Source: Planotetraspora phitsanulokensis
Lineage (GTDB): Bacteria > Actinomycetota > Actinomycetes > Streptosporangiales > Streptosporangiaceae
Direction of reading: 5' to 3'
DNA: 64,000 nt
Assembly: GCF_016863295.1 (NCBI RefSeq)
Contig: NZ_BOOP01000008.1
Coordinates: forward strand, 310,001 to 374,000
In this document: positions 1 through 64,000 of the stretch, piece by piece
Layout: each line of letters begins with the position of its first letter
How positions within the stretch are numbered: the first letter of the stretch is position 1
Position numbers and translations under genes: made by a program
The notes under the pieces: generated by a model
What the model saw: only the letters and a program-made list of their open reading frames with translations
Database searches by the model: none
Told to the model about the DNA's origin: nothing

Positions 1-480
1 GCGGTTCAACGCCCGGGTCCCGGTCGCGGGGACGGCTTCCACGATCTGGTCCGCGTAGTCCCGCCGCCATTCGGTCGACGCGGCGGTCAGCCGGTCCAGC
101 CCGGCTCGTACGGCGGGAGCCTCGGGGAGGCGGGGGATCAGCGCGGTCAGGGCGGCGGTGGCGGTCTGCTCGGCGGAGACGCCCTGGCGGTAGGCCGTGA
201 GGTACTGCTGGTCGGTCGTCAGGCCGTATGCCCTGATGGCGCCCTCCTGGGCCTGGAGGGCCGTCGAGATCTCCAGCGTGTGCAGGGTGGCGGGGTCGAT
301 CACGTCGACCAGCGTCTCCCTGGCCTCGCGCGTCGTGCTGAGCGTCAGCAGGATCGCGGTCACCCCCAGCACGAAGACGAACGCTGAGCCCGTGCCGGCG
401 AGCGCGAACCAGCGGGCCAGGCGGAGCCCTCGCCTGCCGGCCGGAGGTGCCAGCGGCGCGAGAGGCTCCGGTTTCATCAT
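1..480 (-). CDS. Sensor histidine kinase with CHASE3-like sensor (N-terminal part only)
   Basis: The reading frame enters from the left edge, so only about the first 160 residues are visible. After a short basic N-terminus there is one membrane helix (about residues 24-46, FALAGTGSAFVFVLGVTAIL). An alpha-helical extracytoplasmic stretch follows with the pattern of CHASE3 sensors (LQAQEGAIRAYGLT). Kinase domains would lie beyond the window. The start ATG overlaps the stop of the upstream RR-PP2C gene as ATGA, so the two are translationally coupled. CHASE3 kinases paired with RR-PP2C phosphatases are common in actinobacteria. The kinase call rests on the N-terminus and context only. Confidence 0.75.
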   Translation of the reverse strand, partial: MMKPEPLAPLAPPAGRRGLRLARWFALAGTGSAFVFVLGVTAILLTLSTTREARETLVDVIDPATLHTLEISTALQAQEGAIRAYGLTTDQQYLTAYRQGVSAEQTATAALTALIPRLPEAPAVRAGLDRLTAASTEWRRDYADQIVEAVPATGTRALNR

Positions 481-1775
481 GGCGTCCCGGCGTTCCCTTC
501 GTTCCCGGAGAGGCGGCCTCCGGAGAGGCCGTTCCCGACGATGTCGTTCCGTGGGCCGTCGTTCCGTGGGCCGTCGTTCCCTGAGGCGTCGTCTCCGGGG
601 ACGTCGTTTCTGGAGACCAGCACGGCGGCCACGTCGTCGTTGAGCGCGTCGCCCACCTGGGCGATGATCCGGTCGAGGTCGACGCCGCCGTGGTCGCGGA
701 CGATGCCGGCCAGGCCGTCCGTGCCGAGCATGTCACGGCCCGTACCGACCGTCGCCTCGATGAGCCCGTCGGTGTAGAGCAGGAGCGACCACCGGTCGCC
801 CAACGGGATGTCGACGGGATTCCAGTCGACGTCGTCGAAGATGCCGAGCGGCGGTCCGGACGGGATGTCGGTGACGACGTCAACGACGCCGTCGCGGATC
901 ACGAGCGGAGACGGGTGGCCGACCACGTGCATGCGGGCGTTGCGGAGATCCGGGTCGATGGTGGCGGTGCACAGGGTCGTGAAGATCTCCGGTGACTTCC
1001 GCTCGTTCCTGAGCAGCGTGTCGAGGGTTCCCAGCAGTTCGTCCCCCGTGTGGCCGGCGAGCACGAGGGTGCGCCAGCCGATGCGCAGCGCGGTGCCGAG
1101 TGCGGCCTCGTCGGGCCCGTGGCCGCAGACGTCGCCGATCAGGACGTGCACCGCGCCGTCGGCGGTCTGCACAGTGTCCCAGAAGTCGCCGGCCAGCAGG
1201 CCGCGCACCCGCCCGGGCAGGTATCTCGTCTGGTGGTGCAGCAGGGAGGCCGGGGGGAGCAGCGGGACGGGGAGCAGGCCGCGCTCCAGGCGGGCGTTCT
1301 CCTGCCCGACGATCCGTTCCGCGACCAGCTCGCGCATGGCGACGTCGGCGCGCTTGCGCTCGATGGCGTAGCGGACGGCCCGCGTGAGCAGCCGGTCGTC
1401 CACGTCCTGTTTGACCAGGAAGTCCTGCGCCCCGGCGGCCACCGCCTCGATCCCGACGTGGGCGTCGTTGAGGCCGGTGAGCACCAGCACGGCGGTGTCC
1501 GAGGCCATCGACAGCACCTGCTCGAGGGCTTCCAGGCCGGTCGCGTCCGGCAGCGACAGGTCGACCAGGACGCACTGGACGTCATCGGTCAGCCGCTCGC
1601 GCCCCTCGGCCAGAGTGCGGGCCCAAGTGATCTTCGGCGGTCTCTCGGCGTCCGCGAGCAGTTCCTCGACGAGGAACGCGTCGGCCGAATCATCCTCGAT
1701 CAGCAGGAGGGTGAGCGGGTCGGGCAGATCGGGCGAGGGCGTGATCACTGACGCCTCTCGGAACGTCGGGGACAC
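477..1775 (-). CDS. Response regulator fused to a PP2C/SpoIIE-type phosphatase
   Basis: The N-terminal receiver domain (about residues 20-140) has the acidic pair IEDD, the phospho-acceptor Asp in LVDLSLPD, the Thr in VLTG and the Lys in FLVKQ. After a helical linker, a PP2C domain (about 185-395) carries the metal-binding blocks AGDFWD and GDVCGHG. Such proteins dephosphorylate partner-switching anti-sigma antagonists in response to kinase input. GTG 1775 is chosen because a -10-like TAAGAT ends 9 nt upstream; TTG 1784 is the alternative. The last 45 residues are a low-complexity Asn/Asp/Gly/Pro tail encoded by 15-bp repeats. The gene is coupled to the downstream kinase by an ATGA overlap. 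Confidence 0.9.
   Translation of the reverse strand: MSPTFREASVITPSPDLPDPLTLLLIEDDSADAFLVEELLADAERPPKITWARTLAEGRERLTDDVQCVLVDLSLPDATGLEALEQVLSMASDTAVLVLTGLNDAHVGIEAVAAGAQDFLVKQDVDDRLLTRAVRYAIERKRADVAMRELVAERIVGQENARLERGLLPVPLLPPASLLHHQTRYLPGRVRGLLAGDFWDTVQTADGAVHVLIGDVCGHGPDEAALGTALRIGWRTLVLAGHTGDELLGTLDTLLRNERKSPEIFTTLCTATIDPDLRNARMHVVGHPSPLVIRDGVVDVVTDIPSGPPLGIFDDVDWNPVDIPLGDRWSLLLYTDGLIEATVGTGRDMLGTDGLAGIVRDHGGVDLDRIIAQVGDALNDDVAAVLVSRNDVPGDDASGNDGPRNDGPRNDIVGNGLSGGRLSGNEGNAGTP
544..618. repeat. 15-bp tandem repeat in the 3' end of the RR-PP2C gene
   Basis: Five 15-bp units start at 544, 559, 574, 589 and 604. The first two are identical (TCGTTCCGTGGGCCG) and the rest are degenerate. On the coding strand they encode repeats of the type GPRND. 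The unit is a multiple of three, so length changes keep the frame. Confidence 0.8.
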
Positions 1776-1784
1776 GGTCGCCAA

Positions 1785-1790
1785 ATCTTA
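1785..1790 (-). promoter_or_regulatory. -10-like hexamer of the RR-PP2C gene
   Basis: TAAGAT on the minus strand fits the TANNNT pattern seen repeatedly in this window, 9 nt before GTG 1775. It lies in the very short gap behind the LysR gene. No clear -35 is visible. Confidence 0.45.
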
Positions 1791-1798
1791 TCGTCAAT

Positions 1799-2743
1799 CT
1801 ACGAAGTCTCGATGGGCCGTTGGGGGGTGAGCGCCTCGATGCCGGGGGACAGGGTTCCCCCGGCGGCCGCCTCCACCAGGAACGACAGAAGCTCGGAGCG
1901 GAAGGCCTGAGCCGCACGCGTCGGTTCGACGTCCTTCCTGTGGGCGAGCGCGACGGTCCTGCGGAGCCCCGGGAGAAGCGGCGTTCCCACCAGCCCCGGC
2001 CGCCCGTCGAGCACCATCGAGGGGACCACGGCGACTCCCAGCCCGGCCTCGACGAACCGCAGGACCGCGTCCATCTCCCCGCCCTCCACGGCGAAGCGGG
2101 GCTCGAACCCCGCCTGCCTGCACGCGGTGAGCGTCGCCTCGCGCAGGTCGTAGCCGCGCCGGAACATCACGAGGGGGCGTCCGCGCAGTTCGTCGATCCG
2201 GATGTGCGGCCTGCGGCCGGGCTTGGCGGCCGAGGCGACGACCAGGTCCTCCCTGAGGATCTCCTCGGTGACCAGCGAGGGGTCGCTGCTCTGCAGGGGC
2301 AGGATGATGAGCGCGAGATCGAGCTGTCCCCTCGCCAGGTCGCGGACCAGGTCGCGCGAGCCGCCCTCCTCGACCTGGAGCTCGACGCCGGGATAGTCGC
2401 CGTGGAAGCGGGCCAGCACATCCGCCAGGAGTCCCGCGCACAGGGAGGGCGTCGCGCCGAGCCGTACCCGGCCCCGCCGGAGGCCGGCGAGCTCGGCCAC
2501 CTCGCGCCTGGCGGTCTCCGCGTCGGCCAGCATGCGCCGCGCCAGTGGCAGAAGGGCCTCGCCGGCGGGGGTCAGCGTGACGTTGCCCCGGGCCCGGCTG
2601 AACAGAGGCGCCCCCAGTTCGGCCTCGAGCGCCTTGATCTGCTTGCTGAGGGACGGCTGTGCGACCCGCATCCGCTCGGCGGCGTGGGTGAAGTGCCGGG
2701 TCTCGGCCACCGCGAGGAAATAGGCCAGCTGTTGGAACTGCAC
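1799..2743 (-). CDS. LysR-family transcriptional regulator, divergent from sdh
   Basis: About 314 residues, normal for LysR regulators. The N-terminal winged HTH (about residues 1-60) reads AYFLAVAETRHFTHAAERM then AQPSLSKQIKALE, the typical LysR pattern. A periplasmic-binding-protein-like effector domain follows (about 90-295). Family members nearly always begin at this HTH, so GTG 2743 is preferred over an upstream start at 2788. It is transcribed away from the succinate dehydrogenase operon. A perfect T-N11-A palindrome lies between them, so it probably controls the sdh genes and itself. The effector is unknown. Confidence 0.93.
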   Translation of the reverse strand: MQFQQLAYFLAVAETRHFTHAAERMRVAQPSLSKQIKALEAELGAPLFSRARGNVTLTPAGEALLPLARRMLADAETARREVAELAGLRRGRVRLGATPSLCAGLLADVLARFHGDYPGVELQVEEGGSRDLVRDLARGQLDLALIILPLQSSDPSLVTEEILREDLVVASAAKPGRRPHIRIDELRGRPLVMFRRGYDLREATLTACRQAGFEPRFAVEGGEMDAVLRFVEAGLGVAVVPSMVLDGRPGLVGTPLLPGLRRTVALAHRKDVEPTRAAQAFRSELLSFLVEAAAGGTLSPGIEALTPQRPIETS

Positions 2744-2833
2744 GTGTCGAAAGCCTACGACCTGTCCACTCTGTGAGATTGGTCGCACCCGGGGGGAGCC
2801 GGGAAGGCCGCCCGACCGCGCCGGGCACGTCGA

Positions 2834-2848
2834 ATAGCCCAGGGCTAT
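2834..2848. promoter_or_regulatory. LysR-type operator palindrome (T-N11-A)
   Basis: ATAGCCCAGGGCTAT is a perfect 7-1-7 palindrome containing the T-N11-A core of LysR sites (2835-2847). It is centred about 67 nt upstream of the predicted sdhC transcription start, the usual place for a LysR activation site. Confidence 0.65.
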
Positions 2849-2869
2849 CGGAACGAGGCCCGCGATGAC

Positions 2870-2900
2870 TTGGACGCCCGAACCGCGTTCTGCCTAGCGT
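2870..2900 (+). promoter_or_regulatory. Promoter of the sdhCAB operon
   Basis: The -10 hexamer TAGCGT is at 2895-2900 and a weak -35 TTGGAC at 2870-2875. Seven nt separate the -10 from GTG 2908, so the transcript would begin at or next to the start codon (leaderless). Confidence 0.6.
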
Positions 2901-2907
2901 GGCCGAC

Positions 2908-3635
2908 GTGACAGCCACAGTTGACCACAGCGTGGACCGCGCGCCCGCCGCCCCCGTGCGCAGGCGGCCTCGCGGCTTCTTCGGCTCATCGAACGGCAAG
3001 AAGGCGGTCATGGCCGTCACGGGCGCCGTCCTCGTGCTCTTCCTGGTCGGCCACATGCTCGGGAACCTCAAGGCGTTCCTGGGCGCCGACTCGTTCAACC
3101 ACTACGCGGAATGGCTGCGGACGGTGGGGTCGCCCGCGCTGCCCAACCGCACCCTGCTGACCATCGCCGAGATCGGCCTGGTGGTCGCGGTGGTGCTGCA
3201 CATGTGGTCGGCGGTGTCGCTGGCCAGGCGGGCCGCCAAGGCGAGGCCCGTCAAGTACGCCGCCAGGGTGAAGCCGCAGGCGGGGGGATACGCCACGCGG
3301 ACCATGCGCTACGGCGGCGTCATCATCCTGCTGTTCGTGATCTGGCACCTGCTCGACCTCACCTTCGGGGTCGTGAACCCCAAGGGCGGGCAGGCCACGC
3401 CGTACGACCGGCTGGTGGCCGGCTTCGCGCCGGACCGCTGGTGGGTCACGGTCTTCTACCTGGTCGCCATGGCGATGATCGGCCTCCACCTGCGGCACGG
3501 CCTGTGGAGCGCACTCCAGACGCTCGGCCTGGCGGGCCGCTACAAGGCGCTCAAGGCGGGTTCCACCGCGGTCTCCGCGGTGCTCGTCGTCGGATTCATC
3601 GCCATACCCCTAGCCGTGATGATCGGAGTGGTGAA

Positions 3636-3639
<4 letters not shown>
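2908..3639 (+). CDS. sdhC: Succinate dehydrogenase cytochrome b558 subunit
   Basis: Membrane anchor of complex II that binds heme and quinone. About 243 residues with five hydrophobic segments, the first near residues 30-55 ([18 protein letters not shown]). His residues in HMLGNL, HMWSAV, HLLDLT and HLRHGL are candidate heme ligands of this single-chain anchor type, which works without a separate SdhD. The start GTG 2908 is chosen for its leaderless promoter spacing; GTG 2899 is in frame but lies across the -10. The stop overlaps the sdhA start as ATGA, showing a coupled operon. Confidence 0.93.
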
Positions 3640-5563
<1,924 letters not shown>

Positions 5564-5567
<4 letters not shown>

Positions 5568-6340
5568 GCGAGCGCGCCACAAGCACGGGGAAGGCGGGCA
5601 TGAACCTGACCCTCAAGATCTGGCGCCAGAACGGCTCGTCGGATCGCGGACGGATGGTGACCTACGAGGTCAAGGACGTGTCGCCGGACATGTCCTTCCT
5701 GGAGATGCTCGACGTCCTCAACGAGCGGCTGACTCTCGAGGGCGACGACCCCGTCGCCTTCGACCACGACTGCCGCGAGGGCATCTGCGGCATGTGCGGC
5801 ATGGTCATCAACGGCGTCGCCCACGGCGAGCAGCGCGCGACGACGACCTGTCAGCTGCACATGCGGCACTTCGAGGACGGTGCCACCGTCACGATCGAGC
5901 CCTGGCGCGCGGCGCCGTTCCCCGTGGTCAAGGACCTCGTGGTGGACAGGTCGGCCTTCGACCGGATCATCCAGGCGGGCGGGTTCATCTCGGTCCCCGC
6001 GGGGTCCGCGCCGGACGCGCACGCCGTGCCGGTGCCCAAGGACGACGCGGACGCGGCGTTCGACGCGGCAACCTGCATCGGGTGCGGCGCCTGCGTGGCC
6101 GCCTGCCCGAACGGCTCGGCCTCGCTGTTCACCGCCGCCAAGATCACCCACCTGGGCCTGCTCCCGCAGGGGCAGCCCGAGCGGGCGTCCCGGGCCAAGG
6201 CCATGGTCGAGCAGATGGACGCCGAGGGCTTCGGCGGCTGCACGAACACCGGCGAGTGCACCGCGGTGTGCCCCAAGGGCATCCCGCTGGACGCCATCGC
6301 CCGCATGAACGCCGACTATCTCAAGACCGCGTCGAAGTAG
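5564..6340 (+). CDS. sdhB: Succinate dehydrogenase iron-sulfur subunit
   Basis: Electron-transfer subunit between SdhA and the membrane anchor. The N-terminal ferredoxin domain has the [2Fe-2S] ligands in [13 protein letters not shown] plus a Cys in TTCQLHM. The C-terminal domain has [15 protein letters not shown] and [15 protein letters not shown] for the [4Fe-4S] and [3Fe-4S] centres. GTG 5564 overlaps the sdhA stop (GTGA) and has GGAG 6 nt upstream. ATG 5600 ([10 protein letters not shown]), preceded by GGGGAAGG, matches the usual family N-terminus and is an equally possible start. Confidence 0.96.
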
Positions 6341-6362
6341 GTCGCGGAACCACGCCGTACAG

Positions 6363-6398
6363 ATGCGGCGGACGTCGCCCCACGCGCGTCCGCCGCAT
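6363..6398 (+). terminator. Terminator-like hairpin after sdhB
   Basis: A perfect 12-bp inverted repeat, ATGCGGCGGACG (6363-6374) and CGTCCGCCGCAT (6387-6398), with a 12-nt loop. It lies between the convergent sdhB and ClpN-domain genes and could serve both. There is no U-tract, as is usual in such GC-rich genomes. Confidence 0.7.
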
Positions 6399-6473
6399 CG
6401 GCGTTCTCCCCGTCCGCCGCCGGGCCGGGTCGCACCGGCGCACGCCGCCGGGTGCCCCCGGCTCATCGGGCGC

Positions 6474-7046
6474 CTACTGGCGTGAGGCGCCCACCTCGGC
6501 GCGCATCTCCTCACGAAGGGTCGGAAGGTCGATGTCCGCGTCGGAGAGGATCCTGACGCCGAGGCCCTCTCCTTCGCGGAGCAGGCCGAGCAGGATGTGG
6601 CCGTCGCGGATGTTGCGGCTCTTGAGCGCGAGGGCCTCGCGCAGGGACAGTTCGAGGACCTTCTTGGCGCGTGGCGTGAAGGGGATGCTGCGCCCGCTGA
6701 CGAGGCCGCCTCGCCGGTCCCTGCTCGGATGGCGGTCGAGGGCCCCCGGCCCGAAGGCGGCCTCGACCTTCTCACGCACCGCCGTCAGGTCGATGCCGAT
6801 GGCCTCGAGGGCGTCCGCGTCGATGTCGCCGACCGGCAGGGTGCCGAGAACGCGCACCACCGCCGCCGACGCCTGCGCGTGGTCGAGGCCGTGCCGGTTC
6901 ACGAGCCGTGCCGCCAGGGTGTCCGGCTGCTCCAGGATGCCGAGAAGAAGGTGCTCGGTGCCGACGTGGTTGTGCCGGAGGGTCCGGGCGTTCCCCTGGG
7001 CGAGCTTGACCACCTGCCGGGCCTCGTCGGTGAATCGTTCGAACAT
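6474..7046 (-). CDS. Stand-alone Clp N-domain protein (no AAA module)
   Basis: The 190-residue protein has two copies of the ClpA/ClpC N-terminal repeat: residues 1-75 (MFERFTDEARQVVKLAQ, HNHVGTEHLLLGILEQ) and about 115-185 (FTPRAKKVLELSLREA, IRDGHILLGLL). In ClpC this domain binds adaptors and substrates. Here it is not followed by an ATPase, so the protein may act as an adaptor or decoy for ClpC; that is inference. It starts 3 nt after the stop of the small HTH gene, with which it forms an operon. Such HTH/ClpN pairs recur in actinobacteria. Confidence 0.92.
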   Translation of the reverse strand: MFERFTDEARQVVKLAQGNARTLRHNHVGTEHLLLGILEQPDTLAARLVNRHGLDHAQASAAVVRVLGTLPVGDIDADALEAIGIDLTAVREKVEAAFGPGALDRHPSRDRRGGLVSGRSIPFTPRAKKVLELSLREALALKSRNIRDGHILLGLLREGEGLGVRILSDADIDLPTLREEMRAEVGASRQ

Positions 7047-7049
7047 CGT

Positions 7050-7283
7050 CTACTTCTCCCGCCTCATCAGTCCCCGTCCGCCCGCGTACTTCTTGTGCAC
7101 CGCCTGCCGCGTCACTCCCAGCAGGAGCGCGATGTCCTGCCAGGACCATCCCGCGGTGCGGGCGTTCTCCACCTGTAGTGCTTCCAGCCGCTCGACCAGC
7201 AGCCGCAGGGCCCGTACGGCCCGCAGCCCTGTGGCCGGGTCGCGGCTGCCGGCGTCGTTGGCCAGCTGTGCCGTGTCGCTCAT
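7050..7283 (-). CDS. Small helix-turn-helix DNA-binding protein
   Basis: A 77-residue protein consisting mainly of one HTH. A leader helix (RAVRALRLLVERLEALQ) is followed by GWSWQDIALLLGVTRQAVHKK, a sigma-region-4-like or Fis-like recognition motif. It leads a two-gene operon with the ClpN-domain gene. Its promoter region holds three GTTGAC boxes, so negative autoregulation is likely. The ATG sits 6 nt after a TAGGTT -10 element, so the mRNA is probably leaderless. Confidence 0.9.
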   Translation of the reverse strand: MSDTAQLANDAGSRDPATGLRAVRALRLLVERLEALQVENARTAGWSWQDIALLLGVTRQAVHKKYAGGRGLMRREK

Positions 7284-7289
7284 GCTGTA

Positions 7290-7330
7290 AACCTAAGTTG
7301 ACACCCGGCGGCATGTCAACCCTGGTTGAC
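7290..7330 (-). promoter_or_regulatory. Promoter with three GTTGAC boxes for the HTH-ClpN operon
   Basis: On the minus strand, -35 TTGACA (7319-7314), an 18-nt spacer and -10 TAGGTT (7295-7290) precede ATG 7283. Boxes GTTGACA (7297-7303, plus), TGTCAAC (7314-7320, the inverse) and GTTGAC (7325-7330, plus) form two palindromes that embed the -35. Confidence 0.65.
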
Positions 7331-7372
7331 GGCGGAAAACCATTTGCCCGATGACCTGCGATCTTGCGAGCC

Positions 7373-7378
7373 TAGAAT
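7373..7378 (+). promoter_or_regulatory. -10 hexamer of the ABC exporter operon
   Basis: TAGAAT lies 4 nt before ATG 7383 and overlaps the alternative ATG 7377. This favours 7383 as a leaderless or nearly leaderless start. Confidence 0.5.
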
Positions 7379-7382
7379 GACC

Positions 7383-9083
7383 ATGATTTCCTTGCCTGTC
7401 GCCGATCCCGGCACTCCAGACACCCGCGGGCCCCTCCGGTACCTGTGGTGGGTGGCGCGTGTCCAGAAGTGGCCGATGCTCGTCGGCATCTCCATGGCCA
7501 TCCTGTGGTGGCTCGCGCAGGCGCTCGTCCCCGCCGCCCTGGGCCGGGCGATCGACGCGCTGGCGGGAAGCCGTACGGGCGATCTCGTGGAGTGGTCGGC
7601 CGCGATCCTCGGCCTGGGCGCGATCCAGGCGGTCACGGGGGTCCTGCGGCACCGGTTCGCGGTGCTGACCTGGCTCGGCGCGGCCTACCGCACGGTGCAG
7701 GTGACCGCACGGCAGGCGACCCGGCTGGGCGCGACGTTGCCGAAACGCCTGTCGACCGGCGAGGTCGTCAGCGTCGGCAACTCCGACATCGCCCACATCG
7801 GCAACGCGATGGACATCCTCCTGCGCGGCACCGGAGCGCTCGTCGCGATCGGCACGGTGACGGTGATCCTGCTGACCACGTCGCCTCCGCTGGGACTGAT
7901 CGTGCTCATCGGTGTCCCGCTGATGGCCGCGGCCGTGGGCCCTCTGCTCAGACCGCTGCACAAGAGGCAGCACGCCCAGCGCGACCTGCAGGGAGACCTC
8001 GCGACCCGCGCCTCCGACATCGTCGGCGGCCTGAGGGTGCTGCGGGGGATCGGCGGCGAGGCGCTCTTCTCCGCCCGCTACCGCGAGGAGTCGCAGGGGG
8101 TGCGGCGGGCGGGCGTCCGGGTGGCCTCGGTCGAGTCGGCGCTGGAGGGCGCCCAGATCCTGCTGCCCGGCGTGCTCATCGCGGCCGTCACCTGGCTGGG
8201 CGCCCAATTCGCGCTGGACGGGCGGATCAGTCCCGGCCAGCTCGTCGCGTTCTACGCCTACGCCGCGTTCCTGATCGCCCCCCTGCGGACGGTCACGGAG
8301 GCCGCCGACAAGCTGACCAAGGGACACGTGGCCGCACGCCGGGTGTGCCGGATCCTGTCGCTGGAACCCGAGATCCGGGACGGGACGGGCACCCTGCCCG
8401 CCGAGGCCGTGTCGGACGTCCTGCTGGACGGCGAGTCCGGCGTCGCCGTACGGCCGGGCAGGCTGACCGCGCTCGTCGCGGCGGTTCCCGAGGAGGCGGC
8501 GGCGATCACGGACCGGCTGGGACGCTACACGCCTGGCGAGGTGACCCTCGGCGGCGTCTCCCTGGCCGAGTTGCCGGTCGGCGAGGTCAGGCGGCACATC
8601 CTGGTCGCCGACAACGCGGCCCGGCTGTTCACCGGGCGCCTGCGCGACGAGCTCGACGTGCGGGGCACGGCGACCGACGACGACGTACGGCTTGCGCTGC
8701 ACGCCGCCTGCGCCGACGACATCGTCGAGGCCCTGCCCGACGGCCTCGACGCCCGCGTCGCCGAGGCGGGCCGGGAGTTCTCCGGCGGGCAGCAGCAGCG
8801 GCTGCGGCTCGCCCGGGCGCTGACCGCCGACCCGGACGTCCTGGTCCTGGTCGAGCCGACCAGCGCGGTCGACGCCCACACGGAGGCCCGCATCGCGGAC
8901 CGGCTCGGCAAGGCCCGCGCGGGCCGCACCACGCTGGTCTGCACCACCAGCCCGCTCGTCCTCGACCGCGCGGATCTGGTCGTGTTCGTCGAGGACGGCA
9001 AGGTCAGGGCCGAGGGAAGCCATCGGGAACTGCTGGACGCGGAGCCCGGCTATTCGGCCGTAGTCACGAGAGGGGAGGGCTGA
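7383..9083 (+). CDS. ABC exporter half-transporter with degenerate Walker motifs
   Basis: About 566 residues: a six-helix type-IV exporter domain (about 1-320) followed by a nucleotide-binding domain. The NBD has no Walker A: the position reads AAVPEEAAAITDRLG, without the GxxGxGKS pattern. Walker B has Val in place of Asp (VLVLVEPTSAVD), and the switch His position reads VCTTSPL. The signature FSGGQQQRLRLARAL is intact. With the next gene, which has the opposite set of defects, it would form a heterodimer with one complete ATP site. ATG 7377 is an alternative start. The substrate is unknown. Confidence 0.92.
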   Translation: MISLPVADPGTPDTRGPLRYLWWVARVQKWPMLVGISMAILWWLAQALVPAALGRAIDALAGSRTGDLVEWSAAILGLGAIQAVTGVLRHRFAVLTWLGAAYRTVQVTARQATRLGATLPKRLSTGEVVSVGNSDIAHIGNAMDILLRGTGALVAIGTVTVILLTTSPPLGLIVLIGVPLMAAAVGPLLRPLHKRQHAQRDLQGDLATRASDIVGGLRVLRGIGGEALFSARYREESQGVRRAGVRVASVESALEGAQILLPGVLIAAVTWLGAQFALDGRISPGQLVAFYAYAAFLIAPLRTVTEAADKLTKGHVAARRVCRILSLEPEIRDGTGTLPAEAVSDVLLDGESGVAVRPGRLTALVAAVPEEAAAITDRLGRYTPGEVTLGGVSLAELPVGEVRRHILVADNAARLFTGRLRDELDVRGTATDDDVRLALHAACADDIVEALPDGLDARVAEAGREFSGGQQQRLRLARALTADPDVLVLVEPTSAVDAHTEARIADRLGKARAGRTTLVCTTSPLVLDRADLVVFVEDGKVRAEGSHRELLDAEPGYSAVVTRGEG

Positions 9084-9085
9084 CC

Positions 9086-10834
9086 ATGGCAGGCCGGATT
9101 CTGCCGGTCGCCGACCGCGCGCAGGTGCGTGCCTACGCGCGGCGGCTGACCCTGAAGTATCCGAAGGAACTCGGGCTGGCGCTGTCCCTGCACGCCCTCG
9201 CGGCGATCGCGGGCCTCGCCTCTCCGCGGCTGCTGGGAGAGCTGGTCCAGGCGGTCGCCGACGGTTCGAACGACGTCGACGTGAACACGGTCGCACTGGC
9301 CATCGCGGGCTTCGTGGTCGTGCAGGCGGTGCTGGTCAGGTTCGCGGTCTACGCCTCGTCGCGGCTGGGCGAGAAGGTCCTGGCCGAGCTCCGTGAGGAC
9401 TTCGTGGACCAGGTGCTCGCCCTGCCGCTGTCGACGGTGGAGCGGGCGGGCTCCGGCGACCTCATCACGCGTACGTCGCGCGACGTCGACGCCCTGTCCC
9501 GGTCCGTGCGGCACGCCGTGCCCGAGACCCTGATCGCGGTCGTCACGTGCCTGTTCGCCGTGGGCGCGCTGCTGCTCGTCGGCCCGATCATGGCGGTGCC
9601 CTGCCTGGTGGCGGTGCCCCTGATCTGGATCTCCACGAGGTGGTACCTGAAGCGGGCCACGGACGGCTACCTCCGGGAGAACGCGGCCTACGCGGACATG
9701 ACCGAGGGGCTGGCCGAGACCGTCGAGGGCGCGCGGACCGTCGAGGCCCTGGGCATCGAGAGGCGCCGCCACCGGCGGACGGACGGCGACATCGCCAAGT
9801 CGTTCGCGGCGGAGCGGTACACCCTCGGGCTGCGGATGATCTGGTTCCCGACCGTCGAGATCGGCTACGTGATCCCCGTCGTGGCGACCCTGCTGCTGGG
9901 AGGGCTGTTCCACTCCGAGAGCTGGGTCTCGCTCGCCCAGGTCACCGCGGCCACGCTGTACGTGCAGCAGCTGATCGACCCGCTCGACCGGGTGTTGTCG
10001 TGGATGGACGAGCTCCAGGTCGGCGGCGCGTCGATGGCCCGGCTGCTCGGCGTGGTCAACGTGCCCGACGACCGCGTCGCCGGCGACGAGCGTCCGCGCG
10101 GCGAGGAGCTGGAGGCGACCGGCGTGACCTACGCCTACCGCGAGGGTCACGACGTGCTGCACGGCATCGACCTCGACGTCCGCGCGGGGGAACGGCTCGC
10201 CATGGTGGGCCCGTCAGGCGCGGGCAAGTCCACGCTGGGACGCCTGCTCGCGGGCATCCACGGCCCGCGGACCGGCTCGGTCACCGTCGGCGGCGTCGAG
10301 CTCGTCGAGCTGCCGCTGGACGAGCTGCGCGGCCACGTGGCGCTCGTCACGCAGGAGCACCACGTGTTCCGCGGGACTCTGCGCGACAACGTGCTGATCG
10401 GGCGGCCGGACGCGACGGACGACGAGGTGCGCAGGGCGCTTGAGGCCGTGGACGCCTGGGAGTGGGCGCAGACCCTCGACAAAGGCCTGGACACGGTCGT
10501 CGGCTCGGGCGGCGAGGCCGTCTCCCCGGCCCACGCGCAGCAGCTGGCGCTGGCCAGGCTCGTCCTGGCCGACCCGCACACGCTGGTGCTCGACGAGGCC
10601 ACGTCGCTGATCGACCCGCGAGAGGCCAGGCATCTGGAGCGCTCGCTGGCCGCGGTCCTGGAGGGCCGCACGGTGATCGCGATCGCCCACCGGCTCTATA
10701 CCGCCCACGACGCCGACCGCGTGGCGGTCGTGGAGGACGGGCGTGTGAGCGAGCTCGGCTCGCACGACGAGCTCGTCGCAGCCGGCGGAGCGTACGCCGC
10801 GCTGTGGGACAGCTGGCACGGCAAGGGCAGGTGA
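9086..10834 (+). CDS. ABC exporter half-transporter with degenerate signature motif
   Basis: 582 residues with an N-terminal six-helix transmembrane domain (about 1-325) and an NBD. Walker A (GPSGAGKSTLGRLLAG), Walker B (TLVLDEATS) and the switch His (AIAHRL) are intact. The LSGGQ signature is replaced by VSPAHAQQLALARL. Its Walker A/B can only pair productively with the FSGGQ of the upstream partner, so the two genes must work together. The start ATG 9086 follows the upstream stop by 2 nt and AGGGGAGGG serves as ribosome-binding site. The exported compound is unknown. Confidence 0.93.
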   Translation: MAGRILPVADRAQVRAYARRLTLKYPKELGLALSLHALAAIAGLASPRLLGELVQAVADGSNDVDVNTVALAIAGFVVVQAVLVRFAVYASSRLGEKVLAELREDFVDQVLALPLSTVERAGSGDLITRTSRDVDALSRSVRHAVPETLIAVVTCLFAVGALLLVGPIMAVPCLVAVPLIWISTRWYLKRATDGYLRENAAYADMTEGLAETVEGARTVEALGIERRRHRRTDGDIAKSFAAERYTLGLRMIWFPTVEIGYVIPVVATLLLGGLFHSESWVSLAQVTAATLYVQQLIDPLDRVLSWMDELQVGGASMARLLGVVNVPDDRVAGDERPRGEELEATGVTYAYREGHDVLHGIDLDVRAGERLAMVGPSGAGKSTLGRLLAGIHGPRTGSVTVGGVELVELPLDELRGHVALVTQEHHVFRGTLRDNVLIGRPDATDDEVRRALEAVDAWEWAQTLDKGLDTVVGSGGEAVSPAHAQQLALARLVLADPHTLVLDEATSLIDPREARHLERSLAAVLEGRTVIAIAHRLYTAHDADRVAVVEDGRVSELGSHDELVAAGGAYAALWDSWHGKGR

Positions 10835-10842
10835 GAACGGCC

Positions 10843-10884
10843 GAGGGCGGCCGGCCCCGCGACATCGCGGGACCGGCCGCCCTC
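10843..10884. terminator. Long bidirectional terminator hairpin
   Basis: GAGGGCGGCCGG (10843-10854) pairs with CCGGCCGCCCTC (10873-10884). Inside it, CCCGCGA pairs with TCGCGGG around a 2-nt loop. It sits between the convergent ABC exporter and S9 peptidase genes. Confidence 0.8.
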
Positions 10885-10901
10885 ACTCCGTTCGCGCCCG
10901 C

Positions 10902-12974
10902 CTAGTCCCGGCGGAACTCGCCGCCGAGCGAGCCGGTGAGGAACTGCAGCTGGAGCAGCAGCAGGTTCTCCGCGACGACCTCCTGCGGAGTCATGTGGGT
11001 GACTCCGGACAGGGGCAGGACGGTGTGCGGCCGGCCCGCCGCCAGCAGGGCCGACGACAACCTGAGCGTGTGCGCCGCGACCACGTTGTCGTCGGCGAGG
11101 CCGTGGACCAGCAGCAGCGGCCGCTCGAGCTTCTCGGCGTCGCCGATCAGCGACGACGCCTCGTAGTGGCCCTCGTCGGGGTGGCCGAGGTAACGCTCGG
11201 TGTAGCAGGTGTCGTAGAGCCGCCAGTCGGTGACGGGGGCCCCGGCGACGGCGGCGTGGAAGACGTCGGGCCGGCGCAGCACCGCGAGGGCCGACAGGTA
11301 GCCGCCGAACGACCAGCCCCTGATCGCCACCCGCGACAGGTCGAGGTCGTCCGGGTACAGCGCGGCCACCCCCTGCAGGGCGTCCACCTGGTCCTCCAGC
11401 GCCATCGACAGGTCGTGCAGCACTTCACGCTCGAACGCGGGGCCGCGGCCGGGTGTGCCCCTGCCGTCGGAGACCACCACCGCGAAGCCCTGCTCGGCCC
11501 ACCACTGGGGCTCCAGGAACATCCGGCCGGCGGAGAGCACCCGCTGCGCGTGCGGCCCGCCGTACGGGTCCATCAGGACGGGCAGGCGGCCGGAGCCGGG
11601 CACGTGCCAGGACGGCAGCAGCACCGCCGTGGACAGGTCGCGCGATCCGGCGCGCACGAGGGAGACCCGGGGCTCGATGCCGGGGCGCTCGGTGACCGAG
11701 GCGATGGGCGCGGTGGTGCCGTCACGGCGCACGACGGTCACCGTCATGCCCTCGGTGTCGAGACTCTGCCGCTGGACGACGGTGACGCCGCCGGACAGGC
11801 GTCCGGAGTGCACCCCGGAGTCGGTGGTCACCGGGCGGAGCGAGCCGCCCGAGTAGGTCCACAGCTGGATCTCGGTGGGCTCGGTCGAGGCCGTGAACAG
11901 GACGGTGTCGCCGTCGACGTCCAGGACGGCGCGCACCTGCAGCGTCGGGGGCGTCACCGGCTCCTCGCCGACGAACAGGCGGTGCCCGCCCTCCGCCACC
12001 GTCGCCCAGACGAGCCGCCCGTCGGACAGCCGGCCGGGCACGCCGGGGACGATGTCCAGCCAGGCGGGGTCGGTGTCCTCCCGGACGAGGTCCGTCGCGC
12101 CCGTCGAGGGGTCGATGGCGAGCAGGCGCCGGGTCCGCTGGTCGCGCGAGAGCGTGACGATGGACAGTCCGTGCCCGTTCCAGGAGGCCGTCACCAGGTA
12201 CTCGTGCTCGTACGGCACCGCGACCCGGGAGCCGTCGAGACCCAGCACGAAGAGGGAGACCTCCGCGTTGGCGGTGCCGGCGGCCGGATAACGCTGGGCC
12301 ACGGCAGGGCGGTCCGGGTTCGCCGGGTCGGCGATGTGCCACAACCCGACCGGCGACTCGTCGACGCGGGCGACCAGCAGCCGGTCGCCGGACGGCGCCC
12401 ACCAGTAGCCGCGCATGCGGTCCATCTCCTCGGCGGCGATGAACTCCGCCAGGCCGTAGGCGACCTCGTCGCCCTCGGGCGCGGCCAGCACCTGGTCCGC
12501 GCCGGTCGCGACGTCCTGGACGTGCAGGGCGCCCGCCGTGACGTAGGCCACCCGCGTGCCGTCGGGGCTCAGCCGGGGGTCGATCACCGCGCCCGGAGTC
12601 GTGAGCCCGCGCACCGCGCCCGTGGCGAGGTCGGCCAGGTGGAGTTCGCCGGACAGCGCGAAGACGGCCTGCCGCACGTCGCGGTCGGTCGCGTAGGCGA
12701 CCACCCCGCCGGCCGACTCCCTCGACCGCTCGCGGCGGGCCCGCTCCTCGGCGGGCAGGTCCTCGTCGGCGGCCCCCAGCGACAGCGGGTCGACCACGAG
12801 ACGCTCCACCCCGGTGGCGGTGTCGAGCTCCCACAGGCACGTGACCGGATCCGTGCCCGACTTCGTCCGGAGGAAGACGACCCGGCCGCCGTCCGGGGAG
12901 ATCGTGAAGCCACGGGGAATTCCGAGGGTGAACCGGCGGGTCCTGGCATACAGCCGCGGGAAGCTCTCAGTCAT
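10902..12974 (-). CDS. S9 prolyl oligopeptidase / DPP-IV-like serine peptidase
   Basis: A 690-residue protein with an N-terminal beta-propeller (about 30-430; TISPDGGRVVFLR, RLSPDGTRVAYVT, YWWAPSGDRLLVAR) and a C-terminal alpha/beta-hydrolase domain. The catalytic triad is Ser555 in GWSFGGY, Asp628 in GLADDN and His660 in GVTHM. There is no signal peptide, so it is probably cytoplasmic and cleaves short peptides after Pro or Ala. ATG 12974 is chosen because the family N-terminus begins here and a -10-like CAGTAT lies 8 nt upstream. It is divergent from mshB. Confidence 0.93.
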   Translation of the reverse strand: MTESFPRLYARTRRFTLGIPRGFTISPDGGRVVFLRTKSGTDPVTCLWELDTATGVERLVVDPLSLGAADEDLPAEERARRERSRESAGGVVAYATDRDVRQAVFALSGELHLADLATGAVRGLTTPGAVIDPRLSPDGTRVAYVTAGALHVQDVATGADQVLAAPEGDEVAYGLAEFIAAEEMDRMRGYWWAPSGDRLLVARVDESPVGLWHIADPANPDRPAVAQRYPAAGTANAEVSLFVLGLDGSRVAVPYEHEYLVTASWNGHGLSIVTLSRDQRTRRLLAIDPSTGATDLVREDTDPAWLDIVPGVPGRLSDGRLVWATVAEGGHRLFVGEEPVTPPTLQVRAVLDVDGDTVLFTASTEPTEIQLWTYSGGSLRPVTTDSGVHSGRLSGGVTVVQRQSLDTEGMTVTVVRRDGTTAPIASVTERPGIEPRVSLVRAGSRDLSTAVLLPSWHVPGSGRLPVLMDPYGGPHAQRVLSAGRMFLEPQWWAEQGFAVVVSDGRGTPGRGPAFEREVLHDLSMALEDQVDALQGVAALYPDDLDLSRVAIRGWSFGGYLSALAVLRRPDVFHAAVAGAPVTDWRLYDTCYTERYLGHPDEGHYEASSLIGDAEKLERPLLLVHGLADDNVVAAHTLRLSSALLAAGRPHTVLPLSGVTHMTPQEVVAENLLLLQLQFLTGSLGGEFRRD

Positions 12975-13018
12975 AGCCCCCCATACTGTCAGCCGTCCCG
13001 GCGGGTGGGGCCATGACC

Positions 13019-13024
13019 TAGGCT
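13019..13024 (+). promoter_or_regulatory. -10 hexamer of mshB (leaderless)
   Basis: TAGGCT followed by 7 nt and ATG 13032. No recognisable ribosome-binding site precedes the ATG, in line with a leaderless transcript. Confidence 0.55.
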
Positions 13025-13031
13025 CGAAGCC

Positions 13032-13937
13032 ATGACTGATCGGCGCCTGCTGCTCGTTCACGCCCATCCCGACGACGAATCGATCGGCACGGGGGCGACG
13101 ATGGCCAGATATGTGGCAGAGGGCGCCCACGTTACGCTCGTCACCTGCACGCTCGGCGAGGAGGGGGAGGTCATCCCGCCGGAGCTCGCCCACCACGCGG
13201 CCGATCGTGACGACACCCTCGGGCAGTACCGCGTCGGCGAGCTCGCCGCGGCGTGCAAGGCGCTCGGCGTCACCGATCACCGTTTCCTCGGCGGCGCGGG
13301 CCGGTGGCGCGACTCGGGGATGATGGGCGCCGCGACCAACGAGGACCCCCGCTGTTTCTGGCAGGCGGACCTCGACGAGGCCGCGGCCGAGCTCGTCACC
13401 GTGATCCGGCAGGTCCGCCCGCAGGTCCTGGTCACCTACGACGAGAACGGCTTCTACGGGCACCCCGACCACATCCAGGCCCACCGGGTGGCCTGGCGGG
13501 CCTTCCAGCTCGCCGCCGACTCCCGGCACCCGGGCGGCGACCCGTGGCGGATCGCGAAGTTCTACCAGACGGCGATGCCCAAGTCGGTGATGAGGCGGAC
13601 GGCCGAGGCGATGCGCGAGGCCGACGTGGAGTTCTGGAACGTCGACTCCGACGACATGCCCTTCGGCTGCGGCGACGGGGAGGTCACGACGGAGATCGAC
13701 GCGCGGCCGCACGTGGAGGCCAAGCTCGACGCCATGCGCGCGCACGCCTCCCAGATCGCCGTCGACGCACCCTGGTTCGCGCTCTCGAACAAGATCGGCC
13801 AGCAGGCGCTCGGCGTCGAGCACTTCATCCTGCGGGCCGGGGTCCCCGGTCCCTCCGGCGTCGGCGCGCCCCATGAGGCCGGCGGCATCGGTGCGCCCTA
13901 CAACCGCGAAGACGACCTGTTCGCGGGCATCCGCTAA
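13032..13937 (+). CDS. mshB: GlcNAc-Ins deacetylase of mycothiol biosynthesis
   Basis: Removes acetate from 1-O-(2-acetamido-2-deoxy-glucopyranosyl)-myo-inositol, the second step of mycothiol synthesis. The 301-residue LmbE-fold protein has zinc ligands in HAHPDDES (His12, Asp15) and in [10 protein letters not shown]. The full-length architecture, with the [12 protein letters not shown] segment and the C-terminal lid, favours MshB over the related amidase Mca. The gene is leaderless. Its stop codon forms part of the -10 element of the next gene. It confirms an actinobacterial, mycothiol-making host. Confidence 0.93.
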
Positions 13938-13940
13938 CCT
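13935..13940 (+). promoter_or_regulatory. -10 hexamer sharing the mshB stop codon
   Basis: TAACCT starts with the mshB stop TAA and is followed by 7 nt and ATG 13948. This could make the small membrane gene leaderless and independently transcribed. Confidence 0.5.
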
Positions 13941-13947
13941 CTGCGGC

Positions 13948-14325
13948 ATGAGACCGGTGACGGGCGCGGCCTACGGCATGCTGTTCCTGCTGGGCCTCGT
14001 GCTGGGCGTCATCGGCGCGTTCGAGCACTCCTGGTACGTGGGAACCGTGCCGATCGCCGCGCTGGGATGGCTGCTGATCCTGTTCGCCGTGCCGTACGGC
14101 ATGGGCAGGCTGATGGGCGGCAGACTCGGGGCGGCGGTGCCGGCGGTGGGCTGGCTCGTGTCGTCGTTCCTGCTCGCCACCCGGCAGCCCGCCGGAGACC
14201 TGGCGATCGCCGGAGACTCGTCGGGGTACTGGTACCTCTACGGCGGGGCCGTCGCCGTCGCGGCCGCCGTCCTGCTCACCCGCTCCAGCGGGTCGTGGCT
14301 GCTGAAGTCGCCCGGCGGCACCTGA
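13948..14325 (+). CDS. Small four-helix membrane protein (DUF6113-like)
   Basis: 125 residues with four predicted membrane helices: AAYGMLFLLGLVLGVIGAF, IAALGWLLILFAVPYGM, AVPAVGWLVSSFLLATR and YLYGGAVAVAAAVLLTR. It resembles the small integral membrane proteins that follow mshB in many actinobacteria (DUF6113). No catalytic residue is apparent and the function is unknown. The start is fixed by the leaderless spacing, with ATG 7 nt after the -10. It may be co-transcribed with mshB as well. Confidence 0.85.
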   Translation: MRPVTGAAYGMLFLLGLVLGVIGAFEHSWYVGTVPIAALGWLLILFAVPYGMGRLMGGRLGAAVPAVGWLVSSFLLATRQPAGDLAIAGDSSGYWYLYGGAVAVAAAVLLTRSSGSWLLKSPGGT

Positions 14326-14369
14326 GACAGGTGCTTTACCTCGGGACGGCCGTCGCCGATTCTGAGGTC

Positions 14370-14822
14370 ATGCGGCGATGGCACCGGACCCGGCAGGTGA
14401 TCAACTACGTCAACCTCTCCACCCCGGCCGGCCTGCTCATCGCGCTGATCGGCGGCGCGCGTCCGTGCAGGGGCGAGCAGGGGCTGATCTTCGCCCACGG
14501 GTACCGCATCCCCTTCCCCGTCGCCGGGGCGTTCACTGTGGGCAACGTGGTCCTCACCAAGAACGGCGAGGGCTACCTCACCGGCAGGCTGCTCGACCAC
14601 GAGGCCCGGCATGCCAACCAGTACGTCGCGTGCGTCGGCCTGCCCATGATCGTGCTGTACGTCGTCGCCGCGGGCGTGTCCTACGCCATCTGCGGGAATC
14701 CGGCCTCGTGGAACCCCTTCGAGCGGCTGGCCGACCTGGACGACGGCGGCTACCCCCACATGGCAGCCCGGTGGAGCCGATCCCGGGAGGGGAGATCCGG
14801 GCATGACCTTCACGACCGCTGA
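14370..14822 (+). CDS. Uncharacterised membrane protein with HEARH zincin-like motif
   Basis: About 150 residues. [17 protein letters not shown] (HEARH at about 77-81) is a zinc-peptidase-type HExxH helix and is followed by a hydrophobic helix ([15 protein letters not shown]). The later [16 protein letters not shown] offers a Glu as possible third ligand. The N-terminal half has a short hydrophobic segment ([10 protein letters not shown]) and a beta-rich part ([19 protein letters not shown]). No family can be named with certainty. The start ATG 14370 is tentative; GTG 14331 is upstream in frame. The 3' end overlaps the RraA-like gene by 20 nt. Confidence 0.75.
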
Positions 14823-15285
14823 CCTGTTCGACGCCCACGGCGACGCGCTGAGCAGCTGCGTCAGCCAGTTCCGCTCGTACGGCTCACGCACCCGGTTCCT
14901 CGGGCGGATCGAGACGGTCCGCTGTCTGGAGGACAACGCGCTCGTGCGACAGGTGCTCGGCACACCCGGGGACGGGCGGGTCCTCGTCGTGGACGGCGGC
15001 GGATCGTTGCGGACGGCCCTGCTGGGCGACCTCCTCGCGGCGTCCGCCGTACGGCACGGGTGGTCGGGTGTGATCGTCAACGGCGCGGTCAGGGACACGG
15101 CGGCGCTGGCCGGGCTCGACCTCGGCGTCAAGGCCCTGGGATCCAACCCGCGCAGGAGCGCGAAGGAGGGACGGGGCGAGGTCGGCGTCCCGGTGACCTT
15201 CGGTGAGGTGACCTTCGCCCCGGGCCAGTGGCTCTACAGCGATGAGGACGGGGTGGTCGTGAGCCCTCAGAGGCTCCAGGACTGA
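14803..15285 (+). CDS. RraA-like protein / 4-hydroxy-4-methyl-2-oxoglutarate aldolase family
   Basis: 160 residues, the full length of the RraA/HMG-aldolase family. Visible family motifs are DLFDAHGD near the N-terminus, [35 protein letters not shown] with the conserved Arg-Asp, and [19 protein letters not shown]. The product either cleaves 4-hydroxy-4-methyl-2-oxoglutarate or oxaloacetate, or acts as an RNase E regulator. Sequence alone does not separate these. The start overlaps the upstream membrane gene, suggesting coupling. The 3' end overlaps the convergent CysRS-like gene by 19 nt. Confidence 0.9.
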
Positions 15286-16484
15286 CCCGTCGGGGTGTCG
15301 GCGACCTTCACCCCGAGCTCGGCCAGATCGTCGCGGAGCCGGTCGGAGGCGGCCCAGTCGCCCTCCTCCTGCGCGCGTTCACGTGCCCGCAGCAGTTCTC
15401 CCGCGCCGGGCGGGAGCGTCGGGACCTTCCCGATGTCGATCGACAGGTCGAGGCCGAGCACGTGGTCGAAGTGGAGGAACGTCTCGAACCGGGAGCCCGG
15501 CGCCACGCCGCCGTCGTCCTCGAGGTCGTGCAGGATGCGCAGCGCCCGTGGCATGTCGAGGTCGTCGTCGAGCGCCCGCTGGACCGCCTCCGCCCGGCCG
15601 GCGTCGATGGGACGGCTCGGCGACTCGGCCCAGTCGGCCACCCGCCGCCGCCAGCGCCGGAGGGTCCGGGCCGCAGCCCTGAGCGACTCCCCGGTGAGGT
15701 CGGCCTGTTCCCGGTGGTGCCGCCCCATGAGCGCGAGCCGTACGGCCAGCGGGTCGAGGCCCTCCGCCGTGACGTCGGACAGGAGCACCGGGTCGGGGCC
15801 GTTTGCCGGCCTGCCCTCGAAGAGCAGGGGCCCGCCGTGGAGCCAGGGCGCGGTCGTCCCGCGGCCTGCGGCCGCGCCCGACTCGGCGCGCACTCCCTCC
15901 TGATGGCGGTCGGCGCCGCCGGCGTAGAGGTCGACGCGCCCGCCGAGGAACCGCGCGGACAGAGCCGAACAGCCCACATGAGGACCCGGGGCGCCGGGAC
16001 CCCAGGGAGAGTCCCAGGCGGGCACCGCGGCCGTCCACAGCGGCCACCGGGGGTCCGCGTCGAAGTACACCGACCCGTCGGGCGCGGGACGGGCCCGGCC
16101 CAGCTCGATCAGCCGGGTGATCAGTTCGATCACCGTGTCGAGGTTCTCCGACTCCCGCGGGGTGTGCTCCGGAGTGCGGATGTTCAGGGCGAGCGCGTCG
16201 GCGCGGAAGGCGTCCTCGTACAGCGGCGGGGGCGGCTTGCCGTCGGAGGCGCTCGCCGCCTCCCCATGGCCGCTCACGTCCGCGACGCTCCGGCAGGCGA
16301 CCACGCGCGGTCCCCGCCGCTCCGCCACCCGCCTGACCAGGTCGGCGAGCAGGAGCGAGCGGAGGTCTCCGAGATGGGCGTACCGGTGGGCGGGGGGCCC
16401 GCAGACGTACATCCGCAGGACCCGCGAACCCGTGGCGACGACCGGCTCCACCTGCCCGGCGCGCGTGTCGTAGACCCGGAGCAT
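15267..16484 (-). CDS. Catalytically degenerate cysteinyl-tRNA synthetase-like protein
   Basis: 405 residues with the full CysRS layout. The first zinc Cys is kept in YVCGP, and the second in [20 protein letters not shown]. The last 35 residues match the usual CysRS end ([20 protein letters not shown]). The catalytic signatures have decayed. HIGH is AHLGD, KMSKS is replaced by GPDPVLLSD, and the zinc-binding HHENE stretch is reduced to [10 protein letters not shown]. It is therefore unlikely to charge tRNA and is not a normal MshC either. It is the last gene of the cassette beginning at 22091, 10 nt behind the sigma-like gene, and also has its own leaderless-type promoter. Confidence 0.85.
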
Positions 16485-16491
16485 GCTCCTG

Positions 16492-16497
16492 AGCCTA
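16492..16497 (-). promoter_or_regulatory. -10 hexamer of the CysRS-like gene sharing the upstream stop codon
   Basis: On the minus strand TAGGCT (16497-16492) begins with the stop TAG of the upstream gene and is followed by 7 nt and ATG 16484. Confidence 0.5.
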
Positions 16498-18339
16498 GGC
16501 GAGGAAACCGAGGATGTCCCGGTCGCCCCGTTCCCTCAGCCGCTCGAGCACCTCTTCGCGGGTCGCGCCCTCGGGGAGGCCGATGCGGGCGCCGATGAGC
16601 CGGACGCCCTCCGCGTCGGACGCCACGGGGGCCGTGTAGCCGATGAGGTGCAGGGCCCGGTTGAGCGACGGCAGCCCGGCCGCCGACGCCGGGAGGAAGC
16701 GGGTCAGCAGTTCCCCGCCGTCGGAGACCGTGATGAAGACGTGGTCGCCGTCCGAGGCGTTGTAGTCGACCAGCACCGGCCTGATGGAGCCCATCGTCGG
16801 CTGGTTGTGCCAGCTGATCACCACGTCGCCCGCCGGCGTGGAGGCCGTCAGCTGCCCTCCGGGCGCCATCCCCAGGTGGGCGGCGAAACCGGTCGGCAGC
16901 GGGGACCCCGACCCACGCAGGTGCTCGGCGTTGATGTCGACGCGGTGCCACCAGCGGCCGTCGCGGCTGCGGAAGGACCGCCGGGTCATCGAGACGTCCT
17001 TGCGCGGGTGGTACGGCTCGCCCTGCTCCGGCCCGGCGACCCGGATCCAGCCGCGCTGGGTGCGCTCGAATCCCGGCCCGCCCGCGTACGCGCGGACCGA
17101 GCTCTCGCTCACCTCGTACCGCGACGTCAGGTTGCCGACGATCGTGTTGACCGACGCCTCGCCGCCCGCCCGCTCGATCTCCCTGACGATCATCTCGCGG
17201 ATGCCGAGGTACTCCTCGCCGCCGCCCCAGCGCCGCAGGCCGTACTTGTTGCGGTCGAGGCGGATGAATCGCTCGTCGGAGGCGAGCTGGTTGCGCACGC
17301 CGACGACGCTGTGGTCCTCGCCGATCCGCTCCTGGATCTCCTCGGGGCTCAGGGGGGTGCCGGCGACGGCCAGCACCGCCTCGGCCTTGTCGTTGACGCC
17401 GCGCGGCCACGGGACCACGTGCCCGTCCAGCACCCGCAGCTGGGGGACGGAGACGATCCACCGCTCGGCCAGGTCCTCGCGCACGCCGAGCTGCGAGACG
17501 AGGGAGACGGCCTCGTCCAGCTTCCGCGGGCCGTCCGCGAACAGTTGCCGGGTCTTCTCGCGCAGCTCCTCGGCGCCTCCGGCGACCAGCCAGCCGTCCG
17601 CCTGCTCGTAGCCCGTGAGCAGGGTGCGCACGAAGCGCCACGCGGGGATCGCGAGGGTGGCCAGCTCCGTCCGGTGCCACGGTGCGGCGACGGCGAGCTC
17701 GTCCGCGGGCACGGCGGACCCGAGCCGGGTGTGCAGCCAGGACAGATGGGCGTTGAGGGGGGCGGCCTCCGGCCCGGCCAGCCAGCTCAGGACGTGCTCG
17801 CGGAGGTCGCGCTCGATCTGCCTGATCCGCTCCCGGGTCACGGAGAACCTCTGGGCCAGCTCGTCGAGCGTGGCCCGCTGCGCGGTCTGGGCGGAGTTCT
17901 GCGAGGCGTCGAAGTACAGCCGGTCCCTCGCGATGGCCCGCTGCCGGTCGTCGAGACGGGCGAAGAGCCGGTCGATGATCTCCGGCAGCGCGGCCGCCGA
18001 GGGATCGTCCGCCGGGTCGGTCGCCAGCAGCTTGTCGAGCACTCCTGCGAACAGCCTGTGCACGCCCTCGCGGGAGCCCGGCGTCTGGAGGCAGTCCGCG
18101 GGGTCGGTGAATCTGAGCAGCGGCAGGATGTCGCCGAGGATCAGATGCTCCCAGCAGGCGCTGGTGAGGTCGGTCAGGCGGGACGCGACCTGCGCGGTTC
18201 CCACCAGGGCGCAGGCCCGGTCGAGCGGAAGCGACTGCCACCAGGCGTCGGGAAGGCCGGGATCGCTTGCGATCGGCTCCACCTGGCTCGGGGCCGTCCA
18301 GCGCAGGGGGGGCACGATGTCGCTCAGGCTCAGGTTCAA
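16495..18339 (-). CDS. Cassette protein B: sigma-region-4-like HTH plus winged-helix domains
   Basis: 614 residues, unrecognised as a whole. An N-terminal domain (1-120) is shared with the paralogue at 20454. At about 157-184 TLDELAQRFSVTRERIRQIE is a close match to sigma-70 region 4.2. At about 328-374 LSPEEIQERIGE...KYGLRRWG resembles a HARE-HTH/RNAP-delta winged helix, and a further HTH-like segment follows at about 378-435. The C-terminal 165 residues (DVSMTRRSFRSRDGRWW to the end) are again shared with the paralogue. TTG 18339 aligns exactly with the paralogue's start; TTG 18357 is the alternative. It lies 49 nt behind the helicase gene. Confidence 0.85.
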   Translation of the reverse strand: MNLSLSDIVPPLRWTAPSQVEPIASDPGLPDAWWQSLPLDRACALVGTAQVASRLTDLTSACWEHLILGDILPLLRFTDPADCLQTPGSREGVHRLFAGVLDKLLATDPADDPSAAALPEIIDRLFARLDDRQRAIARDRLYFDASQNSAQTAQRATLDELAQRFSVTRERIRQIERDLREHVLSWLAGPEAAPLNAHLSWLHTRLGSAVPADELAVAAPWHRTELATLAIPAWRFVRTLLTGYEQADGWLVAGGAEELREKTRQLFADGPRKLDEAVSLVSQLGVREDLAERWIVSVPQLRVLDGHVVPWPRGVNDKAEAVLAVAGTPLSPEEIQERIGEDHSVVGVRNQLASDERFIRLDRNKYGLRRWGGGEEYLGIREMIVREIERAGGEASVNTIVGNLTSRYEVSESSVRAYAGGPGFERTQRGWIRVAGPEQGEPYHPRKDVSMTRRSFRSRDGRWWHRVDINAEHLRGSGSPLPTGFAAHLGMAPGGQLTASTPAGDVVISWHNQPTMGSIRPVLVDYNASDGDHVFITVSDGGELLTRFLPASAAGLPSLNRALHLIGYTAPVASDAEGVRLIGARIGLPEGATREEVLERLRERGDRDILGFLA

Positions 18340-18388
18340 TGCAGGTCCAACCGGCAAGGGGAATATATCCGCAGTTCAGGGTAGGGGA

Positions 18389-20449
18389 TCAACCAGGCAG
18401 GAAGGGACTTGCCCGGCCGGAGTAGGACACGTACAGCAGCTCGCCGGCTCGGGTGCACGCCACGTAGAGCAACCCCCGTTCTCGTTGCAGATCGTGGGCC
18501 CGGGCGGTGGGGTCCTCCGAGGCCGGGGTCAGCGCGTCGGGCGCCGGCACGATTCCGTCAGCCACGCCTATCACGGCCACCCTGCGAAATTCCAGCCCTT
18601 TCATCCCGTGCAGCATCGTGACTTTCACTGTTATCCCCGCGTCACGCAGAGCCGTCCGGGCGGCCTTGACCAGCTCGGCGGTGCGAGCGGCGACGGCGAT
18701 GTCATGCGTCGGCACGCCTTCCTCCATCCACTCGGACACATGCGCGATCAGACCGGCCATCTCGGCCTCGGGGCTGACGTACTCCAGGACCGTCGGGCGC
18801 GTCCCGTTCCGGACGGCGCGCAAGCCGTACAGGTCGGCGACCCCCTCGACGAGACCGTCGGCGGGCCCGCCTCCCCGGAGCCGGACGCCCCAGGAAAGGA
18901 TCTCCCGGGAAAGACGATAGGAGATCTTCAGATGAAACCGGCGGGCGGGGATGCCGACGTTCGCCAGCGCGACCCGGGTGTCGAACATGCGCTGGTGGGG
19001 GTCGCCCACGATGAACAGGTCGTCCGGCGCGACGGGGACGGCCGCCCGCAGCAGCCGCCACTGCGCCGGGTGCAGGTCCTGCGCCTCGTCCACCACGACG
19101 TGCCGGTACGGCTCCCGCCCCGGCGCCTGCTCGCCGAGGAGGTCGCCCGTCGACTCCCCGAGCAGCCCCGCCGCCTCGGCGGCGAGCTGGAGGAGCGTGC
19201 GGCGCCCCGACTCCTTCAGCCGGTCGACGACGTGCCCGACCGCCTCCCACACCTCGGCCCGGCTCTGCGGGCCCAGCTCCACGCTCCGGCCCGGGCGGCC
19301 TGCGGCCTGGTACTCCGCCAGCGTGCGGAGGTTCTGGGCGAGGATGACCTGCTCCCACTCCCGCAGCAGGAACGCGGCCCCGAACCGGCTGCCCGCCGCC
19401 TCCTCCCAGAGGGTCGCCAGGTCGCCGGCGCCGACGATGGCGGGTGGCCGCCCCTCCGCCTCAGCGACGATTCGGTGGGCGAGCCGGTCGACGTTGCCGA
19501 CCTCGACCCGCTTGCGCACGACCTCGTCGTCGACGATCAGGTCGAGCCGTGAGGACAGCTCGGTGGCCAGGCCCTGGGAGAACGTCACGAGCATGATGGG
19601 ACCGGCGCCGGCGCGGGCGAGGTGGGCGGCCCGGTGCAGGGCGATGATCGTCTTCCCGGTGCCCGCGCCCCCCGTCACCAGCACCGGCCCGTCGTACCCG
19701 GCCCAGTTCGCGTACGTGTGCTGCGGGGGATGCAGAAAGGTGCACCAGTGCGGCAGGGCCATGATCCGGTCGAGCTCGTCGAGATCGGCCGCGAACGCGG
19801 CGAGGTGGGGGCTTCGCCGCAGAGCGGCCGCCAGGTCGCCGGTGTCGACGACGCCGGGCTCCGAGGAGCGGCAGGCGTCGAGTTCGCGCCAGGCGTCCGT
19901 GAGGGTGCCGCCGCGGGCGAGCGCCGCCAGAGGGGCGAACTGGCTCTCCGGAAGCAGGGATTCGAGCGCCTCGAAGTGCGACTCGGTGGTCATCAGCCTC
20001 AGGAGCCGCAACATCTGCTGATCGACGCCGATCTCCAGCAGGTCCGTGTCGCAGAACCCGGCGAACAACCGCTGCTCCGACCGCTGGGCCGACCTTCGCA
20101 ACGCCGGCTCGACGCGATCCAGCGCCTCCGCGTCCCAGGTCTCGATCACTCCGATGGCGGGGTTGACCCCGAACCGGTGACGCTGTGCGTACGCCCAGGC
20201 CGCCGCGTCCGGGAGCACCGTGACCAGCCAATAGGTGTCGCCCTGCCGTACGGCCACGGCCCGGTGACGGTCGGCCAGGCGAAGCGTGGTCACCCGGTGG
20301 TCGCGGCCGTTGCGCACCCGCTCCGGATGCGGCGCCGAAGAGGAGTTGCCCAGGAACCCGCGGACCGCGACCACGGCCTCCCGTCGGACCGGCCGGGCCA
20401 GGGTGCTGAGCTCCCTGGTGAACTCCGGGGAGATCGCGAGCCGGGGCAT
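18389..20449 (-). CDS. SF1 (UvrD/Rep-like) helicase with RelE/ParE-like N-terminus
   Basis: 686 residues. Residues 1-105 look like a RelE/ParE-fold domain (ISPEFTRELSTLARPVRR, VTTLRLADRHRAVAVRQG, DTYWLVTVL), as found in a group of actinobacterial UvrD-like proteins. Helicase motifs are complete: I GGAGTGKT (260-267), II VVVDEAQD (451-458), III VGDPHQRMFD (481-490), IV ISYRLS (509-514), V TMLHGMKGLEF (611-621) and VI LLYVACTRA (660-668). No nuclease domain follows motif VI. It starts 4 nt after the stop of paralogue A, so the two are one transcript. Confidence 0.93.
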   Translation of the reverse strand: MPRLAISPEFTRELSTLARPVRREAVVAVRGFLGNSSSAPHPERVRNGRDHRVTTLRLADRHRAVAVRQGDTYWLVTVLPDAAAWAYAQRHRFGVNPAIGVIETWDAEALDRVEPALRRSAQRSEQRLFAGFCDTDLLEIGVDQQMLRLLRLMTTESHFEALESLLPESQFAPLAALARGGTLTDAWRELDACRSSEPGVVDTGDLAAALRRSPHLAAFAADLDELDRIMALPHWCTFLHPPQHTYANWAGYDGPVLVTGGAGTGKTIIALHRAAHLARAGAGPIMLVTFSQGLATELSSRLDLIVDDEVVRKRVEVGNVDRLAHRIVAEAEGRPPAIVGAGDLATLWEEAAGSRFGAAFLLREWEQVILAQNLRTLAEYQAAGRPGRSVELGPQSRAEVWEAVGHVVDRLKESGRRTLLQLAAEAAGLLGESTGDLLGEQAPGREPYRHVVVDEAQDLHPAQWRLLRAAVPVAPDDLFIVGDPHQRMFDTRVALANVGIPARRFHLKISYRLSREILSWGVRLRGGGPADGLVEGVADLYGLRAVRNGTRPTVLEYVSPEAEMAGLIAHVSEWMEEGVPTHDIAVAARTAELVKAARTALRDAGITVKVTMLHGMKGLEFRRVAVIGVADGIVPAPDALTPASEDPTARAHDLQRERGLLYVACTRAGELLYVSYSGRASPFLPG

Positions 20450-20453
20450 CGCC

Positions 20454-22091
20454 CTAGTCCAGTAAGGAGATGAGGTCGCGGTCGCCTCGTTCGCGGAGCC
20501 TGGTGATGAGCTCGGGCCGTCCGGCCGGCCCGGAGAGGCCGATCCTCGTCGCGATCACGCGCACGGCCTGGTCGAAGGTGCCGCCGGGGGCCGTGTACCC
20601 GACAAGGCGCAACGCCTGGGAGGTCGGGTCGCCGCCGTTGGCCGCCGCGAGGTGCCGCACCCGCAACATGCCCTCGTCCGACATGGTCAGGAAGACGTGG
20701 CTGCCCTCCTTGGCGGCGACCTCGGTGAGGATCCGCTGCAGTGATCCGAAGCCGGGGCGCGATATCCAGGTGAGCTCCACGTCTCCCGCCGCGCTCCGCG
20801 CGGGCCGGTTCTCGCCCGGCGTGAGACCGAGATAGGCGGCGAAACCGGTCGGCATCGGCACCTCGGCGCCCCGCAGATGCTCGTCGGTGATGTCCACCCG
20901 CAGCCACCAGCGGCCGTCAGGCTGGCGGAAGCACCTTCGCGTGAGGGACACGTCCTTGAGCTGGCCCACCGGCTTGTCGGCCGCGGAGCCGTTCATGGCG
21001 TGGCGCGCGCCGTTGCTCTTGCTGCTGCTCTGGATGCGCAGCTGCGGGACGTTCTCCAGCCATTCCTTGGCCACATCGGGGTGGATGCCGAGGGAGGAGA
21101 CCAGTTCCAGCGCCCGGGCCACGGTCGGCGGGCGCTCGGCGTTGACGATCAGGCCACGCGTGCGCTCGTGCAGATCGGCGAGGTCTCCCGCCACCAGCCA
21201 GTCGCCGGACACCTGGTAACCGGGCAGGGTCGCCACCACGAAGTGCCAGGCCGGGACGTCGAGCGAGCGCAGCTCGTGCTCGTGCCACTCGGCCGCCGTG
21301 ATCAGCCGGCTCTTCGGCGCGGCCACCCCCAACTCGTCGGCGAGCCAGGCCAGGTGCGCCTTGTACGGCAGGGCCTCCGGCTTGCCGAGCCATTCGGCCA
21401 GCCAGACGCGCAGAGTGGTCTCGAGCGCCTGGATGACGTCGGTGGAGACGGCGAGGAGCTTGGCCAGCTCCTCGATGGCGGACGGCGCGTCCGTGAAGAC
21501 CCGGTTCTGCGCGACCATCCAGGTCCTGTCGTCCATGTCGGAGAACGCCGCGTCGATCAGGGCGGGGAAGTCGACCTCGCTCTGCGGCTGCCGCGGCGCC
21601 GGCACCTCGGGCACCGACTTGAGGTGCCTGGCCGGGCCGTCGGCCGAGTGGGCCCTGGTGGGGGCCTGCTCGGCGTCCTCGCCCAGGGACGGCGCCAGCC
21701 GGGTGAACACGGCGGTGAACAGGGCGGTCAGCACGGGCCGGGCCTTGATGAAGGGCTGGTCGGTGAGCTCGCGGCCGGACAGGGTGAGCAGGCCGGGCCA
21801 GGACCCCGCGCGGTCGAGCGCGATCGCGACCTGAGGATCGTCGGCCTCGTCGGGGTCGAGCACGTAGAGCGCCGGCAGGACGTCGCCCACCGCGGCGGCC
21901 GGCCAGTGCTCCAGCGCCAGATCGGTGATCAGCTCGCCGAGGCCCTCGGGGTCCATGACACCGAGCACCCGCTCCATGGGCAGGCTGCGCCACCAGGCGT
22001 CCGGCAGATCGCCCTGCTCGCTCAGGATTCCGATGCGGGAGGCGTCACTCCAGCGCAGCGGTGGCACGAGGTCACTCAGGCAGAAGTTCAT
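20454..22091 (-). CDS. Cassette protein A: paralogue of B lacking the winged-helix insert
   Basis: 545 residues. Its N-terminus (CLSDLVPPLRW, LPDAWWRSLPMERV) and C-terminal 165 residues (DVSLTRRCFRQPDGRWW, GFAAYLGLTPGE, RLRERGDRDLISLLD) clearly match protein B. At about 204-232 the HTH is eroded (IEELAKLLAVSTDVIQALE), without the RERIRQIE recognition helix. The roughly 100-residue winged-helix segment of B is absent, replaced by a short Ser/Asn-rich linker. ATG 22091 has GGGGAAAG upstream and aligns with B; a start at 22133 is possible. It is the first gene of the cassette. Confidence 0.85.
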   Translation of the reverse strand: MNFCLSDLVPPLRWSDASRIGILSEQGDLPDAWWRSLPMERVLGVMDPEGLGELITDLALEHWPAAAVGDVLPALYVLDPDEADDPQVAIALDRAGSWPGLLTLSGRELTDQPFIKARPVLTALFTAVFTRLAPSLGEDAEQAPTRAHSADGPARHLKSVPEVPAPRQPQSEVDFPALIDAAFSDMDDRTWMVAQNRVFTDAPSAIEELAKLLAVSTDVIQALETTLRVWLAEWLGKPEALPYKAHLAWLADELGVAAPKSRLITAAEWHEHELRSLDVPAWHFVVATLPGYQVSGDWLVAGDLADLHERTRGLIVNAERPPTVARALELVSSLGIHPDVAKEWLENVPQLRIQSSSKSNGARHAMNGSAADKPVGQLKDVSLTRRCFRQPDGRWWLRVDITDEHLRGAEVPMPTGFAAYLGLTPGENRPARSAAGDVELTWISRPGFGSLQRILTEVAAKEGSHVFLTMSDEGMLRVRHLAAANGGDPTSQALRLVGYTAPGGTFDQAVRVIATRIGLSGPAGRPELITRLRERGDRDLISLLD

Positions 22092-22115
22092 GCTTTCCCC
22101 ATCACTCCGTCGGAC

Positions 22116-22129
22116 CAGACCATAGTCTG
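22116..22129. promoter_or_regulatory. Palindrome over a -10-like site upstream of the cassette
   Basis: CAGACCATAGTCTG has perfect 5-bp arms around 4 nt. Read on the minus strand it contains TATGGT (22124-22119), a plausible -10 for the cassette starting at 22091. A dimeric repressor bound here would block that promoter. Confidence 0.45.
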
Positions 22130-22157
22130 ACAAATCCCCATTCGCAGGGGCACTGCG

Positions 22158-22973
22158 TCAGGGACGAACGGCGGCGAACCGCAGCCGGACGTAGTCGGCC
22201 ATCCACCCGGACTCCCGGCGAAGGGCGGGGGCGGCGAGCTCGTTGACCCGCAGCAGCAGCGGCTCCACGGTCGCGGGCGGCACGCCGTCCAGCAGGGAGC
22301 CCGCGAACAGCCGCACCCAGTCGGCGGCGCCGTTCGGGCATTCGTCGAGCGGCGTCGGGCGATCGAAGTATTCCAGGATCCGGACGGTGAAGCCCCCCTG
22401 CTCCAGACGCCGGGCATACTCGGCCGGGCTGGGAAAATACCAGGGAAGCTCGGGCTCGCGCAGGCCGTACTCCCGCCAGGCGGTCAGCATCGCGGACGTG
22501 AGCGCCGCGCAGTTGCCCGCGCCGCCGAGCTCCGCCACGAACCGTCCGCCAGGGCGCAGGGCCATGCGCACACACGCGATCACCGCCTCGGGGTCACGGC
22601 TCATCCAGTGCAGCGCGGCGTTGGAGAACACCGCGTCGTACGGCTGGGCCACCGTGAAATCGTGACCGTCGCCGACGATGAAGTCCAGACCGGGGTGCTG
22701 GGCGATGGCCGTCTCGATCATCGAGTGGGAGCCGTCGATCCCGAGGACCTCGGCGCCGCGGGCGGCGATGTCGGCCGTGAGCACGCCGGTCCCGCAGCCG
22801 AGGTCGAGCACCCGCTCGCCCGGCCGGGGATCGAGCAGCTCCACGAGCGGCGCTCCGTGCGCGGAGACGTAGCCGAAGGAGCTGTCATACGCACGAGCGT
22901 TCCATCTCGTGAGATTGGGGGTTTCGTACCGCAAGATCAGCTCGCATTCTGAGTCATTCAGATAGCGACACAC
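22158..22973 (-). CDS. SAM-dependent methyltransferase (trans-aconitate methyltransferase-like)
   Basis: 271-residue class I methyltransferase. Motif I is VLDLGCGTGVLTADIA (near residue 55), with the acidic residue after beta-2 in EVLGIDGS, DAVFSNAALHWM at motif II, and LRPGGRFVAELGG after it. Among relatives the pattern SNAALHWM is typical of trans-aconitate 2-methyltransferase-like proteins. The actual acceptor is unknown. It ends 66 nt before the start of the helicase cassette on the same strand. The GTG start is tentative; the conserved part begins at about residue 22 (RWNARAYDSSFGYV). Confidence 0.9.
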   Translation of the reverse strand: MCRYLNDSECELILRYETPNLTRWNARAYDSSFGYVSAHGAPLVELLDPRPGERVLDLGCGTGVLTADIAARGAEVLGIDGSHSMIETAIAQHPGLDFIVGDGHDFTVAQPYDAVFSNAALHWMSRDPEAVIACVRMALRPGGRFVAELGGAGNCAALTSAMLTAWREYGLREPELPWYFPSPAEYARRLEQGGFTVRILEYFDRPTPLDECPNGAADWVRLFAGSLLDGVPPATVEPLLLRVNELAAPALRRESGWMADYVRLRFAAVRP

Positions 22974-23009
22974 TTTACGGCTTCGGGTGCCCCTGCGAGT
23001 TGTGCACGC

Positions 23010-24095
23010 TTAGCCCACCGCTTGTGACCAATGTGTCTTGAGGTAGGACTTGGCCTCATCCTGCTCGGGGACGGTGAGGACGACGGGGTTTCCCGTCGCC
23101 GCGGGAAGCTTGGCGGCGGCGGTCTTGTCGAGCGTTCCGCGCATCTCCATCGCCTCCATCCTGGCCGGCCGGGCGTAGGCCTTGAGGTAGAGGTTCTGGC
23201 CCTCGTCGGACAGGAGGAACTCCTCCCACAACCGCGCGGCGGCCGGGTGCGGGGCGTCCTTGCTTATGGCCTGCACGTAGTACGACGCGAGGACCGCGTC
23301 CCGCGGGATCGTCACCTGCCAGGCGGGCTTGTCGTCCCGGGCGGAGGTCTCCGCCCGTGCGGTGTTGAGGAAGTCCCAGTCGACGACGGAGGCGGCGCGG
23401 TCCGGCTGGCTGAGCATCCCGGCGCGCTTGATCCGGGCGAACAGGTCCACGCCGCGTGCGGCGTCGACCTTTCCGCCGTCGAGCGAGGCGGCCATCACGC
23501 CGCTGAAGGCGGAGGCGGTCCGCAGGGGATCGCCCGGCAGCGCCACGGAGACGCCGGGCTTGGCCAGCGCCGCGTAGGACGCCGGGGCCGAGAGCTTCCT
23601 GGGGTCGTAGCCGATCGACATGTAGCCGCCGTACACGCCGTACCAGAGGCCCTTGGCGTCTTTCAGCCGGTCGGGGACGTCGCCCCAGCCGACGACCTTG
23701 TAAGGGGCGAACCGCTTGGCGTTCGCGACCGCGACGTCCAGGCTCAGGTCGAACACGTCGGGCGCGTCCTTGGATCCGCGCAGCCGGGTCGCCGCGTCGA
23801 TCTCCTGCTGGCTGTTCGCCTCGGGGGAGACCCCGATGACCTTGATGCCGTACTTGTCGGAGAAGCGGTCCATGATGTCCGCGTAGTTCACCCAGCCGCG
23901 CGGCAGTCCCACGACGGTCAGCGTGCCCTCCCGCTTGGCGGCCTCCACCAGCCTGTCCATGGTGGAGAACCCGTCCTTCATGCTCGCCGCCATCGGGTTC
24001 ACCGGCGGGAGCTCCTTGTCGCCCTTCGATGTCGGCGCGGAACACGCCGCCGCCGAGACGAGCATCACCACTACAGCACTGGCACGTATGGTCAC
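23010..24095 (-). CDS. Solute-binding lipoprotein of an ABC importer (orphan)
   Basis: 361 residues with a short lipoprotein signal ending in the lipobox VSAAAC (Cys18), then a periplasmic-binding-protein fold of the iron/thiamine/putrescine-like extracellular group. Recognisable blocks are AKREGTLTVVGLPRGWVNY, FSDKYGIKV and AARLWEEFLLSDEGQNLYL. No permease or ATPase gene is nearby, so it must work with a transporter elsewhere or act as a sensor. The ligand is unknown. It starts 21 nt after the small gene at 24117 and is probably co-transcribed with it. Confidence 0.9.
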   Translation of the reverse strand: MTIRASAVVVMLVSAAACSAPTSKGDKELPPVNPMAASMKDGFSTMDRLVEAAKREGTLTVVGLPRGWVNYADIMDRFSDKYGIKVIGVSPEANSQQEIDAATRLRGSKDAPDVFDLSLDVAVANAKRFAPYKVVGWGDVPDRLKDAKGLWYGVYGGYMSIGYDPRKLSAPASYAALAKPGVSVALPGDPLRTASAFSGVMAASLDGGKVDAARGVDLFARIKRAGMLSQPDRAASVVDWDFLNTARAETSARDDKPAWQVTIPRDAVLASYYVQAISKDAPHPAAARLWEEFLLSDEGQNLYLKAYARPARMEAMEMRGTLDKTAAAKLPAATGNPVVLTVPEQDEAKSYLKTHWSQAVG

Positions 24096-24116
24096 GCTAC
24101 GTATATTCCGCGTTAC

Positions 24117-24362
24117 TCAGCCGCCGGTCGAGGAGGCACGCGGGGGAGGAGTCACGATCTTGGCCGCCACCATGGAGTCCTCGGCGATCTCGACCGTCGA
24201 GCCGTCTCGCCTGCGCAGGGTGAGGACGCCGCCGGTCCACGACTCCAACACGCCGACCGCGTCACGGAAAACACCGGCCTCGAAACGTCGCACGGTCACC
24301 CGTCGCCCCACGTCTTCGGGGGTGATGGCCACGACCAGCCTGGCTCCGAACCGAGGGCTCAC
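24117..24362 (-). CDS. Small protein resembling the N-terminal domain of a GNAT acetyltransferase
   Basis: 81 residues: ITPEDVGRRVTVRRF, GVLESWTGGVLTLRRRDG and STVEIAEDSMVAAKIV, a small beta-barrel-like domain. In streptomycete genomes this region is, from memory, the N-terminal part of a larger GNAT acetyltransferase encoded divergently from ferredoxin and dapC, as here. The catalytic GNAT domain is missing and the gene ends cleanly at a stop. It may be a functional single-domain version or a remnant. GTG 24362 has AGGAGGGGG upstream. Confidence 0.8.
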   Translation of the reverse strand: MSPRFGARLVVAITPEDVGRRVTVRRFEAGVFRDAVGVLESWTGGVLTLRRRDGSTVEIAEDSMVAAKIVTPPPRASSTGG

Positions 24363-24460
24363 GATGATTGGCCCCCTCCTGTTCCGGCTACTCGACAGGC
24401 AACGCAATACTAGGGCGTAGCAAACCGCGGCCGAGCCGTGCAACCCAGAAGGAGCCCGAG

Positions 24461-24787
24461 GTGACGTACGTCATCGCGCAGCCTTGCGTGGATGTCCTGG
24501 ACAAGGCGTGCATCGAGGAGTGCCCCGTCGATTGCATCTACGAGGGCGAGCGCATGCTCTACATCCACCCCGACGAGTGCGTGGACTGCGGGGCGTGTGA
24601 GCCGGTGTGCCCGGTAGAGGCGATCTTCTACGAGGATGACCTTCCCGACCAGTGGAAGGACTTCTACAAGGCCAACGTGGAGTTCTTCGACGAGCTCGGG
24701 TCGCCCGGCGGCGCCTCGAAGGTGGGGAAGATCGACAAGGATCACCCCGTCGTCGCCGCTCTCCCTCCGCAGGCCGAGGACCACTGA
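24461..24787 (+). CDS. fdxA: Seven-iron ferredoxin (FdxA type)
   Basis: 108 residues. The N-terminal Cys set ([19 protein letters not shown]) and [15 protein letters not shown] provide ligands for one [3Fe-4S] and one [4Fe-4S] cluster. The C-terminal extension ([17 protein letters not shown]) is the typical tail of the mycobacterial/streptomycete seven-iron ferredoxin. It acts as a soluble electron carrier, often for cytochromes P450 and oxidoreductases. The start GTG 24461 has AAGGAG 6 nt upstream. It lies directly before dapC, a conserved order in actinobacteria. Confidence 0.95.
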
Positions 24788-24819
24788 GTGCGGGCCCGTC
24801 CGCTGACCGGGGTGATCCG

Positions 24820-25899
24820 TTGATCGAGTTGCCCGACTTCCCGTGGGATCGGCTCGCGCCGTACAAGGAGTTGGCCCAGGCTCACGCGGACGGGATCGCC
24901 GACCTGTCGATCGGCACGCCCGTCGACCCGGTGCCCGCGGTCGCGCGCAAGGCGCTCGCCGCGGCCGCCGACAGCCCCGGCTATCCCCAGACGTACGGCA
25001 CCGCGCGGCTGCGTGAGGCGGCCGCGGGATGGCTGCGGCGCAGGCACGGGGTCACGGTCGACCCGGCCGACGTGCTGCCGACGATCGGCTCCAAGGAGAT
25101 GGTGGCCTGGCTGCCGACGCTCCTGGGCGCCGGACGCGGGGATCGCGTCGTCATCCCCGAGTTGGCCTACCCCACCTACGACGTGGGCGCCCGCCTGACG
25201 GGAGCCGAGCCGTACGCGGCGGACGGCCTCCTCGCCGTGGGCCCCGAGCGGGTGCCGCTCGTCTGGGTCAACTCGCCGTCCAACCCGACGGGCAGGGTGC
25301 TGCCCACCGAGCACCTGCGCAAGGTCGTGGCCTGGGCGCGTGAGCGCGGCGCGGTGGTGGCCTCCGACGAGTGCTACCTCGAGCTCGGCTGGGAGGACCA
25401 TCCGGTCTCCGTCCTGCACCCCGACGTCTGCGGGGACTCGCACGAGGGGCTCCTCGCGGTTCACTCGTTGTCCAAGCGATCCAACCTCGCGGGCTACCGG
25501 GCCGGATTCGTCGCCGGAGACCCCGCCCTGGTGAAGCGGCTTCTCGAGGTGCGCAAGCACGCGGGCATGATGGTCTCCGCCCCGGTCCAGGCCGCGATGG
25601 CCGCCGTCCTCGACGACGACGAGCACGCGGACGAGCAGCGGGGGCGGTACGCCCGGCGGCGGGAGGTGCTCCGTCCCGCGCTGGAACGCGCGGGCTGGCG
25701 GATCGACCACTCCACGGCCGGCCTCTATCTGTGGGCCACCGACGGCACCGACTGCTGGGAGCAGGTACGCGTGCTGGCCGAAAAGGGCATTTTGGTGGCA
25801 CCAGGCGACTTTTACGGAGTCGCAGGTCGCGCCCATGTGCGGATCGCCCTTACGGCGACCGATGAAAGGATCGATGCGGTGGTGCGCCGCCTCCAGTAG
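24820..25899 (+). CDS. dapC: Succinyldiaminopimelate transaminase
   Basis: 359-residue fold-type I aminotransferase. It makes N-succinyl-LL-2,6-diaminopimelate from N-succinyl-2-amino-6-oxopimelate in the lysine/peptidoglycan pathway. The start of the fold reads LSIGTPVDPVPAVA, the substrate/PLP region VNSPSNPTGRVLP, the conserved Asp lies in VASDECYLELG, and the PLP-binding Lys is in HSLSKRSNLAG. The position after ferredoxin and near dapE supports DapC over other aminotransferases. The only in-frame start near the family N-terminus is TTG 24820, with GGTGAT upstream. Confidence 0.92.
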   Translation: MIELPDFPWDRLAPYKELAQAHADGIADLSIGTPVDPVPAVARKALAAAADSPGYPQTYGTARLREAAAGWLRRRHGVTVDPADVLPTIGSKEMVAWLPTLLGAGRGDRVVIPELAYPTYDVGARLTGAEPYAADGLLAVGPERVPLVWVNSPSNPTGRVLPTEHLRKVVAWARERGAVVASDECYLELGWEDHPVSVLHPDVCGDSHEGLLAVHSLSKRSNLAGYRAGFVAGDPALVKRLLEVRKHAGMMVSAPVQAAMAAVLDDDEHADEQRGRYARRREVLRPALERAGWRIDHSTAGLYLWATDGTDCWEQVRVLAEKGILVAPGDFYGVAGRAHVRIALTATDERIDAVVRRLQ

Positions 25900-25902
25900 G
25901 AT
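25897..25902 (+). promoter_or_regulatory. -10 hexamer sharing the dapC stop codon
   Basis: TAGGAT begins with the dapC stop TAG and is followed by 8 nt and ATG 25911. Confidence 0.5.
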
Positions 25903-25910
25903 CGCGCGGC

Positions 25911-26555
25911 ATGACGGCAGCGGTCGTGCTCGTGTTGGGTGTCGCCACACTGGTCGTCGTCCTGGGCGCGTTCGTCGCGACGGCCCGGCAGGGCAGGGTT
26001 CCGGCGCCCATGCCGCCGCTGCCGCTCGAGGAGCCGGAGGCCGAGTCCGTCCGCGTTCCGGCCCCCGCGGCCGACTACTTCGATCCCAGGACGATCAAGG
26101 TAGGGGACACCGTCCACATCCAGGGCGTGAAGTCCCGTGCCATCGGCGCCCTGCACCTGTCGCGGCAGGGCGACCAGTGGACGGAGTACCTCCTCGATGA
26201 GGGCGTCCGGCGCTACCAGTGGCTCTCCGTCGAGGAGCGCCGCGGCTCCGCGGAGGGCGAGCCCCTCCATCTCGAGGTCATGTTGTGGACCCAGGTGCCG
26301 ACCCAGGGGATGGTCCCGGCCAAGCACATGCTGATCATGGAGGGTGTGGAGTTCTTCCCCGTCGAGCGCGGCACGGTGGCCTTCCGCTCCGAGGGGATGA
26401 CGGGCCACCCCGACCGGGGGCTCCTCGACTTCGCCCACTACCGGGCCACAGACGGCCGGCTGCTGTCGTTCGAGCGTGTCCAGGGCGGCCAGTGGTCGTC
26501 CTTCTACACCCGTCCGCTGACGCCGGGTTCCATCCGTGTGGAACGCACACCTTGA
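25911..26555 (+). CDS. Membrane-anchored DUF4178-domain protein
   Basis: 214 residues. An N-terminal membrane helix (VVLVLGVATLVVVLGAFVAT) is followed by a Pro/Glu-rich linker and a beta-rich domain of the DUF4178 type (IKVGDTVHIQG, GDQWTEYLLDE, RYQWLSVEE, GHPDRGLLDFAHYRA, LSFERVQGGQWSS). DUF4178 proteins have no established biochemical role. ATG 25911 fits a leaderless start behind the -10 that overlaps the dapC stop. It is followed at 22 nt by another single-helix protein gene. Confidence 0.88.
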   Translation: MTAAVVLVLGVATLVVVLGAFVATARQGRVPAPMPPLPLEEPEAESVRVPAPAADYFDPRTIKVGDTVHIQGVKSRAIGALHLSRQGDQWTEYLLDEGVRRYQWLSVEERRGSAEGEPLHLEVMLWTQVPTQGMVPAKHMLIMEGVEFFPVERGTVAFRSEGMTGHPDRGLLDFAHYRATDGRLLSFERVQGGQWSSFYTRPLTPGSIRVERTP

Positions 26556-26563
26556 TCGGCCGG

Positions 26564-26569
26564 TAGTTT
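26564..26569 (+). promoter_or_regulatory. -10 hexamer of the gene at 26577
   Basis: TAGTTT with a 7-nt spacer to GTG 26577. The GGAGG next to the start is too close to act as a normal ribosome-binding site. Confidence 0.5.
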
Positions 26570-26576
26570 CTGGAGG

Positions 26577-27380
26577 GTGACTCGGCGTCGTTCCCGCGTA
26601 GGCCTGACCGTTCTGATCATCGCCGTCCTGATCGTTGGAGGCGTCGGATACGGTGTCTACCACCTGATGAAGAAGGCCCAGCCGTTCGCTTTAGGCGAAC
26701 ACTGCCTGGTCACGACATCGGACGGCACGCTGGACCTCGACATCGAGCAGGCCCAGATCGCCGCCACGATCGCGGCGGTCGCCGCCAGGCGGAAGCTGTC
26801 GGAGCGCGCCCTGCAGATCGCGTACGTGACCGCCATCCAGGAGTCGAAGCTGGCCAACCTGCCGTTCGGCGACCGGGACTCGGTGGGGGTCTTCCAGCAG
26901 CGGCCCTCCCAGGGATGGGGCACGCCCGAGCAGCTCACCGACCCCGTCTACGCGACCAAGAAGTTCTTCGCCGCGCTGGAGAAGGTCAAGCACTACAAGT
27001 CGATGCCCCTCCACGAGGCGGCGCAGGCCGTCCAGCGCTCGGCCGACGGCTCCGCGTACGCGCAGCACGAGCCGTCCGCCAAGATCCTCACGGCCGCCTT
27101 CACCGGGCGCGTCCCCAAGGCCGTCCACTGCTGGTACCCCCCGGCCGACAAGCCCGTCTCACCGCGGCCCGAAGAGGCGCGCAAGCAGCTCGTGCGGGCT
27201 CTGGGCGACGACTCCTCGGCCAAGCACGGCTGGCTGATCGCCGAGTGGTACGTCTCCAACGCGCAGAAGTACGGCCTGCGCGAGGTGCACTACGGCGGCA
27301 TGACCTGGACCGCGGAGGCGGGGCACGACGGCTGGCTGAAGGACGAGGCCAAGGCGTCCGGGGCCGTGCGCATCGCCTAG
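26577..27380 (+). CDS. Membrane-anchored protein with a lysozyme-like/transglycosylase-like domain
   Basis: 267 residues. There is a basic N-terminus, one membrane helix (VGLTVLIIAVLIVGGVGYGV) and an extracytoplasmic domain. In that domain IAYVTAIQESKL, VGVFQQRPSQGWG, LTDPVYATKKFFAAL and AAQAVQRSADGSAYAQ recall the lysozyme-like fold of actinobacterial phage-tail or Rpf-type proteins, with Glu in IQESKL as catalytic candidate. Database labels such as heavy-metal transporter for relatives have no support in the sequence. The function is inferred only. It lies between dapC and dapE. Confidence 0.82.
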   Translation: MTRRRSRVGLTVLIIAVLIVGGVGYGVYHLMKKAQPFALGEHCLVTTSDGTLDLDIEQAQIAATIAAVAARRKLSERALQIAYVTAIQESKLANLPFGDRDSVGVFQQRPSQGWGTPEQLTDPVYATKKFFAALEKVKHYKSMPLHEAAQAVQRSADGSAYAQHEPSAKILTAAFTGRVPKAVHCWYPPADKPVSPRPEEARKQLVRALGDDSSAKHGWLIAEWYVSNAQKYGLREVHYGGMTWTAEAGHDGWLKDEAKASGAVRIA

Positions 27381-27383
27381 GCT
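27378..27383 (+). promoter_or_regulatory. -10 hexamer of dapE sharing the upstream stop codon
   Basis: TAGGCT starts with the stop TAG of the preceding gene, with an 8-nt spacer to ATG 27392. Confidence 0.5.
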
Positions 27384-27391
27384 CAGGGGGC

Positions 27392-28453
27392 ATGCGGCTG
27401 GACCTTGGACAGGACGTCGGAGCGCTCACGGCGCGCCTTGTGGACATCGAGTCGGTCAGCGGCGGTGAGAAGGCCATCGCCGACGCCATCGAGGAGGCGC
27501 TGACCCCGCTGGACCACCTCACCGTGAACCGCGACGGGCAGAACATCGTGGCCCGCACGACGCTCGGGCGCGCCGAGCGCGTCGTGCTCGCCGGGCACAT
27601 CGACACCGTCCCCGTCGCGGCCAACCTGCCCAGCCGCGTCGACGGCGACCTGCTCTACGGCTGCGGCACCTCGGACATGAAGAGCGGCGTGGCCGTCCAG
27701 CTCAAGCTGGCCCTGCTGGACGACCCCAACCGGGACCTGACCTTCGTCTTCTACGACTGCGAGGAGATCGAGGCGGAGCGCAGCGGCCTGCTGCGCCTCA
27801 CCCGGGAGCACCCCGAGTGGCTCGCCGGCGACTTCGCCGTCGTCATGGAGCCGACCGACGGGCTGATCGAGGGCGGCTGCCAGGGGACGCTGCGGGCCGA
27901 GGTGGTCGTGCGCGGGGCCAGGGCGCACAGTGCGCGGTCCTGGGAGGGTGTCAACGCCATCCACGGGATCAAGCCGGTCATCGACATCCTCGGCGCCTAC
28001 GAGCCCAGGCGTCCCGTGGTCGACGGCCTGCGCTACCACGAGGGGCTCAACGCCGTCGGCATCCACGGTGGGGTGGCCGGGAACGTGATCCCCGACGAGT
28101 GCGTGGTGACCGTCAACTACCGCTTCGCCCCCGACCTCACCGTCGAGCAGGCCTTCGACCACGTCACCGAGCAGTTCGACGGCTTCGAGGTGCGGCTCAG
28201 GGACGGTGCGCCGGGAGCCAGGCCCGGGCTCACCCACCCGGTGGCCGCGGCCTTCGCCGCCGCCGTCGGCGGCACGCCGCGCGCCAAGCTCGGCTGGACC
28301 GACGTCGCCAGGTTCTCGGCTCTCGGGATGCCCGCCGTCAACTGCGGTCCCGGCAACCCCAACCTGGCCCACACCAGCGGTGAGCACGTGAGCCTGGCGA
28401 TGATCGCGGAGACCGAGCGGCGGATGCTCGACTGGCTGAGCACTCCACTCTGA
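27392..28453 (+). CDS. dapE: Succinyl-diaminopimelate desuccinylase
   Basis: 353-residue M20 zinc hydrolase that releases LL-diaminopimelate and succinate. Metal and catalytic blocks are VVLAGHIDTVPV, LYGCGTSDMKSGVA (bridging Asp), FYDCEEIEAERSG (catalytic Glu-Glu) and VMEPTDGLIEGGCQG. The dimerisation domain contains ARAHSARSWEGVNAIH. The C-terminal metal His is in NLAHTSGEHV. Together with dapC it covers two of the late steps of the succinylase branch. It probably has a leaderless start and its own promoter. Confidence 0.95.
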   Translation: MRLDLGQDVGALTARLVDIESVSGGEKAIADAIEEALTPLDHLTVNRDGQNIVARTTLGRAERVVLAGHIDTVPVAANLPSRVDGDLLYGCGTSDMKSGVAVQLKLALLDDPNRDLTFVFYDCEEIEAERSGLLRLTREHPEWLAGDFAVVMEPTDGLIEGGCQGTLRAEVVVRGARAHSARSWEGVNAIHGIKPVIDILGAYEPRRPVVDGLRYHEGLNAVGIHGGVAGNVIPDECVVTVNYRFAPDLTVEQAFDHVTEQFDGFEVRLRDGAPGARPGLTHPVAAAFAAAVGGTPRAKLGWTDVARFSALGMPAVNCGPGNPNLAHTSGEHVSLAMIAETERRMLDWLSTPL

Positions 28454-28462
28454 GCGGTTCCG

Positions 28463-30625
28463 TCAGCGGCCGGTCGTGACCTCGGGGAGCACCGGTTCCG
28501 GGCTGAAGGTGCCCTCCCTGCGGATCGTGTGCCAGCGCAGGCGCACACCCAGCACGGCAGTCGCCACCGACTGGATCACCACCAGGTACATCAACTGCCG
28601 GTAGACGAACTGCTGGAGCGGAAGCACCCACAACGCGGAGGCGGGCTCGCCGTCGAGCCGGAGCGCGTACCACCCGCTGAGCGCCTGGGCGGTGACGAAA
28701 CCCGCCCACACGGCCACCACGGGCAGGGGGTCGGCGACGGCCAGGCTGTACACCGCCATGATGTCCACGACGGGGGCCAGCAGCGGCAGGATCACCTGGA
28801 AGAGCATGAGATAGCCCAGGCACCTGCGTCCGAAGGAGCCGCGTTCCAGGACCGCCCCGCGGTGCTTCCACATCGCCTGCAGCGTGCCGTAGCACCACCG
28901 GTAACGTTGCCGCCAGAGCTGCCCGAGGGACGTGGGCGCCTCGGTCCACGCCCGGGCGTGCTCCTCGTAGACCACGCGCCAGCCCTCGCGGCAGATCGCC
29001 ATCGTGAGATCGGTGTCCTCGGCGAGCGTGTCCAGGCTGACGCCGCCGACCGACGTCAGCGCTGACCTGCGGAAGGCGCCGATGGCGCCCGGGACGGTGG
29101 CCATGCAGCCGAGGAGGTCGAACGCCCTCCGGTCGAGGTTGAACCCGATGACGTACTCGATGTGCTGCCAGCGGCCGATCATGCCCCGCCGGTTGCCGAC
29201 CTTCGTGTTGCCGCTGACCGCGCCGACGGACGGGTCGGCCAGCGGCTGGATCAGGTTGCCGATGGTCGACGGCTCGAACACCGTGTCCCCGTCGACCATG
29301 ATCAGGATGTCGTGCGCCGCCTGCGCGATCCCGGTGTTCAGCGCGGACGGCTTGCCCCCGTTCTGCTGGCGGATCACCCGTACGCCGGGGAGACCCAGCG
29401 AGGCCGCGATCTCCGCCGTGCGGTCCGTGGAGCCGTCGTCGACGACGATGACCTCCACGAGCCCCGGGTAGTCGGTCGCGACGAGTGAGCGGACGGTGGC
29501 TTCGATGCCCGCCTCCTCGTTGTAGGCGGGGACGATCACGGTGACGGGAGGTGGAGCGGGCCACCGCGCGATTCCCCGGCGGCGGCGTCCGGCGTCCCTG
29601 TCCCTTCGCAGCCGCCTCGCCCTGTGCGCGTGGACCCAGGCGAGGGCGACGAACAGCGCGAGCCGGAGCAGGGTCAGCACACCGGCCGCGGCGAGGATCC
29701 AGCCGAGTGATCCGGTGAACGCGGAGGAGGCCCGCTGGATGAGCACCAGGGCCTCGCCCTGCCACCGGTCGCCCGTGGAGGCGGGCGTGTGCGCCGAGGG
29801 GAGCCCGACCGCCCGGGTGAGGGTGGTGGCCGTGTAGCCCCGCTTGTCCAGCGTGGTCAGCAACTGGTCGACAGCCGCCACGGTCTGCGAACGATCTCCT
29901 CCAGCGTCGTGGAACATGATCACGGCGCCGGTGTCGCGCGGCGGCAGGGACGCCTTGACGATCTTGTCCACCCCCGGCCGGCTCCAGTCCTTGGAGTCGA
30001 GATCGGTCAGGGCGGTCAGGTAGCCCTCCGACGCGAGCAGTCGCATCGCCGCGAACTGCTTGTCCCCCACGGCCTCAGGAGACGCGGAGTACGGCATGCG
30101 GACCAGGCGGGTGTGGATGCCGGCTGTCCCCGCCAGCGCCTTCTGTGTGAGGGACAACTCCAGCCGGCTTCGCCAGTCCGGGGTCGTCGTCACGTCGGCG
30201 TGCGTGTACGTGTGGTCGCCGATCTCGTCGCCCTCGGCGACCATGCGCCGGATGAGATCGGGATTCTCGGCGACGTGCGCACCGACCACGAAGAACGTCG
30301 CGGTGGCGCCGTGCTTGCGAAGCACGTCGAGCACCTGGGGCGTCCAGCGCGGATCGGGCCCGTCGTCGAAGGTGAGCGCCACCGTGCGCCGTGCGACGCG
30401 CAGAGCCTGCGGTCGTGGTCCCGACATGTTCACCACGGGGCCGCCGGCGCGCACCCGGTCGAGCATCGCCGAATCGCCGGTGTCGTCCGCGGGCGGGTGC
30501 GTCTCGCCGACGACGTTGTGGACGTAGCCGTTCAGGAAGAGCGCCCCGCCGGTCAGGACGGCCGCCAGGGCGACCAGGATCCAGTGGGCGCGCGGGTCGC
30601 TTCGCTTGGTCCGCCGCGTGCTCAT
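28463..30625 (-). CDS. Bifunctional polysaccharide deacetylase / family 2 glycosyltransferase
   Basis: 720 residues in one chain. After an N-terminal membrane helix, a NodB deacetylase domain (about 75-215) has TFDDGPDP and the metal-binding HTYTHADV. After a second membrane segment (about 300-325), a processive GT2 domain (about 350-600) has VVDDGSTDRT, VDGDTVF, DTDLTM and QRYRWCYG. Membrane helices follow. The fusion suggests synthesis and partial de-N-acetylation of a cell-surface N-acetylhexosamine polymer, PNAG-like or chitin-like. The stop of the upstream gene overlaps its start (ATGA), so the two are co-translated. Confidence 0.93.
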   Translation of the reverse strand: MSTRRTKRSDPRAHWILVALAAVLTGGALFLNGYVHNVVGETHPPADDTGDSAMLDRVRAGGPVVNMSGPRPQALRVARRTVALTFDDGPDPRWTPQVLDVLRKHGATATFFVVGAHVAENPDLIRRMVAEGDEIGDHTYTHADVTTTPDWRSRLELSLTQKALAGTAGIHTRLVRMPYSASPEAVGDKQFAAMRLLASEGYLTALTDLDSKDWSRPGVDKIVKASLPPRDTGAVIMFHDAGGDRSQTVAAVDQLLTTLDKRGYTATTLTRAVGLPSAHTPASTGDRWQGEALVLIQRASSAFTGSLGWILAAAGVLTLLRLALFVALAWVHAHRARRLRRDRDAGRRRRGIARWPAPPPVTVIVPAYNEEAGIEATVRSLVATDYPGLVEVIVVDDGSTDRTAEIAASLGLPGVRVIRQQNGGKPSALNTGIAQAAHDILIMVDGDTVFEPSTIGNLIQPLADPSVGAVSGNTKVGNRRGMIGRWQHIEYVIGFNLDRRAFDLLGCMATVPGAIGAFRRSALTSVGGVSLDTLAEDTDLTMAICREGWRVVYEEHARAWTEAPTSLGQLWRQRYRWCYGTLQAMWKHRGAVLERGSFGRRCLGYLMLFQVILPLLAPVVDIMAVYSLAVADPLPVVAVWAGFVTAQALSGWYALRLDGEPASALWVLPLQQFVYRQLMYLVVIQSVATAVLGVRLRWHTIRREGTFSPEPVLPEVTTGR

Positions 30626-31071
30626 TTCGGCCCGTGCGTCTTGTCGGTCTGCCCCGGCGGGGTGCCGCCGTGGCCGGGATTGCCCGTCACGGAACCCTGG
30701 GCGTCGGGCGGCGGGGTGTTGCCGGGCCTGCCGGCCGAGGGCGTGGCGTCAGGTGTCCGCTGCGGCTCGCTGCTCGGCGCGGTGGGCACAGGGGCCTGTG
30801 GGACCGCCGTCGCGGACGGGCTGACGCGTGGCGCCCGCGTGGGCGGGCCCGCGGACCGGGAAGCGGTTCTCTCGATGGCCGGTCCCTTTTGAGGCTTGCC
30901 GGGCCAGCCCAGTCCGGGCAACTCGGTGCCGCCCAGCATTCCGGTGACGACGAAGGCCAGGAGGGTCACGACGACGACTCCGGAACCGATCGCCGTCACC
31001 GTGAGAATCCGGCCGCGTCGGCCGCTGTGGTCCACGAACACGGCGGTGTCCTGAGGGCGTGGCTCGTTCAC
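30622..31071 (-). CDS. Single-helix membrane protein with Pro/Ser/Thr-rich tail
   Basis: 149 residues. A short cytoplasmic part (AVFVDHSGRRGRIL) is followed by one membrane helix (TAIGSGVVVVTLLAFVVTG) and a long disordered, Pro/Ser/Thr-rich extracytoplasmic segment. There is no enzymatic motif. It overlaps the start of the deacetylase/glycosyltransferase gene by 4 nt and is probably an accessory factor of that enzyme. GTG 31071 is chosen so that the cytoplasmic part starts VNEPRPQD. An upstream start at 31158 is possible but has non-coding-like composition. Confidence 0.8.
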   Translation of the reverse strand: MNEPRPQDTAVFVDHSGRRGRILTVTAIGSGVVVVTLLAFVVTGMLGGTELPGLGWPGKPQKGPAIERTASRSAGPPTRAPRVSPSATAVPQAPVPTAPSSEPQRTPDATPSAGRPGNTPPPDAQGSVTGNPGHGGTPPGQTDKTHGPK

Positions 31072-31165
31072 GAGGTGTGATGGTAGTGAGCCCAGATATA
31101 CAGCTGGGAACAAAGCGGCATTTGTGGCCATCTTGTGGAGAACGCCCGCACTGGCCATGGCCCGC

Positions 31166-31171
31166 TAGCGT
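31166..31171 (+). promoter_or_regulatory. -10 hexamer of the first LOG-family gene
   Basis: TAGCGT with a 6-nt spacer to ATG 31178, a leaderless arrangement. Confidence 0.5.
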
Positions 31172-31177
31172 GAGCAC

Positions 31178-31924
31178 ATGAACCACGACCGGCCTGAGCG
31201 CCGCCAGGGATCCTCGGTGCTCCGCGGCGACCTCGTCCCCGATTCGACCTATGACCAGCGCCTGCTCGACCGCAAGGGCCCGACGGACTGGCTGCACATG
31301 GATCCGTGGCGGGTCCTGCGCATCCAGTCGGAGTTCGTCGAAGGATTCGGCTCCCTCGCCAACCTCCCCGCGGCGGTGACCGTCTTCGGATCCGCCCGCA
31401 CCCCCCGAGACAGCGCCGAGTACGACCTGGGCGTCCGCGTGGGCCACGCGCTGGCCAAGGTGGGGTACGCCGTCATCACCGGCGGCGGCCCCGGCGTCAT
31501 GGAGGCGGCCAACAAGGGTGCGTTAGAGGCCGGCGGCGTCTCGGTCGGCCTGGGGATCGAGCTTCCGCACGAGCAGCGCCTGAACGAGTACGTCGACCTG
31601 GGCGTCGAGTTCCGCTACTTCTTCGTCCGCAAGACGATGTTCGTCAAGTACTCCTCCGGCTTCATCGCCCTCCCCGGCGGGTTCGGCACGCTCGACGAGC
31701 TGTTCGAGGCGCTCACCCTGGTCCAGACGCACAAGGTCACCTCCTTCCCCGTGATCCTCATGGGGTCGGAGTTCTGGTCGCCGCTGGTCGACTGGGTCAG
31801 TACGACGCTGGCGAAGACGGGCAAGATCTCGCCGTCGGACGTCGACCTCCTGCGGGTCACCGACGACCCCGACGAGGCCGTCCGGATCATCCTCGAGGCC
31901 GACCGGCACCGCGCGGGAGCGTGA
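31178..31924 (+). CDS. LOG-family protein (TIGR00730), cytokinin-riboside phosphoribohydrolase-like
   Basis: 248 residues with the Rossmann-like LOG fold: TVFGSARTPRD, the nucleotide-binding VITGGGPGVMEAANKGA and the catalytic PGGFGTLDELFEALT. LOG enzymes hydrolyse N6-modified AMP or related nucleoside monophosphates to the base and ribose 5-phosphate. The physiological substrate in actinobacteria is unclear. It is leaderless and is followed 4 nt later by a second LOG gene, giving a tandem pair of distant paralogues. The dapE-LOG-tag neighbourhood is common in actinobacteria. Confidence 0.92.
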   Translation: MNHDRPERRQGSSVLRGDLVPDSTYDQRLLDRKGPTDWLHMDPWRVLRIQSEFVEGFGSLANLPAAVTVFGSARTPRDSAEYDLGVRVGHALAKVGYAVITGGGPGVMEAANKGALEAGGVSVGLGIELPHEQRLNEYVDLGVEFRYFFVRKTMFVKYSSGFIALPGGFGTLDELFEALTLVQTHKVTSFPVILMGSEFWSPLVDWVSTTLAKTGKISPSDVDLLRVTDDPDEAVRIILEADRHRAGA

Positions 31925-31928
31925 CGAG

Positions 31929-32507
31929 GTGTTCATCTGCGTGTTCTGCGCGTCCAGCCAGAAGATCGACCGCAAGTACCTCGACCTCGCCCGCGACGTC
32001 GGCACGGAGCTCGCCAGGCGTGGGCACGCCCTCGTCAGCGGGGGCGCGATCGTCTCCTGCATGGGCGAGGTCGCCCGGGCCGTGCGGGACGGCGGCGGCC
32101 ACACCGTGGGTGTGATCCCGCAGGTGCTCGTGGACATCGAGATCGCGGACACCGACTCCGGCGAGCTGATCGTCACCGGGGACATGCGCGAGCGCAAGGG
32201 CCTGATGGACGCCAGGTCGGACGCCTTCCTCGTGCTGCCCGGCGGGATCGGCACCCTGGAGGAGCTGTTCGAGATCTGGACCTCGCGGGTGCTCGGCATC
32301 CATGAGAGGCCGCTGGTGGTGCTGGACCCGTGGGGTCTGTACGCGCCGCTGCGCCGGCTCGTCGACGGCATGTACGAGCAGGGATTCACCCGCCCCAACG
32401 TCTTCGACGCGATCTCCTGGACGACCACCGTCGAGGAGGCCTTCGACCTGCTGGAAAGGCCGGCCGCGCACCTGCGGCCCACGGCCGAGGAGATCGGCGA
32501 GTCCTGA
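31929..32507 (+). CDS. Second LOG-family protein
   Basis: 192 residues, the usual length of single-domain LOG proteins. It begins FICVFCASS, with the family motifs ALVSGGAIVSCMGEVARAV and LPGGIGTLEELFEIWTSR. The Cys in GAIVSCMG replaces the more usual Gly/Leu context of the neighbouring paralogue. GTG 31929 starts 4 nt after the upstream stop, so the two LOG genes are one operon and might act as paired or heteromeric enzymes. It meets the next, opposite gene with a 1-nt gap. Confidence 0.92.
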   Translation: MFICVFCASSQKIDRKYLDLARDVGTELARRGHALVSGGAIVSCMGEVARAVRDGGGHTVGVIPQVLVDIEIADTDSGELIVTGDMRERKGLMDARSDAFLVLPGGIGTLEELFEIWTSRVLGIHERPLVVLDPWGLYAPLRRLVDGMYEQGFTRPNVFDAISWTTTVEEAFDLLERPAAHLRPTAEEIGES

Positions 32508-32508
32508 G

Positions 32509-32802
32509 TCAGGCGAGGCCGCGCCGGGTGAGCGCGGGAGGCCGGCGGCCCATCAGGACCTCGGTCATGTCGAGCGCCTGCCGTACCTGGTGGGAGGTGC
32601 GGAACACCGTCGCCCCCGCCCACGCGAACGCGGCGGCCGCCGCGATCGCCTCCGTCTCGTCCTCCGGCAGGGTCACCATGACCGTATGGCCGGCCTGGGC
32701 CAGCGCGGAGACCTCGGACAGCGAGCCCGCCGCCGTCCAGGCCGGGTCGGCCTCGTCCTCCGGACGGATCACAATGGTCATGCCTTCAATGCTCGCACGC
32801 AT
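32509..32802 (-). CDS. Small protein resembling the C-terminus of dihydropteroate synthase
   Basis: 97 residues. TIVIRPEDEADPAWTAAG is followed by AGHTVMVTLPEDETEAIAAAA and by ATVFRTSHQVRQALDMTEVL. That last part resembles the C-terminal helices of dihydropteroate synthases. In other actinobacteria a folP paralogue occupies this place between the LOG and DivIVA/tag genes. None of the pterin or pABA site motifs are present, so it is not an active synthase. It could be a surviving regulatory fragment or only look similar. ATG 32781 is an alternative start. Confidence 0.7.
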   Translation of the reverse strand: MRASIEGMTIVIRPEDEADPAWTAAGSLSEVSALAQAGHTVMVTLPEDETEAIAAAAAFAWAGATVFRTSHQVRQALDMTEVLMGRRPPALTRRGLA

Positions 32803-32825
32803 GCGAGTTGTGGCACGATTCGTAT

Positions 32826-33335
32826 GTGCTGGTCGTACTCGTCTTAGCCGGACTCGCCGTCCTCTTCTGCGTGTGGATGGTGTCGCTCGGCCATGGCGGT
32901 GAGCTGGCCGTCTTCCATCCGGACACGCCTCCGACGGAGCTGCCCGACGCCGGTCACCTGACCGCTGCCGATCTCATGAGCCTGCAGCTGCCCCTGAGCC
33001 TGGTCGGCTACCACACCCAGGTCGTGGACGAGGCCCTCTACCGGTTCTCGACCGCGCTCGGCGAGCGGGACACCCGGATCGCGGTGCTGGAGCAGCGCGT
33101 CGCGGATCTGCTGGCCGGCCGCCTCCAGGCGCGGCAGGAGGCCTTCGCGCGGCCGGCCGAGCCGGCCGTCACCGAGCACCTGCCCGAGATCCCCAAGACC
33201 CCCGAGATCCCCTCCAGGACTCCCGAGGTGCCCGCCAAGATTTCCGAGATCCCCGCCAAGACCCCCGAGGTCCCTTCCAAGACCGCGGCGGGCGCCTGGG
33301 AGGACGACCGCGCGGACGCGGAAGAGTCGTGGTGA
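32826..33335 (+). CDS. Membrane protein with DivIVA-like domain and heptapeptide-repeat tail
   Basis: 169 residues. An N-terminal hydrophobic helix (VLVVLVLAGLAVLFCVW) is followed by the DivIVA-type segment LMSLQLPLSLVGYHTQVVDEALYRF and a short coiled coil (RDTRIAVLEQRVADLLAGRL). The tail is made of PEIP/PEVP heptad repeats. It probably localises at the membrane, at a pole or septum by analogy to DivIVA proteins. GTG 32826 follows a weak -10 (CACGAT) by 6 nt. It overlaps tag by 4 nt. LOG-DivIVA-tag order is conserved among relatives. Confidence 0.85.
   Translation: MLVVLVLAGLAVLFCVWMVSLGHGGELAVFHPDTPPTELPDAGHLTAADLMSLQLPLSLVGYHTQVVDEALYRFSTALGERDTRIAVLEQRVADLLAGRLQARQEAFARPAEPAVTEHLPEIPKTPEIPSRTPEVPAKISEIPAKTPEVPSKTAAGAWEDDRADAEESW
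33183..33284. repeat. 18/21-bp tandem repeat coding for PExPxKT units
   Basis: One 18-bp unit and four 21-bp units start at 33183, 33201, 33222, 33243 and 33264. They encode PEIPKT, PEIPSRT, PEVPAKI, SEIPAKT and PEVPSKT in frame at the end of the DivIVA-like protein. Confidence 0.85.
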
Positions 33336-33904
33336 ACCGGTGCGCGTGGGCTACCTCGGCCCCGGACTACATCGCCTACCACGACGACGAGTGGGGGCGC
33401 CCGGTCCACGGCGACGACCGGGTCTTCGAGCGGATCACGCTGGAGGCGTTCCAGTCCGGCCTGTCGTGGCTGACGATCCTGCGCAAGCGGGAGAACTTCC
33501 GGCGGGCCTTCGCCGGGTTCTCGATCCCCGAGGTCGCCGCGTTCGACGAGTCCGACGTCGAGCGCCTGATGAACGACGCCGGCATCGTCAGGAACCGGGC
33601 CAAGGTCGACGCGGCGATCGCCAACGCCAGGGCGGCGGCGGAGTTGCCGGACGGCCTGTGCCGGCTGGTCTGGAAGTTCGCGGACCCGTCCTCGCCCGTA
33701 CCGGCCGGCCTCGGCGACGTGCCCGCGCAGACCGCGGCGTCGAAGGCGCTGGCCAAGGAGCTCAAGAAGCACGGGTTCCGGTTCGTCGGCCCGACCACCG
33801 CCTACGCGCTGATGCAGGCGATCGGCCTGGTCAACGACCACGTGGTCGACTGCTGGGTGCGCGAGGAGGTCAACGTCCTTCGAAGCGCGGGGTCTCCCTG
33901 CTGA
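33332..33904 (+). CDS. tag: DNA-3-methyladenine glycosylase I
   Basis: Base-excision enzyme removing 3-methyladenine from alkylated DNA; about 190 residues. The Tag zinc snap is complete: Cys in NRCAWA, His in AYHDDEWG, and His and Cys in VNDHVVDCW. The substrate-pocket Glu lies in LEAFQSGLSWLTIL. Of the two adjacent GTG codons, 33332 is better spaced from GGAAGAG and overlaps the stop of the DivIVA-like gene. Its 3' end runs 35 nt into the convergent enoyl-CoA hydratase gene. Confidence 0.94.
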   Translation: MNRCAWATSAPDYIAYHDDEWGRPVHGDDRVFERITLEAFQSGLSWLTILRKRENFRRAFAGFSIPEVAAFDESDVERLMNDAGIVRNRAKVDAAIANARAAAELPDGLCRLVWKFADPSSPVPAGLGDVPAQTAASKALAKELKKHGFRFVGPTTAYALMQAIGLVNDHVVDCWVREEVNVLRSAGSPC

Positions 33905-34649
33905 GGAAGGCCTTCGTCGCGGCCAGATGATCGGCCGTGGCCGCGCACTCGTCCTGCAGATCGGCCTCGCGGTCGAGGGCGGCGGCGAGCGGGTGGGAGG
34001 CGGAGAAGTCGAGCGCACGCCTGGTCGCGGCGTAGGCCAGGGTGGGTCCCTGCGCCAGGCGCAGCGCCAGCTCGCGTGCCGTGGGCACCACGTCCTCGCC
34101 CGGCACGACCTTGCTCACCAGGCCCAGCTCCAGCGCGCGCGTCGCGTCGACGGTTTCGCCCAGGAGCAGCATCTCCCTGGCCACGGCGGGGCCCACGAGG
34201 CGCTGAAGGGTCCACGAGGCGCCGGAGTCGGGCGCGAGGCCGATCCCGGTGAACGCCATGGCGAACTTCGCCCTCTCGGCGGCGATGCGGAAGTCGCACG
34301 CGAAGGCCAGTGACGCCCCCGCTCCCGCGGCCACGCCGTTGACGGCGGCGACCACCGGTTTGTCCATCGAGGCGATCGTGAGCACGATCGGGTTGTAGTG
34401 CTCACGAACCGTGTTCGCGAGCCCGAGGCCGCTGTCCAGGTTGTCGGCGTGCTCGCGCAGGTCCTGTCCCGCGCAGAAGGCCCGGCCGGCCCCGGTCAGC
34501 AGGACGGCGCGCACGGACGCGTCCCCGGCGGCCCGGCGCAGCGTCGCGAGCAACTCGCCCTTCATGGCCGCGGTCAGCGAGTTCATCGCGTTGGGGCGGT
34601 CCAGGGTGACCGTCGCGACCGCCTGCTCGACCTCGTAGCCGACACTCAT
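33870..34649 (-). CDS. Enoyl-CoA hydratase/isomerase (PaaG-like)
   Basis: 259-residue crotonase-fold protein. The oxyanion-hole segments are AFCAGQDLREH and VNGVAAGAGASLAFACD. The acidic residue in the LAPDSGASWTL loop is typical of PaaG-type isomerases/hydratases. A PaaX-family regulator gene sits immediately upstream (1-nt gap). A role in phenylacetate or a related acyl-CoA degradation path is therefore likely, although no other paa gene is in the window. ATG 34649 matches the family start (MSVGYEVEQAVATVTL). The 3' end overlaps tag. Confidence 0.92.
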   Translation of the reverse strand: MSVGYEVEQAVATVTLDRPNAMNSLTAAMKGELLATLRRAAGDASVRAVLLTGAGRAFCAGQDLREHADNLDSGLGLANTVREHYNPIVLTIASMDKPVVAAVNGVAAGAGASLAFACDFRIAAERAKFAMAFTGIGLAPDSGASWTLQRLVGPAVAREMLLLGETVDATRALELGLVSKVVPGEDVVPTARELALRLAQGPTLAYAATRRALDFSASHPLAAALDREADLQDECAATADHLAATKAFLSRETPRFEGR

Positions 34650-34650
34650 C

Positions 34651-35424
34651 TCACGATCCCCCATCCAGGTTGCGGTCGACGAAGGCCGCCGCCGCGGGCA
34701 GCAGCCGGGCCGCCTCCTGCTCGAAGAAGGCGCGGGCCTTGTCGCCCGGCCATCCCGGAGGCAGCAGTTCCGCCGGCAGGCCGGGGTCGCGGAACAGGAA
34801 GTTGCGCCAGCCGTGCACCAACCTGCTCCGGACCGCGAAGACCTGGTGGTCCGGGGGGTTCCCCGGCAGCGATCCCACGAGATCCACGGCACCGGCGAGC
34901 CAATCCTCGTACGCTCCGGCGATGCCGTCCAGGTCCCACGCCTGGGCGACCAGTTCGCGCGTGTCGCCCTCCAGCGCGGCGTCGAACCGGTGGGCGGGCA
35001 GTCGCAGCGCGTCCAGCTCGGGGGAGGCCCACGGCCCGATCCAGGTGGTCTCCGACAGAGGGGCGTAGCCGAGGAAGGCCAGATCGGCCCGGATCCGCTC
35101 CCGCTTCGCCCGCTCCCTGACCGGCTCGAGCACCAGCACGTGCCACCGCCCCCGCCATTCGGCGGCGCCCCCGCGGTAGACCCGCGTGGCGGTCTCGTCG
35201 AGCCGTCGCTCGCATTTCGGCGTGACCGCATACCCCGGCCCCTGCGGCAGCCGTACCGGGTCGAGCCACCCCTGCCGGACCATGCGGGAGATCGCGGTCC
35301 GTACGGCGGGGGCGGCGATGTCGAGGGGCGCGAGCAGCCTGACGAGCGCGGCCACCGAGGCGCGTCCGTGACGCGTGCGGAGGTGGTCGCCGTAGAGGTC
35401 GAAAAGTGCGGCTCGGGCGTTCAT
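34651..35424 (-). CDS. PaaX-family transcriptional regulator
   Basis: 257 residues. The N-terminal winged helix of PaaX proteins is visible (ALFDLYGDHLRTRHGRASV, PAVRTAISRMVRQGWLDPV). The conserved middle domain (WRGRWHVLVLEP) and the C-terminal helical domain (LVHGWRNFLFRDPGLPAELL) follow. PaaX proteins repress phenylacetyl-CoA catabolic genes and release DNA on binding phenylacetyl-CoA. Here it is co-directional with, and directly upstream of, an enoyl-CoA hydratase gene, so local regulation is likely. No clear operator palindrome was seen upstream. Confidence 0.92.
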   Translation of the reverse strand: MNARAALFDLYGDHLRTRHGRASVAALVRLLAPLDIAAPAVRTAISRMVRQGWLDPVRLPQGPGYAVTPKCERRLDETATRVYRGGAAEWRGRWHVLVLEPVRERAKRERIRADLAFLGYAPLSETTWIGPWASPELDALRLPAHRFDAALEGDTRELVAQAWDLDGIAGAYEDWLAGAVDLVGSLPGNPPDHQVFAVRSRLVHGWRNFLFRDPGLPAELLPPGWPGDKARAFFEQEAARLLPAAAAFVDRNLDGGS

Positions 35425-35559
35425 CCCTCTCAGTTTGAGGGTCTGGATCGCTCTCCGACAATGTGCCTGAGCCCTTATTGATCGACTGACCGGAGCCGGG
35501 CCGTTACCTTTTTGAGCTCGGAGGCGGGATAATAGAACATCACAGAAACGTGAATGCGC

Positions 35560-35581
35560 CGGTCACCCTTCGGGGTGGCCG
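35560..35581 (+). promoter_or_regulatory. 5' leader hairpin with TTCG tetraloop upstream of the DUF3117 gene
   Basis: CGGTCACCC (35560-35568) pairs with GGGTGGCCG (35573-35581), with one G-U pair, around a TTCG loop. A GATAAT -10 at 35528-35533 would place it in the mRNA leader, ending 23 nt before the start codon. Confidence 0.6.
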
Positions 35582-35604
35582 ACTACGCGGGAAGGGATAC
35601 ACGC

Positions 35605-35772
35605 ATGGCGGCGATGAAGCCACGGACTGGCGACGGTCCGCTGGAGGTCACCAAGGAAGGACGGGGCATCGTCATGCGGGTCCCTCTCGAGGGTGGCGGC
35701 CGACTCGTCGTCGAGCTCTCGGCGGATGAGGCCGGCGCTCTCGGAGACGCGCTGAAGACAGTGGTCGGCTGA
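35605..35772 (+). CDS. DUF3117 protein (small, highly conserved)
   Basis: 55 residues: MAAMKPRTGDGPLEVTKEG, then VMRVPLEGGGRLVVEL and DEAGALGDALKTVVG. This family is almost invariant across actinobacteria and has no known function. Its size and conservation suggest a structural or regulatory role. GGGAAGG lies upstream of ATG 35605. Unlike many neighbours it has a structured leader of about 65 nt. A 10-bp hairpin that includes the stop codon probably terminates the transcript, so the gene seems monocistronic. Confidence 0.95.
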   Translation: MAAMKPRTGDGPLEVTKEGRGIVMRVPLEGGGRLVVELSADEAGALGDALKTVVG

Positions 35773-35786
35773 GGGTTCAGCCGACC
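35763..35786 (+). terminator. Terminator hairpin of the DUF3117 gene
   Basis: GGTCGGCTGA (35763-35772) pairs perfectly with TCAGCCGACC (35777-35786) around a 4-nt loop. The stop codon is inside the left arm. Confidence 0.75.
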
Positions 35787-35853
35787 TGTTCGACTTTTCG
35801 GCCCTGGTGACGGGATCCCCCCCGCGCCGGGGCCGCCCTATTGGGAGGCGTTC

Positions 35854-37269
35854 GTGCCAATTGAGACCACGTTGACCGTTGCTGATCGGCTCGCCGACGA
35901 CGCGGAGCTGACCGCGGTGCCCTTCGGGGCCGACCTCGCTCCGCCCGTCGAGCTTCCGGTGCCGGTGACCGCCCTTCTGTCCCACTACGAAGCCAAGGGC
36001 GAGCCCGGCGAGGTCTACGAGGTTCCCGTGGTCCGTGGGGACGGCGTGGGCCGCGTCCTGCTCTACGGCACGGGCGACCGCACCGCCCCGGCGTTGCGCA
36101 AGGCGGGCGCGGCTCTCGCGCGCAAGGCCAAGGGACGCCCCTCCCTGTCCGTGCTGGTCCCCTCGAGTGGTGACGTGAGCGCTCTCGTCGAGGGTGCCCT
36201 GCTCGCCTCCTACACGTTCAGGATCGGCGAGACCCGCACACGCGCGGTGGAGGAGATCGTCTTCGCGGGTGCGGACGAGCAGGCCCTGCGCCGCGGCGAG
36301 GTCGCCGCCCGCGCCACCGCTCTCGCCCGTGACCTGATCAACACCCCGTCCGACGTGAAGACCCCCGAATGGCTGGCCGGCCGGGCCAAGGAGATCGCCG
36401 CAGACCACGGCCTGGCCTTTCGGGTCTGGGCGGACGACGAGCTCGGCCCGTTCGGAGGCATCCGGGCGGTCGGCCAGGGGTCGATCCATCCGCCCAGGTT
36501 CGTCCAGCTCCAGTACACGCCCGAGAACGCCGGCGACGGCACGCCGCACGTGGTCCTGGCGGGCAAGGGCATCACGTTCGACACGGGCGGGCTGTCCCTG
36601 AAGCCCACCGAGGGCATGAAGGCCATGAAGACCGACATGGCGGGCGGCGCCGTCGTGATGGCCGTGATGAGCGCCCTGGCCGCCTTCGACGCGCCGGTCC
36701 GCGTGACGGGCCTGATCGCCTGTGCGGAGAACGCCATCTCGGGCTCGGCCCAGCGGCCGAGCGACGTCATCACGCAGTACGGCGGCCGCACGGTCGAGGT
36801 GCTCAACACCGACGCCGAGGGCCGGCTGGTGCTGGCCGACGCCCTGGCGTACGCCGACGCCGAGCTGGACCCCGATGTGATGATCGACATCGCCACGCTC
36901 ACCGGTGCGGCGAAGGTGGCGCTGGGCGTCTCCCTCGGCGCGCTCTACGCCACGGACGAGTCGCTGGCCGGCTCCCTGCTCTCCGCCGGCGAGGTCAGCG
37001 GTGAGCCGTTCTGGCGCATGCCCCTGATCGAAGACTACCGGGCCGACCTGGACTCCGACGTCGCCGATCTGACCAACGTGGACCGCAAGATGTCCGGCTC
37101 CGCGGGGTCGGTCATCGCGGCGCTGTACCTGCGTGAGTTCATCGGCAAGCGGCCGTGGGCGCACCTGGACATCGCCGGGCCCGCGCGGTCGACCGCCGAC
37201 GACGGCCCCCTCACCAAGGGCGCGACGGGCTTCGGCGTCCGGATGTTGCTGAGCTACCTGGCCGGCTAG
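35854..37269 (+). CDS. pepA: Leucyl aminopeptidase (M17)
   Basis: Cytosolic two-metal exopeptidase that removes N-terminal amino acids; 471 residues. The M17 catalytic domain (about 165-465) has the metal-binding KGITFDTGGLSLKP, the conserved MKTDMAGGA and the signature NTDAEGRLVLADAL. The N-terminal macro-like domain is present and there is no signal peptide. The start GTG 35854 follows a GGGAGG sequence. The 3' end overlaps the convergent O-methyltransferase gene by 4 nt. Confidence 0.94.
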   Translation: MPIETTLTVADRLADDAELTAVPFGADLAPPVELPVPVTALLSHYEAKGEPGEVYEVPVVRGDGVGRVLLYGTGDRTAPALRKAGAALARKAKGRPSLSVLVPSSGDVSALVEGALLASYTFRIGETRTRAVEEIVFAGADEQALRRGEVAARATALARDLINTPSDVKTPEWLAGRAKEIAADHGLAFRVWADDELGPFGGIRAVGQGSIHPPRFVQLQYTPENAGDGTPHVVLAGKGITFDTGGLSLKPTEGMKAMKTDMAGGAVVMAVMSALAAFDAPVRVTGLIACAENAISGSAQRPSDVITQYGGRTVEVLNTDAEGRLVLADALAYADAELDPDVMIDIATLTGAAKVALGVSLGALYATDESLAGSLLSAGEVSGEPFWRMPLIEDYRADLDSDVADLTNVDRKMSGSAGSVIAALYLREFIGKRPWAHLDIAGPARSTADDGPLTKGATGFGVRMLLSYLAG

Positions 37270-37898
37270 TCGGGCAGCTTGACCGCGACCAGGAGACCGT
37301 CGCCCAGGGGGAGCATGAGCGGGCGCAGCCGCTCGTCCTCCCTGACCATCCGGCCGAGTTCCCGGACGGCGACGGTGTCCGGGTCGCGCCGGGTGGGATC
37401 GGCGACCTGGTCGCGCCACAGGGCGTTCGCGAACGCCACGATGCCGCCGGGGCGCAGCAGCCGGACCGACTCGTCGAGGTAGTCGAGGTACTCCTGCTTC
37501 GCCGCGTCGCAGAAGACCATGTCGTAGCCGCCGTCGGCCAGGCGGGGCAGCACGTCGAGGGCGCGGCCCCCGATGAGGCGGATCCTGCTGCCGGAATAGC
37601 CGGCCTCGGCGAACGTCTGTCTGGCCATGCGCTGGTGCTCCGGCTCGACGTCCACGCTGGTCAGCGTGCCGTCCGGTCGCATCCCGCGCAGGAGCCACAA
37701 CCCGGAGACGCCGCATCCGGTGCCGACCTCGACAACCGAACGGGCGCCGGCCACGGTCGCGAGGAAGCACAAGGCCGCCCCGCACCCGGGCAGGAGCGGA
37801 GTCGCTCCCACCTCGATGCCGCGTCGGCGTGCCTCTTGGAGGATCTCGTCCTCTGGGACGAAGTCCTCCGCGTACTCCAGGCTGGCCGGAGTCGCCAT
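37266..37898 (-). CDS. O-methyltransferase (class I, caffeoyl-CoA OMT-like)
   Basis: 210 residues. The SAM site is VVEVGTGCGVSGLWLL, the acidic residue after beta-2 is in LTSVDVEPEHQ, and DMVFCDAAKQEYLDYL holds the metal-binding acids typical of the family. Orthologues sit divergently upstream of sigE in mycobacteria (Rv1220c) and other actinobacteria. The substrate is unknown. ATG 37898 is preferred because AAGGAG lies 6 nt upstream; ATG 37922 is also in frame. Confidence 0.92.
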   Translation of the reverse strand: MATPASLEYAEDFVPEDEILQEARRRGIEVGATPLLPGCGAALCFLATVAGARSVVEVGTGCGVSGLWLLRGMRPDGTLTSVDVEPEHQRMARQTFAEAGYSGSRIRLIGGRALDVLPRLADGGYDMVFCDAAKQEYLDYLDESVRLLRPGGIVAFANALWRDQVADPTRRDPDTVAVRELGRMVREDERLRPLMLPLGDGLLVAVKLPD

Positions 37899-37956
37899 CG
37901 GCCTCTCCTTCCCCTGGTTCATGTTGGTCGCAGCCTAGGGGAGTCGGACCGGAACG

Positions 37957-37982
37957 GGAACTCACGCCACAACGGTGACGTT
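37957..37982 (+). promoter_or_regulatory. ECF (SigE-type) promoter upstream of sigE
   Basis: GGAAC at 37957-37961 and CGTT at 37979-37982 are 17 nt apart, matching the -35/-10 consensus of SigE-class ECF factors. Transcription would start about 65 nt before ATG 38054. Confidence 0.65.
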
Positions 37983-38053
37983 GCACGCTTTGAACGGTCT
38001 TTGTTCAAGGCCGTTCGGCTCGCGGTGCGCGGGAAGGGGCGAAACCAGGCACT

Positions 38054-38692
38054 ATGGCTGTAGCGACGATCCTGCAGAGAGGAATGCCGGTGGACGAGCA
38101 CGACCACCAGGCGGAGACTTCGGTGTCCGGCTGGACGCCTCCCACCTGGGAGGAGGTCGTCCGAACGCATTCCGCGCGGGTGTACCGCCTGGCTTTCCGG
38201 CTGACGGGCAACGTGCACGACGCGGAGGACCTCACCCAGGAGGTCTTCGTCCGCGTGTTCCGTTCCCTTTCGAGTTACACGCCGGGGACGTTCGAGGGCT
38301 GGTTGCACCGGATCACGACGAACCTCTTCCTCGACATGGCGCGCCGCAGGCAGCGCATCCGGTTCGAGGGCCTCGCCGACGACGCCGCCGAGCGGCTGCG
38401 CGGCCGGGAGCCCTCGCCCGCGCAGGCCTACGACGACGCGCACCTGGAACCCGACATCCAGGCGGCGCTCGACGCCCTGGCGCCCGAGTTCCGGGCCGCG
38501 GTCGTGTTGTGCGACATCGAAGGACTGTCCTACGAGGAGATCGCCGCCACGCTCGGCGTGAAGCTTGGGACCGTCCGCAGCCGCATCCACCGGGCCCGGG
38601 CACAACTCCGGGAGGCTCTGGAACACCGCGCGCCTTCCACGGACAGAAGCGGCGATCAGTTCCCCCCGTCATTCAGCAGGGAGGGACTGTGA
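38054..38692 (+). CDS. sigE: ECF RNA polymerase sigma factor SigE
   Basis: 212 residues. Region 2 (about 35-100) includes [20 protein letters not shown] and [16 protein letters not shown]. Region 4 (about 130-190) includes [19 protein letters not shown] and [15 protein letters not shown]. In mycobacteria the orthologue responds to envelope, heat and oxidative stress and is held by the anti-sigma factor encoded next. The stop overlaps the anti-sigma start as GTGA. A SigE-like promoter upstream suggests positive autoregulation. ATG 38084, with GAGAGGA upstream, is a possible alternative start. Confidence 0.95.
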
Positions 38693-39249
38693 ATCACCTT
38701 GGCGAGCGCGTCTCCGCGCTCATCGACGGCGAACTCGGCCACAGCGAGCGTGAGCGGGCGCTCGGCCATCTGACGTTCTGCGCGGACTGCCGCGCGGAGG
38801 TCGACGCGCTGCGGGCGCTGAAGAGCCGTCTTCGCTCCATGGAGCCGCCGGCCATGCCGGCCGACCTGACGATGTCCCTGCTGCGGATGTCGGAGCCGGG
38901 AGGGCCGCTCCCGCCGCGGATGCGCCCCTTTCCCGACCACCCGGCGTTCGGGTCCACCGGCCTCCCGGGGATGCACGGCATCGCCCCGCTCGACAACCGG
39001 CCGGGGCGTTCCGGCGGGATGTCCGGTCCGGGGAGGCGGCCGAACCGCGCCAGGCGTGCCGGATACGTCGCCGTGGGCGTCGCCTCCGCGGCGGTCGCCC
39101 TGGGCACGATGTTCATGGTCGGGGGTTCCGGCGCCCGCCAGGACCCGGGTCCCGACGTGTTGTTCGTACATCCGGCGAAGGACCCGGCGCCCTTCGTGAG
39201 GGTCTCGCCGAGTCCGTCAGGCAGTGCCAGCCCGCGGTTTTCCCGCTGA
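38689..39249 (+). CDS. Zinc-binding anti-sigma factor (RseA-like)
   Basis: 186 residues. The N-terminal ZAS domain (about 1-45) has the His27-x3-Cys31-x2-Cys34 motif in [10 protein letters not shown] disordered Pro/Gly/Arg-rich linker follows, then one membrane helix (about 122-142, [19 protein letters not shown]). The cytoplasmic ZAS binds SigE; stress releases it by thiol oxidation or proteolysis. Translation is coupled to sigE. htrA downstream fits a role in the signalling or repair circuit. Mycobacterial RseA orthologues lie at the same place. Confidence 0.92.
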
Positions 39250-39308
39250 CCACGGGAAACGGCATAGCATCAGGCGTTGCCGTCGTCGCGTGAGGAGTGG
39301 CTGCCCCG

Positions 39309-40628
39309 ATGACCGATCACACGCGTTCCTCCAGCGCGTCGGACCGGCCCGAGTTCCTCCCCGTGGGTGAGGAGCCCGGCTGGGGTCCTCCAGGCGGGGC
39401 CCAGCCCCCACTGGGCGTTCACGGCTTCGGTCAGGGCTGGGCGCCTCCCACGGCGCCGTATGGCCTCTTTCCGGGCGGTCCGCCGCCGACCGGCCCGGTC
39501 GCGCCGCCTCGGGCGCGTGCCGGGTTGCCGGCCCTGCTGGCCGTGGTCATCGCGCTGGTAGCGGGAGGGGCGGGGAGCGTGGGCACCTGGCTGCTGACCC
39601 GGGCGCCGGCGGGCACCGATCCGGGATACTCCCTGGCCGCCCCCGCGGCCGGTCCGACCGCCCGTCCGCCCGAGTCCGTGGCGGGCGTCGCGGCCAAGGT
39701 GCTGCCCAGCGTCGTCTCCCTGGAGGTCAGGGGTAACAGCGAGGCGGGCACCGGCTCGGGGTTCGTCATCAAGGGCGGCTACATCGTGACCAACAACCAC
39801 GTGGCCGCGGTCAGCGGGCAGAGCGGCGAGATCAAGATCCGGTTCAACGACGGCACCTCGGCGAGCGCGAAGATCGTCGGTCGTGATCCCAACTCCGACC
39901 TCGCCGTGGTCAAGCCGGACGTCCGGGTCAAGGCTCCGGAGCTGCCGCTCGGCAACTCCGACGGCGTGGTCGTCGGAGATCCCGTCATCGCCATCGGCTC
40001 GCCGCTCGGCCTCGCCGGCACCGTGACCACCGGCATCGTCAGCTCGCTGAACCGGCCGGTCGAGGCGGGCGGTTCGACCGGTTCCGACTACGCCCTCATC
40101 AACGCGATCCAGACGGACGCGGCCATCAACCCCGGCAACTCGGGCGGCCCGCTGGTCAACGCCTCGGGGGAGGTGATCGGCGTGAACTCGGCGATCGCCG
40201 CGGTCGGCGCTTCCCCGGCCCTGGGCCAGCAGACGGGCAGCATCGGCCTCGGCTTCGCGATCCCGGTCAACCATGTGCGCAGGATCACCCAGGAGCTCAT
40301 CACCACCGGCGTGGCCAGGACCTCGCGGATCGGCATCACCATCGACCAGGGCTACCAGGGCGAGGGCGTGCGGATCGCGACGGGCACCGAGTCCGGGGAG
40401 CCTCCCGTGACTCCCGGCGGCCCGGCGGCCGAGGCGGGCCTGGCGCCCGGGGACGTCATCCTGGAGGTCGACGGCAAGCCTGTAGGGGGCAGCCGCGAGC
40501 TGGTCGTCACCGTCCGGAGCAAGGCACCGGGAGACAAGATGACGATCAGGTTCCAGCACGAGGGCCAGATGAAGACGGCCACGGTAACGGTCGGCGCTGC
40601 GCCCGTCCCGGCGGTGCGTCCCTCCTGA
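39309..40628 (+). CDS. htrA: HtrA/DegP-type serine protease with PDZ domain
   Basis: 439 residues: a disordered cytoplasmic N-terminus, a membrane helix (about 72-95), then a trypsin-like domain with triad His164 (TNNHVAAV), Asp197 (NSDLAVV) and Ser278 (NPGNSGGPLV). One PDZ domain follows (about 335-430, GLAPGDVILEVDGKPV). Acting outside the membrane, it degrades misfolded envelope proteins and may take part in the SigE response. The start ATG 39309 has GAGGAG about 12 nt upstream; GTG 39297 is an alternative. It lies within the conserved sigE-htrA-tatB block. Confidence 0.95.
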   Translation: MTDHTRSSSASDRPEFLPVGEEPGWGPPGGAQPPLGVHGFGQGWAPPTAPYGLFPGGPPPTGPVAPPRARAGLPALLAVVIALVAGGAGSVGTWLLTRAPAGTDPGYSLAAPAAGPTARPPESVAGVAAKVLPSVVSLEVRGNSEAGTGSGFVIKGGYIVTNNHVAAVSGQSGEIKIRFNDGTSASAKIVGRDPNSDLAVVKPDVRVKAPELPLGNSDGVVVGDPVIAIGSPLGLAGTVTTGIVSSLNRPVEAGGSTGSDYALINAIQTDAAINPGNSGGPLVNASGEVIGVNSAIAAVGASPALGQQTGSIGLGFAIPVNHVRRITQELITTGVARTSRIGITIDQGYQGEGVRIATGTESGEPPVTPGGPAAEAGLAPGDVILEVDGKPVGGSRELVVTVRSKAPGDKMTIRFQHEGQMKTATVTVGAAPVPAVRPS

Positions 40629-40696
40629 GGCCCGGTCCCGGGCCGGAATGGGGGGTATTAGGCTGAACCCAGTCGTTGCTTATTGAGGAGATCACC

Positions 40697-41044
40697 GTGT
40701 TCGGACTCGGCTGGTGGGAGATCCTGGCGCTCGTGGTGATCGGCCTGCTCGTTTTCGGCCCGGACAAGCTTCCCCAGGCTGCCTCTCAGGCCGGTAAGAC
40801 GTTGCGGCAGCTCCGGCAGATGGCCAACAACGCCAAGGCGGACCTTCAGGCCAACCTCGGGCCCGAGTTCTCCAACTTCGACCCGGCCGACCTCAATCCG
40901 AAGACGTTCGTGCGCAAGCACCTGCTCGACGACCTCGAGAACGACTGGAACGGCACACCTGACGCCGCTCCCCAGCCGATCGGGGCCGCCGAGCCGGAAC
41001 TCGGTTTCGGGGAGATCCCGCCCTACGACAACGAGGCTACGTAG
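40697..41044 (+). CDS. tatB: Sec-independent protein translocase TatB
   Basis: 115 residues. The N-terminal membrane helix (WWEILALVVIGLLVFGPDKLP) ends in the FGPxxLP hinge of TatA/B proteins and is followed by an amphipathic helix (AGKTLRQLRQMANNAKADL) and an acidic tail. The length and the position after htrA and before mrp identify it as TatB rather than TatA. It forms the receptor with TatC for folded twin-arginine substrates. GTG 40697 has GAGGAG 6 nt upstream. Confidence 0.94.
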   Translation: MFGLGWWEILALVVIGLLVFGPDKLPQAASQAGKTLRQLRQMANNAKADLQANLGPEFSNFDPADLNPKTFVRKHLLDDLENDWNGTPDAAPQPIGAAEPELGFGEIPPYDNEAT

Positions 41045-41054
41045 GCCCCCGCCG

Positions 41055-42194
41055 TCAGTGCTTGGTGGGCGAGATGTCCAGCTTGAGGCCCTTGAGGCTG
41101 GTGGACTTCTTGCTCAGACCGGCGGCGATCCTGCGCAGTTCGACGGATGCCGGGGCGTCGGGATCGGTCAGGACGAGCGGCTTGCCCTCGTCGCCGCCCT
41201 CACGCAGCCGCAGGTCGATCGGCACCTGGCCGAGCAGCGGCACCTTGGAGCCCAGCGTGCGGGTGAGCGCGTCGGCCACCGTCTGACCGCCGCCCTCGCC
41301 GAAGACCGCGATGCGCTCGTCACAGTGCGGGCACGGCAGCCAGGCCATGTTCTCGATGACGCCCGCGATCTGCTGGTGGGTCTGCGCCGCGATGGATCCC
41401 GCGCGCTCGGCGACCTCGGCGGCGGCCTGCTGCGGGGTGGTGACCACGAGGAGCTCGGCCGTGGGCATCCGCTGGGCCACGGAGATCGCGATGTCGCCGG
41501 TGCCGGGCGGCAGGTCCATCAGCAGCACGTCGAGGTCGCCCCAGAAGACGTCCGCGAGGAACTGGTGGAGCGCGCGGTCGAGCATCGGGCCGCGCCAGAC
41601 CACCGGGGTGTTGCCCTCGGGCTTGAACATGCCAACCGAGATGACCTTGATGTCATGCGCCACGGGAGGCATGATCATGTCCTCGACCTTGGTGGGCCGA
41701 TCGCTCACGCCGAGCATGCGGGGCACGGAGTGGCCGTAGATGTCGGCGTCGACGATGCCGACCTTCAGCCCGGAGGAGGCCATCGCGGCGGCAACGTTGA
41801 CGGTGACGGACGACTTGCCCACACCGCCCTTGCCGCTGGCCACGGCGAACACACGGGTCAGCGAGCCGGGCCTGGCGAAGGGGATCTCCTTCTCCGGCCC
41901 CCGGTCGCCGCGCAGCTTGGTCTGCAGCGTCTTGCGCTGCTCGGTGCTCATGACGTCCATGTCCACGTGGACACGGGCGACGCCGTCGAGCTTGGAGACG
42001 GCGGCGGTGACGTCGCGGGTGATGGTGTCCCTCATGGGGCAGCCGGAGACCGTGAGGAAGATGCCGACGCGCACCACCCCGTCCGGGGAGATATCCACGC
42101 TTTTGACCATGTCAAGGTCGGTGATCGGCCGACGAATCTCAGGGTCGTTGACCGTCGCCAGGGCGGCCGTTACCAATTCTGGGGATGGTGCCAT
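41055..42194 (-). CDS. mrp: Mrp/NBP35-family iron-sulfur carrier ATPase
   Basis: 379 residues. An N-terminal MIP18/DUF59 domain (about 1-90) with SGCPMRD is joined to a P-loop ATPase with the deviant Walker A GKGGVGKSS (121-129), LLMDLPPGTGD, and the CxxC pair in WLPCPHCDERIA that carries a bridging [4Fe-4S] cluster. It delivers Fe-S clusters to target proteins. Its convergent position behind tatB matches mycobacterial synteny (Rv1229c). There is a 10-nt gap to tatB. Confidence 0.95.
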   Translation of the reverse strand: MAPSPELVTAALATVNDPEIRRPITDLDMVKSVDISPDGVVRVGIFLTVSGCPMRDTITRDVTAAVSKLDGVARVHVDMDVMSTEQRKTLQTKLRGDRGPEKEIPFARPGSLTRVFAVASGKGGVGKSSVTVNVAAAMASSGLKVGIVDADIYGHSVPRMLGVSDRPTKVEDMIMPPVAHDIKVISVGMFKPEGNTPVVWRGPMLDRALHQFLADVFWGDLDVLLMDLPPGTGDIAISVAQRMPTAELLVVTTPQQAAAEVAERAGSIAAQTHQQIAGVIENMAWLPCPHCDERIAVFGEGGGQTVADALTRTLGSKVPLLGQVPIDLRLREGGDEGKPLVLTDPDAPASVELRRIAAGLSKKSTSLKGLKLDISPTKH

Positions 42195-42311
42195 GAATCC
42201 ATGCTATGGACTCTTGCGCGGTCCGACGAACGCGGGTGTGCCTGCGTCCACGAGGATTTGCGCCAACGGGAGACCAATGGGATACGGCTTACGGAAAGGG
42301 CTGGAGTCGCG

Positions 42312-43145
42312 ATGAGGCATCTCGGAATTCTCGCCCACAGCACCGAGGGCGCCGCCCTGTGTTTCCTCTCCTTCTGTCAGGAGGGGTTCGCCGCGCTCGG
42401 CCCGCATGAGCACCCCGACGTGACCATGGACTGCATCGCCCTCGCGCGCAGCATGCCCGCCTGGGACTCGGGGGACCACGCCTCGATCAGGGACACGCTG
42501 TCGGTGAGCGTGGCGAGGCTCGCGAAGGCCGGGGCGGACTTCTTCGTCTGCCCCGACAACACCGCCCACATGGCGCTGGAACTGCCCGGAGAGGATCTCG
42601 CGCTGCCCGGCCTGCACATCGCCGACGTCGTGGCCGACCGCGCCGCCCGCGACGGCCGTACGCGGGTCGGGGTGCTCGGCACGCGGTATCTCATGGACGG
42701 CCCGCTCTATCCCGTGGCGTTCGAAAGGCGGGGAATCGCGGCCGAGGTGCCGGACGCCGCGGACCGGGAGATCGTCAACGAGGTCATCTTCGAGGAACTG
42801 CTCGGCGGCGTCGTCTCCGAGCGGGGGCGGCGGGAGTACGCGCGGGTCATCGGGCGGCTAGCGGAACGGGGCTGCGACGCGGTGGCCCTCGTGTGCACGG
42901 AGATCCCTCTCCTCGTGACGCCGGACGTCTCCCCGCTCCCGACGCTGGACTCGACCCGCCTGCTCGCCCGGGCGGCCCTCGACGTTGCCATCGGCCGTGC
43001 GCCGCTGCCGGGCTGGCGCGGCGGGCCGTACGGGCAGGCCGACAGCAACGGGCAGGCCGACAGGGGCGGGCAGGTCGGCAGCGGCGGGCAGGCCGGGACC
43101 GGCGGGCAGGCCGGTCAGGAGGCTGGGCCGGACAGCTCGTCCTGA
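42312..43145 (+). CDS. Aspartate/glutamate racemase-family protein with repeat tail
   Basis: 277 residues. The two catalytic Cys positions of PLP-independent racemases are present: Cys80 in FFVCPDNTAH and Cys195 in VALVCTEIP. LGTRYLMDG is the interdomain segment. It probably interconverts D- and L-Asp or Glu, or a related substrate. The last 35 residues are a Gly/Gln/Ala-rich tail from an 18-bp tandem repeat, and they overlap the convergent DUF1003 gene by 31 nt. It interrupts the otherwise conserved mrp-DUF1003-MgtE order, so it may be a later insertion. Confidence 0.9.
   Translation: MRHLGILAHSTEGAALCFLSFCQEGFAALGPHEHPDVTMDCIALARSMPAWDSGDHASIRDTLSVSVARLAKAGADFFVCPDNTAHMALELPGEDLALPGLHIADVVADRAARDGRTRVGVLGTRYLMDGPLYPVAFERRGIAAEVPDAADREIVNEVIFEELLGGVVSERGRREYARVIGRLAERGCDAVALVCTEIPLLVTPDVSPLPTLDSTRLLARAALDVAIGRAPLPGWRGGPYGQADSNGQADRGGQVGSGGQAGTGGQAGQEAGPDSSS
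43031..43120. repeat. Five 18-bp tandem repeats in the racemase 3' end
   Basis: Units at 43031, 43049, 43067, 43085 and 43103 share CGGGCAGGCCG and encode GQADxx/GQAGxx hexapeptides. The array reaches the region where the opposite DUF1003 gene ends. Confidence 0.85.
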
Positions 43146-43576
43146 AGCCGCTGGAGTTCGGCCCGCAGGTAGTCCCTGGTGGCGACCTCGCCGACGGCCA
43201 TGCGCAGGCCGGCGATCTCCCTGGTGAGATATTCGATCTCCGCCTGGTCGCGCTCGGCCGTGATCCTGTCCTGCTCGTACAGGACCCGGTCCCGGTCGGC
43301 CTGCCGGTTCTGCGCGAGCAGGATCAGGGGGGCGGCGTACGACGCCTGGAGCGAGAGCATGAGCGTCAGGAAGATGAACGGATAGGGGTCGAACGCGTAG
43401 GGCGTGAACGAGTTCCACACCAGCCAGACCGAGACGAACACGGTCATGTAGACGATGAAGCGCGCGGTGCCGAGGAACCGGGCGATGCGTTCGGAGAGCC
43501 GCCCGAAGGCCTCGGGGTCGTAGTAGAGCCGGACCCGGGGGGTCAGCTCGCGGGGCTGGTCGAGGCGCTCGGTCAT
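43115..43576 (-). CDS. DUF1003 membrane protein
   Basis: 153 residues. Two membrane helices (about 40-65 FIVYMTVFVSVWLVWNSF and 68-90 YPFIFLTLMLSLQASYAAP) are the DUF1003 core, followed by a charged coiled coil (about 95-148). In mycobacteria it lies between mrp and an MgtE/CBS gene, as here. No molecular function is established. It starts 5 nt after the MgtE-like gene ends, on the same strand, and they probably form one operon. The 3' end overlaps the racemase tail. Confidence 0.92.
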   Translation of the reverse strand: MTERLDQPRELTPRVRLYYDPEAFGRLSERIARFLGTARFIVYMTVFVSVWLVWNSFTPYAFDPYPFIFLTLMLSLQASYAAPLILLAQNRQADRDRVLYEQDRITAERDQAEIEYLTREIAGLRMAVGEVATRDYLRAELQRLQDELSGPAS

Positions 43577-43581
43577 GTCGG

Positions 43582-44790
43582 TCAGTCGTGCCTTTCCCGC
43601 CAGTCCTCGGGCAGCATGTGGTCGAGCACGTCGTCCACGGTCACCGCGCCGAGCAGGCGCCCGAGCTCGTCGACGACGGGGATCGCCACCAGGTTGTAGG
43701 TGGCCAGGTAGGAGGCCACCTCCGGGAGGCTGAACTCCGGCCTGATCGGGTCCAGGGTGATGTCTATCATGGCGCCGAGCAGGGTCGACGGCGGCTCTCT
43801 GAGCAGCCGCTGGAAGTGGGCCACGCCGAGGAACCTGCCGGTCGGCGTCTCGGTGGGCGGCCGGGTCACGTACACCTCGGCGGCGACCGCCGGGGTCAGC
43901 TCCCGCTGACGAATGTGCGCGAGCGCCTCGGCCACGGTGGCGTTCGGCGGCAGCACGACAGGCTCGGACGTCATCATTCCGCCGGCGGTGTCTTCCCGGT
44001 AGGTCAGCAGCCGCCGGACCGGGGCCGCCTCCTCCGGGACCATCAGCCGCAGCAGCGTCTCCGCCTGCTCGGACGGCAGCTCCTGCAGCAGGTCGGCGGC
44101 GTCGTCGGGACCCATCTCCTCCAGCACGTCGGCGGCCCGCTCCTTGCGGAGCTGGCTCAGCACGACCACTTGGTCGCGCTCGGGCAGCTCCTCGAGCACG
44201 TCCGCGAGCCGATCGTCGTTGAGCGCGGCCGCCACCTCGGCCATCCGCTTGCCGGGCAGTTCGTGGAGCATGTTGGCCAGGTCGGCCGGGCGCATGGACT
44301 CGAAGGCCGCGAGCAGGTTCGCCGCACCCTGGTCCTTCTGCGTGATCCCGAAGCCGGTGACCTCGTCCCAGTCGACGACGAGGGTCTCGCCCCGGCGGCG
44401 GGTGCCCTTCCGGATCGCGACCTTCACGATCTGCCAGTCGGACGGCCGTGTCTGCTCCATGGCGAGGTCGAGGACGGTGACCGGCTCGCCCTTGTACTGC
44501 ACGCCGAGGTCGAGCATCTCGCCGATGGCCAGCGTCTCGGCGTTCCTCCGCTCGAAGCGGCGCACGTTGAGCTTTCCGGTGAAGATGACCGCGCCCGCCT
44601 CGATGCTGGTGATGCGGGTGATCGGCAGGAACACCCGTCGGCGCGGCTGGACCTCGACGACGAAGCCGTGGACGCGTGGCGGAAGCGGGCCGCGGAGGGA
44701 GACCACGACGTCGCGGATCCGGCCGATCTGGTCTCCGGCCGGATCGAAGACGGCGAGGCCGGCCAGCCGTGCCACGAAGATCCGATCCAC
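43582..44790 (-). CDS. PRC-barrel / MgtE-N / CBS protein without transport domain
   Basis: 402 residues. A PRC-barrel-like N-terminus (LAVFDPAGDQIGRIRDVVV) repeats to about residue 160. An MgtE N-terminal superhelical domain follows (about 190-270, VAAALNDDRLADVLEELPE, EMGPDDAADLLQELP), then two CBS domains (about 280-400, TAGGMMTSEPVVLPP, LVAIPVVDELGRLLGAVT). The MgtE magnesium channel helices are absent, so it may be a soluble Mg2+/nucleotide sensor acting on a partner such as the neighbouring DUF1003 protein. GTG 44790 is 7 nt after a TAGCCT -10 (leaderless). Confidence 0.92.
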   Translation of the reverse strand: MDRIFVARLAGLAVFDPAGDQIGRIRDVVVSLRGPLPPRVHGFVVEVQPRRRVFLPITRITSIEAGAVIFTGKLNVRRFERRNAETLAIGEMLDLGVQYKGEPVTVLDLAMEQTRPSDWQIVKVAIRKGTRRRGETLVVDWDEVTGFGITQKDQGAANLLAAFESMRPADLANMLHELPGKRMAEVAAALNDDRLADVLEELPERDQVVVLSQLRKERAADVLEEMGPDDAADLLQELPSEQAETLLRLMVPEEAAPVRRLLTYREDTAGGMMTSEPVVLPPNATVAEALAHIRQRELTPAVAAEVYVTRPPTETPTGRFLGVAHFQRLLREPPSTLLGAMIDITLDPIRPEFSLPEVASYLATYNLVAIPVVDELGRLLGAVTVDDVLDHMLPEDWRERHD

Positions 44791-44797
44791 GTTGTTC

Positions 44798-44803
44798 AGG
44801 CTA
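44798..44803 (-). promoter_or_regulatory. -10 hexamer of the MgtE-N/CBS gene
   Basis: TAGCCT on the minus strand with a 7-nt spacer to GTG 44790, a leaderless arrangement. Confidence 0.5.
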
Positions 44804-44876
44804 CGCGCAGATGCGAGCAAGATACCGATATGACAGCATCAAGAGCACCTAACAGTAATTACATGGGCAGGTGGGC

Positions 44877-45815
44877 ATGCGGGCTGTGAGCCTGGCGATC
44901 GCGTTCGTGTCGGCCGTCTGTTTCGGGTTCTCCGGCCCGATGGCCAAATACCTCGGAGCCGCCGGTCTCACACCGCTGGAATCCGTCTGGGTGCGCATGG
45001 CCGGATCCGGGGTGCTCCTGATCCTGGCCCTCGCGATCGTCCGGCCACGGGCGTTGCGCATCCCCCGTGCGCGCCTGCCGTTCCTGGTCGCATACGCGGT
45101 CGTCGCGGTCGCGGCGGTCCAGACCCTGTTCTTCCTGGCCATCACGCGGCTGCCGGTCGGCGTCGCGCTGCTCATCGAGTACACCTCTCCCGTCATCGTC
45201 GTGTTGTGGGTGCGATTCGTCCGGCGGGTACGGCTGCCGCGGGCGGCCTACCTCGGCGCGCTGATCGCCGTCGTCGGGCTGGCGATCGTGGTCCAGGTCT
45301 GGGAGGGCCTGCGGCTCGACGCGCTGGGGCTTGTGATCGCCCTCGTCGCGGGCGCGTGCTGCGCCGGATATTTCCTGATGAGTGATTCATTCTCCGACGA
45401 CGTGGACACGTTCGGCCTCATCGCCTGGGGCATGGTGGGCTCGGCGGTCGTCCTGCTGCCGATCTCGCAACCGTGGAACATCCCGTGGGAGGCGTTCGGC
45501 ACCACCGTCGCCATCGGCGGGCACTCCCTCCCGGTGGCGGGGGCCGCCCTGTGGCTCGTGCTGGTCGCCACGGTCATCGCGTACTTCACCGGGGTGACGG
45601 CGGTCCGCCGACTCTCCGCCGCCGTCGGGGCCACCGTCGCCTCGCTGGAGGTGATCGCCGGCGCCGTCATCGCCTGGATCCTGCTCGGCGAGCACCTGGG
45701 CGCCGCCCAGATCGTCGGAGGCCTGATCGTGCTCGCCGGGGCACTGCTCGCCCAGTCGGCGACCGTACGGCTCGCGCCGGAGGCGCCGGAGGCCGCGGAG
45801 GCCGTACGGGTGTGA
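44877..45815 (+). CDS. EamA/DMT-family transporter
   Basis: 312 residues with ten hydrophobic helices in two EamA repeats (about 5-140 and 150-300). The first is AIAFVSAVCFGFSGPMAKYL, and typical segments are GVALLIEYTSPVIVVLW and VASLEVIAGAVIAWILLGE. These carriers export amino acids or other small metabolites; the substrate is unknown. ATG 44877 has an AGGTGG-like site just upstream; GTG 44871 and ATG 44863 are close alternatives. It is divergent from the MgtE-like gene. Confidence 0.92.
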   Translation: MRAVSLAIAFVSAVCFGFSGPMAKYLGAAGLTPLESVWVRMAGSGVLLILALAIVRPRALRIPRARLPFLVAYAVVAVAAVQTLFFLAITRLPVGVALLIEYTSPVIVVLWVRFVRRVRLPRAAYLGALIAVVGLAIVVQVWEGLRLDALGLVIALVAGACCAGYFLMSDSFSDDVDTFGLIAWGMVGSAVVLLPISQPWNIPWEAFGTTVAIGGHSLPVAGAALWLVLVATVIAYFTGVTAVRRLSAAVGATVASLEVIAGAVIAWILLGEHLGAAQIVGGLIVLAGALLAQSATVRLAPEAPEAAEAVRV

Positions 45816-45837
45816 ACGACGCCCGCGGGGCCGTTCC

Positions 45838-46188
45838 TCAGCGGGGCGTGAGCCGTACGACCGTGGAGTGCGCGGCCCAGCGGGCGGTCAGCCCGGAGGC
45901 GTCGGGGGCGTTGAGCCGCTCCTTGGCCAGCGCCGCGATCGCGTCCGGCTCCGCCGCCTGGTCGACGATCTCGACCGAGGCGGTGAAGCGGACCAGCTCG
46001 GCCCCGTTGTCCTTGCTGCGGAGCGTGACCTCGGACTCGGCCGCGTCGGTGAGGCCGGGCAGATCCTGCTCGCCCCCACCGGTCACGACGTAGATCGCGC
46101 CGTCATGCCAGGCGTGCCAGGCCAGCCGGCGTCCGATCCACAGAACGCCCGACTTCTTGGCGCCTTCCTCGATCACCGGCAGGCTCAT
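45838..46188 (-). CDS. Hypothetical protein, possibly split-barrel flavin-binding type
   Basis: 116 residues: EGAKKSGVLWIGRRLAWHAW, GAIYVVTGGGEQDLPGL, SEVTLRSKDNGAELVRFTASV and LNAPDASGLTARWAAHSTVVRLTP. The alternation of short beta strands and the layout recall pyridoxamine-phosphate-oxidase-like split barrels, but no cofactor motif is clear, so the family is only a suggestion. It lies 9 nt upstream of the end of bioY on the same strand and may share its transcript. Confidence 0.75.
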   Translation of the reverse strand: MSLPVIEEGAKKSGVLWIGRRLAWHAWHDGAIYVVTGGGEQDLPGLTDAAESEVTLRSKDNGAELVRFTASVEIVDQAAEPDAIAALAKERLNAPDASGLTARWAAHSTVVRLTPR

Positions 46189-46197
46189 GTGATCAGC

Positions 46198-46764
46198 CTA
46201 GCTCCGGCTGGTGAGCTTCCACGCGGCCGGAAGGAGACCGGCGGCGACGAGGACCTTCAGGCCGTCGCCGATCAGGAAGGGGACGACCCCCTGCGCGAAG
46301 GCGGTCGGCAGGTCGGCACCGGTGGAGACCATGAGCCAGGGCATGCCGATCGCGTAGATCAGCACGGTGCCCACGGCCATGGTGCCGACCGTCCGCCAGG
46401 GAGTCCGGTCGCCGCCCCTGCCCGCGAGTGCCCCGACGACGCTCGCGGCGAGGAAGAAACCGACCACGTAGCCGAGCGTCGCGTCGCTCGCCGCGGCGAA
46501 CAGCGGCACCCCGGCGAGACCGGCGAGCAGGTAGAGGGCCATGCTGATCGCGGCCCGGTGCAGGCCCAGGGCGGCGCCCGAGAGCAGGACCGCGAAGGTC
46601 TGCAGGGTCACGGGGACCGGGGTGCCCGGCACCGGGAAGCTGACCTTGGCGGACAGCCCGGTGAGCAGGGCCGCGCCGGCGATCAGCGCGATGTCGCGGA
46701 CGAGCCTGCCCGGGATGAGGTCGGACAGTACGGCGGGGCGGGTCCCTGCGGCGGCGTTGGCCAT
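46198..46764 (-). CDS. bioY: Biotin transporter BioY
   Basis: 188-residue S-component of a biotin ECF transporter, six membrane helices. The BioY-specific VPGTPVPVTLQTFAVLLSGA near residue 45 is present, followed by LYLLAGLAGVPLFA and GYVVGFFLAA. No EcfA or EcfT gene is adjacent, so it uses a shared energising module or acts alone. ATG 46764 is preceded by GAGAGGGAG. Upstream lie two inverted repeats, one with the geometry of a BirA-type biotin operator. Confidence 0.93.
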   Translation of the reverse strand: MANAAAGTRPAVLSDLIPGRLVRDIALIAGAALLTGLSAKVSFPVPGTPVPVTLQTFAVLLSGAALGLHRAAISMALYLLAGLAGVPLFAAASDATLGYVVGFFLAASVVGALAGRGGDRTPWRTVGTMAVGTVLIYAIGMPWLMVSTGADLPTAFAQGVVPFLIGDGLKVLVAAGLLPAAWKLTSRS

Positions 46765-46824
46765 GAATGGCTCCCTCTCGACTGTTGCCTCCGGCTGAAC
46801 CGGCGCGGAGGATCACTTTGCCGA

Positions 46825-46840
46825 TGTCCATTCTTGGACA
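46825..46840. promoter_or_regulatory. Palindrome TGTCCA-N4-TGGACA upstream of bioY
   Basis: A perfect 6-4-6 palindrome 61 nt before the bioY ATG, in the divergent bioY/lyase intergenic region. It is a candidate binding site for a dimeric regulator. Confidence 0.45.
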
Positions 46841-46889
46841 GCGCCGAGGAAAGCCGTACGGGGGCGACACCAAGAACAAGTGGAGCGCT

Positions 46890-46922
46890 TTGTACAGAAG
46901 GCACAGTTGCCAACCTGTACAA
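46890..46922. promoter_or_regulatory. 33-nt inverted repeat with BirA-operator geometry
   Basis: TTGTACAG (46890-46897) and CTGTACAA (46915-46922) are perfect inverted arms with a total span of 33 nt. That equals the span of the classical BirA box (TTGTAAACC-N15-GGTTTACAA). It sits between bioY and the divergent CoA-ester lyase gene. Confidence 0.45.
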
Positions 46923-47023
46923 CCTCGGACAAGGCGGTCACATCACGGGTGGCGGTTGTAGCAGGTCTACGAACGACTGTGGTCGCACCTGCCGCCCCGG
47001 TGCTCAGCGGGGCCGTTTCTCGC

Positions 47024-47029
47024 TACGGT
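47024..47029 (+). promoter_or_regulatory. -10 hexamer of the CoA-ester lyase gene
   Basis: TACGGT with a 7-nt spacer to ATG 47037, leaderless. Confidence 0.5.
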
Positions 47030-47036
47030 GTGGGCC

Positions 47037-47978
47037 ATGCGCGCTCGACGTTCCTGCCTCGCCGTGCCCGGCAGCAACCCCCGGTTCCTGGAGAAGGCAC
47101 AGGGCCTGGCCGCCGACGAGGTCTTCCTCGACCTGGAGGACTCGGTCGCCCCGGGGGCCAAGAAGGACGCCCGCACGAACATCGTCGCCGCCCTGCGCGA
47201 CGGCGACTGGACGGGCAAGACCGTCGTCGTCAGGGTGAACGACCTGACGACCGAGTGGACCTACCGCGACGTCATCGAGGTCGTCGAGGGGGCGGGCGAC
47301 CGGCTCGACTGCGTGATGTTGCCGAAGGTCGAGGACGCCTCCCACGTCACCTGGCTCGACACCCTGCTCGGCCAGATCGAGAGGGCCACCGGCCTGCCGG
47401 AGGGCGGGATCGGGATCGAGGCCCAGATCGAGAGCGCCCGGGGACTGGTCGCTGTGGACGACATCGCGGGCGCCTCGCCACGCCTGGAGACCCTGGTGTT
47501 CGGGCCCGCCGACTTCATGGCCTCGATCGGCATGCGGACCCTCGTCGTCGGGCAGCAGCCGCCCGGATACGAGGAGGGCGACGCCTACCACTACATCCTC
47601 ATGCGGATCCTGATGGCGGCCCGGTCCCACGACCTCCAGGCCATCGACGGGCCCTACCTGCAGATCCGCGACGTGGACGGCTTCCGCAGGGTCGCGCGCA
47701 GGGCGGCGGCCCTGGGCTTCGACGGCAAGTGGGTGCTGCACCCGTCGCAGGTGGAGGCCGCCAACGAGGTGTTCTCGCCGTCTCAGGAGGACTACGACCA
47801 CGCCGAACTGATCCTCGACGCGTACGAGTACTACACGACCGTAGAGAAGCGGGGCGCGGTGATGCTCGGCGACGAGATGATCGACGAGGCCTCGCGGAAG
47901 ATGGCCCTCGTGATCTCGGCCAAGGGCCGCGCGGCGGGTCTTCCCCGCACGACCTCCTTCACGCCTCCGGCCTCGTGA
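47037..47978 (+). CDS. HpcH/HpaI aldolase family CoA-ester lyase (CitE/Mcl-like)
   Basis: 313-residue TIM-barrel lyase. RRSCLAVPGSNPRFLEKA is the CoA-binding start, and VFLDLEDSVAPGAK carries the acids near the Mg2+ site. Further on are IEAQIESARGLVAVD (Glu ligand), ETLVFGPADFMASIG (Asp ligand) and GKWVLHPSQVEAAN. Relatives cleave malyl-CoA, beta-methylmalyl-CoA, citramalyl-CoA or citryl-CoA. The C-terminal extension (about 280-313) favours the malyl/citramalyl-CoA type. There is no citrate lyase alpha or gamma gene nearby. It is leaderless. Confidence 0.92.
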   Translation: MRARRSCLAVPGSNPRFLEKAQGLAADEVFLDLEDSVAPGAKKDARTNIVAALRDGDWTGKTVVVRVNDLTTEWTYRDVIEVVEGAGDRLDCVMLPKVEDASHVTWLDTLLGQIERATGLPEGGIGIEAQIESARGLVAVDDIAGASPRLETLVFGPADFMASIGMRTLVVGQQPPGYEEGDAYHYILMRILMAARSHDLQAIDGPYLQIRDVDGFRRVARRAAALGFDGKWVLHPSQVEAANEVFSPSQEDYDHAELILDAYEYYTTVEKRGAVMLGDEMIDEASRKMALVISAKGRAAGLPRTTSFTPPAS

Positions 47979-47988
47979 CGTCCGGGCT

Positions 47989-48540
47989 CTACAGCCGGAC
48001 GCCGAGTGTGGTGAAGAACCAGAACGACGAGGTCAGCCAGAGCCCGATCAGCGCGGTGAAGACGAGGCCGCCCAGGACCGGCAGGGTCCAGCCGGGCAGG
48101 CCCCGTCTGGGCAGCGAGAGCATCTTGGCCGTGAAGACGCCGTAGAAGAAGCTTCCGAGCAGCGAGTGGATCAGGACGCGGGGGCTGTCGTACTGGGCGC
48201 CCAGCGCGTACAGGCAGTGGAAGGCCACCGGGATCGTCAATAGGAAGGCGATCCTGCCCGACCACCGGTGCAGGGGGGCGAGCCAGGCGGATCGGGCCCC
48301 CGCCCTGCCCCACATCGCAATGGCCGACAGGACCTGCACGATCGCGAGCAGGGCCGCGCCTGTGGTCAGCCAGGCCTTCATGGCCAGGGGTCCGGAGAAC
48401 CCGGCCACGCCGACGGCGAAGCCGGTCGGGGTGTGCGCCCTGCCGTACACGCCGAGCGCGACGGCGACCAGGGCCCCGACGCCGAGCGGGACGAGGAGCG
48501 GGACGACGCTCCGCTTGGTGATGACGGTGGTGTGGGTCAC
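47989..48540 (-). CDS. DUF6529-like integral membrane protein
   Basis: 183 residues with about five membrane helices. HRWSGRIAFLLTIPVAFHCLY and PRVLIHSLLGSFFYGVFTAKM place His residues on helices in a way that recalls cytochrome b561-type di-heme proteins. Heme binding is therefore possible but unproven. It is followed upstream on the same strand by a secreted protein gene (48605), and the two probably form an operon. It is convergent with the lyase gene, with an 11-nt gap. Confidence 0.85.
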   Translation of the reverse strand: MTHTTVITKRSVVPLLVPLGVGALVAVALGVYGRAHTPTGFAVGVAGFSGPLAMKAWLTTGAALLAIVQVLSAIAMWGRAGARSAWLAPLHRWSGRIAFLLTIPVAFHCLYALGAQYDSPRVLIHSLLGSFFYGVFTAKMLSLPRRGLPGWTLPVLGGLVFTALIGLWLTSSFWFFTTLGVRL

Positions 48541-48604
48541 GGAGGGCTCCTCGATCGACGGCGGCGAAGGGCTCGGCGCGGGGTGAAGGCTCGGGTCGTG
48601 GGTG

Positions 48605-49297
48605 TCAGCGGACGAGTTCGTCGATGAAACCGTCGGGCTCCTCGGGCCGCAGCGTGACGCCGTAGTAGTCCACGGCCGTGCCCGGCACGTAGCGGGGGGC
48701 GGGCTCGCCGCTGCCGCCGATCTGCACCCGGCCCACCTCCTGGCCGTTCGGCAGGACGATCCAGCCGCCGACGATCTTCGCTCCGCGGACTGCCGCGCTG
48801 GCCCGGTAGAGACCCGACGGCTTCTTCACCAGGGGCGCGGTGAAGCGCCACTTGGCCTTGCCGACCTGGAGCCTGCCCTGGGCCTTTCCGCCGCCCAGGG
48901 CCGCGGTGATCAGCGAGTCCTTCCCCTCGAGGGTGACCGTGCCGTTCTCCGCGGTGCCCTTCAGCCACGCCTCGATCCGGCCGTCGCAGAAGTAGGCGAC
49001 GGCCTTTCCGTCGCGTACGGCGATCGCCACCAGCCCGCCGTTGCCCTGCACGACTCCCGCGTAGTCGGCCTTCTTGGGCGTCGGGTCGGGCGCGCCCACC
49101 GGTTCGCCGGAGGGCTGCTGGGACGGCTCCTGCGAGGGCGCGGGCAGCGACTCCGCGGGGGGCGCCGCGGCGGCGGTCGTGTCCTGCGCCGCTCCCACCT
49201 GCTGGAAGGAGGGGGCGGCCTTCAGGCTGGCCGCCCCAAGGGCGACGGCGACCACCGCGCCCGCGGCCAGCGTGTAGACGGGTCCTAGCCGGCTCAT
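48605..49297 (-). CDS. Exported protein of unknown function
   Basis: 230 residues. An N-terminal signal or anchor (VYTLAAGAVVAVALGAASL) is followed by a Pro/Ser/Glu-rich linker (about 40-75) and a beta-rich domain (about 78-230): YAGVVQGNGGLVAIAVRDG, AVAYFCDGRIEAWLKG, GGWIVLPNGQEVG. A single Cys lies in the domain. No named family is recognised. It lies 64 nt upstream of the DUF6529-like gene on the same strand and may be a cell-wall partner of that membrane protein. Confidence 0.85.
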   Translation of the reverse strand: MSRLGPVYTLAAGAVVAVALGAASLKAAPSFQQVGAAQDTTAAAAPPAESLPAPSQEPSQQPSGEPVGAPDPTPKKADYAGVVQGNGGLVAIAVRDGKAVAYFCDGRIEAWLKGTAENGTVTLEGKDSLITAALGGGKAQGRLQVGKAKWRFTAPLVKKPSGLYRASAAVRGAKIVGGWIVLPNGQEVGRVQIGGSGEPAPRYVPGTAVDYYGVTLRPEEPDGFIDELVR

Positions 49298-49432
49298 TGC
49301 GTGCTCCTGGAGTGTTCGCGACGGCTCTTGGCTTCGAGTGAACCCGCTCGCGCCCGGTCTGTCTGTGGACTTCTACGCAAATGGCGAGGGGGCATCGTCG
49401 AGGGCGCGGAGGCAGCCGCGAACAATGGGGGT

Positions 49433-50413
49433 ATGAGCGAACCGCAGCCCTACCAGTGGCCCTACCCGGGCCCCTACCAAGGGGCGCCGTACGCGTGGCA
49501 GCCGGTCCGGGCGCCATGGGCCGTACGGCCACTGCCGGGAGTCCGCTACGACAGACTGGCCCGCACGTCGGTCCACCGGTGGTGGCGGCCCGTCGCCGGC
49601 ACGCTGGCGATCGTGGCCGCGTTCCTCGTGGTGTCGATCGGGCTCGGGCTGGCCGCCGGACTGCTCTCGATCGTGGCCGGCCTGCCGATGGCGATGGACG
49701 GCTCGCGCATCTTCGTGGACCCGGTGGCCGATCTGGGATTCCAGCTCGGCGTGATCGCCCTGTCCATCCCGCTCGTCCTCGGGGCCGCCTGGGCGATCCA
49801 GCGGCGGCCGCCGGGCACGCTCTCGTCGGTGGCATTCCGCCTCCGCTGGGCGTGGCTGGGCCAGTGCCTGCTGATCGCGGTCGTGGCGGTCGTGCTGGCG
49901 CAGTCCGCCGAGGCGGGGACGCTTCTGCTGAGCGGTGAGAGCCCGGGCTTCAGCTGGGTGGGCTGGGACCGGTTCCTGCCGCCCCTCATCGTGATCCTGC
50001 TGCTCGTGCCCTTCCAGGCCGCCGCGGAGGAGTACGCGTTCAGGGGCTGGGTCATCCAGGCGTTCGGCGCCTACCTCAAGAGCCCGTGGCCGGGCGTCCT
50101 CCTGGGCGCCGCCGCCTTCGCGTCCCTCCACGGCTACACCGACTGGGGCATCGCCTACGTCTTCGGGTTCGGCGTGCTCATGGGCTGGCTGGCGATCCTC
50201 ACCGGGGGTCTGGAGGCCCCCATCGCCCTGCACGTCATGAACAACGTCGGGGCCTTCGGCATCACCGCCGCCGCCGGGGACATCGGGAGCGCGCTGCACC
50301 AGGGTGCGCTTCCGTGGCAGTCGATCACCGGAACGGTCGTCCAGTTCGCCGTGTTCGGCTTCGCGGTCGTGATAATCGCCCGAAAGAGGGCAATTCAGAC
50401 GCTCTCGCGATAA
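49433..50413 (+). CDS. CPBP-family intramembrane metalloprotease
   Basis: 326 residues. A Pro/Tyr-rich cytoplasmic N-terminus (EPQPYQWPYPGPYQG) is followed by about eight membrane helices. The three CPBP/ABI motifs are present: EEYAFRGW (glutamates and Arg), FASLHGY (FxxxH) and HVMNN (HxxxN). Family members cleave within the membrane or process exported peptides. Some protect against bacteriocins, others process prenylated or signalling proteins. The substrate here is unknown. ATG 49433 is the first in-frame start with coding-like composition after the intergenic region. Confidence 0.92.
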   Translation: MSEPQPYQWPYPGPYQGAPYAWQPVRAPWAVRPLPGVRYDRLARTSVHRWWRPVAGTLAIVAAFLVVSIGLGLAAGLLSIVAGLPMAMDGSRIFVDPVADLGFQLGVIALSIPLVLGAAWAIQRRPPGTLSSVAFRLRWAWLGQCLLIAVVAVVLAQSAEAGTLLLSGESPGFSWVGWDRFLPPLIVILLLVPFQAAAEEYAFRGWVIQAFGAYLKSPWPGVLLGAAAFASLHGYTDWGIAYVFGFGVLMGWLAILTGGLEAPIALHVMNNVGAFGITAAAGDIGSALHQGALPWQSITGTVVQFAVFGFAVVIIARKRAIQTLSR

Positions 50414-50560
50414 ATCTGACTAGAGAGGTCTGTTCGCGTCGGCGTTCCCGTGTTGCTCTGGAACGGTGATGGGGTATCAAGGGGATCGCGTCCGCTTCGC
50501 CATAGAAGCGGTGGAACGGTCCCTAATATCCCTCCGGGCCAGAGGTAGGAGGTACTGAGC

Positions 50561-53500
50561 GTGGCCTCGGGCCCCCACGAGCGCCGGCCTCAGCAGGATG
50601 CCGACGACGACGGCAGAGCACACGACGAGGGCCACACGGAGCCCCCTCCCACCCTTCATCACACGCCTCCGATCGTCTCCCCCTGGGCGATGCCCCCGTT
50701 CGGCGCTCCCGTGCCCGAGGACGCGGAGGAGCCGGAGGGCGCTGCGCCGCCGGAGAGCGCCCAGAATCTGTGGGCGCCGCAGCCCGAACCCTCTCCGGGG
50801 GACGGCGCGCAGGCCGCTGAGAGCAAGCGGGAGCCGCGAACCGGGCGCCGGCCCTACTCTTCGTCGTCCGGCCCCGCGCAGCCGCGCCACAGCCGTACAG
50901 GGGACCGCCGGTCCGGGGAGAACCCCCCTCCGCAGCCCGGCTCGCCCGGGTCCGCTCCGGCGGCCGGACCGTCACCCGACCCGTCCGCCCGGCCCGCTGC
51001 TCCGGCGGCCGGGCCGTTACCGGATCCGTTCGTCCGGCCCGCGGCATCGGCTGACCCCTCCGGTTCGACGGGTCCGGCGTCCGATCCCTCCGGCGTCCCC
51101 GGCTCCTCCGGCGTCTCCGGCTCAATCGGCTCAACTGGCTCAGAGGGTTCCGGAGGTCCTTCGGGTCCGGCGTCCGGTTCGGGCGCCCCCGCCGAGCCTC
51201 CCCGGCGGCGGTTGGTGGACGCCCCCGACAAGCTGGTGGCGTCCGGGCCGCCGCGAACGCCCCGGGCGAACATCCCCACCGAGGATCCCGACGCCGCCGC
51301 TCCCCGCCGCGGACGGCGCCTGCCCTACTCGTCGGCAGACGACCGCACTCTCGCGCACAGACCCCCGGCCCCCGGAACGGGAGACCCCGGTTCCCCCTCG
51401 TCCAGCGGCATCCGGCTGGGCCCGGAGATCCCCGCGGAGCCCGAAGCCGTGGCGTCGCCCGGCGATCCTCCCGTTCACCAGCCGGGTCTCGAACCTGCGT
51501 ACCAGCCTTTTCTCGAGCCCGTGCACCCGCCGGACCCCGGGCCCTCACAGGAGCCGGTCGAGCGGATCGGCCGCCCGCCGGGAGGGCGGCCGGCCCGCCC
51601 CGACGTGCTGGTGGCCATCGGCCCGCCGAGAACCGGAGACGGCAGGCGTCACCGGCGGCTCCGGCCGCGCCGCTTCGGGCCCGGCAGGCTGGTGTTCCCG
51701 ATCGTGGTGACGATCGTGCTGCTGGTGGCGGCAGGGCTCGGTGTGGCCGCGGTCAACTGGGCGAGGGCCCCGCAGGCCGCCGGACTGCGCCTCGCCGCCG
51801 GCGACGGCCAGTCGGGGGACGCCGCCTTCGCCGCGCCGGGCCTACCGGGCAACGGCTCCAGCCAGGTCCTCAACGCGATCGCCTCCGTGGGGTCGACCGT
51901 GGTGGCCGTGGGCAGCGACACCACGGGCACGCTGCCGCGACCCCTGTTCCTCGTGTCCACCGACGGCGGGCGCGACTGGGACCTGGGACGCGTCGCCGGC
52001 CCCGCGGGCTACGAGGCGGGCGCGGGAGCGGTCGGCCGGGTCGTGGGCGGCGGCGGCCGCTGGCTGGCGGTCGGTAACGACGTGTCGGGCTGGGCGGGCC
52101 AGGCGGCCCGCGGGATGTGGGTGTCAGTGGACGGCCGGGCATGGACGGCGGTGGACCCGGAGGGACTCGCCGCCTTCGGCAGTCAGGACCGGATCGCGGA
52201 CGTCGCCAGGACAGCCTCGGGGTTCGTCGCCGTGGGCGCGGCCGCGCTGAAGAACGGAACGATCGGTCCCGTGGCCTGGACGTCGCCCGACGGGCGGACC
52301 TGGACGCGGGCGGGCGAGATCGGCACGCCCGACAAGGTCCGGGGCATGCGCGCGGTCGTGGCCCGGGGCGATCAGGTCGTCGCCCTGGCCGATCCCGGCC
52401 CGGGCGACTCGGGTTCGGTGATCCTCCGGTCGGCCGACGGCGGCAGGACGTGGTCGCGGACCGCCTCGACCCTCGCCAGTGTGCAACCCGAGCCGGGGGC
52501 GCTCACGGCGGCCGGTAACGGGTACGTCCTCGTGCCGCTCCGGCAGCGATCGGCGGCGGGCGAGGTGACCGTGTACTGCTCGCCCGAAGGCGCCCGGTGG
52601 AGCGAGTGCGGCACCATCGGCGGGCTCGGCTCCGAGGGCACGGGAGTCCGCGGGCTCGCGTCGTCGTCGGCGGGCGTCGCGGCCGTCGTCGAGTCCGCCT
52701 GGGAGACGTACGCCGTCTACACCAGCGCCGACGGCCGCAAGTGGGCCAAGAAGGCGAATCTGGGGGAGATCCCGGGCACGCTGCGCGGGCTGACGATCAC
52801 CGACGCCGGCCTGGTCGTCGCGGGCGGGGACAAACGCGGCGCCGGCGACGTGGAGAACCTGCCGGTCCTCATGACGGCGGGGGACGGCAAGGACCCCCGG
52901 TCCGTGCCGCTGGGTTCCGTCGCCGGCCTCAGCCACCTGGCCAGGGACACCGCCGACGTCGCGGTCTCCGGCGGCGCGTTCGTGGCGGTCGGCTCGGCCA
53001 ACGGCGACGCCGCCATCTGGACGAGCGGGAACAACGGGGCCAACTGGACCGACGCCCGCCTCTCGGCGCTGCTCGGGGGGCCCGGCCGCCAGGCCCTCAA
53101 CAGCGTGGCGCACGGCTCGAAGGGCTGGCTGGCGGCCGGCAGCACGATGACCGATCCCGCGGTCACCCGGCCGCTGCTGGTGACGTCGTCCGACGGCAGG
53201 TCCTGGAAGGCGGGCCCGGCGCTGGAGGTCCCCGCGGGTCACTTCCTGGTCGCGCCGCGCCTGGTCGCGGCCGGTCCCAAGGGGTATGTCCTGGCCGGCG
53301 ACGACCGCAGCGCCACCGGTGTGGTGCCCGCGCTCTGGTTCAGCCCCGACCTCAAGCGGTTCACCCGGGTGCCGGCCTCGGGCATGCCGGCCGGGGGAGC
53401 GGGCGTGCGCCTGGCCGCGGTCACCGCCACGCCGTCCGGGTTCATGGCCGTCGGCGGGTCGGGCGGAGCCGATCTCGAGACCGGCGTCGCCTGGGTCTCC

Positions 53501-53983
53501 TCCGACGGGCTCCGATGGGCGCCGGCGAGCAGGGTGGTCCCCGACGACGCCCGCTCGGCCGGACTGCGGCAGGTGGTGGCGACCGGCTCCGGAGTCGTCG
53601 CGGTCGGCACAGCCGTCACCGATGAGGGCGTCCGCCCGTTCTCCGTGGTGTCGGCCGACAACGGCGCCCACTGGGAGTACGGCAGTCTGCCCGCCGACGA
53701 GACGGCCGTCGTGCTCGACCTCGTCGCGGCGGGCGGCGGCCTCGTCGCCGTCGGTTCGCACGGCCCGGCGGGCGAGGGCGACAGCGCCGCGTGGATCTCC
53801 GAGGACGGCCTCGCCTGGACCCGCCAGGCGCTCACCCAGGACGGCCTGGGCGGCGCCGGCACGCAGTGGCTGGGAACTGTGGCCGTGTCCGGGAGCCGGG
53901 TGCTGGCGATCGGCAGGTCCACGGGATACGCCGACGATCACCTCACCATCTGGCGCAGTTCGCTCACCGCAGGGAGTCGATGA
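50561..53983 (+). CDS. Very large membrane-anchored protein with sialidase/BNR-type repeats
   Basis: 1140 residues. Residues 1 to about 370 are cytoplasmic, disordered and rich in Pro, Ser, Gly and acidic residues. A single membrane helix is at about 377-398 ([20 protein letters not shown]). The extracytoplasmic remainder carries about twelve Asp-box-like repeats of the form S-x-D-G-x-x-W ([43 protein letters not shown]), so one or two beta-propellers. No sialidase catalytic residues are evident, so adhesion or scaffolding is more likely. GTG 50561 is preceded by GTAGGAGGTA. The 3' end overlaps the convergent NUDIX gene by 20 nt. Confidence 0.9.
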
Positions 53984-54368
53984 CCCCCCACTCGGCCAAC
54001 GCGGCGGCGAGGCCGTCGGTCAGCGGGAGCCGTACGAGCTCGGAGGGGCGGCACCAGCGGGCGTCGGCGGCGTCGTCTCCGGCGACGAGCCGGCCGTCCG
54101 GGGCACAGGTCGCCAGGTAGTCGTGGATCTCGTAGGTGACGCCCTCGGGGCCCGGACGCTCGACGGTGCCGGCCAGCGGGCCCGCGGTCACGTCCAGCCC
54201 GGTCTCCTCCAGGAGTTCGCGGCGCAACGCCTGCGCGTCGGTCTCTCCGGGCTCGACCCGCCCTCCCGGCAGCGACCACAGTCCCCGCCCCGGAGGGCGG
54301 CCCCTGCGCACCAGCAGCAGCCTGCCGTCGTCCACCACGATCGCTCCCACACATCTGACACGGCGCAC
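53964..54368 (-). CDS. NUDIX hydrolase
   Basis: 134 residues. The Nudix box is complete ([20 protein letters not shown] followed by TGL, fitting GX5EX7REUXEEXGU), preceded by [20 protein letters not shown]. It hydrolyses nucleoside-diphosphate-linked compounds, possibly oxidised nucleotides as MutT does, but specificity cannot be read from the sequence. It is divergent from the DUF6758 gene. The start ([20 protein letters not shown]) matches the fold's first strand. Confidence 0.93.
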
Positions 54369-54441
54369 AAGACCAAGATTACGGCTGGATAACAGGAAGA
54401 CTCTTGACGCGAGCGCTCACTCGGCAGCACCGTGAGTAGTT

Positions 54442-55086
54442 GTGAGAACCGCGCCTACCTGTCCGCGGTGTTTCGGGCCGCTTCACGAGCCGAACGTCTG
54501 GTCGAGCTCCTGGCGTTGCGGTGCCCACGGCGACGTTCTGCCCTACCAGCCTCCCCGCCGCCCCTCCCAGGCCGCCCTCGAGGCGCTGCGCGGGGCCTCC
54601 CGGGTCCCGGTCTGGCTTCCGTGGCCGTTGCCGCCCGGCTGGCTGGTGACCGGGTTCGCAGAGGTGGGCGACGACCGCAGCGGGGTCAGGGCGAGCGTCG
54701 TCGCTCTCTCGGGACCCTCGATCACCCCGGGCCCCGCCGACATGCTCGTGGTCGCCGAGGAGCCTGGGGTCGGTCTCGGCGCCGCCTACGCCGGGCTCCC
54801 GGGATCGGATCCCGGCGCCGGGTTCGACGCGGGACCGCCGCACGTGAAGATCGACGCCCGTGGTCATCCGACCGCTCTGTGGTGTGCGGGAGGGGTGCCG
54901 GAGGACCGGGCGGCCTACGTCGGCGAGGCCCTCGGCAACTGGTTGTGGACGATCGCCTGGCCGGCGGAGGCCGGCTGCTTCATCGCCCTGGCCGGCCTCT
55001 CCCTGCGCGATCTACGCGATCATGACCAGGCCCTGGATCTTCCGTTCGGCGCCTTCTCACCCCGGCTGGACAACGACGTCCAGTAA
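54442..55086 (+). CDS. DUF6758-like protein with N-terminal zinc-ribbon-like Cys
   Basis: 214 residues. The N-terminus has TCPRCFGPLHEP and SWRCGAHGD, a possible three- or four-ligand zinc ribbon. A domain typical of the actinobacterial DUF6758 family follows (VPVWLPWPLPPGWLVTGFA, GPADMLVVAEEPGVGLGAAYAG cut short here, PHVKIDARGHPTALW, FIALAGLSLRDLRDHD). No function is known. Its position next to a metallo-beta-lactamase-fold gene and a RecB-like nuclease is conserved in relatives. The start GTG 54442 gives the Cys motif at residue 7. Confidence 0.85.
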   Translation: MRTAPTCPRCFGPLHEPNVWSSSWRCGAHGDVLPYQPPRRPSQAALEALRGASRVPVWLPWPLPPGWLVTGFAEVGDDRSGVRASVVALSGPSITPGPADMLVVAEEPGVGLGAAYAGLPGSDPGAGFDAGPPHVKIDARGHPTALWCAGGVPEDRAAYVGEALGNWLWTIAWPAEAGCFIALAGLSLRDLRDHDQALDLPFGAFSPRLDNDVQ

Positions 55087-55111
55087 GGCGGGCACGATCA
55101 GTTGGGGATAG

Positions 55112-55117
55112 TAAGGT
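55112..55117 (+). promoter_or_regulatory. -10 hexamer of the MBL-fold gene
   Basis: TAAGGT with an 8-nt spacer to GTG 55126, probably leaderless. Confidence 0.45.
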
Positions 55118-55125
55118 TCTGAGCC

Positions 55126-55836
55126 GTGACAGCGCGTATCGAACGAGTGGTGACTTCGGGCGTCGTCGAGATCGAGGACGTCGAGCACAAGGTCGAGAAC
55201 AACACCTGGATCGTGGGCGACGACGACGAGGTGATCGTCATCGACCCCGCGCGCGACCCGGAGAAGATCCTGGAGACGGTGGGCGACCGTGAGGTCCTCG
55301 CCGTCATCTGCACCCACGGCCTGCCCGACCACGTCGGCGCCGCGATCGAGGTCGCCGCACGCGACGAGGCGGTGATCGCCGTGCACGCCAGGGACAAGCG
55401 CCTGTGGCGGCAGACGTGGGAGGACACCTGGCCCGACATCGAGATGGAGGACGAGGGCCTGTTCGCCGTCGCCGACGTCGAGCTCGAGGTCCTGGCCACG
55501 CCCGGGGTGACGCCCGGCGGCGTGTCCCTCTACTGCGAGGAGCTCGACGCGGTGTTCACCGGCAAGACGCTCCAGCTGGACGGCCCGGGCAAGCTGGCGG
55601 GCGAGTATCCCGCCCTCAGCGACCAGCTCACCTCTATCGGCGAGCGGCTGTTCACGCTCCCGCACGCGACCCGGGTGCTCCCCGCGCATGGCGAGGAGAG
55701 CAGCATCGGCGACCTCGAGCCGCAGTTCGACAGGTGGCTGTCCGGCTCGCTGACCTCGGAGGACCACGTCGCGGAGCCGCCGCCTCTCGTGGACGGCACC
55801 AGGGCCTCCGGCGTCAGGCTCGACCTCGACGAGTAG
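55126..55836 (+). CDS. Metallo-beta-lactamase-fold protein lacking most zinc ligands
   Basis: 236 residues with the full MBL fold (NNTWIVGDDDEVIVIDPA at the start). The HxHxDH motif reads HGLPDH, so the second His is Leu. The His of TPGHTPG is Val (TPGVTPGG). The bridging Asp of FTGDT is Lys (FTGKT). Only the last His (PAHGEE) and the DH are kept. It can hardly bind two zinc ions, so it may be a non-catalytic or altered member of the glyoxalase-II-like group. Homologues at this locus in other actinobacteria usually keep the ligands. It precedes the RecB-like gene by 6 nt. Confidence 0.9.
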   Translation: MTARIERVVTSGVVEIEDVEHKVENNTWIVGDDDEVIVIDPARDPEKILETVGDREVLAVICTHGLPDHVGAAIEVAARDEAVIAVHARDKRLWRQTWEDTWPDIEMEDEGLFAVADVELEVLATPGVTPGGVSLYCEELDAVFTGKTLQLDGPGKLAGEYPALSDQLTSIGERLFTLPHATRVLPAHGEESSIGDLEPQFDRWLSGSLTSEDHVAEPPPLVDGTRASGVRLDLDE

Positions 55837-55842
55837 CGGATC

Positions 55843-56826
55843 ATGGAGCAGCTCGGCCTCGACGGAATGCCGAGGCGGCTCTACACGTGCACGCCGTCCC
55901 GCCTGAACTCGTGGCTCGACTGCGGCCGCCGGTACCGCTTCACGTACCTCGACCGCCCGGCGCCGCAGAAGGGCCCGCCGTGGGCGCACAACAGCGTCGG
56001 CGCGTCCGTTCACAACGCCCTGGCCGCGTGGTGGCGCGAGCCGTACGAGCGGCGGACGCCGATGATGGCGGCCATCCTCGTGACGAACGGGTGGATCACC
56101 GAGGGCTTCCGCGACGAGGAGCAGTCGGCGTCATGGCGTGACCGGGCACGCGAAATGGTGTCCGGATACGTCAGGACGCTCGATCCCTCGGACGACCCGG
56201 TCGGCGTCGAGCGCACGGTGGCTACGCGCACGGCCGTGATCGCGGTGTCGGGACGGGTGGACCGTCTCGACCGGCGGGGCGACGAGCTCGTGGTGGTCGA
56301 CTACAAGACCGGCCGCCGTCCCCTGGACGCCGACGACGCCAGGTCCTCGATCGCCCTGGCCATCTACGCCGTCGCGTCGTCGCGCATGATGCACCGCACG
56401 TGCCGGCGTGTGGAGCTCCACCACCTGCCCACCGGCGCTGTGGCCGAGTGGGAGCACACCGACGAGTCGCTCGCCCGCCACCTCCGCCGGGCGGAGGAGA
56501 TCGCCATGGAGGCGTCGGCCGCCGATGAGGCCTACCGGGCCTGGGCGGGCCGCAGCGGTGGGGAGCGGAAGCGGACGGGGCCGGGTCGCACGGGCTCGGG
56601 TCAAGCGGGCTCGGCTCAGGCGGGCGGTGCGGGTGCGGAGGTTCCGCCCGAGATCGACGAGCTGTTCCGGCCGAACCCCGGCCCGATCTGCTCGTGGTGC
56701 GACTTCCGCCGGCACTGTCCGGAGGGCCGGGCCGCGTCTCCCGACCGCCTTCCGTGGGACGCGCTCGCCGTCGACTCGGGCGCGGACGCCGCGACGACGA
56801 CCACGACCACGACCACGGCCTCCTAG
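55843..56826 (+). CDS. RecB-like PD-(D/E)XK nuclease with Fe-S cluster motif
   Basis: 327 residues. The nuclease core has GRVDRLDRRGDELVVVDYKT with the catalytic Asp and D-x-K pair. One Cys lies near the N-terminus (NSWLDCGRRYRF) and three near the C-terminus (ICSWCDFRRHCPEG), the AddB/Cas4-type arrangement for a [4Fe-4S] cluster. It is a stand-alone exonuclease-type protein without helicase domain. A Gly/Ala-rich insert (about 240-265) and a terminal run of eight Thr are low complexity. It overlaps the convergent DUF2236 gene by 4 nt. Confidence 0.92.
   Translation: MEQLGLDGMPRRLYTCTPSRLNSWLDCGRRYRFTYLDRPAPQKGPPWAHNSVGASVHNALAAWWREPYERRTPMMAAILVTNGWITEGFRDEEQSASWRDRAREMVSGYVRTLDPSDDPVGVERTVATRTAVIAVSGRVDRLDRRGDELVVVDYKTGRRPLDADDARSSIALAIYAVASSRMMHRTCRRVELHHLPTGAVAEWEHTDESLARHLRRAEEIAMEASAADEAYRAWAGRSGGERKRTGPGRTGSGQAGSAQAGGAGAEVPPEIDELFRPNPGPICSWCDFRRHCPEGRAASPDRLPWDALAVDSGADAATTTTTTTTAS
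56794..56817. repeat. ACG/ACC microsatellite encoding eight Thr
   Basis: Eight consecutive Thr codons (ACG and ACC) immediately before the last two residues of the RecB-like protein. Slippage would change its C-terminus. Confidence 0.9.
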
Positions 56827-57743
56827 GAGTCCTGGGCGACGATCCGCCCGGGCCTCCTGCGCGGATCGACCAGCCCGCGGAGTCCCTTACTCACGTCGTA
56901 TCCGGCCGCGGCCAGCCGCTCTCGCGACCCCTGCAACATCTCCCGCGTCGAGGGGGTGAACGCGCGCTGGTGCACGAACTCCGGCAGCGAGTTCGTCACC
57001 GTGCGGAAGGCTCTCAGCGCGGCCGTGACGGCGCCCTGCGGCACCTCGGGCAGCACGCCGTACATCCGGCGCGCCCAGTCGGGCAGCGTGTAGTAGCACA
57101 GCGCACCGAAGGGGAAGTACACGGGCTTGCCGGGGGCGAGGAAGCGCAGATCGTGCGGCAGGCGTGGCCACAGCAGGAACCGCACCGCCGCCACCGCCTC
57201 GGGGATGGCCTTCAAACGGGGCTGCATCTCGGCGAAGTAGGCGTCCATCTCGGCGACCGAGCCCGGCACGTCCTCCGGGTGAAGCCCCACATAGGCCGCG
57301 CTCCGCCGCTGCTCGGCCAGGTAGCGGTCGGCCACGCCGTCGGAGATCGGCGCGCCGGCCCGGCGGACGATCTCCAGGTAGGACGTCACCTCGGCGCAGT
57401 GGACCCACAGGAGCAGCTCGGGATCGTCGACGCGGTGCCGCCGTCCGGTCTCCGGGTCGTCGATGCGCAGTGCGCGGTGGATGCCCCGCACGCGGCGGCC
57501 GATCTCCTCGGCCTCCTCAGGGCTGCCGTAGGTCACCCGGCCGACGAAGTCCGCGGTACGGCGCAGCCGCCCGAACGGGTCCTCCTGGAAGTTGGAGTTC
57601 TGCCAGACCCCGCGCATGGCCAGGGGGTGGAGCGCCTGCAACATCAGTCCGCGGACGCCGCCCACCCACATGGACCTGTCGATGTGCACCCGCCACGTGG
57701 CTGATTCCGGTGGCTGCGCCGTGGGTGCGCCGATCGTCGCCAT
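56823..57743 (-). CDS. DUF2236 / MpaB-like oxygenase-family protein
   Basis: 306 residues, all-helical. It shows the family's N-terminal block (SMWVGGVRGLMLQALHPLAM), RLRRTADFVGRVTYG, the conserved acid/His WVHCAEVTSYL and the later YFPFGALCYYTLPDWARRM. Members include the rubber oxygenase Lcp and mycophenolic-acid MpaB, which bind b-type heme through conserved His residues. Here the His of LHPLAM and VHCAEV are candidates. The substrate is unknown. It lies 13 nt downstream of the alpha/beta-hydrolase gene and probably shares its transcript. Confidence 0.9.
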   Translation of the reverse strand: MATIGAPTAQPPESATWRVHIDRSMWVGGVRGLMLQALHPLAMRGVWQNSNFQEDPFGRLRRTADFVGRVTYGSPEEAEEIGRRVRGIHRALRIDDPETGRRHRVDDPELLLWVHCAEVTSYLEIVRRAGAPISDGVADRYLAEQRRSAAYVGLHPEDVPGSVAEMDAYFAEMQPRLKAIPEAVAAVRFLLWPRLPHDLRFLAPGKPVYFPFGALCYYTLPDWARRMYGVLPEVPQGAVTAALRAFRTVTNSLPEFVHQRAFTPSTREMLQGSRERLAAAGYDVSKGLRGLVDPRRRPGRIVAQDS

Positions 57744-57756
57744 GCTGCTCGCGCCT

Positions 57757-58635
57757 TCAGCCGTACTGGAGCAGCCGGCTCTCCGCGGCGTTCCAGAACC
57801 TGGTCAGGGCGGCGGCGGTGGTCTCCGGCGCCTCGACGGCGGGTGAGTGGACGGAACCCGGGACGACCACGCAGTCGGCCTCCAGCCGGTTGGCCATCTC
57901 GGCCTGCAGGAGGGGCGGCCATCCGTCGTCGTGCTCGCCGTACAGGACCAGGATGTCGATGCCGCTGCGGGCCAGCTCACCCACGCGGTCGGGGGCGTTC
58001 AGCACCTCGTCGGCCATCGCCAGCAGGCCGGTGGGAGAGTTGGACAGCAGGCGCTTGCGGAGGAAGGCCACGATGTCGTCCGGCACGCCCGCGCGCAGCG
58101 CGTCCGGTTCCATCCGGTTGGCCCACATGTAGTCCACACCGTGCTCGGGCAGTTCCGCCAGCATCATCCGCCCCGCCTGTTCGCGCGGGCCGATGATCCC
58201 CGCGGGACCCGAGCTCATCAGCGTGAACGAGGCCAGCTGCGTCGTGCCGTTCAGGACCGTCTCACGGGCCACCAGGCCGCCGAACGAGTGGCCGAGGAGG
58301 TGGACGGGCTCACCCGATCCCACGACCGCGGCGATCGCGTCGACGTCGGCGCCCAGCGACGCGCAGGTGTACGCCTGGGGGTCGTCGGGCCCGGGAGTCT
58401 CGAACTGCCCGCGCATGTCGACCGCGATCACCCGGCGGCCGGCCTGGGCCAGCGTCTGGAGGACCGCGATGAAGTCCTCCTTGCTCCCGGTGTATCCGGG
58501 AACCAGAAGCGCCGGCCACCGCTCCGCGACGCCGCTCACCGGCAGCGCCTCGAGGGCGGTGAACGCACCCAGCTCGGTCTCGATCTGCAGGACGGAGACT
58601 CCCGGCGGCAGCGTCAGGAACCGTGGCGTGCTCAC
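57757..58635 (-). CDS. Alpha/beta hydrolase
   Basis: 292 residues. The nucleophile elbow is GHSFGG (Ser near residue 117). The oxyanion-hole region is VPGYTGSKEDF. The acid is in LYGEHDDGW and the His in VPGSVHSPAVEAPE. It has a cap domain of about 70 residues. Family members hydrolyse esters, epoxides or C-C bonds; nothing here fixes the substrate. Proximity to the DUF2236 gene suggests a two-gene operon that could oxidise and then hydrolyse a hydrophobic compound (inference). Confidence 0.92.
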   Translation of the reverse strand: MSTPRFLTLPPGVSVLQIETELGAFTALEALPVSGVAERWPALLVPGYTGSKEDFIAVLQTLAQAGRRVIAVDMRGQFETPGPDDPQAYTCASLGADVDAIAAVVGSGEPVHLLGHSFGGLVARETVLNGTTQLASFTLMSSGPAGIIGPREQAGRMMLAELPEHGVDYMWANRMEPDALRAGVPDDIVAFLRKRLLSNSPTGLLAMADEVLNAPDRVGELARSGIDILVLYGEHDDGWPPLLQAEMANRLEADCVVVPGSVHSPAVEAPETTAAALTRFWNAAESRLLQYG

Positions 58636-58857
58636 GATGTCTCCTCCGCCCCGCCGAGGAGCCGCGGAACCGATGGGCGGGACGGCTCACCCGCGGGGGA
58701 CCGGCTGTTGTTCCTGTCGGCTGCTTCGCTCACGTGGCATCACGATACCGAGCGAAACTCGTCGCGACACTGCCGAAAAACTTATGCAGGTTACGGCTGG
58801 TCATCGCACACGCCTCATGCCGAAGTCCATACCCACTGGGACGGGGCCGTCCCGCGA
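58636..58857. other. Intergenic region between the DEAD helicase 3' end and the hydrolase
   Basis: No gene is supported in these 222 nt. The stretch around 58740-58805 is less GC-rich than the flanks and could hold the promoter of the alpha/beta-hydrolase gene. No clear -10/-35 pair or terminator hairpin was identified. Confidence 0.5.
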
Positions 58858-60804
<1,947 letters not shown>

Positions 60805-60811
60805 TGTGGCC

Positions 60812-60817
60812 TGCCTA
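60812..60817 (-). promoter_or_regulatory. -10-like hexamer of the DEAD helicase gene
   Basis: TAGGCA on the minus strand, 7 nt before CTG 60804. It matches the leaderless spacing seen elsewhere but with A in place of the final T. Confidence 0.4.
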
Positions 60818-60933
60818 AATCAGTGCGAAGGCGGCCTCCTGGCCATCCAGCCGGCAGATCTTTCCCGGTCCGGGTTCTCGTGGATCACGCCTTCGTCGTG
60901 ATGAGCGACCGCCACATCCAATTACTGGGGGTC

Positions 60934-60950
60934 CCGGGGCCAGACCCCGG
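60934..60950. terminator. GC hairpin in the helicase/ferritin-like intergenic region
   Basis: CCGGGG (60934-60939) pairs with CCCCGG (60945-60950) around CCAGA. An alternative fold pairs GGGGTC with GACCCC. It may be a leader structure or a transcription block; its role is not clear. Confidence 0.4.
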
Positions 60951-61098
60951 ATCAACATAGTGCGGTCGCACTTTTCACAGAGCAGTCTACTCGATACCAC
61001 AACGGGGAACCGATTTCTGTTTCTTCCGACCAATCGTCTCCATCGCACCAGTGAGGTGGAGGTGTCCGATGGGCTGATGGGACGTGACCTTGGCCACG

Positions 61099-61104
61099 TA
61101 CGCT
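61099..61104 (+). promoter_or_regulatory. -10 hexamer of the ferritin-like gene
   Basis: TACGCT with a 6-nt spacer to ATG 61111, leaderless. Confidence 0.5.
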
Positions 61105-61110
61105 TCACCC

Positions 61111-61782
61111 ATGACTGAATCCTCTCCCGGCCTCTCCTCCGGTGTCGTGGACCTTCTGGGCATGCTCGCGTACGCCGAGCTGACCGCGTTCCTCAAGCTG
61201 GCGGAGGACGCCGCCCTGCTGGCTCCGACCCTGAACGACAGGGCCGCGCTGGGCGACGTCGCGGCGACCGAGTACGGCCACTTCCGGGTGTTGCGCGACA
61301 AGTTGTCGTCGCTCGGGGTGGACCCGGAGGAGGCGATGGACCCGTTCGTGGACGCGATCGACGCCTGGCACGCGCAGACCAGGCCGAAGGACTGGCACGA
61401 GGCGTTGGTGAAGGCCTACGTCGGCACGGGCATCGCGGGGGACTTCTACCGCGAGGCCGCCCGCCACTCGGAGGAGCCCATCCGCCGGCTCGTCGACGAC
61501 GTCCTGACCGACGAGGGCCGATCCGAGTTCGCGGTCGAGCGTGTGCGGGCGGCGATCGAGGCCGACCCCCGGTTGAGCGGCCGGCTGGCCCTGTGGGCCC
61601 GGCGCATGGTGGGAGAGGCGCTGAGCCAGGGGCAGCGGCTCGCCGCGGCGCGTCCCGAGCTGGCCGCGATGCTGGTGGGCGAGGAGGGGGAGGACCTCGC
61701 GGAGATCGGCAGGCTGTTCGCCCGGCTGACCGAGGAGCACGGCAGGCGCATGGCGGCGGTCGGCCTCACCACGAGCGGCTAA
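61111..61782 (+). CDS. Ferritin-like fold protein (MiaE-like four-helix bundle)
   Basis: 223 residues, almost entirely helical. Carboxylate/His pairs expected for a di-iron centre are visible in LAYAELTAFLKLAEDA, ATEYGHFRVLRDKL, DFYREAARHSEE and FARLTEEHGRRM. This family sits beside a DEAD-box helicase in many actinobacteria and is related to the tRNA hydroxylase MiaE and other ferritin-like proteins. Whether it modifies RNA is unknown, though the helicase neighbour makes that attractive. The start ATG 61111 fits the leaderless promoter. Confidence 0.88.
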   Translation: MTESSPGLSSGVVDLLGMLAYAELTAFLKLAEDAALLAPTLNDRAALGDVAATEYGHFRVLRDKLSSLGVDPEEAMDPFVDAIDAWHAQTRPKDWHEALVKAYVGTGIAGDFYREAARHSEEPIRRLVDDVLTDEGRSEFAVERVRAAIEADPRLSGRLALWARRMVGEALSQGQRLAAARPELAAMLVGEEGEDLAEIGRLFARLTEEHGRRMAAVGLTTSG

Positions 61783-61789
61783 GCGTTAG

Positions 61790-61818
61790 TTGACACTTAC
61801 GAAAGCGACGGCTAACTT
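61790..61818 (+). promoter_or_regulatory. Consensus-like promoter of the VOC-ArsR operon
   Basis: -35 TTGACA (61790-61795), 17-nt spacer, -10 TAACTT (61813-61818). GTTAG (61785-61789) and CTAAC (61812-61816) are inverted around the promoter and could be half-sites of the ArsR-type repressor encoded downstream. Confidence 0.65.
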
Positions 61819-61851
61819 TTCTGGAGACAGTTCCAGGAAAGGAGCACGACC

Positions 61852-62199
61852 ATGGCTCGGCCAGTGGTTTTCTTCGACATCGCGACCGGCGACGCACCCT
61901 CCCTGTTCGGCTTCTACGCCGACCTGTTCGACTGGCGGATCGACGCGGACAACCCCATGGGGTACGGCATGGTCGACGCCGCGGAGGGCGGCATCCCCGG
62001 CGGCATCGGGACCGCGGGGGAGGGGGCGGCGAAGGGCGTGAGCATCGTGGTGGCCGTCGACGACGTCCAGGGACACCTGGACAGGGCAGAGGCGCTCGGC
62101 GGCAAGACCGTCGTGCCGCCGTACGAGGTCCCGGGGACGGGTACGCTCGCGGAGTTCACCGACCCCCAGGGCAACCGGATCGGGCTCTGGAAGCGCTGA
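61852..62199 (+). CDS. VOC (glyoxalase/bleomycin-resistance-like) protein
   Basis: 115 residues with one pair of beta-alpha-beta-beta-beta units: VVFFDIATGDAPSLFGFYAD at the start, FDWRIDADNPMGYGMVD, VSIVVAVDDVQGHLDRAEALGGK, and LAEFTDPQGNRIGLWKR at the end. VOC proteins bind metals or small ligands and act as dioxygenases, isomerases or binding proteins; nothing decides here. It has a strong AAAGGAG site before ATG 61852 and is the first gene of an operon with the ArsR regulator (12-nt gap). Confidence 0.92.
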   Translation: MARPVVFFDIATGDAPSLFGFYADLFDWRIDADNPMGYGMVDAAEGGIPGGIGTAGEGAAKGVSIVVAVDDVQGHLDRAEALGGKTVVPPYEVPGTGTLAEFTDPQGNRIGLWKR

Positions 62200-62211
62200 C
62201 AGGAGCGACGC

Positions 62212-62550
62212 ATGACCGAGCCGATGGATGAGGCGCTGCGGGCGATAGCGGAGCCGCGCCGCCGCGCCATCCTGCGGCTCGTCGCGAACCAGGAGATGCC
62301 CGCCGGCCGGATCGCCGAACATTTCGAGGTGACCCGGCCCGCGGTCTCCCAGCACCTCCAGGTGCTGAAGGAGGCCGGCCTGCTGATCGAGCGGCGGGAG
62401 GGCACCAAACGGCTGTACCGGGCTCGGCGCGAGGGCCTCGCGCCGCTGCGGCGGTTCCTCGACGAGATGTGGGACGAGTCGCTGGACTTCGCGCGCAGGA
62501 TCGCCGAGGCCGAACGCGGCGTGTCGGATCAGCGGTCGCAGGCGGGATGA
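62212..62550 (+). CDS. ArsR-family (SmtB-type) transcriptional regulator
   Basis: 112 residues. The winged helix is visible as LRAIAEPRRRAILRLVANQE, AGRIAEHFEVTRPAVSQHLQ and VLKEAGLLIERREGTKRLYRA. No metal-binding CxC is present, so it belongs to the group that regulates SRPBCC or VOC genes rather than metal export. It is preceded by the VOC gene and followed by a decayed copy of its own 3' end and then an SRPBCC gene. It probably represses its own operon. Confidence 0.93.
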   Translation: MTEPMDEALRAIAEPRRRAILRLVANQEMPAGRIAEHFEVTRPAVSQHLQVLKEAGLLIERREGTKRLYRARREGLAPLRRFLDEMWDESLDFARRIAEAERGVSDQRSQAG

Positions 62551-62602
62551 GATGAGCCGGTCTGCTGATCCGGCGGCCAAATGGTTGTAGCGTGCGTGGC
62601 AT

Positions 62603-62722
62603 GAGGGCCTCGCGCCGCTACGGCAGTTCCTTGACGAGATGTGGGCCGAATCGCTGGACCTCGCGCGCGGTGTTGCGCAGGGGAAGCGCGGGATGCCCGA
62701 CTGTCGGCCAGAGGCGGGGTGA
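62603..62722 (+). pseudogene. Decayed duplicate of the 3' third of an ArsR gene
   Basis: These 120 nt align without gaps to the end of the intact ArsR gene (62431-62550) at a constant offset of 172 nt. They read EGLAPLRQFLDEMW then AESLDLARG and end PEAG plus stop, matching EGLAPLRRFLDEMW in the intact copy. There is no HTH, and an in-frame TAG lies 13 nt upstream at 62588, so it cannot be a working regulator. Its TGA overlaps the GTG of the SRPBCC gene, the usual ArsR-SRPBCC coupling. Confidence 0.85.
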
Positions 62723-63270
62723 CACTCACGGCGCCGACCTCACCCGCCGCCCCCGCGGATGCGGATATGGCCGGGGCTGAGCGCGAGGCCGTCCCCCCGA
62801 TCCACAGGTCGGTGCTGGTGCGCAGCGACCGCGTTCACGTCTTCGACGTCTTCGTCCGCGAGATCGGGCAGTGGTGGCCGACGTCGTCCCACTCGCTGGG
62901 CGACGCCGAGGTCGTGGCCGTCACCGTCGAGCGGCACGTCGGCGGCCGGGTGTACGAGACGGACGCGGACGGCACGGAGTGCTCCTGGGGAAAGGTTCTG
63001 ATCTGGGAACCGCCGGAACGGTTCGCCATGACCTGGGAGTCCACCCGCTACGAGCACGGCGCGCCGGAAAGGCGGCTGTCGCCCGAGGGGGCGGTGACCG
63101 AGGTCGAGCTGCGATTCCTGGCGCTCGGGCCCGCACTGACCCGTGTGGAGCTGGAGCACCGTGGCTGGGAACGCCTCTCGCCCGACCTCGCCCGCCGCTA
63201 TCCCGGCAGTTACACCGCGGGGTGGAGCCTCATCCTGGACCGCATGGTGGCCTATGCCGAAGGCCGTTAG
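62719..63270 (+). CDS. SRPBCC-domain (AHSA1-like) protein
   Basis: 183 residues; the START/Bet v1-like fold begins at about residue 30. PPIHRSVLVRSDRVHVFDVFV, then VGGRVYETDADGTECSWGKV, LIWEPPERFAMTWEST and TRVELEHRGWERL are the typical AHSA1 blocks. Such proteins bind hydrophobic ligands and are often paired with ArsR regulators. GTG 62719 overlaps the stop of the decayed ArsR fragment; ATG 62767 would start just before the domain. The protein has probably lost its original coupled regulator. Confidence 0.9.
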   Translation: MTLTAPTSPAAPADADMAGAEREAVPPIHRSVLVRSDRVHVFDVFVREIGQWWPTSSHSLGDAEVVAVTVERHVGGRVYETDADGTECSWGKVLIWEPPERFAMTWESTRYEHGAPERRLSPEGAVTEVELRFLALGPALTRVELEHRGWERLSPDLARRYPGSYTAGWSLILDRMVAYAEGR

Positions 63271-63322
63271 TCACGCGGTCGCGCCGATCAAATGGGTTCA
63301 GCCGGTCACCGGGACCGGCCGG

Positions 63323-63553
63323 TCACAGGGTTCCGCCGAAGCCGATCGTCCGCTGCTCGTCCTCGCCGATCTCGACGAATCCGAGGGACTGGACGGGGAC
63401 GACCACGCGGCGGCCCTTGGTGTCGGTGAGTGAGAAGACGCCCTTGTCGGCGGCGAGCGCCTTGCGGAGCTCCTCCTCGATTTGGTCGGCCGACAGGTCG
63501 GTCTCCACAATGATCTCTCGGTGCACCGACTGAACGCCGATCTTGATTTCCAT
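63323..63553 (-). CDS. DUF3107 protein
   Basis: 76 residues: MEIKIGVQSVHREIIVETDL, SADQIEEELRKALAADKGVF, SLTDTKGRRVVVPVQSLGFV, EIGEDEQRTIGFGGTL. This small conserved ATP-binding-like family is near-universal in actinobacteria and lies next to a TetR regulator gene and the DEAD helicase/ferritin-like genes, as here. Its role is unknown. AAGGGGAGC precedes the ATG. It is convergent with the SRPBCC gene. Confidence 0.94.
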   Translation of the reverse strand: MEIKIGVQSVHREIIVETDLSADQIEEELRKALAADKGVFSLTDTKGRRVVVPVQSLGFVEIGEDEQRTIGFGGTL

Positions 63554-63648
63554 CGGGCTCCCCTTTCAGAGGGCTGGTGATACCCATCGTCGTCGCCTCG
63601 CGGCGTGGTGAGCCCTTTGATCGCGTCAAGCGAACAGGATTTTCGCCG

Positions 63649-64000
63649 TCAGCCGCTCATGGGGAAGCCGCTGATGCCGCGCCACGCGAGCCGGGCCATC
63701 AACTGGGTGGCCGCGTCCTTGGGGATCGAGCCCTGGCTGCTCAGCCAGTAGCGGGCGCTGACCTCGGCCATGCCGACCAGGCCGACGCCGAGCAGGTGGG
63801 CCTCGTCGCTGGAGCAGCCGGTGTCCTCCTGGATGACCTGGCTGATCGCCTCGGCGCTCTCCCTGAGGGACCGCTCGATGCGCTGGCGAACGGGGGCCGC
63901 GTTGCGCAGGTCGGACTCGAAGACGAGCCGGAAGGCCTCTCCCTGGCTGGAGACGAAGTCGAAGAACGCGCCGATGGCGGCCTGGACCCGCTGCTTGTTG
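63649..64000 (-). CDS. TetR-family transcriptional regulator (C-terminal part)
   Basis: The gene runs out of the window, so only the last 116 residues are seen. They are helical and match TetR ligand-binding domains: AIGAFFDFVSSQGEAFRLVF, VRQRIERSLRESAEAIS, AHLLGVGLVGMAEVSARYW. The HTH lies beyond the right edge. The TGA stop is at 63649-63651. The TetR-DUF3107 pair is conserved in actinobacteria. The regulated genes are not known. Confidence 0.85.
   Translation of the reverse strand, partial: NKQRVQAAIGAFFDFVSSQGEAFRLVFESDLRNAAPVRQRIERSLRESAEAISQVIQEDTGCSSDEAHLLGVGLVGMAEVSARYWLSSQGSIPKDAATQLMARLAWRGISGFPMSG

Follow-up and report, generated by a model that had tools for sequence, protein, structure and literature searches.

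The 64,000-nt stretch of Planotetraspora phitsanulokensis DNA analyzed here (the window) contains four closely spaced minus-strand genes: gene A (20454-22091, 545 aa), a helicase gene (Hel, 18389-20449, 686 aa), gene B (16495-18339, 614 aa from a TTG codon, the longest reading beginning at 18357) and a gene for a degenerate cysteinyl-tRNA synthetase (CysRS)-like protein (15267-16484, 405 aa). Re-reading of the sequence confirmed the gene lengths and the gaps of 4, 49 and 10 nt that a previous sequence-only reading had reported. On the 5' side of gene A lie genes for a class I SAM methyltransferase (MT, 22158-22973, minus strand) and a solute-binding protein (SBP). The MT gene is probably a transcription unit separate from A-Hel-B. 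Between it and gene A stands a 24-nt element on the minus strand, GATTTGTCAGACTATGGTCTGGTC (22113-22136), which contains the inverted repeat CAGAC-TATG-GTCTG (22116-22129). Beyond MT and SBP, the neighbors identified at the loci are the housekeeping genes mshB, rraA, fdxA and dapC.

A and Hel were located directly 5' of B on the same strand in all 80 related loci, an order far beyond chance. The gap between A and Hel was 2-16 nt, and the distance to the aligned residue 1 of B was 29-53 nt. No internal stops were found in the A, Hel and B genes. The dN/dS values of 10 pairs indicated purifying selection (0.00-0.19 for B, 0.02-0.26 for Hel and 0.21-0.56 for A), and B was more constrained than A, and than Hel, in at least eight of the 10 pairs each. 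The flanking MT and SBP genes were also syntenic in 77/77 loci reaching them, so the adjacency of A, Hel and B by itself does not prove a complex. B was present in 54 of 54 Nonomuraea genomes and in all five sampled genomes of Planotetraspora, the genus of the window; among 120 genomes from the GTDB family of this genus, 48 carried a B orthologue and 72 lacked it. On plasmids, 18 records matched B, 17 of them below 60% identity. Two single-protein queries of the IMG/VR viral contigs, which reach close relatives only, gave no confirmed B relative. A, Hel and B were not scattered as genes standing alone in all relatives. Lone relatives nevertheless exist, namely A2 genes in other genera, lone B-like genes, and a B at 80% identity with an open frame in genome G034, where neither A nor Hel lies beside it. 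Overall, the real unit is A-Hel-B, a stable chromosomal feature of a group of soil actinobacteria.

The CysRS-like gene was a frequent downstream neighbor that we judged to lie outside this unit. A working CysRS is marked by HIGH- and KMSKS-type motifs and zinc ligands; the CysRS-like protein of the window does not have intact HIGH-, KMSKS- and FPHHE-type motifs, in agreement with its earlier description as degenerate. Regular expressions applied to the matched stretch of 77 relatives showed at least one motif lost in 40, all three lost in 26 and all intact in 37; two of the intact proteins (L053 and L057) passed TIGR00435. In 14 of 77 loci, 0.8-2 kb separated the end of B from the first tblastn match, the gene was on the other strand in L056, and three of 80 loci had no nearby match, although one of these (L071) is about 1 kb or less from the end of its contig. 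Its dN/dS values ranged from 0.14 to 0.60 and were the highest among the compared genes in five of nine pairs. The gene also looks dispensable because the same genome holds three further CysRS-family genes. The proposal of a four-component system therefore survived for the conserved A-Hel-B part, while the CysRS-like protein was rejected as the fourth component because of its repeated decay, displacement, strand change or absence.

A and B have N-terminal, sigma-like and C-terminal stretches in common. The window copy of B matched the Pfam family Sigma70_r4 at 27.9 bits (cut-off 24.1), and a B profile matched sigma region 4 in the PDB with an E value of 4e-11. The best stretch of the 12-member profile, positions 79-206, corresponded to the region-4 end of sigma chains among the 60 of 81 PDB matches listed. 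The sigma 4.2 helix, [TS]RER[IV]RQ, was found in 80/80 B proteins versus 0/80 A proteins (three of them incomplete), as expected from the claim that the two share their end domains and B alone keeps this helix. As for the winged helix attributed to B, the HARE-HTH match of the window copy was under the Pfam cut-off (22.3 versus 25.9 bits), such matches occurred in eight of 12 family members at E up to 0.1, and a second winged-helix-like stretch gave weak matches alone. No sigma region 2 was found in B by Pfam or among the listed PDB profile matches, so promoter opening of the sigma-factor kind is not to be expected from B. The window copy of A had no Pfam match. A has a degenerate sigma-4-like middle and proline/alanine-rich insert sites, and its 77 complete relatives measured 513-1130 aa. 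Judging from these comparisons, A is a paralogue of B in which both end domains remain, the reading helix is gone and flexible inserts are present. For the C-terminal domain shared by A and B, no Pfam family was seen above cut-off, and MazE-type matches were weak in four of 28. A B3-like pseudobarrel fold was unsupported for this domain, with a best PDB profile match at E 0.22.

Hel is a fusion protein in which a ParE/RelE-like N-terminal domain (about residues 1-110) precedes an SF1A UvrD-type motor. The motor matched UvrD in Pfam at 72 bits (cut-off 23), and motifs I, II, III and VI were all kept, as in UvrD-type SF1A helicases. In the aligned orthologues, G[GA]xGTGK[TS], GDPHQR and the motif II pattern D-E/D-x-x-D were each present in 80/80. 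The motif II Glu was replaced by Asp in three Nonomuraea loci, so the motor there may be weakened. The N-terminus of the window copy had no Pfam match, a PF05016 search of its own genome gave no match at Hel, and single-sequence and profile searches of the PDB with this domain yielded nothing better than E 0.67. However, 21 Hel-type N-termini could be aligned, and a relative in L193 matched PF05016 at 24.8 bits (cut-off 23). The domain is thus ParE/RelE-like by family, as had been proposed, and the helicase is flanked by two proteins of predicted DNA-binding type, as also suggested before. An HD motif (LPHDDAYAY type) occurred in 15 of 20 aligned RelE-UvrD paralogues, while the listed sequences of Hel orthologues, which cover 54 of 80 copies, were of the LPDAEAWSY type and had none. 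In these copies, the RelE-derived nose of Hel lacks the histidine of most paralogues' HD motif.

The 24-nt element ends 21 nt before the start codon of gene A. It was conserved with at most five of 24 mismatches in 75 of 77 loci, compared with a control minimum of nine. Of the 48 sampled genomes carrying a B orthologue, 41 had exactly one copy (one match being off-locus), and the element was found in none of the 72 sampled genomes that lack B. These features suggest the element as a candidate operator or promoter of A-Hel-B, and the TATGGT inside it could be a -10 box. No standard sigma-70 promoter was found at gene A. A sigma 4.2 helix is expected to prefer -35-like TTGAC, and this motif was not enriched upstream of A (four of 78 versus a shuffled mean of 5.7). 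G034 has not retained the element before B: the best match in the 260 nt upstream had 13 mismatches, and the best anywhere in the 19-kb locus had eight. The sequence-only reading made no mention of this element. Two other roles for it were considered. A coding role, with A starting upstream, was rejected because the distances from the element to the A start, including 19, 21, 22, 23, 63, 64 and 65 nt, are not spaced in steps of three, which leaves no shared reading frame. A role as an RNA element was unsupported: the fold z-score was -0.01, and an Rfam search with E values up to 1 gave no match.

Relatives of B and Hel were found in defense loci. A B-like gene lay directly 5' of pbeA in L041, L165, L166 and L155, where PbeA and PbeC were recognized by PADLOC or by similarity; in L041 the E values were 5e-246 for PbeA and 3.5e-181 for PbeC. 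L042 showed the same arrangement, judged from gene sizes and a methyltransferase match alone, and in L035 the B-like gene lay near Pbe-type genes, judged from Pfam domains alone. On a Microbacterium plasmid, a B-like gene stood beside UvrD/PDDEXK and DUF4011 genes. In the window's own genome, a RelE-UvrD paralogue of Hel (39% identity) directly followed drmA-drmB, and such paralogues had defense-type neighbors in 8/8 tested loci, a hand-picked set from 20 fetched with no control.

Taken together, these observations led us to propose that A-Hel-B is an operon for a DNA-bound, self-regulated helicase complex built of defense-type parts and fixed in these genera, a reading to which we give about an even chance. 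B would read DNA through its sigma 4.2 and HARE-like HTH modules, and A and B would hold the motor Hel by their common end domains. The complex might load Hel at promoter-like or otherwise marked DNA, where Hel could strip or remodel bound material, or the complex could watch for foreign DNA. The inverted repeat before A would serve as an operator through which an operon product, most likely B, controls its own expression. The parts come from families also present in phage-defense loci, but here they make up a fixed, single-copy function of the carrier genera.

A true anti-phage system fixed in genera, with A and B recognizing invading DNA, Hel unwinding or blocking it and the RelE-like nose or another partner acting as effector, would agree with the B-like genes heading Pbe loci, with the one on the Microbacterium plasmid and with the neighbors of the RelE-UvrD paralogues (8/8, in hand-picked loci without a control). 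We nevertheless consider it rather unlikely. Accessory defense systems are usually patchy, and B occurred in 54/54 Nonomuraea genomes. Moreover, no nuclease was recognized in A-Hel-B, and no defense gene was among the neighbors MT, SBP, mshB, rraA, fdxA and dapC, identified without a PADLOC scan. The earlier link to defense therefore holds for the relatives of Hel and B, while the distribution and the housekeeping neighborhood argue against a standard accessory system. Another role could lie at RNA polymerase. Sigma region 4 is the part touching the beta-flap and the -35 box, and B might dock through it at either site while Hel removes or recycles stalled polymerase as HelD or HelR does. The intact 4.2 helix in 80/80 B proteins and the weak matches of the motor to HelD (57 bits) and HelR (56 bits) are consistent with this. 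However, these scores are far under 419 and 750, PcrA scored higher (78.6 bits), and B lacks a recognizable region 2 (Pfam and PDB profile searches), making such a role quite improbable. Finally, it is very doubtful that B is an ordinary regulator with one or few targets and Hel merely co-transcribed: the private operator-like element in single copy per matching genome, the greater constraint on B, its persistence without A and Hel in G034 and the lone B-like and A2 genes would fit, but Hel lay between A and B with intact motor motifs in 80/80 loci, and the element was not kept before B in G034.

Returning to the helicase complex, it can be carried further, to an unlikely but specific proposal. 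B may be a sigma-4 reading head freed from transcription initiation and coupled to a motor, so that a RelE-UvrD helicase is placed at promoter-like sites. The product would be a promoter-licensed helicase that serves Streptosporangiaceae genera as a fixed machine for immunity or genome surveillance, and the cousins of B may be an unlisted reader subunit of the actinobacterial Pbe phosphorothioate defense. The position of the B-like gene before pbeA suggests such a missing component of that defense. If the self-regulated complex is real, a group of soil actinobacteria has made a module of defense-type parts, a RelE-UvrD helicase and a sigma-4/HARE-like reader, into fixed genes in single copy, and nearly all sampled carrier genomes have its control sequence at A-Hel-B and nowhere else. 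The 24-nt element could then be used directly to capture the DNA-binding protein that the operon encodes, and an operon deletion could tell a role in immunity apart from one in transcription or repair.

No paper found in the literature describes the A-helicase-B combination, although the 2012 HARE-HTH survey may mention it. The PbeABCD/CxC ABC-ATPase-DndE phosphorothioate defense resembles the locus through the B-like genes directly 5' of pbeA, and differs from the window unit in helicase superfamily. PbeA and PbeC were absent among the matches listed for the four window proteins (25 of 41 for Hel), and the PbeABCD component list in PMC10853773 names no sigma-like protein. MzaA of the MZA system, a long defense protein, resembles B by its sigma-like region 4, but the match was limited to that region (33.9 bits, cut-off 800), and no other Mza model was among the PADLOC matches listed for the window proteins. 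The Hel motor matched GajB models at 92.9 bits at best, and GajA was absent among the matches listed for the four cassette proteins (25 of 41 for Hel), unlike in Gabija. No DISARM Drm protein was among the matches listed for the four proteins, Drm genes lying beside the paralogue elsewhere. The recycling helicases HelD and HelR share the SF1 motor and a possible polymerase link via sigma region 4, but Hel, at 57.4 and 56 bits, was far under their curated cut-offs (419 and 750). Sigma-70 factors have region 4 and the recognition helix in common with B, and differ by the region 2 not found in B. Unlike RelE/ParE type II toxin-antitoxin pairs, the locus holds no free toxin with a cognate antitoxin; the domain is fused to Hel and flanked by A and B. 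The RelE/ParE-UvrD fusion helicases of actinobacteria have the same whole-length architecture as Hel, from which Hel is distinguished by the missing HD motif and by its constant partners A and B.

The three-gene unit lies on the minus strand and consists of gene A (20454-22091, 545 aa), the gene for a UvrD-type helicase with a RelE/ParE-like N-terminus, here Hel (18389-20449, 686 aa), and gene B (16495-18339), which encodes a sigma-region-4 protein. B measures 614 aa from the TTG aligned with the methionine of its orthologues, and 620 aa in its longest reading. A CysRS-like gene (15267-16484, 405 aa) follows on the same strand, and the successive intergenic gaps are 4, 49 and 10 nt. The positions, lengths and gaps of all four genes agree with those of the sequence-only reading.

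We used B to scan GTDB genomes and obtained 121 relatives, of which the best 80, labelled as Streptosporangiaceae genera, were taken for locus counts. In 80/80 loci the three genes adjoined one another on one strand in the 5'-to-3' order A-Hel-B. The A-Hel gap was 2-16 nt, and the Hel-B gap was 29-53 nt up to the position matching residue 1 of the 620-aa reading, the likely B start being at most 18 nt further on. No internal stops were seen in A, Hel or B in the 80 loci, with A truncated by a contig end in three. A second sample comprised 120 species-representative genomes from the GTDB family. Judged by eye, 48 of them contained a B orthologue (at least 67% identity), 72 contained none, and one contained a 40% relative. 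Comparing two listings by eye, we found a Hel match adjoining B in 47 of the 48 orthologue-bearing genomes; among these 47 it was partial or split in four (G003, G044, G069, G100), and in G068 it lay on the contig carrying the B N-terminus. In genome G034 neither A nor Hel was next to B. Sampling at genus depth covered Nonomuraea, with a single B match in each of 54/54 genomes, and the window's own genus, with B in 5/5 genomes drawn. A draw across the phylum gave B profile matches in 5/295 other genomes. The recognised neighbours in the window, mshB, rraA, fdxA and dapC, each scored above the NCBIfam cut-off and are housekeeping genes. From this distribution and these neighbours, A-Hel-B is a stable part of the chromosome across a group of related genera, rather than a patchy island gene.

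Some loci hold parts of the unit. At L156, the B locus of G034 (contig C13, 100001-119000), B (8960-10843) was flanked by the methyltransferase and solute-binding genes, and A, the helicase and the cis element were not found. This locus, with B present and the rest of the unit absent, represents a natural experiment. Nine other genomes from the GTDB family (L043-L051) carried a lone A-like gene, A2 (689-818 aa), with no helicase or B match beside it; its neighbours have gene sizes like those of a suf operon, judged on size alone. The methyltransferase gene 5' of A (22158-22973 in the window) was present in 77/77 loci that extend to it.

The conserved unit suggested by the sequence-only reading held for A-Hel-B and failed for the CysRS-like gene, a loose, decaying neighbour. 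A CysRS-like match was found 3' of B on the same strand in 77/80 loci, starting 10-204 nt past B in 63 and 0.8-2 kb past B in 14; one of the three loci without a match, L071, is close to a contig end. Among loci of the sampled genomes, the gene was on the other strand in L056 and absent from L052 and L058, while L040 had A and CysRS but lacked Hel and B. Regular expressions across the matched stretch found HIGH-, KMSKS- and FPHHE-type patterns all together in 37/77 copies and none of them in 26/77, at least one being lost in 40/77 copies from several genera. The reading frame was mostly still open in these 77 relatives despite pattern loss, and two intact copies scored past the cysS model. The dN/dS values of 0.14-0.60 (9 pairs) exceeded those of the other compared genes in 5/9. 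Most plausibly, the gene is an additional, decaying synthetase located downstream; repeated motif loss, variable position and strand, and absence from some loci led us to reject it as a fourth component.

The helicase motifs of Hel were preserved. Aligned across the 80 loci, G[GA]xGTGK[TS] was found in 80, GDPHQR in 80 and ACTR in 78, and motif II was D-E or D-D in 80/80, D-D occurring in three; it reads DDAQD in L112, L116 and L118. Stricter patterns without variants gave 75, 72, 80 and 77 of 80 for four motifs. In 28 loci (L112-L147 range), all but one labelled Nonomuraea, Hel was 601-615 aa, some 70-80 aa shorter. The N-terminal domain could be aligned with that of 20 paralogues, other RelE-UvrD fusion helicases. 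The N-terminus of the L193 paralogue passed the ParE model, and that of the window Hel failed it. An HD motif was present in 15/20 paralogues, and no histidine occupied the HD position in the 12 commonest orthologue spellings, which cover 54/80 copies.

The sequence-only reading had A and B sharing their N- and C-terminal parts and only B keeping a sigma 4.2-type helix. Both points were borne out: the two proteins matched each other at these ends and in the sigma-like part, and the recognition helix [TS]RER[IV]RQ was present in 80/80 B orthologues versus 0/80 A (three incomplete) and 0/11 lone A-like proteins. The strict pattern also occurred in 11/20 further B-family proteins, the orthologue L156 among them. 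In a Pfam search, B contained sigma region 4 over the cut-off and HARE-HTH under it, the latter appearing in 8/12 B-family members (E at most 0.1); the B profile matched sigma chains in the PDB through region 4. A gave no Pfam hit, region 4 being visible as a trace (E 0.013). A has B-type end domains without the reading helix, together with low-complexity inserts, and is 513-1130 aa in 77 complete copies. The shared C-terminal domain had a best PDB match of E 0.22 and no Pfam family. In its tree (27 rows, L155 excluded, long branches present), B formed one clade (95/95), lone A2 proteins a second (100/100), and A, B and A2 clustered with moderate support (89/93); A was not resolved as a single clade.

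In ten pairwise comparisons (Nei-Gojobori, custom script), dN/dS ranged over 0.00-0.19 in B, 0.02-0.26 in Hel and 0.21-0.56 in A. The methyltransferase gene 5' of A gave 0.05-0.15 and was lowest of the compared genes in 6/10. All four are maintained as proteins. A evolved fastest within the unit, and its faster change is probably located in the inserts.

The spacer that separates the methyltransferase gene from A contains a 24-nt element with an inverted repeat, GATTTG[CT]CAGACTATGGTCTGGTC (22113..22136, minus strand). The 220 nt upstream of A were searched in the 77 loci where the A start is complete, and the best match had at most 5/24 mismatches in 75, seven in one and ten in one; 1545 control windows of the same loci had a minimum of nine. 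At least 97% constancy was seen at 14/24 positions in the 76 better loci. We searched 10 whole genomes at up to 3 mismatches. All seven operon-bearing genomes had a copy at the operon with 0 or 1 mismatch, G031 having a second match with 3; the three operon-free genomes had none, and the reversed control pattern matched five times in total. At up to 1 mismatch in the 120-genome draw, the element occurred in 41 genomes, as a single copy in each. All 41 belong to the 48 that carry a B orthologue; the 72 others had none and the control pattern scored 0. By eye, 38/41 elements shared contig and strand with the helicase and lay no more than 5 kb 5' of it. In G038 and G094 element and helicase were on different contigs, the G038 element contig also holding an A fragment, and in G039 the copy was off the operon; the one at the operon there appears to have an indel. 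Mismatches at the operon reached 10 in G062 and 6 in G012, with 13 upstream of B in G034. Lone A-like and other B-like loci had no match better than 7 mismatches.

The element was rejected as coding sequence because its spacing to A (19-113 nt) varies and is not kept modulo three. Its RNA folded no better than shuffled sequences, and it had no Rfam match. The inverted repeat spans TATGGT, possibly a -10 box covered as by an operator. A product of the operon itself is the most plausible reader of the element, since each genome uses this site a single time and passes it on together with one operon; B is the candidate. However, a sigma 4.2 helix is expected to prefer TTGAC, which was not enriched at the element region upstream of A. 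In the arrangement we propose, B would read DNA, A and B would hold the motor, Hel would act on DNA where the complex is bound, and operon expression would be fed back through the element. This predicted complex with autoregulation is, in our judgement, evenly balanced between right and wrong; the complex might target foreign or damaged DNA, or else promoters.

That the unit today serves mainly against phages appears unlikely. Its fixed distribution points to a core function, and the kin of B and Hel in defence loci point to a link with defence. B-like genes stood directly 5' of pbeA, of the phosphorothioate-linked Pbe system, in L041 (8518-10779), L165 (8662-10926), L166 (8870-10789) and L155 (7404-9632), where PbeA and PbeC were called via PADLOC or similarity to L041. 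Two further Pbe assignments came from gene sizes plus a methyltransferase match (L042, 8927-10855) and from Pfam domains (L035, 7326-9524), the latter with the B-like gene near pbeA and about 320 nt between the called ORFs. The overlap with pbeA was 4 nt in L041, L042, L166 and L155. An RNA-polymerase-alpha-CTD-like stretch was also seen in L041 and L035. In the portions of the sources available, the published component list of these Pbe systems does not name the B-like protein (PMC10853773, PMC6459918). A Microbacterium plasmid (L037, NZ_CP015812.1) has a B-like gene between UvrD/PDDEXK and DUF4011 genes; the row at 578-10093 opens with a UvrD gene spread over two ORFs, of which the second has PDDEXK, and continues through the B-like gene, a 523-aa ORF and the DUF4011 gene to a further helicase. 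Among the few neighbours scanned, other B-like genes had no recognised defence-type neighbour.

For the RelE-UvrD paralogues, 20 loci were fetched and neighbours were tested in eight, hand-picked for large ORFs and with no control set; all 8/8 had a defence-type model match nearby. The matches were SngA (L174), DrmD (L178), GmrSD (L180, L186), an Old/GajA type (L181), a PD-T4-6-type Ser/Thr kinase (L186, L190), DrmA with DrmB (L188) and a DruE/MkoA type (L193), the kinase and ATPase matches being weak evidence and some neighbours lying on the opposite strand. The DrmA-DrmB case is in the window's own genome (L188, G000 contig C8, 45501-57000; stretch 2-6788 of the locus), where drmA- and drmB-like genes are followed on the same strand by a RelE-UvrD helicase gene 63 nt past the drmB-like ORF. 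This helicase may be an extra component of DISARM.
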